Source: a virus. From it: a DNA stretch of 24,032 nucleotides. Position 1 is the first letter of the stretch. The number at the start of each line of letters is the position of its first letter. The translations under genes and the position numbers were made by a program. The notes under the pieces are model-generated. The model saw only the letters and a list, made by a program, of their open reading frames with translations. It made no database searches and was not told where the DNA came from. The stretch lies in the IMG/VR virus record IMGVR_UViG_3300036780_000008, positions 1-24,032 of that record. One strand, 5' to 3'. Positions 1 to 24,032 of this stretch are shown piece by piece.

Positions 1-3000
1 TAACCGGATCATTTAGAAAATTAGGAGGTGTTAGTTGTGTCCAGGTATTACCGCTATCTTTGGATATTGCTAAGTAACATCGGAAGGAAAAGACACTTCC
101 AAATCCAACTACAATAACTGTTCCATCATCTGATATACCACAGTCACTTGAAGTTCTTGTAGTAAAGTGCGTCCCAGGAAGATTATCTATAAAAGATGTA
201 ATCGTAGCTCCACCATCAAGACTAATATAAGCATTAGGATCCAAGGAATCTGCGTCTTCAGTATCTACATAAACAAAGGTCTGACCGTCTGGAGTACAAC
301 GTATTCTTTGAGCACAATAACTACTATAGTTGTGCGTTATTGGAATAGAAGTAGTTGAAACTAAATCATTCCAGGTGGAACCTCCATCAGAACTCTTAAT
401 TATCCCTCCTGCTGAAGCATCCTCAAGTAGCCAAGTCATATACATGTTTTTAGCTGTACTATCCATACAAGCTACGTTCCATCCACGTCCAGAAGGTACT
501 GAAAGATTACTCCAGGTAGATCCTTTATTAGTAGAAATCTGTGGTAATTGAGAAGGAAATGAAGCTGGAAGAGCTAAGATTTTAGAGCCTCCCGCACTTA
601 CTGCACCACTATACCCAAATTCCATTCCTGTTAGACCTGGAAAACCGAGAGACCAAGAACCGGTTTGCCCAGTAACTGAAGAGAACCCTGTAGCTACTCC
701 AGAACCTAAATTATAGTTACTATCAAATCCAACTATAGTATTCCAGTCCCCGGCGTTAGTTGCCATAGCAACATCATTCCAAGTATCTGCACTATGTGGT
801 GTTGAACTAGTAGTCCAGGTAACACCCAGGTTACTGCTAGAATACACATTACCAGAGTTATCCCAGACGAGAAATTGAGGAGGACCGAAAGATGGTGTAA
901 TAGGTTTTAACGGATCTAAAGAAGAATATACGTATACATACACCGGTTGCCATCTACGTTGAGCATCGCCATGTAATCTATACCCAGTATTAAAACTACT
1001 AGTGTAGTCAATAGGGTTACCAGTAGAATTCCAGTCCATCCAAAGATTATCATCTCTTTCTTCTGAGAAAGTAAACTGATAATTACCAGATCCATCTATA
1101 TCAGATGTTAGATATTTGAATATAGGATAAGGAGACGTACTCCCACCTGGACCTACTACGTACACTACATCATGTATCCAAGGAGAAGAGTTTGTAGCAG
1201 GAACATTCCAAGGATAGAAAGCTTGAGTAAACATACTCAATGTAAGCATACTATCAAACTGATAACGGGAAGTTACATCAGTCTCATTAGTACTTCGATA
1301 TACCCATTGAACTTGTCCGGTAATAGGATTATAAGAACCTCTAGCAAACTTCTTAGACTGTAACGGAATAGCATCATAGAATTGTTTGATAGTGTTCAAT
1401 GTAAGATTATCTACAGACAGACCTTGTTGCTGAGATTGAATTCCTACGCTATATATTCCCTCCTCATTCCAGAACATCGGGTATCCTAATATATCAATGT
1501 AGGAAGTAGAAGAAATGCTAGTTATTGCAGAGAGTTTAGTAATTGTATAATCGACTGCATCAAAACCAATACCAGTACTTCCAGTGATAAACCAAATACC
1601 ATTAGCTGCGAAGACTAACAATCCATTAGTAATGGGGAATAGTTTATAGATAGATCCAGAACCCTGAATAGTTATAACTCCTCCGTCAGAAGGAAGTAAA
1701 TCAAATAGTGTTTCTGAAGTAGGATCATTGGTTTGGTAACACTTCCCGAACTGAGAAGTATTATCTATTATCTGAGAGAAGTATATGTTCTCAGACCAAG
1801 TATAGAAAATAGTATTAGCTAGTGTAGGATCAGTAACATCATCTTCAGTAATTGCATCATCTACTCCAGTATACCAAACACGACCTTGGAACCATGCTCC
1901 AGTCTTAGGACGTTTGGTAGTAACAACTGGGTTAAAACCTGCAATACCTGATATAGCAGAACGATCCATATTAAAGGCATCTAAAATATAAGAACCTTTA
2001 GGAGCTGGACCTGAACCTAAAGTAACATTAGCTATAGTTCCCTCAGGATTGAAAACCTCTGTCTGATCTTTAAAACTCCACCAGACATCTGCATTAGATG
2101 GGTAGTTCCCTATCTGGGTATTCCACAATTCTATCTTAGCATTCTGTGGAGAGGTATAAATATTAAAAGTGTTATCTGCACTAACCCATTGACCAAAGCC
2201 CGCTGTATGTGCCGCAGCATCAGTCCAAGCACCTATGTTAGCAGTAACATTAATAGTTAGGGCTCCGCCAGAAGGATTGTAATTAACTACGACTCCTTGC
2301 CACAACATACCAGCCGGGAACAAAGCTTGTCCTTCTAATACACCATCGCAATGTAGATTTACAACATCTCCTGCATTAGCATTTAAAGTTGAGCTTACTC
2401 CATAGAAAGTCCAAACAACAGGAGTAGTAAAATAATATACTTGACCAGTATTAGAAGTTGTACTCCATGTAGGCCCTTCGCTCCATCCCTGATTCTGGAG
2501 ATTATAATGGTGTTCTATATTCAGTGTTCCAGGCCTAAGATTATCCGGAACACCCGATTCTACGTTACCTATAAAATCTCTTATATCAATATCTATTCTA
2601 TTAGGAGTTATAATACCTGCAGAAAAGACACAATAAATAGGAGTTATACTGGGATGGAAGACAAATAGGTAACCGTTACCATAAGCATATTGACACTCGA
2701 TAGCATCTACTGGGGCTGCGCCCTGAGCTATAAAATTAGATAAATTTACTGTAGAAGCTAATAACTGCCCTGACAAAGGACTACTAATAGTAGCATTACT
2801 AGATTCATAGAAAGATAAAGTTGATCCTACTTGAAGAACATATATCTGAGTTTCACCATCTCCCCCTGCGTTCAACCATCTGAATGAAGAGATAGCTTTA
2901 TTAGTACGGTTCATTTGATTTTGAGAGAAGTTTACTTCATAGTCAAAACCACTCCTACGAAAGACTGCTCCTGTATGAAAGAAAACACAGTTCTCCGTAG

Positions 3001-3124
3001 ACGTACATGCATTTTCAGGGAAATTAAGACCTGTGTATTCAGTCTTTAATCCCCCTGTAAAATCATTCTCCAGAACATATTGGAACCCTCGTATTACTTT
3101 TGAGGGGACAGGAATCCTAGCCAT
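1..3124 (-). CDS. Tail nozzle (tail tubular protein B)-like protein with C-terminal Asp-box repeats, partial
   Basis: The minus-strand frame opens with ATG at 3124 (MARIPVPSKVIRGF) and stays open for 1041 codons to the window edge, so the C-terminus is missing. The N-terminal part, with a GGLKTEYTGLNFPENA stretch and then a RRSGFDYE motif, resembles the start of podovirus tail tubular protein B/nozzle proteins, as I recall the family. The last ~280 visible residues hold at least five Asp-box (BNR) motifs of the form S-x-D-x-G-x-T-W: SSNLGVTW (about 815-840), STNKGSTW (511-535), SSDGGSTW (371-394), SLDGGATI (about 209-225) and SKDSGNTW (40-64). Asp-boxes mark beta-propeller blades in sialidases and other glycan-binding proteins. 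A propeller fused to a nozzle could bind surface sugar; this is inference. The gene starts 3 bases after the upstream stop, with no Shine-Dalgarno site, so it probably depends on translational coupling. Confidence 0.75.
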   Translation of the reverse strand, partial: MARIPVPSKVIRGFQYVLENDFTGGLKTEYTGLNFPENACTSTENCVFFHTGAVFRRSGFDYEVNFSQNQMNRTNKAISSFRWLNAGGDGETQIYVLQVGSTLSFYESSNATISSPLSGQLLASTVNLSNFIAQGAAPVDAIECQYAYGNGYLFVFHPSITPIYCVFSAGIITPNRIDIDIRDFIGNVESGVPDNLRPGTLNIEHHYNLQNQGWSEGPTWSTTSNTGQVYYFTTPVVWTFYGVSSTLNANAGDVVNLHCDGVLEGQALFPAGMLWQGVVVNYNPSGGALTINVTANIGAWTDAAAHTAGFGQWVSADNTFNIYTSPQNAKIELWNTQIGNYPSNADVWWSFKDQTEVFNPEGTIANVTLGSGPAPKGSYILDAFNMDRSAISGIAGFNPVVTTKRPKTGAWFQGRVWYTGVDDAITEDDVTDPTLANTIFYTWSENIYFSQIIDNTSQFGKCYQTNDPTSETLFDLLPSDGGVITIQGSGSIYKLFPITNGLLVFAANGIWFITGSTGIGFDAVDYTITKLSAITSISSTSYIDILGYPMFWNEEGIYSVGIQSQQQGLSVDNLTLNTIKQFYDAIPLQSKKFARGSYNPITGQVQWVYRSTNETDVTSRYQFDSMLTLSMFTQAFYPWNVPATNSSPWIHDVVYVVGPGGSTSPYPIFKYLTSDIDGSGNYQFTFSEERDDNLWMDWNSTGNPIDYTSSFNTGYRLHGDAQRRWQPVYVYVYSSLDPLKPITPSFGPPQFLVWDNSGNVYSSSNLGVTWTTSSTPHSADTWNDVAMATNAGDWNTIVGFDSNYNLGSGVATGFSSVTGQTGSWSLGFPGLTGMEFGYSGAVSAGGSKILALPASFPSQLPQISTNKGSTWSNLSVPSGRGWNVACMDSTAKNMYMTWLLEDASAGGIIKSSDGGSTWNDLVSTTSIPITHNYSSYCAQRIRCTPDGQTFVYVDTEDADSLDPNAYISLDGGATITSFIDNLPGTHFTTRTSSDCGISDDGTVIVVGFGSVFSFRCYLAISKDSGNTWTQLTPPNFLNDPV

Positions 3125-3127
3125 TAG

Positions 3128-3424
3128 TTAGTCAATCACTTCCTCAATCTTTATATTACGTTTTCTGAAGTATTCTTCTGCATGTTTATATAGAGCACTG
3201 AAAGTAGTAAACTTCTGATCTAGCTCTTGAGGAAGCTTACCTACTGTTTCATACTGCATATACCATAAACCAGACTGTGAATCTACTATAGCATGTAACT
3301 TCTGTTCACCAGTAAACAAACGTCTATCAACTACCCCAGTACTAGATATAGGAGCTTTCTTATCTATTTGAGATAGAGAGATAACTCTATCATTACTTCT
3401 AAGCTTATTGTTCTCAGCCATCAT
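3128..3424 (-). CDS. Small conserved-type phage protein upstream of the nozzle gene
   Basis: A 98-residue soluble protein. The middle reads RRLFTGEQKLHAIVDSQSG, followed by LWYMQYETVG, and the end carries a YKHAEEYFRKRNIKIEEV stretch. I recall similar ~100-residue proteins next to tail-tube genes of podoviruses, but have no function to offer. Two ATG codons stand in tandem at the start (3424 and 3421). A GGAG Shine-Dalgarno core lies 3 bases before the first and 6 before the second, so the second (97 residues) is the better start. The gene overlaps the end of the upstream tail gene by 4 bases and ends 3 bases before the nozzle gene, consistent with coupled translation of three tail genes. No membrane segment or cysteine motif is seen. 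Confidence 0.7.
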   Translation of the reverse strand: MMAENNKLRSNDRVISLSQIDKKAPISSTGVVDRRLFTGEQKLHAIVDSQSGLWYMQYETVGKLPQELDQKFTTFSALYKHAEEYFRKRNIKIEEVID

Positions 3425-4323
3425 TTACTCCGATCATTTCTAAAAGTATGAAACCAAGCACCTGCACTTCCAGACCATGCACGTCTACCGAAGTCAGGCA
3501 ACTGGTCAAAATAAGAAGGTCTATTATCTATAGACTTGTTCTTCTGAACTTGGCTCCATTGTCTTTTATTTTCCTGCTCTGCCTTTTGATGTAGAGTTTG
3601 TTTTAATTCAAAGTAAGCTAGAGATTTAGATTCACTAAGTAAAAGAGGGAATTGGTAGTCATCTAAATCTGGAATGAAAGTATCTTCCATTACAAACACA
3701 GGAATAGTCTGTCCTGAACACAACGTCTTACTTGCTTGTAATGTACTATCTTGTGAATTATCAAAAGAATCGAATATGAAGTAAAAGTTCTCTACTACCG
3801 TAGCATACATAGGCTGACGGTCATTCTTATAATAGAAAGTAAAACTATTAGGTCCTTCTGTAAAAACAAAAGAATCTACGTTACCCTCACTTAAATTAAA
3901 GTTATTAGTCATGTCTAAGAATTGTTGAACAGGAAGAAGAGTCACATACTTATAAACAGGACTGCTAACAGTATTGTCATTAGGATTAGTAGTAATATCT
4001 GTATTTAGATCATGGCTATATGATCCAAATTGATCTTGTTGCTCAGAGTCATTTGGATTTGTATCTAAGTATTTCAACCAATCTATCTTATCCACATTCT
4101 CTGGCTTAAACATTAAAACAGGTTTAGTTTCATCATTAGAAGGCGTCAACTGAAACAACTGCATCTGATCAGGTAGCCCAGCTCTAGAAACCATATTGTA
4201 GAATACAGTCTGTATAATAGTAGCTACTTGCAAAGACTCAGTTGTGTCTCCAATAGAGTTCACCTCATCTGAATCCAACGAACTCAATATATTCTGAGTT
4301 AACTGCAGAAGATTTAGTTTCAT
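3421..4323 (-). CDS. Probable tail/head-tail adaptor virion protein
   Basis: A 300-residue protein starting MKLNLLQLTQNILSSLDSDE, with TESLQVATIIQTVFYNMVSR near residues 28-47 and a motif KPVLMFKPENVDKIDWLKY near 67-85. This arrangement is what I recall from podovirus proteins encoded immediately before the tail tubular protein B-like gene. By position it is the functional counterpart of tail tubular protein A, but I cannot prove homology by eye. The C-terminal ~60 residues are rich in K, Q, R and aromatic residues. The start overlaps the preceding membrane-protein stop by 4 bases (ATGA), and the end overlaps the next gene, fitting tail assembly genes translated together. No transmembrane helix is seen. 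Confidence 0.6.
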   Translation of the reverse strand: MKLNLLQLTQNILSSLDSDEVNSIGDTTESLQVATIIQTVFYNMVSRAGLPDQMQLFQLTPSNDETKPVLMFKPENVDKIDWLKYLDTNPNDSEQQDQFGSYSHDLNTDITTNPNDNTVSSPVYKYVTLLPVQQFLDMTNNFNLSEGNVDSFVFTEGPNSFTFYYKNDRQPMYATVVENFYFIFDSFDNSQDSTLQASKTLCSGQTIPVFVMEDTFIPDLDDYQFPLLLSESKSLAYFELKQTLHQKAEQENKRQWSQVQKNKSIDNRPSYFDQLPDFGRRAWSGSAGAWFHTFRNDRSK

Positions 4324-4697
4324 GATTTAAACATACCTGCAATAGAGTGTATGAAGTAAAAACCAACCACAACCATGATTACCTGCCATAGAGGACTATT
4401 TACAGGTATTGAAGTAGTTCCGAACCCTGTTTCATCATAGAAGAATATCTTACAGAGAATAAAAGTAGGTCCGGAAGCAATTAATGTTTGAGTGATTATC
4501 GGTAGTTTAGACTGCGAAGCTTCCGCAATGAAAGCGTCTCTTTGTGCCTGTAAAGCCAACACACGTTCATCAGAAGCAATCTTAGCTTGCTGTGTAGTCG
4601 CATTTAATCCAGCTATCTTCTCATTAGCAATAGCATTAGTTATACCATTAATTGTAGTGAAGGCTCCTGGTATTAATCCTAGTAAGAAAGATAACAT
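4320..4697 (-). CDS. Holin-like three-segment membrane protein
   Basis: A 125-residue protein with three hydrophobic stretches: residues 1-24 (LSFLLGLIPGAFTTINGI...), about 71-84 (TLIASGPTFILCKI) and about 103-122 (WQVIMVVVGFYFIHSIAGMF). Between the first two is a polar, probably helical stretch rich in A, Q, E and R (QQAKIASDERVLALQAQRDA). The layout is like the three-segment holins of phages and gene transfer agents, and the gene lies four genes' distance or less from the endolysin. A pore-forming holin or a membrane protein helping lysis is the best guess. It starts with a TAATG overlap against the upstream stop, so it should be co-translated with it. Which of the three neighbouring membrane proteins is the timing holin cannot be decided here. 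Confidence 0.55.
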   Translation of the reverse strand: MLSFLLGLIPGAFTTINGITNAIANEKIAGLNATTQQAKIASDERVLALQAQRDAFIAEASQSKLPIITQTLIASGPTFILCKIFFYDETGFGTTSIPVNSPLWQVIMVVVGFYFIHSIAGMFKS

Positions 4698-4948
4698 TAA
4701 GATACTCTCTCTAACTCAGGATCTCTCATACGTCTAGCTACCTCAGTAACTATTCCTTTTACAAGCATAGCTCCACCTATCCAAGCTACTTGAGTCTGAT
4801 TGAAATTAGATATACCGAAGAAAGGAGACCAATCCATATAAGCGACAGCAGCAGTTATAAAACCTACTGAAGCTTCTAATCTAGCTAGAAAGATAGTCTC
4901 TGAGTCTTTAAACCAAACCCTAGTACTATGCCACGCTGATTGGAGCAC
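4697..4948 (-). CDS. Small membrane protein of the lysis cassette, holin candidate
   Basis: An 83-residue protein with two hydrophobic stretches, about residues 27-46 (ASVGFITAAVAYMDWSPFF) and 55-68 (AWIGGAMLVKGIVTEV), then a basic and acidic tail (ARRMRDPELERVS). Two helices, a charged C-terminus and short length fit a class II holin layout. It overlaps the end of the upstream membrane protein gene by 23 bases in another frame and meets the downstream gene with TAATG. The position between endolysin and the three-segment membrane protein supports a role in lysis. The family is not recognised, so the call rests on topology and neighbours. Confidence 0.5.
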   Translation of the reverse strand: MLQSAWHSTRVWFKDSETIFLARLEASVGFITAAVAYMDWSPFFGISNFNQTQVAWIGGAMLVKGIVTEVARRMRDPELERVS

Positions 4949-5135
4949 TAGTCACCTTAGAAACTGCAGGACTAACTACCGTAGGAACTACAGCAGTCTT
5001 GACCGTAGAAAGATCAGTCTTAATAGCTGTAATATCAGCTTCCAAACCAGTAAGTCCAACTCGACCTATGTAGAAACCAATACCACCTGATGCAAGAATG
5101 AAGCCAAGAGTGATATAAAAAGGAGTAAGATCCAT
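4926..5135 (-). CDS. Single-pass membrane protein of the lysis cassette
   Basis: A 69-residue protein: one N-terminal hydrophobic segment (residues 5-26, PFYITLGFILASGGIGFYIG), then a short helical stretch (LEADITAIKTDLSTVKT) and a C-terminus rich in V, P, S and A. This is the shape of an anchored protein with a periplasmic or cytoplasmic stalk. It could be an inner-membrane spanin, an antiholin or a virion membrane protein; nothing in the sequence decides between them. The gene begins two bases after the endolysin stop and its last 23 bases overlap the next gene, so it belongs to the same tightly coupled lysis group. Confidence 0.5.
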   Translation of the reverse strand: MDLTPFYITLGFILASGGIGFYIGRVGLTGLEADITAIKTDLSTVKTAVVPTVVSPAVSKVTSAPISVA

Positions 5136-5136
5136 G

Positions 5137-5796
5137 TTAGTTTACTTTCGTTATTTGAGGAGTATTTGAATATTCATGAACTAAAAGGGCAATAATAATA
5201 GCACCGAACGTAACTATACCCATAATAATCCAGAATAGTTCCGGAGAAGAAGACTGTGATGCCGCTGCAGCACCTGCAACAACAACTGCAGTACCTGCAA
5301 GAGGACCATTTACTGTATTTACAGGAGCTGAAGTTAAGAACAAGGCTTTCTCTGCAGCTCGTCTACGAACTAGACCTGGCAATACCTGTCCACCTGCCAT
5401 ATTGTATAAAGTAAGATGGTCTGCAGCTTCTGTAAAGTTACTTGAATTAATTAGAGGTAGAGCAGAACTATGTCCCAGGGCTCCAGTATTAAACTGGAAG
5501 CTAACTAAAGCATCAAATTGATTTTGGTTAATAGGAGCCTTTACTAAAGAACTTACGTCTTTTTCAGCACTAGCTAAATCTTTAGAAAGAAGAGCGTCAG
5601 CTTGTGCTTGCATAATCTTATCCCCTACGTGAACATCAGCACCTGTATGTCCATAACCAATAGTCAAAGTACCGATAGGTTTCTCTCCAACAGGTACAAT
5701 TTTATCATTGTGATCATCGTAAGCTTGAAGAATAAGACCTTCAAAACCTTCTATTAATTTACGTCCATTAGAACTTGTTTTCATGTTTCTCTTCAT
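5137..5796 (-). CDS. Endolysin, T4-type lysozyme (GH24-like) with C-terminal membrane segment
   Basis: A 219-residue protein that should cut the beta-1,4 bond between N-acetylmuramic acid and N-acetylglucosamine in peptidoglycan. The N-terminal domain shows the family pattern: LIEGFEGLILQAYDD (near residues 14-28, with the catalytic glutamate in the EGFEG part), TIGYGHTGADVHVG (about 45-58), NQNQFDALVSFQFNTGALG (about 90-108) and GLVRRRAAEKALF (about 141-153). An Ala/Val-rich linker follows, then a hydrophobic stretch LFWIIMGIVTFGAIIIALLV near residues 187-206 and a short polar tail. No N-terminal signal or SAR segment is seen, so the membrane segment is at the unusual end. Start: ATG at 5796 has no Shine-Dalgarno site; ATG four codons later (5784) has a weak AAGAGA. 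Three membrane-protein genes follow. Confidence 0.85.
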   Translation of the reverse strand: MKRNMKTSSNGRKLIEGFEGLILQAYDDHNDKIVPVGEKPIGTLTIGYGHTGADVHVGDKIMQAQADALLSKDLASAEKDVSSLVKAPINQNQFDALVSFQFNTGALGHSSALPLINSSNFTEAADHLTLYNMAGGQVLPGLVRRRAAEKALFLTSAPVNTVNGPLAGTAVVVAGAAAASQSSSPELFWIIMGIVTFGAIIIALLVHEYSNTPQITKVN

Positions 5797-5802
5797 TGTT
5801 AG

Positions 5803-7032
5803 TTATTCATAAACTGGGGTTGATGTTGACCTAACTCTATATCTTCTTCCACCTGGATATGGAGAACTCCATAGAGTAAATGTATCATAATCTTTTATAA
5901 CTGGCTGTATTGAAGTAGGAGGAGTAGAAGTTGGTACAAGCTTTATTAAACTTAAACTTTGATTCTTACCTGTTAATTCATATACACCGTAAACAGGAAA
6001 TATACTTTTACTACTGGGAGTATTCGTAGCGTATCCAGTTAAAGTATATACACCGTGTACTGTAGAAATAGATCTACTTGAAGATAAAGCAGCCGCTTCT
6101 CCAGTTAACGTATATGTACCTTGAGCAGCAGCAAGACCTTTGCCAGCTGTAAATGTAACAGCTTTCCCAGTTAAACCATACGTTCCTTGAACAATAGAAA
6201 TAGAACGTGCAGAAGTATTAGTTGTAGCTTCACCTGTTAAGGTATACGTTCCATGAGAAGCAGATATACCTATTCCATGTACAAAAGTCTGGGCTTCTCC
6301 TGTTAAAGCATAAGTACCTTCACTCGCAGTTATTGAGTATACTGCTGGAGAATTAAATGCATCTCCTACAAGTAACCAATTCCTAGCTACAGACGTTGTA
6401 CTACTCCACGTTGCACTGCTCTGTGTGGAAGAAAATACTTGATAGTATATATCTCCATCATTACCAAGACCAGGTGAACCATTTCCTATATTAGCTTGTG
6501 TCCAAGTTCCTGGTGTAGTCGGTAATGCATTAGTATGTGAAGAACTATAGAACCAGAAACCTACCGGAGCAGAACCATTCGTTGAAAGTCCTGTTACCGT
6601 TGCATCTGTATTATCCCCTTGTGCAATAACCGGAAGGGATCCGTTAGCGTCAAAAGGCGAAGATGGATTAGCGACTCCTTTACACTCAATAGCTAAAATT
6701 AAGCCTGTGCTTGGACTGCCAGTTAAATTAACGGTGATAACTTCACTAGTTAATGCCCCTGATGAATAAGCCCACCAAACTTCTTGAGCCTGCCACGTAG
6801 TCCCATTTCCAACATTAACATCGTGTCTTGTCTGAGACGCTCTCTTTGAAAAAGTTAAATTCGCACTAGAAACAAAAGGGGATGCCGTAACTATTGCTGC
6901 ACCAGTAGCAGATGTTGCCGTAGTTCCTATCTGAATTAATAAAACTGATCCTGCAGATAAAGAGATGGTAACGGTATTAGAAGTACTGGTTACTACTTGG
7001 TTTCTACCAGTATTACCTATTGAAAATGCCAT
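5803..7032 (-). CDS. Virion/fibre-like protein with six 22-residue repeats
   Basis: A 409-residue Thr/Ser/Gly-rich protein. The first ~235 residues look like a beta-rich virion domain (for example WQAQEVWWAYSSGALTSEVI and FWFYSSSH). Residues ~237-370 are six tandem units of exactly 22 residues built on G-[TV]-Y-x-L-T-G: EGTYALTGEA, HGTYTLTGEA, QGTYGLTGKA, QGTYTLTGEA, HGVYTLTGYA and YGVYELTGKN. The C-terminus (SSPYPGGRRYRVRSTSTPVYE) is basic and aromatic. No signal peptide is seen. It lies between two other structural-looking genes and just before the endolysin, so it is probably on the virion surface. Function is not recognised; a fibre or head-surface adhesion protein is the likeliest reading. 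Confidence 0.6.
   Translation of the reverse strand: MAFSIGNTGRNQVVTSTSNTVTISLSAGSVLLIQIGTTATSATGAAIVTASPFVSSANLTFSKRASQTRHDVNVGNGTTWQAQEVWWAYSSGALTSEVITVNLTGSPSTGLILAIECKGVANPSSPFDANGSLPVIAQGDNTDATVTGLSTNGSAPVGFWFYSSSHTNALPTTPGTWTQANIGNGSPGLGNDGDIYYQVFSSTQSSATWSSTTSVARNWLLVGDAFNSPAVYSITASEGTYALTGEAQTFVHGIGISASHGTYTLTGEATTNTSARSISIVQGTYGLTGKAVTFTAGKGLAAAQGTYTLTGEAAALSSSRSISTVHGVYTLTGYATNTPSSKSIFPVYGVYELTGKNQSLSLIKLVPTSTPPTSIQPVIKDYDTFTLWSSPYPGGRRYRVRSTSTPVYE
5963..6322 (-). repeat. Six tandem 66-bp protein-coding repeats
   Basis: Six in-frame units of 66 bases encode the G-[TV]-Y-x-L-T-G repeats in the gene at 5803-7032. Spacing is exact (22 codons each), while the second half of each unit varies (for example QTFVHGIGISAS, TTNTSARSISIV, AAALSSSRSIST). 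Alternate units look more alike in the variable half. Such arrays can grow or shrink by recombination. Boundaries are approximate to a few bases. Confidence 0.75.
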
Positions 7033-7033
7033 A

Positions 7034-7465
7034 TTAAGTCATTTGGAATAAACCGTTCGTAGCATCGAACGATACAGTAAACGTATCTCCTGAATTCAGA
7101 GAAATAGATGAACCATAATCAAACCAACAGACTAAAGGTTTTAGTGGACTAGAAGGTGTAGTATCATAGAATACAACATACCTAAAAGGCCCCATTCCTC
7201 CGCTAGTTCCAGTCCAAGTTACGTTAGTAGCTAATACTTTCTCAGTACCTGAAGTACTTGAGTCAGATGTAGCAGAACTAATTCCTCCTGTAGTGTACCC
7301 ACCTCCACTGGCTACTTCATTACCAGAGATATCTCCATATAGATGATTGGTAGCTACCGGAGCTGTATTAGTCAACATTACCTTAAAAGTATCTGAAGCA
7401 TTGAAGTTATATACCCCACGACATACGTCTTCAGTAAATAGATTAAACTTGTTGTAACTGGCCAT
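7034..7465 (-). CDS. Phage virion protein, unknown role
   Basis: A 143-residue protein beginning MASYNKFNLFTEDVCRGVYN, with DTFKVMLTNTAPVATNHLYG (residues ~25-44), GGYTTGGISSATS, and a C-terminal GDTFTVSFDATNGLFQMT. I recall proteins of this length and pattern in structural modules of many tailed phages, usually near fibre genes, without an assigned job. It has a good Shine-Dalgarno site, AGGA seven bases before the ATG. The downstream gene begins one base after its stop. Composition (Gly, Ser, Thr, aromatic residues) suggests a beta-sandwich domain. The call of virion protein rests on this recollection and the neighbours. Confidence 0.6.
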   Translation of the reverse strand: MASYNKFNLFTEDVCRGVYNFNASDTFKVMLTNTAPVATNHLYGDISGNEVASGGGYTTGGISSATSDSSTSGTEKVLATNVTWTGTSGGMGPFRYVVFYDTTPSSPLKPLVCWFDYGSSISLNSGDTFTVSFDATNGLFQMT

Positions 7466-7503
7466 AGATATATCCTGTTTCTGCTTTTAATACATAGTGC
7501 ATG

Positions 7504-8700
7504 TTAAGCTGCCGTTGTTACATTAGTCCAAGTAGTAGAACCATCTGTATTAACATAAAGACGTGTACTAGTACTTGAGCCTGCAACGTTCATATATAGC
7601 GAACCTTGTGCGGCCGATACTGTTGGAGCTCCTGTTCCAAAGTACACACCTAAATGTGCTGTAGAAGACATTAGATAAGCAGTATCTACTGCTCCTCCAG
7701 ATGGAACTGCGGTACCTGAGAATATAGTATGTTTCCCAGTAGTAACTAAAGATGTGCCTGTCGCTGCCCCTAAAACTGGAGTTACTAAAGTTGGAGTAGT
7801 AGCTAAGACTGCTGAACCTGTTCCAGTAACAGCAGTAACACTAGTACCATTAATCTTAAAGGAGTTACCAGTACCTGCAGTATCAAATAACTTATTAGTC
7901 AAGGTATCAGTAGTCGCTCTACCTACGTAAGTATCTGTACCTTGGAAGGTGAGAGTCGTAGAATCTGTTCCTGCTAAAGTAAGACTATTATTAACTGTTA
8001 ATGTCTTCCCACTAGCAACAGTTAAAGTACCTGTAGTAGAAGTTATAGTTAAACCATTAAGTGTAGTTACTGTAGCTACTCCTAAAGCAGGAGAAGCAAA
8101 CGAAGGAGAACTAGACATCACTACGGAACCGGTCCCCGTTACAGAAGTAATTGGGGTTCCGTTAATATAGAATAGATTACCTGTTCCAGCTGTATCAAAA
8201 GTTTTATTGGTTAAAATATCCGTAGTAGCTTTACCAATCAGAGTATCATTAGCAGAAGGTAGAGTTAATGTTCCTGTTGCAGTGGATGCCGCTTGCAATG
8301 TAGTAGATCCACCTGAACTCCCTGTAAAGATAGCGGTGGCAAAGGAATTAGCTCCTGAAGAACTCCACGTGACATCGAAATTAGTATTGGAGTTTTTAAC
8401 TAGAGACTGACCTGTAGTTCCTCCAACTGGCAAAGGATTGACTGTAATAGACCCTCCTCCACTAATTGTTGAGACATCTACTAACCTAAGAGGTTCAAAG
8501 CTACTTATAGGTAATGGTAGATTCATAATCCTGTTTGAATTCATATCAAGAGAAGAACCCATCTGATTAGGAGAGGTTCCGTCTCTAGATAATGTATTAT
8601 CAAACGCAGTTTGAATTGTAGAAAAGTTAAAGTTTAAGTCAGCTGTAGCAGAAGTATCATTCTGCAAGCTAGCAAAGGTTGTAAGCGATATCTTATCCAT
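7504..8700 (-). CDS. Tail fibre/spike-like protein with duplicated repeats
   Basis: A 398-residue protein whose first ~75 residues follow a phage fibre N-terminal pattern: MDKISLTTFASLQNDTSAT, then FSTIQTAFDNTLSRDGTSP, then QMGSSLDMNSNRIMNLPLP. The rest is Thr/Ser/Gly-rich beta-type sequence with two long internal copies: TTDILTNKTFDTAGTGN...INGTPITSVTGTGSVV and TTDTLTNKLFDTAGTGN...INGTSVTAVTGTGSAV. The C-terminus (GAPTVSAAQGSLYMNVAGSS, then TRLYVNTDGSTTWTNV) looks like the closing beta domain seen in other phage fibre proteins. It probably forms a trimeric fibre or spike used for host binding. The start overlaps the end of the small coiled-coil gene by 8 bases; no strong Shine-Dalgarno site is seen, so coupling is likely. 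Confidence 0.7.
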   Translation of the reverse strand: MDKISLTTFASLQNDTSATADLNFNFSTIQTAFDNTLSRDGTSPNQMGSSLDMNSNRIMNLPLPISSFEPLRLVDVSTISGGGSITVNPLPVGGTTGQSLVKNSNTNFDVTWSSSGANSFATAIFTGSSGGSTTLQAASTATGTLTLPSANDTLIGKATTDILTNKTFDTAGTGNLFYINGTPITSVTGTGSVVMSSSPSFASPALGVATVTTLNGLTITSTTGTLTVASGKTLTVNNSLTLAGTDSTTLTFQGTDTYVGRATTDTLTNKLFDTAGTGNSFKINGTSVTAVTGTGSAVLATTPTLVTPVLGAATGTSLVTTGKHTIFSGTAVPSGGAVDTAYLMSSTAHLGVYFGTGAPTVSAAQGSLYMNVAGSSTSTRLYVNTDGSTTWTNVTTAA

Positions 8701-8839
8701 CTTGTTTTATTTCCTCAGAATGACTAAGCCAATGCTTACATTCTTGTATAGCACCATCGTAAGCAGCGAGAGTTACTTTAATTTGCTCTCGTTCTTGCTC
8801 TAGAAGTTGTAGCCGTTCTTCTAACTTTTCTTTAATCAT
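8693..8839 (-). CDS. Small coiled-coil phage protein (48 residues)
   Basis: An ORF found by reading the gap between two fibre-like genes: ATG at 8839, stop at 8693-8695, 48 residues. It begins MIKEKLEERLQLLEQEREQ, continues IKVTLAAYDGAIQECKHWL and ends SHSEEIKQDG. The first half is strongly helical with leucine/glutamate heptads. Short proteins with this 'coiled coil then (A/F)-x-D-G-A-I-Q-x-C' shape occur in many phage structural modules as I recall, without known function. It starts 1 base before the upstream stop codon ends and overlaps the fibre gene start by 8 bases, which supports real, coupled translation. It may be a chaperone or trimerisation helper for the fibre, which is speculation. 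Confidence 0.65.
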   Translation of the reverse strand: MIKEKLEERLQLLEQEREQIKVTLAAYDGAIQECKHWLSHSEEIKQDG

Positions 8840-8840
8840 A

Positions 8841-9377
8841 TTATGATGTAGCGAACGGAGTTGCAAGAGTTCCGGAAGCAGTCACCGTACCTTCAATAGT
8901 CCATACAGTAGAAGTAACGCAGGTAATCGAGAAAGTATCCCCGATAGATGCACCACCAGTGGTCGTACCATTCAGATTAACTGATCTAATAGTAGAACCA
9001 TCTGCATCGTATCTAGTTACAGTCAGAGACTTATCAAAGTTAAGCCCGCCTGCAAGAAATACCGAAGATGGGGTAATAATCTTATAGGTATTGCTAGTAC
9101 AAACAGTACCGACGATAAACTTATAAGTAGTCCCCACTACAGCTGCAGGCAAAGTAATAGTAGAACCTGTTAAGCTATTTAGAGTAAAGATAGTACCGGT
9201 TTGTGTAGAAGTAGGTGATAGAGTAGTAGTGGTAACACTTGCGGTATTTGCCGAACCAGTGCCCCCCACTAAAGAATTACTACCAGTGCTCGTTTTAGTA
9301 TTGGGCATGGAAGCGCCCGTAGTAATGGAGTTAACGATCAAATCGTTACCGCCTAAGTCGAGAGGCCTTGATGCCAT
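8841..9377 (-). CDS. Virion surface/fibre-like protein
   Basis: A 178-residue, Thr/Ser/Gly-rich protein starting MASRPLDLGGNDLIVNSITT. The stretch TIFTLNSLTGSTITLPAAVV, then GTTYKFIVG (about residues 62-90), and VWTIEGTVTASGTLATPF at the end look like a beta-sandwich capsid-associated or fibre domain. The Shine-Dalgarno site is good (AGGAG nine bases upstream of ATG). It follows the capsid and one other virion gene, separated from them by a hairpin at 9410-9431. A head decoration or fibre role is plausible; no family is recognised with certainty. No enzyme motif or membrane segment is visible. Confidence 0.5.
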   Translation of the reverse strand: MASRPLDLGGNDLIVNSITTGASMPNTKTSTGSNSLVGGTGSANTASVTTTTLSPTSTQTGTIFTLNSLTGSTITLPAAVVGTTYKFIVGTVCTSNTYKIITPSSVFLAGGLNFDKSLTVTRYDADGSTIRSVNLNGTTTGGASIGDTFSITCVTSTVWTIEGTVTASGTLATPFATS

Positions 9378-9409
9378 TATTTGTTTCTCCTTGATTATTT
9401 AAGTATAGC

Positions 9410-9431
9410 AAGGGAGATTTTACTCCCCCTT
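9410..9431 (-). terminator. Hairpin between head and fibre genes, possible partial terminator or processing site
   Basis: On the minus strand AAGGGGGAG pairs with CTCCCTT around a TAAAAT loop (two extra G in the 5' arm). There is no uridine run after it; the sequence continues GCTATACTTAAAT. It is therefore weak as a terminator and could instead slow RNA decay or act as a processing site that keeps capsid mRNA abundant. The TATACT after it has no matching -35 at the right distance. Confidence 0.35.
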
Positions 9432-9443
9432 ACCATATGTAGA

Positions 9444-10169
9444 TTAGTACGTGATATTACCGTAGACCGTGTATCTGACACGAACCTTGATAAGACCATT
9501 GGTAAACGTACCAGTAGCAATCGTAGACAACCACGCACTTGTAGGAAGCGGAGTAATTGCATTAGTCACTAGTGGCATCGCTGAACCAACCCAACCCCCT
9601 CCGCCGGCAACGTTAGAAGCCGTGGCATACAACAAACCAGTAGAACCTGGTTGAGTAAAAAGGGTCTTGTACCCAGCAGTTCCTATGTTTACGATAAGCA
9701 TAGCTTTCACAATTTGATCGCCTGCTGCACCACCATTAGGAGTTACTTGGACAAAGGAAGAACCAGTAGGCGAAGGTGAAGTCGTAACCAAACCTATCGA
9801 AAAACTTGTTCCACCAGTTGCAGCAACCAACGTCTCAACTTCCACAGATTCAATAAAGATCTGTGAATTAGTGATCTGAAGGACACTGTTAGTTGTAGTT
9901 ATTTGGGGTGCACTTTGCTGCAATGGCATAAACGTAGTCATCGATTGAATACCAGCTGCTCCTGGCGTACCTGTTCCAGAGAACGTAGTTGGTGCAGCAG
10001 GAACTGTAATTCCAGATGCAGTCAACTGATACGGGACAAAAGCAACTAATTGTTCGACTTCTCGCGTTTCACCATAAACAAGGTAGTCACCACCAAGTTC
10101 GGGAATAGTCTTCTGCGTACCATACTGGAGCGGAAGACCGTCATCGTTAAACCAAAATCCTGTTGACAT
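9444..10169 (-). CDS. Probable virion protein next to capsid (decoration protein candidate)
   Basis: A 241-residue protein beginning MSTGFWFNDDGLPLQYGTQK and containing ETREVEQLVAFVPYQLTASG near residues 35-54. The middle is Thr/Ser/Gly-rich, with SQIFIESVEVETLVAATGG, and it ends LIKVRVRYTVYGNITY. The ATG is preceded by an almost complete Shine-Dalgarno sequence (AAGGAGGTGAT), the strongest in the late operon, so high expression is likely. It follows the capsid candidate by 12 bases. High expression right after the capsid gene fits a major virion component such as a head decoration protein, but no family signature is recognised. No membrane segment or cysteine pair is visible. Confidence 0.55.
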   Translation of the reverse strand: MSTGFWFNDDGLPLQYGTQKTIPELGGDYLVYGETREVEQLVAFVPYQLTASGITVPAAPTTFSGTGTPGAAGIQSMTTFMPLQQSAPQITTTNSVLQITNSQIFIESVEVETLVAATGGTSFSIGLVTTSPSPTGSSFVQVTPNGGAAGDQIVKAMLIVNIGTAGYKTLFTQPGSTGLLYATASNVAGGGGWVGSAMPLVTNAITPLPTSAWLSTIATGTFTNGLIKVRVRYTVYGNITY

Positions 10170-10181
10170 TATATCACCTCC

Positions 10182-11138
10182 TTACGTCACAATAGTTGTT
10201 GAAGTAAGAACAGTGACCATGTTCTCAGGACGGTATAGCTTAAAGCCATACTCAGCGATGGTTAAATATTCATCTTGCTGAAGATCCTTGTTGAACTCGT
10301 TATAGACCGTAGGCATCTGTCTGAAGCCTCCGATCCATGGCATAGTATCGCCAGGAGCAGCAGAGAAGAAGTAGTTAGCCACGCCACTGGTCACAGTAAC
10401 GCCGTTAATTGTTTCCGAAGCAATTGCAGGGAGATAGTTAGAAACATAGACATCGAAGCCATAGAGATTGAAACGGAATTTGAATCCCGTAACAGCTCCA
10501 GACTTAATGACATCTTCCCACATCGGCATCGGAGACAATAGATTAACAGTATTAGCTTGAGTTTGCATCGTGTATGCAACGGTAGGATCAACAATCGCAA
10601 CCAGGTTTATCAAAGGAACATTAGCCTTTACAAGGGCATAGTGAGCCTTAGCGAAATCCTGGAATGCGAGAGCTTGATTGACACCGGAGCCTACGAAACG
10701 ATGGTTTGCTGTGTTAATTACATTTAAGCTACTAGCAGTCTGTCCAGCATTAGCAACAGCAAGAATCCGAGTCTCGACCGCTTCCATAAGAGAACGGTGT
10801 TGACGGGGAACGAAGGCAGCAACTACATCAGCTGAGTAGAAGCTATCTCTCTTGAATTTTTCCGAAATGGCATGTGCTGAATACTTGTATTGATCAAAAT
10901 TGAATACAAAGTTACCAGTAGCCATCGCATTGTACTTAATCGCCTGCCCCTCAGTGAAGTCGGCAGTTTCTGCCTCACCAATTGAAGGAATATTGATTTG
11001 CGTACCATCCGGGAAATCTTGGATAATGCGGACAAACTTCATAGCATTCAGCTCATCTAAGAGCAACTCTTTGATCTGACGAGACCACAGATTTGTTCTT
11101 AGAAGATTAGCTGTGTTGGCATCATTAAAGCCAGCCAT
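10182..11138 (-). CDS. Major capsid protein (HK97-type fold, probable)
   Basis: A 318-residue protein placed straight after a scaffold-like gene and expressed from a strong Shine-Dalgarno site (AAGGAGACAAACTG before ATG). The N-terminal part (LWSRQIKELLLDELNAMKFV, about residues 17-36) followed by GTQINIPSIGEAETADF fits the N-arm and early strands of HK97-like capsids. KANVPLINLVAIVDPTVAYT near 171-190 fits the P-domain pattern, and the C-terminal MPWIGGFRQMPTVYNEFN, then EYGFKLYRPENMVTVLT, fits the closing strands. No cleaved prohead protease target is seen. The length is typical for small-genome phages. Codon use looks more G+C rich than in the scaffold and portal genes, as expected if translation is tuned for abundance. 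Identification is from context and pattern. Confidence 0.75.
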   Translation of the reverse strand: MAGFNDANTANLLRTNLWSRQIKELLLDELNAMKFVRIIQDFPDGTQINIPSIGEAETADFTEGQAIKYNAMATGNFVFNFDQYKYSAHAISEKFKRDSFYSADVVAAFVPRQHRSLMEAVETRILAVANAGQTASSLNVINTANHRFVGSGVNQALAFQDFAKAHYALVKANVPLINLVAIVDPTVAYTMQTQANTVNLLSPMPMWEDVIKSGAVTGFKFRFNLYGFDVYVSNYLPAIASETINGVTVTSGVANYFFSAAPGDTMPWIGGFRQMPTVYNEFNKDLQQDEYLTIAEYGFKLYRPENMVTVLTSTTIVT

Positions 11139-11164
11139 CAGTTTGTCTCCTTAGTTAGGGTTTG

Positions 11165-11941
11165 TTAGCCGTCTCCATAGACTTTAAAGTCTCCATCCAT
11201 GAACGCGGTTCCGAGTTCTTGCATGTCTTTATCCATCTGGACGGCAATCTTTGGATCGTAATAGATTTTAGGATTCTTGGCTTTAAGATCTTGGTAATAA
11301 GACCAAGTACGCTTCTGGCTACCCTTTTGGTTAAAGTTGTCGCTTATTCGGGTAGAACGAGGCGGTGTTTGGAAGTTTTGCTGTTGAACTTGAGTATCTA
11401 ATCCAAACATTCTATAAAAGACCGTTGGATTATCTCTAGCCAAGTTATTGGCATATTCTTCTGTTATTCCTAATTCATCTATCTGTTGCTTAAGAACATC
11501 TTGATAATTAGAACCAAGACGTTCCTTCAGTCTGTTCCTTACAGAGTTGAAATTATCATTCTGCTTCTTAGAAGTTTCATGTTCTTGTATCTTACTAGAC
11601 ACAAGACTTTCAATCTGTTGGGAATCTAATCCAGGCTTATCCACTTTCGCAGTTATGGTGTTTTCGCTAATTGCAGGTTGCTGGGAAGGCTGTTTATGTA
11701 GTTGGTCAATAAACTCTTCTAGCTTAGCTCTGGCTTCATAGTCTTCTTTCAACTTTAGATAATCTCTTCGAAGTTCGTCCTTCTGCATTTCTAAAGTCTT
11801 TATGTAGTGGTCTGATTGCCACTTACCTTTTGCAAGTTCTTGCTGGTCTCTGAACTTCTTACCTTCTCCCACAAGTTCTTGATAGAAATCTTGTGGTTCT
11901 TGAGGTGGGGTCGCCTCTATATCTAATAGATTATCGGTCAT
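11165..11941 (-). CDS. Capsid scaffolding-like protein
   Basis: A 258-residue, highly charged, Q/E/K-rich protein without hydrophobic core segments. Residues ~45-90 (YIKTLEMQKDELRRDYLKLK, then EDYEARAKLEEFIDQLHKQ) form a clear coiled coil, and another helical region follows (SSKIQEHETSKKQNDNFNSV). The C-terminus KIYYDPKIAVQMDKDMQELG is acidic/basic amphipathic, as in scaffolds that bind capsid with their C-terminal helix. It has a CAGGAG Shine-Dalgarno site and lies between the portal group and capsid, the normal place for a scaffold that directs procapsid assembly and then leaves. No protease motif is seen, so removal rather than self-cleavage is likelier. Confidence 0.7.
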   Translation of the reverse strand: MTDNLLDIEATPPQEPQDFYQELVGEGKKFRDQQELAKGKWQSDHYIKTLEMQKDELRRDYLKLKEDYEARAKLEEFIDQLHKQPSQQPAISENTITAKVDKPGLDSQQIESLVSSKIQEHETSKKQNDNFNSVRNRLKERLGSNYQDVLKQQIDELGITEEYANNLARDNPTVFYRMFGLDTQVQQQNFQTPPRSTRISDNFNQKGSQKRTWSYYQDLKAKNPKIYYDPKIAVQMDKDMQELGTAFMDGDFKVYGDG

Positions 11942-12217
11942 TTAATCTCCTGGTAGTAATATTTTCTGATTGTCTATGTCGACTAATTTCTTTGCAACTG
12001 CTAACCCGGCTCTATAACCATTCTTAAATGCTTGTTTATAAGGCCAGTTAGTGTTGTCGTAAGCTTTAGGGTCTAGCTCTGTTCTATCTAATGTTTTCTC
12101 TTCTATCTCCATTAAATCTTTAATACGATTTAAAACTGGTTTAGAAGCTAATACGGTTTCTTTAAATCTGTTTTGCTCTTCTTCTGTAGATAAGTGTGAG
12201 GTCCACTTAGTGTACAT
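11942..12217 (-). CDS. Small head-module protein, unknown
   Basis: A 91-residue protein, MYTKWTSHLSTEEEQNRFKE at the start, then VLNRIKDLMEIEEKTLDR and NWPYKQAFKNGYRAGLAVAK before the end. It is mostly helical and charged. It sits between portal (1 base apart) and scaffold (immediately adjacent) with a good GGAG Shine-Dalgarno site. In several podovirus head modules a protein of about this size lies between portal and scaffold, without known activity. No zinc, nuclease or membrane motif is visible. A role in head assembly is inferred from position only. Confidence 0.6.
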   Translation of the reverse strand: MYTKWTSHLSTEEEQNRFKETVLASKPVLNRIKDLMEIEEKTLDRTELDPKAYDNTNWPYKQAFKNGYRAGLAVAKKLVDIDNQKILLPGD

Positions 12218-14056
12218 TTAGCGTCTCCGCTGTGCTTGAGGGGGAGCTCCTTGTGGTTGTTGTGGTTGCTGAGGTACAACTGATGCTAGAGGATTACCTC
12301 CTTCAGTATCATAGTCTTCACCTTGTCCAGTAGCAGTACCTGCTTCCATATGTAATTGTTCTTGTAGAGCTTGTGTATGTCTCTGAGCATCAGCTTGTTC
12401 AGCTAAAGCTACATACGGTAGAACTACTTGATATTCTTTCAAGTCAAACACATCTTCAAATACTTTAGCCAACTGTACCCCAGAGAAATGCATCATAACA
12501 GTCTGCCACAAAGGTGAGCTAGAAAGTTGAGTTAAGTTCTGGACTAGCTCTGCTTGCTCAGCAAAGTGTCTAGCAGCAATAGGTTTAATCCTACCTACGC
12601 CAGTAATATCTTCTACCGTAAGATCTTGGAATGTAGTTATCTTGAAATCGTCATCAAAGACTTTAATTGAAGTAGTACCCACCATATTACGTCTAGCAAG
12701 TTCTAACATAGCATTTAATACTAATTCTACAATCTGCTCTTCAAACTGAGTTATCTTATTCTGGAACAGTCTACCGGAAGCGTTCTCCAGACGTTGTACT
12801 TCGTATTTAGTCTTCTCACCTGGACTTCTGAAACCCATGGCTTCCTTAGGTGCACCTGCCATAAGCTCCATGGTATTCTCTAGCTTCTCTATCTTCATAT
12901 CAGCTGAGAGAACATCTACCTTCGGAACTACTAGATCTACATCTCCTTCTTCAGAGACGAAGATCTTCTCACCAGGTTGCCATGTATAGTCTTCTACGAA
13001 TCCCTTTATCTTCTGCACTGGAAACGCAGTGAAATCGTAGATGTCAGCCGCCATATTCTCTATGTGATCAAGGCGATACTGCATGCCAACAAGATTATCG
13101 AGAGGACCCATGCCCCAAAGATTATCTTGCTTCTTTCTCCAAGGAGCGTGGAAGATAGGGGGATACCCAAAAAAAGAAGGATTAGACTTGTTACCAATAA
13201 GTTTGTGTCTGTCAACAACCGTTATAACCCTATTGTTCTCAAACGTATCGTTTATATAGTCGTGATAGTCTCCGTAGAAAGTCAGGACTTCCACAAAATC
13301 ACTAAGAAGATAAGCCCTAAAACTAGTGAAACCGTCAACAGCATAGAGCCGATCGCGTTGTATCCAATCTCCTTGAAAAGTCCTTGCGTGGAATCTGATC
13401 TTTTTGAGATAGTTGTAGAGTTCTTCGATTTCCGCTTGATTCTCATCGTTAGTCATCCGATCTAACATCTTCCTAAGTTCACCCATACTTACTATGGATC
13501 TTACAATCTTAGGAGACTGTATATAGTTTTCAGCAGTAGGATTCATAATCATATCCAGAGGACTGATACGTCTTAAAGACGGACCTACAAAGCCTGCTTG
13601 AACTTTATCCTTTTGTTGTACTCTTTGGTCTGTCCATTCAACAGTAGCAAAGCAATTACCAAAATCAATAAAGTCTAGAATTATCTTGTCTAATTCATGC
13701 TTAAATGAAGGTTGCTCTATGCACCAAGACATATAGTTGATAATAGCATCTCGCTTCTGAACAGAATTAGAATCCTTTTCATTAGCTTCCCATATCAACC
13801 ATTTCCTCTTAGGAAATAGAGTAGCAGTATAATTGGAATAGAGATTATCCCTAATCTGACACAACTTAGGTACAGTGGTCTTATTCTTCCAGGGTAATTG
13901 TGAATTGGTTGTCTGAGTAGTGTCTGTTGCATAGACATATCTACGTATCTCTTCCCAATCGTTCTTCTTAACCTGGCGCATAGTATCCCACTCTATGAAC
14001 CGTTCTGTTATCCTTACTGCAAGCTGATCTGGTTCGATCACATTTTGCAGCTCCAT
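12218..14056 (-). CDS. Portal (head-tail connector) protein
   Basis: A 612-residue protein that should form the dodecameric ring through which DNA enters and leaves the head. Portal-like elements are visible: an N-terminal helix with KKNDWEEIRRYVYATDTTQT, the stretch NLWGMGPLDNLVGMQYRLDH near residues 305-324, AADIYDFTAFPVQKIKG near 329-345, and GAPKEAMGFRSPGEKTKYEV near 405-424 followed by a long helix (FQNKITQFEEQIVELVLNAM). The last ~60 residues are Q-, P- and A-rich and probably disordered. It lies downstream of terminase and the HNH gene and upstream of scaffold. There is only a weak ribosome site before ATG. At 612 residues it is longer than T7 connector, nearer to P22-like portals in size. 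Confidence 0.85.
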   Translation of the reverse strand: MELQNVIEPDQLAVRITERFIEWDTMRQVKKNDWEEIRRYVYATDTTQTTNSQLPWKNKTTVPKLCQIRDNLYSNYTATLFPKRKWLIWEANEKDSNSVQKRDAIINYMSWCIEQPSFKHELDKIILDFIDFGNCFATVEWTDQRVQQKDKVQAGFVGPSLRRISPLDMIMNPTAENYIQSPKIVRSIVSMGELRKMLDRMTNDENQAEIEELYNYLKKIRFHARTFQGDWIQRDRLYAVDGFTSFRAYLLSDFVEVLTFYGDYHDYINDTFENNRVITVVDRHKLIGNKSNPSFFGYPPIFHAPWRKKQDNLWGMGPLDNLVGMQYRLDHIENMAADIYDFTAFPVQKIKGFVEDYTWQPGEKIFVSEEGDVDLVVPKVDVLSADMKIEKLENTMELMAGAPKEAMGFRSPGEKTKYEVQRLENASGRLFQNKITQFEEQIVELVLNAMLELARRNMVGTTSIKVFDDDFKITTFQDLTVEDITGVGRIKPIAARHFAEQAELVQNLTQLSSSPLWQTVMMHFSGVQLAKVFEDVFDLKEYQVVLPYVALAEQADAQRHTQALQEQLHMEAGTATGQGEDYDTEGGNPLASVVPQQPQQPQGAPPQAQRRR

Positions 14057-14067
14057 TACTTTACCAA

Positions 14068-14550
14068 CTATGACACCACTCCTTTATAAGTTAAAATATC
14101 TTTGCATAGAGAAAGTAACGCTTGTTCTCCATACGCATTCAAAGCAGTGTTTACTTGGTAACACACGAATCTAACATTTCCTTTAAGATATCCTTTATTG
14201 GAATCTATTCTATCTAAAGAAGGAGCATTAGCTTTAACTGTTTCTATTTTCTCAGGTCTTTGTAAATCGAACTTACGTCCAGATATTGCGCAAAGTCCTT
14301 CCTGACTTTCCCACAACTCTATTAAAAACTTTGGAGTTAAATTAAATTCAAGACTTTGTACTTTAGATCTAAACTTAGCCATCTGACAAAGTTTTCTACA
14401 ACGATATCGATAATCTTTCTTTACTTTATCCCAAGCATCTAATTTAGCATATTTAGATTGACATGATACGGTGCAATAAATTTTCTTATGGTGTTTAGAT
14501 TCAAAAGAAGTTCCGCACCTGCAAATTTTCAAGCTGCTACGCCGCCCCAA
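14068..14550 (-). CDS. HNH endonuclease, probable homing enzyme between terL and portal
   Basis: A 160-residue protein if translation starts at TTG 14550, or 154 if it starts at TTG 14532, which overlaps the terL stop (CTTGA) and seems more likely. There is no ATG before the conserved part. The N-terminus has a zinc-ribbon-like set of cysteines (C10, C12, C26, C30 in the long form). A Lys/Arg-rich helix follows, then LCAISG (87-91) and the HNH core SLDRIDSNKGYLKGNVRFVC (111-130) with VNTALN at 133-138. This matches small phage HNH nucleases that cut DNA at homing sites. It overlaps terL by 4-22 bases and sits between two packaging genes that are often adjacent, so it looks like an inserted mobile gene. 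The target site cannot be seen. Confidence 0.8.
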   Translation of the reverse strand: MGRRSSLKICRCGTSFESKHHKKIYCTVSCQSKYAKLDAWDKVKKDYRYRCRKLCQMAKFRSKVQSLEFNLTPKFLIELWESQEGLCAISGRKFDLQRPEKIETVKANAPSLDRIDSNKGYLKGNVRFVCYQVNTALNAYGEQALLSLCKDILTYKGVVS

Positions 14551-16100
14551 CGTGGATGAAACTGTACTGCATGTTGTTGTAATCTTATCCTAGTAAAGTT
14601 GTTTGAAGGAGCAGTTGAGAAGTCTATTGCTGAAGCTAGAGCATCTTTAACGTCATCATGAGATGGATTAAAATATAGAAGTTCTTCTTCTAAGATCTGG
14701 CAATTACCTCCTGGATAGTGCCAAATCTGATGATTAGCATATTTAGGCTCTAAGACTGCGTTAATCCGTTCATCTTTAGAACCTTGGAATCTGGACGGAC
14801 GGAATTCGTCTACAGACAAGCTCAACCCCATTGGACGTATATAATTATCTTTCAGGTCCTGTACGATTACTGCTTGTGCTACAGATACTTCCGCCCTAAT
14901 CTTTCTAAAGGACCACTTTTCGTAGAGCTTTAGTATTCTATTAAAATACTCAGAAATCTTATCTGTCCGAAATCTATCTATTTCTAATATATAGTAGTTC
15001 TGATAACCGTCTAAACCTATTACTACAATAGACGTATAATCTGCCTTCTTACCTAACGAGAATGCAAAGTCTACCGCAGCTACTACATTTAACGGTTCTC
15101 TCTTGAAGAACCAGTGAAAATCTCTTCTAGATATATAGTTAGGATCATAATACTGAAACAGCTCCCGTTGTATAGGAGATGATTCTACATCATGCGGATC
15201 ATTATAGTATTGGGCTCTAAAATGTAACTTGTTGAGATATTGGGCTCTCTTATCTGCCAACACCTTAGCATCAAAACCGTACCATCTTCCATTTGGAGAT
15301 TGTTGACGTGGCCAGAGGAATTCTCCAGTTCCGTCTCCGATACTTTCGACTGGGTATTCTTTGATCTCGAAAAGAGGTTCCGAACGTATCTTATCACCGA
15401 ATTCATCGTATTCATCAACTTCCATCGATACTAATTCTGAATATAGATCCTTAGGATGATATCTAGTGCCGACTACCCATTCCTTAGAATTAACACCTTC
15501 TACAGAAGACAAGTAAGAATACTGATCTCTAACCTTAGTCCTACCTTCTTCTAAATAGGCATTCCCTTGAACAACAACGTCATCCAAGATAGCTATATCG
15601 CAGTGAAGACCGACAATGTTACTAGTAAGACCTGCGGTAAAGATAGAAGGATCTCGGATCGCCTCTTGTTTACGTAAAGGATGATCTAAAGAGATTTCAC
15701 GTTGAGTCCAGAGTTCTCTCTTAGACTCTTCTTTCTCAACCATATCAGGCCAAAAGAGCCTATAAGTATCCGAAGTAAAGATATCTTTAATAAACTTAAG
15801 TTGCTTAGTAGCAAGGTTTGATGTAGAAGAGATAAGAAGAACCCGTAACGAAGGATCCTTAGTAAGCTCCCAAGCTATTCGGTAAGCAACCAACGTACTC
15901 TTCATATGATCACGAGGAAGCAGAAGTAACTGATGATTCTTGGCATCTTGCCTAGTCCACCACCTTATCACCTCTCTATGCACATTCCCTAGAATACGCC
16001 TAGGATGAACAAGATTAATAAACTTCTCTAAACTTGCTTCTGCTGCTAACTTATGCTGCAGACGATCATCTGTTATTTTACTAGTCTTTTTTCGTATCAC
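14529..16100 (-). CDS. terL: Terminase large subunit
   Basis: A 523-residue ATPase/nuclease that packages DNA into the prohead. The ATPase part has a variant Walker A, LPRDHMKST (residues ~61-69), Walker B DIAILDD (168-174) followed by acidic residues, and the coupling motif VVGTRYHPKDLY (209-220). The nuclease part has the RNase H-like acidic triad candidates D344 in VVAAVDFAF, E404 in IRAEVSVAQ and D486 in HDDVKDALA. The start is GTG at 16100, without a visible Shine-Dalgarno site, 5 bases after the previous stop, so coupling is likely. No obvious small subunit gene lies upstream. Two fibre-like genes precede it instead. Confidence 0.9.
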   Translation of the reverse strand: MIRKKTSKITDDRLQHKLAAEASLEKFINLVHPRRILGNVHREVIRWWTRQDAKNHQLLLLPRDHMKSTLVAYRIAWELTKDPSLRVLLISSTSNLATKQLKFIKDIFTSDTYRLFWPDMVEKEESKRELWTQREISLDHPLRKQEAIRDPSIFTAGLTSNIVGLHCDIAILDDVVVQGNAYLEEGRTKVRDQYSYLSSVEGVNSKEWVVGTRYHPKDLYSELVSMEVDEYDEFGDKIRSEPLFEIKEYPVESIGDGTGEFLWPRQQSPNGRWYGFDAKVLADKRAQYLNKLHFRAQYYNDPHDVESSPIQRELFQYYDPNYISRRDFHWFFKREPLNVVAAVDFAFSLGKKADYTSIVVIGLDGYQNYYILEIDRFRTDKISEYFNRILKLYEKWSFRKIRAEVSVAQAVIVQDLKDNYIRPMGLSLSVDEFRPSRFQGSKDERINAVLEPKYANHQIWHYPGGNCQILEEELLYFNPSHDDVKDALASAIDFSTAPSNNFTRIRLQQHAVQFHPRWGGVAA

Positions 16101-16105
16101 AATGT

Positions 16106-17236
16106 TTAATTACTTGGACTCGTACTGGCGTTGGTGAGAGTACCGGTGAGAGAGAAGTCTCCACCTGTACCTTGGTTAATTGGAAACGTTGTTGAATCAC
16201 CGCTGAAAAGCATTGCAGCACTCGGAAAACCAGACGGATCCATGGGCTTTTTGGTGGCACTTATGAACAATCTTCTTGTAGCGTCAGGGATCGTCAACCC
16301 ACCTGGAAGGCTGACACCAAGATTAACCAACGTCGATGAACCGGTTTGTTGAATTTGATCATTGACACTGATAACTGTTTCAAACTCAGAACTCACGTCA
16401 ACTTTACTAGTATAGTCAAACACCCCGGAAACGGATTGTCCAGCAACCGCACCTAATAGCGTAACTGGACCTGGACCAGCTCCGCTCGGATTGGCTGCTA
16501 ATATTTTTAAGGCTGGACTGCCTCCTTCCAGCAGGGATACACCTGGAGCAACCCACAAATCGGCGAAATCACCAACCACACCATCCGAAAATCCATCATC
16601 GAAAACAGTAACTTTTTTCCCATTGTTGACCATCGTAAAAGATGGATTGACATCCTGTGCTGCCCCCAAGTCATAGACATCATCAATATACACCGTAGCA
16701 ATCTTGTTTCCTGCTGAAGCATTTGTTTTCACGGAAATCAAATAATGATGCCAAGAGCTATCAAAAGGTTCTGCGTAGAAACCTCCCAAAAGCCCGCTTG
16801 ATCCATCTTCGCTGTTGAAATCGTAACTAGGATTGTTTGTTTGAGCATCTAACCCGTTTACGTAGGAATTATCTGGGTCAGTAATCGTTATGACACCCGT
16901 ACCCCCAACTCCTGAAATATCTTTCCACCAATACGAAGCCGAATAATTTTCATTATCTAAGCCGGCCGCACTTAGGGCCTCGTTGATCAAAATAACTGTT
17001 CCGTCTGTATGCACCGCCTTGGCAACATAACTACCACCGCCTCCAGTATAAATAGTTCCATTACCATCTGTTAAGACTCTGTATCTGGAACCATCTGGAG
17101 AACGATTACCACGTAATTGTTTTAGGCCTCCAGTAATCAAAACTGGATCTGAAGAAAGATTACCTACTCCATCTGTAAAGGTAGAGTATGTACTGCCATC
17201 TGGAGCAATAGATCCAATTAATTGTTTAGCGGTCAT
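16106..17236 (-). CDS. Lectin-like virion/fibre protein with two TAKQL-type modules
   Basis: A 376-residue protein. Residues 1-30 and about 37-66 are two copies of a small module, K-Q-L-x-G-x-x-[AS]-P-D-G-S-x-Y-x-x-x-T-D-G-x-G (first TAKQLIGSIAPDGSTYSTFT, then LKQLRGNRSPDGSRYRVLTD). A central region reads FYAEPFDSSWHHYLISVKTN then KIATVYIDDVYDLG, the core pattern of LamG/concanavalin A-like lectin domains. The C-terminus is Gly/Ser/Thr-rich. It probably binds sugar on the host or in the virion surface. It starts with TAATG against the upstream gene's stop. Unlike most late genes its codons are visibly richer in G and C, which suggests acquisition or replacement by recombination. Confidence 0.6.
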   Translation of the reverse strand: MTAKQLIGSIAPDGSTYSTFTDGVGNLSSDPVLITGGLKQLRGNRSPDGSRYRVLTDGNGTIYTGGGGSYVAKAVHTDGTVILINEALSAAGLDNENYSASYWWKDISGVGGTGVITITDPDNSYVNGLDAQTNNPSYDFNSEDGSSGLLGGFYAEPFDSSWHHYLISVKTNASAGNKIATVYIDDVYDLGAAQDVNPSFTMVNNGKKVTVFDDGFSDGVVGDFADLWVAPGVSLLEGGSPALKILAANPSGAGPGPVTLLGAVAGQSVSGVFDYTSKVDVSSEFETVISVNDQIQQTGSSTLVNLGVSLPGGLTIPDATRRLFISATKKPMDPSGFPSAAMLFSGDSTTFPINQGTGGDFSLTGTLTNASTSPSN

Positions 17237-17604
17237 TAAGCTACGCTCGTTATAATCCCATTAGTAACACTAACAGTTTTAGTTGCTAGGTCGGTACCAG
17301 TGAATGTTCCTGTGAATGCTGAAGAAACATCTAACGTATTTGTCCCTAAAGTCAGAGTTCCAGTACCGGTTGTAATAGTATTACCATTAACGGTAGTAGG
17401 CGTAATATCTCCTAGAGTTAAAGTAATAGCTGGAGTTGTGGTAGCTGTAGCTACAGAACCTGATACACCGTTAGCGGTTACTACTGAGGTAGAAGTAACG
17501 GTTCCTGTACCTGTAAAGTCTACTAAATTACCTTCACCGTCGGTGAGAGTAACATATTCCGAACTATCAGGAGCTTGATAACCTGTTAGTTGTTTGGCAG
17601 TCAT
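17236..17604 (-). CDS. Small fibre-like protein with an N-terminal TAKQL module
   Basis: A 122-residue protein. Residues 1-28 (TAKQLTGYQAPDSSEYVTLT plus DGEGNL) are a third copy of the module found twice in the next gene. The remainder is Thr/Val/Gly-rich repeat-like sequence (NGNTITTGTGTLTLGTNTLD), typical of phage fibre shafts. The shared N-terminal module could be a docking domain that fixes different tips to the same site on the virion; that is inference. The gene overlaps the upstream small gene by ATGA and the downstream gene by TAATG. It lies before terminase, an odd place for a fibre gene. Confidence 0.55.
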   Translation of the reverse strand: MTAKQLTGYQAPDSSEYVTLTDGEGNLVDFTGTGTVTSTSVVTANGVSGSVATATTTPAITLTLGDITPTTVNGNTITTGTGTLTLGTNTLDVSSAFTGTFTGTDLATKTVSVTNGIITSVA

Positions 17605-17774
17605 TTGTAGTTACTTCCTTCACAAGACAGACCTAGTTCCTTCTTAGTTACGTCATTAAATTGGACAGCAACAGAAGTAGGAGGAATAGTTCCCTTTGGA
17701 TGAGGACTATCCTTCTTACCTGTAATATTGTCACCTGTAGTTTGGTATCTACGTACCTTTTCGTTAATTGCCAT
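17601..17774 (-). CDS. Small protein, unknown (57 residues)
   Basis: An ORF read directly from the sequence: ATG at 17774, TGA at 17601-17603 overlapping the next start (ATGA). It begins MAINEKVRRYQTTGDNITGK and includes GTIPPTSVAVQFNDVTKKEL, ending with SCEGSNYK. It is polar with no membrane segment. Ribosome site is weak (AAGAAAG). The ATGA overlap and the fit into the row of short genes argue that it is translated. No family recognised; it may assist the fibre-like protein that follows. Confidence 0.6.
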   Translation of the reverse strand: MAINEKVRRYQTTGDNITGKKDSPHPKGTIPPTSVAVQFNDVTKKELGLSCEGSNYK

Positions 17775-17785
17775 TGTTCACTTTC

Positions 17786-18001
17786 TTAATTTGTATACCC
17801 TGGACCAGGAACAACTTTACCCCCACCGGTCATATCTCCCTTGGAATCAAACTTAGGAACTGGAGTATCTCTGAAAGTTCCTTTTAACCTATTGTAATCT
17901 GACTCAGCCCCTGATACAGGAAACTTAACTACATCTCCTGCCATCTGAGTCCCAGGTTTAGGGAAACTAGAGTGTACTAATTCTTCATGAGAATTGACCA
18001 T
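17786..18001 (-). CDS. Small protein, unknown (71 residues)
   Basis: A 71-residue protein, MVNSHEELVHSSFPKPGTQM at the start, PVSGAESDYNRLKGTFRDTP in the middle and KVVPGPGYTN at the end. It is rich in G, P and charged residues, probably flexible, with no cysteine or membrane segment. Start overlaps the upstream stop by one base (TAATG), as in several other gene pairs here. It is followed 11 bases later by the next small gene. No family is recognised; placement suggests a minor virion or assembly factor. Confidence 0.6.
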   Translation of the reverse strand: MVNSHEELVHSSFPKPGTQMAGDVVKFPVSGAESDYNRLKGTFRDTPVPKFDSKGDMTGGGKVVPGPGYTN

Positions 18002-18195
18002 TACGGAGTAAACCCTGTGCCTAGAGCTTGAGTAGGATCAAACATCTGTTGACCTGGATTCTGCATTTGAGGTACTGCAGGCGCTTGCATGAAGGAAGGC
18101 ATAGGTTCCTGCTGTCCTGCTTGCTGCTGTTGTTGCTGTTGAGTTTTAGAATGCTTAGGGGAAACTTTACTCCCAGCTTTTGGTGCACGTTTCAT
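18001..18195 (-). CDS. Gln-rich basic small protein (64 residues)
   Basis: A 64-residue protein with a very basic N-terminus (MKRAPKAGSKVSPKHSKT), a run of seven glutamines, and a Q/P/M-rich C-terminal half (MPSFMQAPAVPQMQNPGQQM). It is likely disordered. The Gln run is coded by mixed CAA and CAG codons (about 18120-18140), a simple-sequence tract that could vary in length by slippage. The start overlaps the upstream membrane-protein stop by 4 bases and its own stop overlaps the next start by 1. Function unknown; a nucleic-acid- or capsid-binding minor protein is one guess from charge. Confidence 0.6.
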   Translation of the reverse strand: MKRAPKAGSKVSPKHSKTQQQQQQQAGQQEPMPSFMQAPAVPQMQNPGQQMFDPTQALGTGFTP

Positions 18196-18467
18196 TTAGT
18201 CGATTCTCCAATTATTTCTTCTCTGTTTGTCCTAGGTAAGGATTTCTCCATGTGAAGTCTAAGTTCCCAAATATTCTTGTCTACGTTGGCAAATCTAACA
18301 TCATCATGTTTTTCATGGTATTCTAGTTTAGATATGATACTATCTTTAGTTTCATAGATAGAATTGATAACGATAGCAAACTGTCTTGCAAACCACCACG
18401 CTAGGGACCATGAAGCACCTATAGCTCCTAGGACAGTTGCTCCGATATAATAGACAACAGGATCCAT
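18192..18467 (-). CDS. Membrane-anchored coiled-coil protein (91 residues)
   Basis: A 91-residue protein with one N-terminal hydrophobic segment (residues ~5-33, YYIGATVLGAIGASWSLAWW) and a long charged helix (TKDSIISKLEYHEKHDDVRF, then NIWELRLHMEK), ending basic. This is the shape of phage BhlA-like holin/bacteriocin membrane proteins and of inner-membrane spanins, but the gene is 13 kb from the endolysin in the same operon, so the lysis link is weak. The Shine-Dalgarno core AAGGAG is directly next to the ATG with no spacer, and no other start exists in the frame, so translation may be inefficient or coupled. Confidence 0.55.
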   Translation of the reverse strand: MDPVVYYIGATVLGAIGASWSLAWWFARQFAIVINSIYETKDSIISKLEYHEKHDDVRFANVDKNIWELRLHMEKSLPRTNREEIIGESTK

Positions 18468-18488
18468 CTCCTTAGAATTTTATTAAAC

Positions 18489-18806
18489 TTAAGGAGTAGT
18501 AGTACCTGCCGCAACAATAGCTGTGGTAGTAGGAGTAGTAGGTGCAGTTACAGTTGCGGGAGCTAGAGCAGCCTGAGCAGCAGTAACAGCAGTATTCAGT
18601 TGAGTAACAACAGCCTCAACAGCTGCATCCTCAGCTGCCGCAGAAGTACTGACTGCAACTTGTAGCTGGGATACTAGAGTTTGGATTTCAGCGATAGCTG
18701 CGTTAACTGCGTCAGTGAGATCGGTAATAGCTTGAGTCATAAGTTTTTGTTCCTTTAGTTGTTCTTTGTAAATATCTAGTAATTCTTGTAGTTCTTTGTT
18801 AAACAT
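18489..18806 (-). CDS. Coiled-coil/Ala-Thr-rich small protein (105 residues)
   Basis: I choose ATG at 18806 (MFNKELQELLDIYKEQLKEQ); an ATG at 18899 would extend it across the upstream gene and is unlikely. The first ~65 residues are a long coiled coil (ITDLTDAVNAAIAEIQTLVS), and the C-terminal 40 are an Ala/Thr/Val/Pro-rich low-complexity tail (PATVTAPTTPTTTAIVAAG). No membrane segment. The ribosome site is poor, and a perfect 6-bp hairpin (18810-18824) is just before the ATG, so access to the start may be limited. Function is unknown; coiled-coil plus flexible tail suggests an assembly or structural accessory protein. Confidence 0.6.
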   Translation of the reverse strand: MFNKELQELLDIYKEQLKEQKLMTQAITDLTDAVNAAIAEIQTLVSQLQVAVSTSAAAEDAAVEAVVTQLNTAVTAAQAALAPATVTAPTTPTTTAIVAAGTTTP

Positions 18807-18846
18807 TAAATTTACTTCGTAAATGTGAATAACATTTAATTTACTT
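18802..18846 (-). repeat. Duplicated translation start region with hairpin
   Basis: AACATTAAATTTACTT (18802-18817) and AACATTTAATTTACTT (18831-18846) are direct repeats, 15 of 16 bases equal and 29 bases apart. On the minus strand each contains an ATG; the upstream copy opens a 7-codon mini-ORF (18835 to 18812, MLFTFTK) that stops just before the real ATG at 18806. Between them ATTTAC-TTC-GTAAAT (18810-18824) forms a perfect stem. Together they look like a duplicated initiation region with a hairpin that may tune translation. Confidence 0.55.
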
Positions 18847-19015
18847 AGTGTATGATTGGTCCGAAGATTCTCCAACCTAACAGAGCGAATAGTACCCAAG
18901 TAAGGACTGAATTAAACCCTATTAGAAACGGGCTATCCTTCCAAGCAGTATACCCACCTATAATAGACAATCCACATAGGATCATCAAGAACCAAAATAG
19001 TAAACCTACGTCCAT
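18845..19015 (-). CDS. Small two-segment membrane protein (56 residues)
   Basis: Read from the sequence: ATG at 19015, TAA at 18845-18847. The product starts MDVGLLFWFLMILCGLSIIG, continues GYTAWKDSPFLIGFNSVLTW and ends VLFALLGWRIFGPIIH. Two hydrophobic helices (about residues 4-22 and 33-50) with a short polar turn give a hairpin topology. It resembles small holin-like or superinfection-related phage membrane proteins in shape only. It lies 3 bases downstream of the preceding short gene. Early position in the late operon would make it one of the first late products. Confidence 0.6.
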   Translation of the reverse strand: MDVGLLFWFLMILCGLSIIGGYTAWKDSPFLIGFNSVLTWVLFALLGWRIFGPIIH

Positions 19016-19018
19016 TGT

Positions 19019-19162
19019 TTATCTTCCTCTACTAGCTCTACGAGGTATCTTTCTACCTTTAGAAGCTTTATTCCATTCATCTACGTTAACACCTTGTTTT
19101 TCTAGAGATTTCTTATGGATGTTAAAGTAAGCGGCTTGAGCTTTAGATTTGTAAGGCATCAT
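19019..19162 (-). CDS. Small basic phage protein, MPYKSKAQA type (47 residues)
   Basis: Read from the sequence: tandem ATG codons at 19162 and 19159, TAA at 19019-19021. The product is (M)MPYKSKAQAAYFNIHKKSLE, then KQGVNVDEWNKASKGRKIPR, then RASRGR. Short basic proteins starting MPYKSKAQ are common in phage genomes as I recall, without firm function. A GAAGG ribosome site is 6 bases before the second ATG, which is preferred. It overlaps the end of the upstream gene by 20 bases in another frame. The high K/R content suggests nucleic acid or membrane-surface binding. Confidence 0.65.
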   Translation of the reverse strand: MMPYKSKAQAAYFNIHKKSLEKQGVNVDEWNKASKGRKIPRRASRGR

Positions 19163-19313
19163 CTACCTTCATTTTTAATTCGACAATAGAATTATCTCTA
19201 TCTTCATAACGTTGTTCATAAGTTTGTCTTTCTTCTGGAGACTGGTTATCCCACTTCTCCCATAAGGTCTTGTTCCAACGTTTACCTAATGGAAATCCCT
19301 TTCCCTTAGGCAC
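19143..19313 (-). CDS. Small charged protein (56 residues), GTG start
   Basis: Read from the sequence: GTG at 19313, TAA at 19143-19145. It encodes MPKGKGFPLGKRWNKTLWEK, WDNQSPEERQTYEQRYEDRD and NSIVELKMKVDDALQI. There is no ATG between the preceding in-frame stop and this GTG. AGGG seven bases upstream is a fair ribosome site, and the GTG overlaps the stop of the upstream 26-residue ORF (CGTGCCTAA), a typical coupled start. The helical, charged C-terminus (about residues 25-56) could form a coiled coil. No family recognised. Confidence 0.55.
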   Translation of the reverse strand: MPKGKGFPLGKRWNKTLWEKWDNQSPEERQTYEQRYEDRDNSIVELKMKVDDALQI

Positions 19314-19386
19314 GGTCGTACCCTAGTAATCTTAGAAACCAAGTCCAGAAGTTTACTGGATCTCTATTTTTAAATCCATTATTCAT
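19306..19386 (-). CDS. First ORF of the late operon, 26-residue peptide
   Basis: ATG at 19386, stop at 19306-19308, product MNNGFKNRDPVNFWTWFLRL then LGYDRA. A strong Shine-Dalgarno site AGGAG lies 8 bases upstream, and the predicted transcript start is ~31 bases upstream. The stop overlaps the next gene's GTG by a few bases. The aromatic centre (NFWTWFLRLLGY) could lie at a membrane surface. It may be a real small protein or a leader peptide that sets translation of the operon. The good ribosome site is the main support. Confidence 0.5.
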   Translation of the reverse strand: MNNGFKNRDPVNFWTWFLRLLGYDRA

Positions 19387-19414
19387 TGACTTAACTCCTA
19401 ATCTAATATATACT
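19386..19414 (+). promoter_or_regulatory. Sigma70-type promoter, rightward
   Basis: TTGACT at 19386-19391, a 17-base spacer, then TATACT at 19409-19414. Expected transcript start is near 19421, about 34 bases before the ATG at 19455. Its -35 overlaps the first base of the minus-strand start codon. It uses the same hexamers and spacing as the leftward promoter that faces it. Confidence 0.8.
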
Positions 19415-19423
19415 CCTACCAAT

Positions 19424-19452
19424 AGTATAACACATATTAAAGGAAAAGTCAA
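19424..19452 (-). promoter_or_regulatory. Sigma70-type promoter for the late operon, leftward
   Basis: On the minus strand TTGACT (complement at 19447-19452), 17 bases, then TATACT (complement at 19424-19429). Expected start is near 19417, about 31 bases before the ATG at 19386. The two -10 boxes are only 9 bases apart, so one polymerase covers both promoters and they should exclude each other. I see no other clear promoter in the operon. Confidence 0.8.
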
Positions 19453-19454
19453 AT

Positions 19455-19829
19455 ATGGAATATTTAAATGGTTTTAACTATGCTACGTACCTAAAACGTA
19501 GATTGATGGTAGGACAAGTAGACCCTTGGAGAAGGACAGACGATGGTAAACCTATCTATACTATTCTAGTCCCTGTTGAGACAGCTATCAAAGAATGCGA
19601 GGAATGGTCTGGACAAGACATATCCAGATCAGAGTTTATCAACTATCTTAAACTTAACGATATTCTATGTTTTAGGAATGTAGAAGAGTTTAAGAAACTG
19701 AAAGAAGAACTTAAAGAAATAGAAGAAAAACCTCTGAAAGTTAGGAAAAGACAAATATCAGAAGAACACCGAGAAAAGCTCAGAAATAACGCAAAAAAAG
19801 CTAGGAGTAAGTTGTTAGAGATTTCCTAA
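19455..19829 (+). CDS. Lys/Glu-rich small protein opposite the late operon, possible regulator
   Basis: A 124-residue protein, the only gene read rightward from the shared promoter region. The N-terminal half (YATYLKRRLMVGQVDPWRRT, then GKPIYTILVPVETAIKECEE) looks globular. Residues ~75-95 are a charged helix (VEEFKKLKEELKEIEEKP). The C-terminal stretch RKRQISEEHREKLRNNAKKA (about 97-116) resembles NUMOD3-like DNA-binding helices found beside homing nucleases, so DNA binding is plausible. The AAAGGAAAAG ribosome site sits within the opposing -35 region. A repressor or activator acting on the promoter pair is an attractive guess but is not shown. No strong terminator follows. Confidence 0.7.
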   Translation: MEYLNGFNYATYLKRRLMVGQVDPWRRTDDGKPIYTILVPVETAIKECEEWSGQDISRSEFINYLKLNDILCFRNVEEFKKLKEELKEIEEKPLKVRKRQISEEHREKLRNNAKKARSKLLEIS

Positions 19830-19990
19830 CAAAACTGTAATTAGGTACCGTAGTATAGGACCCCCTCATTTTACTATATATTTGTTAGGGTTTTGTTAGG
19901 GACTTTTCGTAAACGGAGCCTTTTTCATATTTTGTTTTCTAGGATATAAAAATTGTCCGGTATTTTTGAGGATGAGTTCAATGAACTTTT

Positions 19991-20005
19991 GGGGACCCCG
20001 TCCCC
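19991..20005 (+). terminator. Possible weak intrinsic terminator after the 19455 gene
   Basis: GGGGAC-CCC-GTCCCC forms a 6-bp all-GC-ended stem; the plus-strand sequence after it is CTATTTCGATTTT, a broken T tract. It could end rightward transcription from the 19455 gene, or be part of the structured block. The stem is clear; its function is uncertain. Confidence 0.35.
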
Positions 20006-20040
20006 CTATTTCGATTTTACAGGTCTTGCTGAGGGCCGAG

Positions 20041-20099
20041 CAATCAACAATCAAATACGATTACGTAACCAATCAACAACCAATCAACAATCAAACACG
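20041..20099. repeat. Iteron-like CAATCAACA repeats
   Basis: CAATCAACAATCAAATACG (20041-20059), a short copy CAATCAACAAC (20070-20080) and CAATCAACAATCAAACACG (20081-20099). The two long copies differ at one position of 19. Spacings are 29 and 11 bases, about three and one helical turns, as expected for a protein binding the same face of the helix. They may be replication-initiator sites. Confidence 0.6.
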
Positions 20100-20118
20100 G
20101 ACGCGGGATCAGTACGTC

Positions 20119-20153
20119 GTTGAACCATCGAGGGGCCGAGTGTTTGGTTCAAC
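20119..20153. repeat. 9-bp perfect inverted repeat
   Basis: GTTGAACCA (20119-20127) and TGGTTCAAC (20145-20153) can pair around a 17-base G-rich loop that includes GGGGCCGAG; a related GGGCCGAG occurs at 20033-20040. It stands directly before the larger inverted repeat, so the two form tandem stem-loops. Confidence 0.6.
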
Positions 20154-20156
20154 ATC

Positions 20157-20208
20157 CTCAGTATCTAACGTAAGACCTTACTCCGTAGGTTACTGTTAGA
20201 TACTTGAG
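20157..20208. repeat. Large stem-loop, 13-bp outer stem
   Basis: CTCA (20157-20160) pairs with TGAG (20205-20208), and GTATCTAAC (20161-20169) with GTTAGATAC (20195-20203), with a single bulged T. Inside, GTAA pairs with TTAC and CCT with AGG, leaving the loop TACTCCGT (20179-20186). With 20 possible pairs it is the strongest structure in the window, too long to arise easily by chance. It could be an RNA structure, an origin hairpin or a recombination/packaging site. Confidence 0.65.
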
Positions 20209-20355
20209 TAATCGTAAGATAAGTAAGGCCCTTAGTACCTAAGACTTAACAACAACCAAATACCTAAGTATACCTTAGATAAGATATGCGCGATGTATGT
20301 GCGCGATCTATCTATCTATCAATAGTCAATCATTGCTGTTGTCTTATCAAACAAC

Positions 20356-20382
20356 TAGCTATCAAACAAACAAACATAGCTA
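20356..20382. repeat. 7-bp inverted repeat around CAAAC runs
   Basis: TAGCTAT (20356-20362) and ATAGCTA (20376-20382) flank CAAACAAACAAAC, a 13-base unpaired loop. It lies just downstream (in the minus direction) of the terminator at 20401-20426. Confidence 0.5.
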
Positions 20383-20400
20383 CGTGTGAAACAAACAAAT

Positions 20401-20426
20401 AAAAAAGGCACCCGAACTAGGGTGCC
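20401..20426 (-). terminator. Intrinsic terminator of the leftward two-gene unit
   Basis: On the minus strand GGCACCC pairs with GGGTGCC around a 6-base loop and is followed by six T. It is a textbook rho-independent terminator, 26 bases after the 20452 gene stop, and it isolates this unit from the non-coding block and the gene at 19455. Confidence 0.9.
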
Positions 20427-20451
20427 GTATGATGTCCGTATCCTTTCGTTG

Positions 20452-20751
20452 TTACCAGTCTCTGTCCGCAAGTGTGATCATTCGAGGATGGCGCTTACGT
20501 CTATTCCACAACATTGTGAAGCAACCATCCGCATCCATCTCTTCTAAGTGACGGTCCGTGATACCGCACCAATAATCACCATCACCGATTTGATACTCAA
20601 CATCATAGATGATAGCAGGCAACGGGTGATGCGGTGGCTTCGCTCCTAACAGATACTCCAATGCTTCAGGATAGAAGCTAGACCAACCTCCACGCCACTT
20701 GACGATAGCAGCTCGCGGTCCGCAATGAATGATCTCTGTAGGTTCGTTCAT
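20452..20751 (-). CDS. Small protein, unknown (99 residues)
   Basis: A 99-residue protein with many Trp, Tyr and His residues: IIHCGPRAAIVKWRGGWSSF (residues ~8-27), then PPHHPLPAIIYDVEYQIGDG, then DYWCGITDRHLEEMDADGCF and a basic end. The pattern looks like a compact beta-rich domain, soluble, with three cysteines that do not form an obvious zinc site. It is the last gene of the leftward unit, 18 bases after the in-frame end of the extension behind the 489-residue gene. Ribosome site is weak. The G+C-rich composition matches the 489-residue gene rather than the late operon. No family recognised. Confidence 0.7.
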   Translation of the reverse strand: MNEPTEIIHCGPRAAIVKWRGGWSSFYPEALEYLLGAKPPHHPLPAIIYDVEYQIGDGDYWCGITDRHLEEMDADGCFTMLWNRRKRHPRMITLADRDW

Positions 20752-20768
20752 GACCGTCTACTATTGTT

Positions 20769-20891
20769 TTACTTTTGAAGGAAAACAACACAAACGAAGG
20801 AACTCGCGTTAGCTTTCGTTGCCCATTCATAAGCAGCAATGATTGCATCGTGACGCGCACCACTAAGGATGCGCGCTCCGATATAATCAAA
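20769..20891 (-). other. Open frame after an amber stop: possible readthrough extension or gene remnant
   Basis: Directly after the TAG (20892-20894) that ends the 489-residue gene, the same frame stays open for 40 codons to TAA at 20769: FDYIGARILSGARHDAIIAA then YEWATKANASSFVCVVFLQK. There is no ATG, GTG or TTG in frame near its beginning, so it is hard to express separately. The peptide looks protein-like (amphipathic helix DAIIAAYEWATKA). Either TAG is sometimes read through, giving a 530-residue form, or it is a recent nonsense change. An open 40-codon stretch alone is not rare by chance. Confidence 0.4.
20854..20875 (-). promoter_or_regulatory. Stem-loop 16 bases after the amber stop
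   Basis: On the minus strand CGCGCA-T-CC pairs with GGTGCGCG around TTAGT, eight pairs with one bulge. No T tract follows, so it is not a terminator. The position, shortly after TAG, is like stem-loops that stimulate stop-codon readthrough in some viruses; it could also stabilise the mRNA. Confidence 0.45.
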
Positions 20892-22361
20892 CTAGGCTAC
20901 GTCACCTAATTTCTTGGCTTCCATCCTGCTCGCCTGATCCAAACGTGAACCATCCCGAACCTTCAGATCCTCGGTTCCATCAAGACCGTAGATTTTCAGG
21001 ACATTGCAAATCTCAGTCTGCAATGCCCACAAAGTACAGAGTGACATTGCACTCTCTTCCACTTTCTTTGTGGACAATCTCTTACGAATGTCCGCTTGAT
21101 GGTTCTCCATGTAGTTCAACACGTCAGGGATGATTTCATCAAAGGTTTCAAAATCCCATTTCGTGCCTTGCTCGCCCTCTGGCGTATCCTTACTGCCAGT
21201 GTTGTTCTTCACGTCCTCGTATGAGCCACCTTCATCATGTGCCTTCTGGACGTCGATGGACAAGAACGATGTAACAGACATGGTATGGAACGTAGTCGTG
21301 TCCAGCTTGTCTGTGATGGAGATTGGTTTCATCACTGCCACGATCACGCGATCACTCTTGGTTGCTCCTTGCACCGTGCAGAATGCAGCAGCAACGTTCG
21401 GCAGTAGATCGGTGAACGCTTTGAATTGCCGCTCCATGAGGATTGCTCGTCGGAACGCTGTAATAAACCGCGTCCTCCTGGATTGTAATGCACTATCCTC
21501 TGCATCAAGAGCAGCTTGTCCCCATCCAAGAAACATTTGGGACCATTTGCTCTTGTCGGTCTTGCCTTCCTTTGCCTTGGCGATGGCCGCACGTTTGAAC
21601 TTGATCTCTTGTCCTTCGGTCGTATCGTCAACCAGCGTGCCATATGCTGATTGTTGTTTGCTGACTGACTTGCCCTTGTCGTTCTTACGCCATGCCTTGT
21701 AAATGTCAGGGTTCGGCTTGCCGTCAGGCATGGTCTCACACTTGACGGGGTTCTTCAAATCAGTCTTTTCGACACTGTAGGGCAACGGCCACAACATCAG
21801 AGGCATGGAGTTGGAACCCTTGAACATGGCTCTCAGTCTGACGAGAATGCGAACTGGTCCCATCTTTTCGACTACTGGAGCATCCAACATTGCTGCTTGC
21901 TCTGCTCGCAACGCATTGGCTTCCGCGTTGTCAGCGTTCAAGACATCAGCAATCGCGGACATACGATCCTCGATATCCTTTGGTCGGACCTTCTGCCCTT
22001 CAATCTTCTGACCGGAGATCGAAATATCCTTCTTCTCCGATTTGTTGGTTTCCTCGGAAGGTTCCTCTTCCGTCTCGCCTTCGTTGTCTTGCTTGGCTTC
22101 CGCTTCCAGCATCATGCGCACCATTACCTCAGGTGCGCCAGCACTCTCTCTGTCATCATCGCTGGCGATGACATCAACCAATTCATCGTCATCAAGTGTC
22201 GTGTCGCGACCTTGTGCTTCGCTGAAAGCGTCATACCATTCTTGTGGATTGACATCGCCACTATCAATCAAAGCTCTGATCTCCGCAACATGACGAGCAT
22301 GGAGTTGCTCTGCATTGAACGCTTCAGCAGTCTTAGTGGTAACGAATTGCTTGGTAGACAT
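20892..22361 (-). CDS. Unknown 489-residue phage protein with acidic linker
   Basis: Start at ATG 22361 (MSTKQFVTTKTAEAFNAEQL), preceded by AAAGGAG six bases upstream and a promoter at 22399-22427. Residues 1-50 are a helical domain (HVAEIRALIDSGDVNPQEWY). Residues 55-115 are very acidic (LDDDELVDVIASDDD, then NEGETEEEPSEE) and probably disordered. Residues ~130-490 are mixed globular: VVEKMGPVRILVRLRAMFKG (164-183), MLWPLPYSVEKT, KSKWSQMFLGWGQAALDAED (270-289), RVIVAVMKPISITDKLD. No nuclease, polymerase, helicase or protease motif is seen. G+C is clearly higher (34 of 60 bases on line 21901) than in the scaffold gene (19 of 60 on line 11461). It may be an abundant early or replication-associated protein; the function is unknown. 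Confidence 0.75.
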   Translation of the reverse strand: MSTKQFVTTKTAEAFNAEQLHARHVAEIRALIDSGDVNPQEWYDAFSEAQGRDTTLDDDELVDVIASDDDRESAGAPEVMVRMMLEAEAKQDNEGETEEEPSEETNKSEKKDISISGQKIEGQKVRPKDIEDRMSAIADVLNADNAEANALRAEQAAMLDAPVVEKMGPVRILVRLRAMFKGSNSMPLMLWPLPYSVEKTDLKNPVKCETMPDGKPNPDIYKAWRKNDKGKSVSKQQSAYGTLVDDTTEGQEIKFKRAAIAKAKEGKTDKSKWSQMFLGWGQAALDAEDSALQSRRTRFITAFRRAILMERQFKAFTDLLPNVAAAFCTVQGATKSDRVIVAVMKPISITDKLDTTTFHTMSVTSFLSIDVQKAHDEGGSYEDVKNNTGSKDTPEGEQGTKWDFETFDEIIPDVLNYMENHQADIRKRLSTKKVEESAMSLCTLWALQTEICNVLKIYGLDGTEDLKVRDGSRLDQASRMEAKKLGDVA

Positions 22362-22398
22362 TGTTAGCTCCTTTGGCTGACGGAATGTCAGTGTCAGT

Positions 22399-22427
22399 AT
22401 CTTAACAAATGAAAAGACCCTAGGCAA
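22399..22427 (-). promoter_or_regulatory. Sigma70-type promoter for the 489-residue gene
   Basis: On the minus strand TTGCCT (complement at 22422-22427), 17 bases, TAAGAT (complement at 22399-22404). Expected start is near 22392, about 31 bases before the ATG. CTGAC-GGAAT-GTCAG (22378-22392) is an inverted repeat right at the start point, an operator candidate. Confidence 0.7.
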
Positions 22428-22561
22428 GTGTATATTATTGCATAGGAGGTATGTAATTAGGAATACCGTTCCCACTACGTTCGACAACGTTCCTACGTAA
22501 CGTTTCCGTGAGAAGTAGAATATTCTTCTCTCGCCTATTAGTTGAGTAGTTAGCACAATAA

Positions 22562-22587
22562 AACCGCAGTCGGGATAGACCGCGGTT
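22562..22587. terminator. Hairpin with a short T run on the minus strand
   Basis: AACCGC-A-GTC pairs with GAC-C-GCGGTT around GGGATA, nine pairs and one mismatch. Read leftward, the stem is followed by TTTTATT, a modest terminator-like tract, although no leftward gene lies to its right within the window. It might shield the 489-residue gene promoter from stray transcription. Confidence 0.4.
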
Positions 22588-22724
22588 ATGTAGTTGTTTG
22601 GTAGATGAAGGTTAAAAGAAAAACAAGTGGAGAAAAAAACAAAGGAAACCTATAGCATAGAAAAACTGCCTTGTCAAGTAAAATCGTACCAACAACCAAA
22701 TTAATTTGATTGGTCCGCAGCTCC

Positions 22725-22748
22725 GTCAACTTGCTTCGCAAGTATGAC
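22725..22748. repeat. 10-bp stem-loop with TTC loop
   Basis: GTCA-ACTTGC pairs with GCAAGT-(A)-TGAC around TTC; one bulged A. No T tract on either side. The structure is stable on both strands and is the strongest stem in this spacer. A regulatory protein site or a structured RNA element are both possible. Confidence 0.5.
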
Positions 22749-22761
22749 AGGTCACCGCGTC

Positions 22762-22831
22762 TGGCCGGGTGCTGTATGTATACATGCTGTATAAGTTGCT
22801 TGCTAAGTAGGTTAACATAGGTGGCCGGGTG
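22762..22831. repeat. TGGCCGGGTG repeated 60 bases apart
   Basis: TGGCCGGGTG occurs at 22762-22771 and 22822-22831, unusual G-rich 10-mers in an AT-rich spacer. The palindrome ATGTATACAT lies between them. They are 40-110 bases upstream of the rightward promoter, where activator sites would be. Confidence 0.5.
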
Positions 22832-22868
22832 TTATTACGCTACGTAACGAATTACTAATCTAATGCAT

Positions 22869-22897
22869 TTGCCTTGGTTGATCTAATCTGCTATACT
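22869..22897 (+). promoter_or_regulatory. Sigma70-type promoter for rightward early genes
   Basis: TTGCCT (22869-22874), a 17-base spacer and TATACT (22892-22897). Expected start near 22904. The -35 is identical to that of the 489-residue gene promoter and the -10 is identical to the 19.4-kb pair. A GAGA-TCG-TCTC inverted repeat (22910-22920) lies just after the start. Confidence 0.75.
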
Positions 22898-22939
22898 TTA
22901 TAGATACTGGAGATCGTCTCTGGTAAACGGAGGGTTATC

Positions 22940-23236
22940 ATGAAGATGATGTGGTATAGAAGACACGTTGGTAAAGTCTACGCTCCTAACGGACGTGTGA
23001 CTTCCATCGCGCGTTCTCTTGGAGAAATTCCAGGTTGTGTACCTGCTCCGAAAGACAAAGGATTGCTTGAAGAATTCAAGATTCAGGTGGAGAGTACAGG
23101 AGAACTGTATCTCTCAACAATCCTGGATTACGTAGCAGGGAACTACGTGGGTGTTTACCCGCTATGGTCCAGATATTGGGATGAAGTGAAGAACCAACAC
23201 GGGATTGGACATTCACGTTATCCCGGGATGGCGTGA
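22940..23236 (+). CDS. Small early protein, unknown (98 residues)
   Basis: A 98-residue basic protein: MKMMWYRRHVGKVYAPNGRV at the start, CVPAPKDKGLLEEFKIQVES in the middle and YPLWSRYWDEVKNQHGIGHS near the end. Aromatic-rich C-terminal half (VGVYPLWSRYW). No membrane segment or recognised motif. It is the first gene after a good promoter and has a strong ribosome site (GGAGG six bases before ATG) inside the 13-base leader GTAAACGGAGGGT that recurs at 23584. Early takeover proteins of phages often have this size and position, but function cannot be named. Confidence 0.7.
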   Translation: MKMMWYRRHVGKVYAPNGRVTSIARSLGEIPGCVPAPKDKGLLEEFKIQVESTGELYLSTILDYVAGNYVGVYPLWSRYWDEVKNQHGIGHSRYPGMA

Positions 23237-23237
23237 T

Positions 23238-23330
23238 ATGCCTAGAGGAATGATACCGTTCATCTTTGGGATGGCAATCGGTTGGACAATTCCGATGATT
23301 GTTATTCTTGCAAGATATTATTGCCATTAG
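23238..23330 (+). CDS. Small membrane peptide (30 residues)
   Basis: ATG at 23238, one base after the previous stop, TAG at 23328-23330. It encodes MPRGMIPFIFGMAIGWTIPM then IVILARYYCH, a single hydrophobic helix with a positive N-terminus and a basic, Cys/His C-terminus. The nearby start suggests coupling with the 98-residue gene; GGGATGG is only a weak ribosome site. Short hydrophobic ORFs can arise by chance, but the frame fits exactly into the gap and the next gene follows. Confidence 0.5.
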   Translation: MPRGMIPFIFGMAIGWTIPMIVILARYYCH

Positions 23331-23395
23331 TAGTGCGTAGTCCTGAGCATGACGTTAAACTGCTCGAATCGTTTACACCTATGGAGGTAGAGCAG

Positions 23396-23587
23396 ATGAA
23401 AGAGAAATTAGTTGAAGTTTCGTTCTTAATTCCAGATCATCTTCTTTCTGAGAATTTTGATGATGCGGAAGTTCTTATTCTTTTATCTAATAAGACTCCC
23501 ATTCAACTGCTAAATTTAGGAATAGAGACAGACGAAACTTTTATTGAAGTAGACGGAGATGAGCTTTGCATCCGAACTAAGAAGTAA
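23396..23587 (+). CDS. Small acidic early protein (63 residues)
   Basis: I choose ATG at 23396, which has GGAGG eight bases upstream; an ATG at 23381 and longer forms lack a ribosome site. The product starts MKEKLVEVSFLIPDHLLSEN, with FDDAEVLILLSNKTPIQLLN and a C-terminal ETDETFIEVDGDELCIRTKK. It is acidic, probably an alpha/beta fold. The upstream part of the same frame could add about 5 residues (from 23381). No known motif. It ends 12 bases before the next gene. Confidence 0.6.
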   Translation: MKEKLVEVSFLIPDHLLSENFDDAEVLILLSNKTPIQLLNLGIETDETFIEVDGDELCIRTKK

Positions 23588-23599
23588 ACGGAGGGTAAC

Positions 23600-23833
23600 A
23601 TGGCTGATGATGTCGTGGAGGTAAGAGGGAAAGACGTATTAATTTGTATCATTTGTCATGAGTGTGAGAACCACATTGCAATATACCTATCTGATTATGT
23701 TAGAGTCATGATTGAACTGGATAAGATCACCAGTGATCAGCTAGATGAACCGATAGGGTTTGTCTGTGTAGAATGCTTAGACAATGGAAAGAAAGACGAG
23801 GGGAAAGATGAACCAATTCAGAACACACATTAA
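23600..23833 (+). CDS. Small putative zinc-binding protein (77 residues)
   Basis: A 77-residue protein with two cysteine pairs: C-x-x-C in LICIICHECENH (about residues 14-26, with neighbouring His) and FVCVECLDNG (about 53-62). About 35 residues separate the pairs, as in treble-clef or zinc-ribbon fingers. The tail (KKDEGKDEPIQNTH) is charged. It may bind DNA, RNA or a host protein. Preceded by the same 13-base leader GTAAACGGAGGGT used before the 98-residue gene, giving a strong ribosome site. It overlaps the next gene by 26 bases. Confidence 0.65.
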   Translation: MADDVVEVRGKDVLICIICHECENHIAIYLSDYVRVMIELDKITSDQLDEPIGFVCVECLDNGKKDEGKDEPIQNTH

Positions 23834-23978
23834 CGAAAATTGGTATGAGCCGTACCTAATTGCGGCTGCTGTTTTCATATCAGTTTACTTCAGATTGTGG
23901 GGTCCAGCACCAGGGGATATTGTATCTGGTCTGATGTCCGGGAATGAATATGTTCAAACAATGTGGTTACTGAAATGA
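23808..23978 (+). CDS. Small single-pass membrane protein (56 residues)
   Basis: I choose ATG at 23808 (MNQFRTHINENWYEPYLIAA), with GAGGGG six bases upstream; a longer frame from 23784 is possible but lacks such a site. One hydrophobic segment (YLIAAAVFISVYFRLWG, residues ~16-32), then a polar C-terminus with GNEYVQTMWLLK. Start lies inside the previous gene and the stop overlaps the next ATG (ATGA), a tight coupled run. Function is unknown; small membrane proteins in early regions may alter the host envelope or block superinfection. Confidence 0.55.
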   Translation: MNQFRTHINENWYEPYLIAAAVFISVYFRLWGPAPGDIVSGLMSGNEYVQTMWLLK

Positions 23979-24032
23979 GTTCATTAAACCATAAACCTAC
24001 CTTCTTAGATAGAGTGTGGGTAGAAAGGAGAT
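23975..24032 (+). CDS. Start of a further small gene, partial
   Basis: ATG at 23975 overlaps the previous stop (ATGA). The frame is open to the window end: MSSLNHKPTFLDRVWVERR. It has no Shine-Dalgarno site of its own, so coupling is needed. The sequence ends with GAAAGGAGAT, a strong ribosome site for another gene just beyond the edge, so this ORF may be short. Evidence is limited to 19 codons. Confidence 0.35.
   Translation, partial: MSSLNHKPTFLDRVWVERR

Follow-up and report, generated by a model that had tools for sequence, protein, structure and literature searches.

The late-operon head and its neighbours

The stretch of DNA analysed here, called the window in the following, comprises 24,032 nucleotides of the metagenomic IMG/VR record IMGVR_UViG_3300036780_000008 and belongs to an environmental, lytic-type phage. 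A leftward structural operon begins at the ATG at 19386-19384 and leaves the left edge, so that 19 kb is a lower bound for its length. Family matches for portal, major capsid, tail proteins and lysozyme were obtained among the leftward genes, and the large terminase subunit (TerL) shares 62% identity with its counterparts in Celeribacter phage P12053L and Lentibacter phage ICBM1. Judged by these sequence matches, the window represents a Zobellviridae/cobavirus-like podovirus with a structural operon related to that group. SIO1, also a relative by TerL, was reported to lack an RNA polymerase gene (PMC6775973), which is consistent with use of the host polymerase. A search with PF00940 for a phage RNA polymerase gave no matches, the control genomes included, and is uninformative. 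A temperate lifestyle was rejected, as there is no sign of lysogeny and a search of 84,980 bacterial and archaeal genomes, sensitive to close relatives only, gave no TerL relative. Within the operon, a 160-aa protein overlapping the terminase end (14068-14550, minus strand) resembles by eye an HNH-type endonuclease (LCAISGRKFDL...SLDRIDSNKGY) and has no Pfam or NCBIfam match. The 409-aa protein at 5803-7032 carries a GTYTLTGEA-like repeat in several copies in its C-terminal half.

On the right side, the operon head faces the small gene g19455, whose product has a lysine/arginine-rich C-terminus. Searches of Pfam, PHROGs, NCBIfam and PDB gave no significant match for it, DNA-binding families included, and the structure model, with a pLDDT of 54, is too poor for use. 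Homologues were detected in two other phage lineages only (L002/L003 and L275/L276). An assignment as terminase small subunit was not accepted (E=0.069 only), and a NUMOD3-like C-terminus suspected by eye had no such match in Pfam. The region following the gene (19830-20000) and its counterpart following the homologue in L002 (L002:5390-5560) are partly conserved by eye and contain short frames beginning with MSSMNFWGP and MSSVDFFGP, respectively; the stretch may be a small gene or a signal at a genome end. Further downstream, strong terminator-like hairpins precede convergent leftward genes, both in the window (Table 1) and in a two-way form at L002:5868-5892; in cobaviruses, a bidirectional terminator between the genome arms has been reported (PMC6775973). 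The leftward 554-aa protein at 20892-22556 is without known family match and has a similar protein at the equivalent location of L002 (L002:6456-7970).

Table 1. Features at and around the divergent junction of the window.
Feature	Position	Strand	Remark
Late/structural operon	1..19386	-	large terminase, portal, capsid, tail, lysozyme; leaves left edge
Second late ORF, 56 aa, GTG start	19143..19313	-	by eye like first late ORF of L211
First late ORF, 26 aa (MNNGFKNRDPVNFWTWFLRLLGYDRA)	19306..19386	-
-35 box TTGACT, rightward promoter	19386..19391	+	first base pair is the A of the first late ATG, opposite strand
AGGAG Shine-Dalgarno, first late ORF	19395..19399	-	within spacer of rightward promoter
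-10 box TATACT, rightward promoter	19409..19414	+	not extended; predicted +1 A19421
9-bp centre	19415..19423	.	separates the -10 boxes; expected in both predicted melted regions
Extended -10 (TGTTATACT), late promoter	19424..19432	-	hexamer TATACT at 19429-19424; predicted +1 A19417
AAAGGA Shine-Dalgarno, rightward gene	19439..19444	+	within spacer of late promoter
-35 box TTGACT, late promoter	19447..19452	-	also between Shine-Dalgarno and ATG of rightward gene
g19455, 124 aa, family not assigned	19455..19829	+
Intrinsic-terminator-like hairpin	20407..20426	-	between rightward unit and next leftward genes

Geometry and symmetry of the opposed promoters

The start codons at 19386 (-) and 19455 (+) are only 68 bp apart and flank two oppositely oriented promoter cores (19386-19452), which together form an overlapping divergent promoter pair between divergent genes. 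Each core consists of TTGACT, a 17-bp spacer and TATACT; this reading, including the 9 bp between the -10 boxes, had been made in the original prediction and is correct to the base. The hexamer scores are equal, with 10/12 for each promoter, and an extended -10 is present on the late side only. From their sequence, both promoters would be of the bacterial sigma-70 type. With the +1 placed seven bases past the -10, an A is predicted as start on both strands, the two being 4 bp apart. The leaders would then be 34 nt on the rightward and 31 nt on the leftward side, in agreement with the expected distance of 31-34 bases to the start codons, and the transcripts would diverge from a near-identical point and each exit through the opposite promoter, as was claimed. 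If the standard melting from -11 to +3 is applied, the expected melted regions (19410-19423 and 19415-19428) overlap. That one polymerase at a time can use the element, another claim of the original prediction, follows from this geometry of overlapping polymerase sites and melted regions, and exclusive occupancy of the two predicted promoters is a safe inference. Each -35 box is placed between the Shine-Dalgarno sequence and the start of the opposite gene, or borders on the start codon there.

The near symmetry ascribed to the 67-base element holds for the promoter boxes and not for the bases around them: across the 67 bp, 20 of 33 pairs are symmetric, which includes all 12 hexamer pairs and only 8 of the remaining 21 (P=0.15). 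The mirror symmetry is thus that of two similar promoters set symmetrically head to head and not that of a palindrome. A palindromic operator was rejected as the symmetry is essentially limited to the hexamers, and no operator-like repeat beyond them was found in the element. The inverted arms TTGACTT and AAGTCAA are perfect 7-mers and could be taken as the binding site of a dimeric protein, with the promoter likeness being secondary. This is highly improbable in our view, because the arms are 53 bp apart, the further symmetry is not significant, and the element length varies among the window and its paired relatives (67, 66 and 70 bp), as is expected from two promoter units around a free centre.

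Chance was evaluated by dinucleotide shuffling, in which two inward-facing sites counted as a pair if each scored 10/12 or better and the gap lay between -6 and 15. On average 0.053 pairs are expected per shuffled window, such a pair occurred in 5% of the shuffles, and single sites scoring 10/12 or better are not enriched (8 in the window versus 8.9 in shuffles). By score alone, the pair is therefore improbable only to a moderate degree. It becomes convincing by its position at the divergent junction and by its recurrence in two relatives (L228 and L211), and a chance pair is, given both, unlikely.

Recurrence in relatives and in other viruses

Relatives were fetched by terminase and the heads of their late operons inspected. 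In L228 (the same contig as L002 and L016), TTGACA-17-TATACT lies opposite TTGACA-17-TATTAT with a gap of 8, and these two are the sole sites of at least 10/12 within 7.5 kb upstream of TerL. In L211, TTGACA-17-TATACT lies opposite TTGACT-16-TATAAT with a gap of 13. A promoter of at least 10/12 was found at the late-operon head of 13 junctions, which had been picked partly for holding a strong promoter and therefore demonstrate recurrence and not frequency. TGn precedes the -10 in 8 of these 13, whereas the rightward partners in the window, L228 and L211 all lack it. The opposite gene's Shine-Dalgarno sequence within the spacer of the late promoter, and its start codon 1-3 nt past the late -35, were observed in the window, L228, L211 and L210. 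In nine relatives, a strong late promoter stands without any strong partner nearby (L208, L210, L215, L218, L219, L220, L224, L226 and L231), L209 has a weaker pair candidate, and in the DNA of P12053L and ICBM1 covered here (L239, L243) no opposed pair was found upstream of TerL. L275, in which the g19455 family is present, has a 12/12 late promoter and no facing partner of at least 9/12 at the junction; here another small gene is located between the late promoter and the g19455 homologue, and a 9/12 rightward candidate lies farther upstream. Among the heads examined, the opposed pair is hence confined to those of the window, L228 and L211, and L209 may be added as a weak candidate. On the TerL tree, in which many deep branches are unresolved, its presence shows no more clustering than randomly reassigned labels do (167 of 500 shuffles were as low). 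By sequence comparison, the late promoter recurs through the terminase clade, and its partner is patchy and lineage-specific.

Such a distribution raises the question whether the late promoter alone is real and the rightward match an AT-rich chance by-product, with g19455 being expressed otherwise. The number of chance pairs given above, the missing extended -10 of the rightward box and the late promoters standing alone in L275, L215 and L231 are in line with this. However, L228 and L211 have separate rightward partners of 11/12 at the corresponding place, no second plus-strand site reaches 10/12 in the 900 bases before 19455, and g19455 has a good Shine-Dalgarno sequence at a suitable distance. 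We therefore regard this explanation as unlikely.

The original prediction had put weight on the exact symmetry and had proposed a compact on/off switch between the two units, to be refuted by relatives which keep only one promoter. Neither identical hexamers nor the 9-bp centre are kept in the relatives, so the importance of exact symmetry is not borne out. L275 and most other relatives do keep the late promoter only, whereas L228 and L211 are paired, so that this refutation applies in part. As the partner is patchy and missing in L275, a developmental switch is unproven. In such a switch, a regulator, perhaps the g19455 product, would, in the course of infection, move polymerase from the rightward promoter over to the late one, comparable to pLS20 Pc/Pr or lambdoid switches. 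Unequal overlapping promoters together with a differential regulator can suffice for this (PMC4207663); the two sides serve different modules, and a small protein with a basic C-terminus would fit. Yet the g19455 product has neither a DNA-binding family match nor a reliable structure model, operator-like repeats besides the hexamers are missing, and the absence of close TerL relatives from cellular genomes gives no hint of lysogeny. In addition, the g19455 relative L275 has no mirrored partner, and tblastn did not identify the gene opposite the late operon of L211 as a g19455 homologue. Such a regulated switch appears rather unlikely to us. What stands of the original prediction is a sigma-70-type pair at the structural-operon head whose members should compete, without the importance of symmetry and without the on/off switch.

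A strict scan of IMG/VR for opposed pairs with a gap of 4-14 bp gave 61 contigs, whereas the reversed pattern occurred in 8, and a single phage family seems to account for many of the 61. With gaps of 15-44 bp, at least 120 rows were obtained, so that no preference for a small -10 gap across viruses can be claimed. In the family mentioned, as examined in L052:5251-5316, the pair lies within one operon, between the 3' end of the portal gene and a same-strand 85-aa gene; the second promoter in this layout would point antisense into the portal gene. Similar loci include L007, L015, L024 and L028, and the motif was seen in many contigs with gaps of 4-8 bp. A different layout is that of L012:5488-5555, L021, L030, L037 and L045, in which a pair with a gap of 10 is located between divergent 278-aa and 291-aa genes. 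Gene starts inside or adjoining the -35 boxes give a compact layout as in the window, in unrelated phages, and the 278-aa protein belongs to the nucleotide-sugar epimerase family; these pairs serve sugar-metabolism genes. The DNA near the pair in this group matches Pelagibacter phage Mosig. Opposed-pair geometry thus recurs without obvious regulators, and as similar pairs are found at sugar-metabolism genes or inside one operon, geometry alone does not imply a regulatory switch.

Probable polymerase competition and comparison with known systems

The reading which we consider probable is that of two functional host-type promoters which diverge and compete for polymerase, the late side being probably the stronger one and the interleaving resulting from compaction. 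Promoter activity, exclusivity, relative strength and compaction as the cause are all inferred from the arrangement described above. Two sigma-70 promoters would fire divergently from starts approximately 4 bp apart, and each would lie over the initial 30 nt of the opposite transcript. The leftward promoter would be the main one of the structural operon, its extended -10 making it probably the stronger, and the rightward one would drive the short g19455 unit. As the common central bases would be melted by both, one polymerase at a time could be accommodated and the outputs would compete, with the late promoter dominating unless biased. Compaction would be the main cause: with the start codons in such close vicinity, promoters and ribosome-binding sites have to interleave.

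Of the two requirements for a switch, unequal strengths are plausible here and a differential regulator would be hypothetical. It is also conceivable, and in our opinion quite improbable, that in phages without an own RNA polymerase the competition alone, tipped by g19455, changing template number or supercoiling, acts as an activator-free occupancy switch and sets the moment at which the structural operon takes over from the small rightward unit. With two divergent promoters competing for host polymerase as the preferred reading, the element is a small, naturally occurring system in which competition for polymerase between opposed, predicted-strong promoters could be studied.

Two kinds of known systems are closest. 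At the bacterial bidirectional promoters described by Warman, Wade and Grainger, polymerase binds in one orientation at a time (PMC12825309, PMC10268837), and competition matters only if the promoters are strong or activated (PMC12825309). They have one shared or overlapping -10, with starts mostly 18, 10 or 23 bp apart and 7-25 bp by definition, and all five tested examples had low basal activity (PMC12825309, PMC10268837). The window resembles them in its divergent transcription with each predicted start within the opposite promoter, but it has two complete near-consensus -10 boxes, both with consensus-like -35 boxes. Grainger's definition does not cover it, since the -10 boxes are separate and the predicted starts 4 bp apart instead of 7-25 bp. 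With such boxes on both sides, near-consensus pairs as in the window should compete constitutively, with no activator needed; at the published bidirectional promoters, resting activity is too low for competition.

The second kind is the overlapping divergent pair Pc/Pr of pLS20, in which the weak promoter depends on RcoLS20, its own product, and operators and looping form part of the switch (PMC4207663). As in pLS20, the promoter of the large operon has an extended -10 and the opposite promoter serves a single gene. Unlike there, both promoters of the window look strong by sequence, and neither regulator nor operator was identified. With Zobellviridae/cobavirus-like podoviruses, the window shares the leftward structural operon, and the opposed pairing is limited to the few heads named above. 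The arrangement itself is thus already known from bidirectional promoters and pLS20 Pc/Pr. The neat detail here is that each -35 lies within, or edges, the opposite gene's interval between Shine-Dalgarno sequence and start, by which two promoters, two ribosome-binding sites and two start codons are packed into about 70 bp and the -35 box is reused as ribosome-binding-site spacing.
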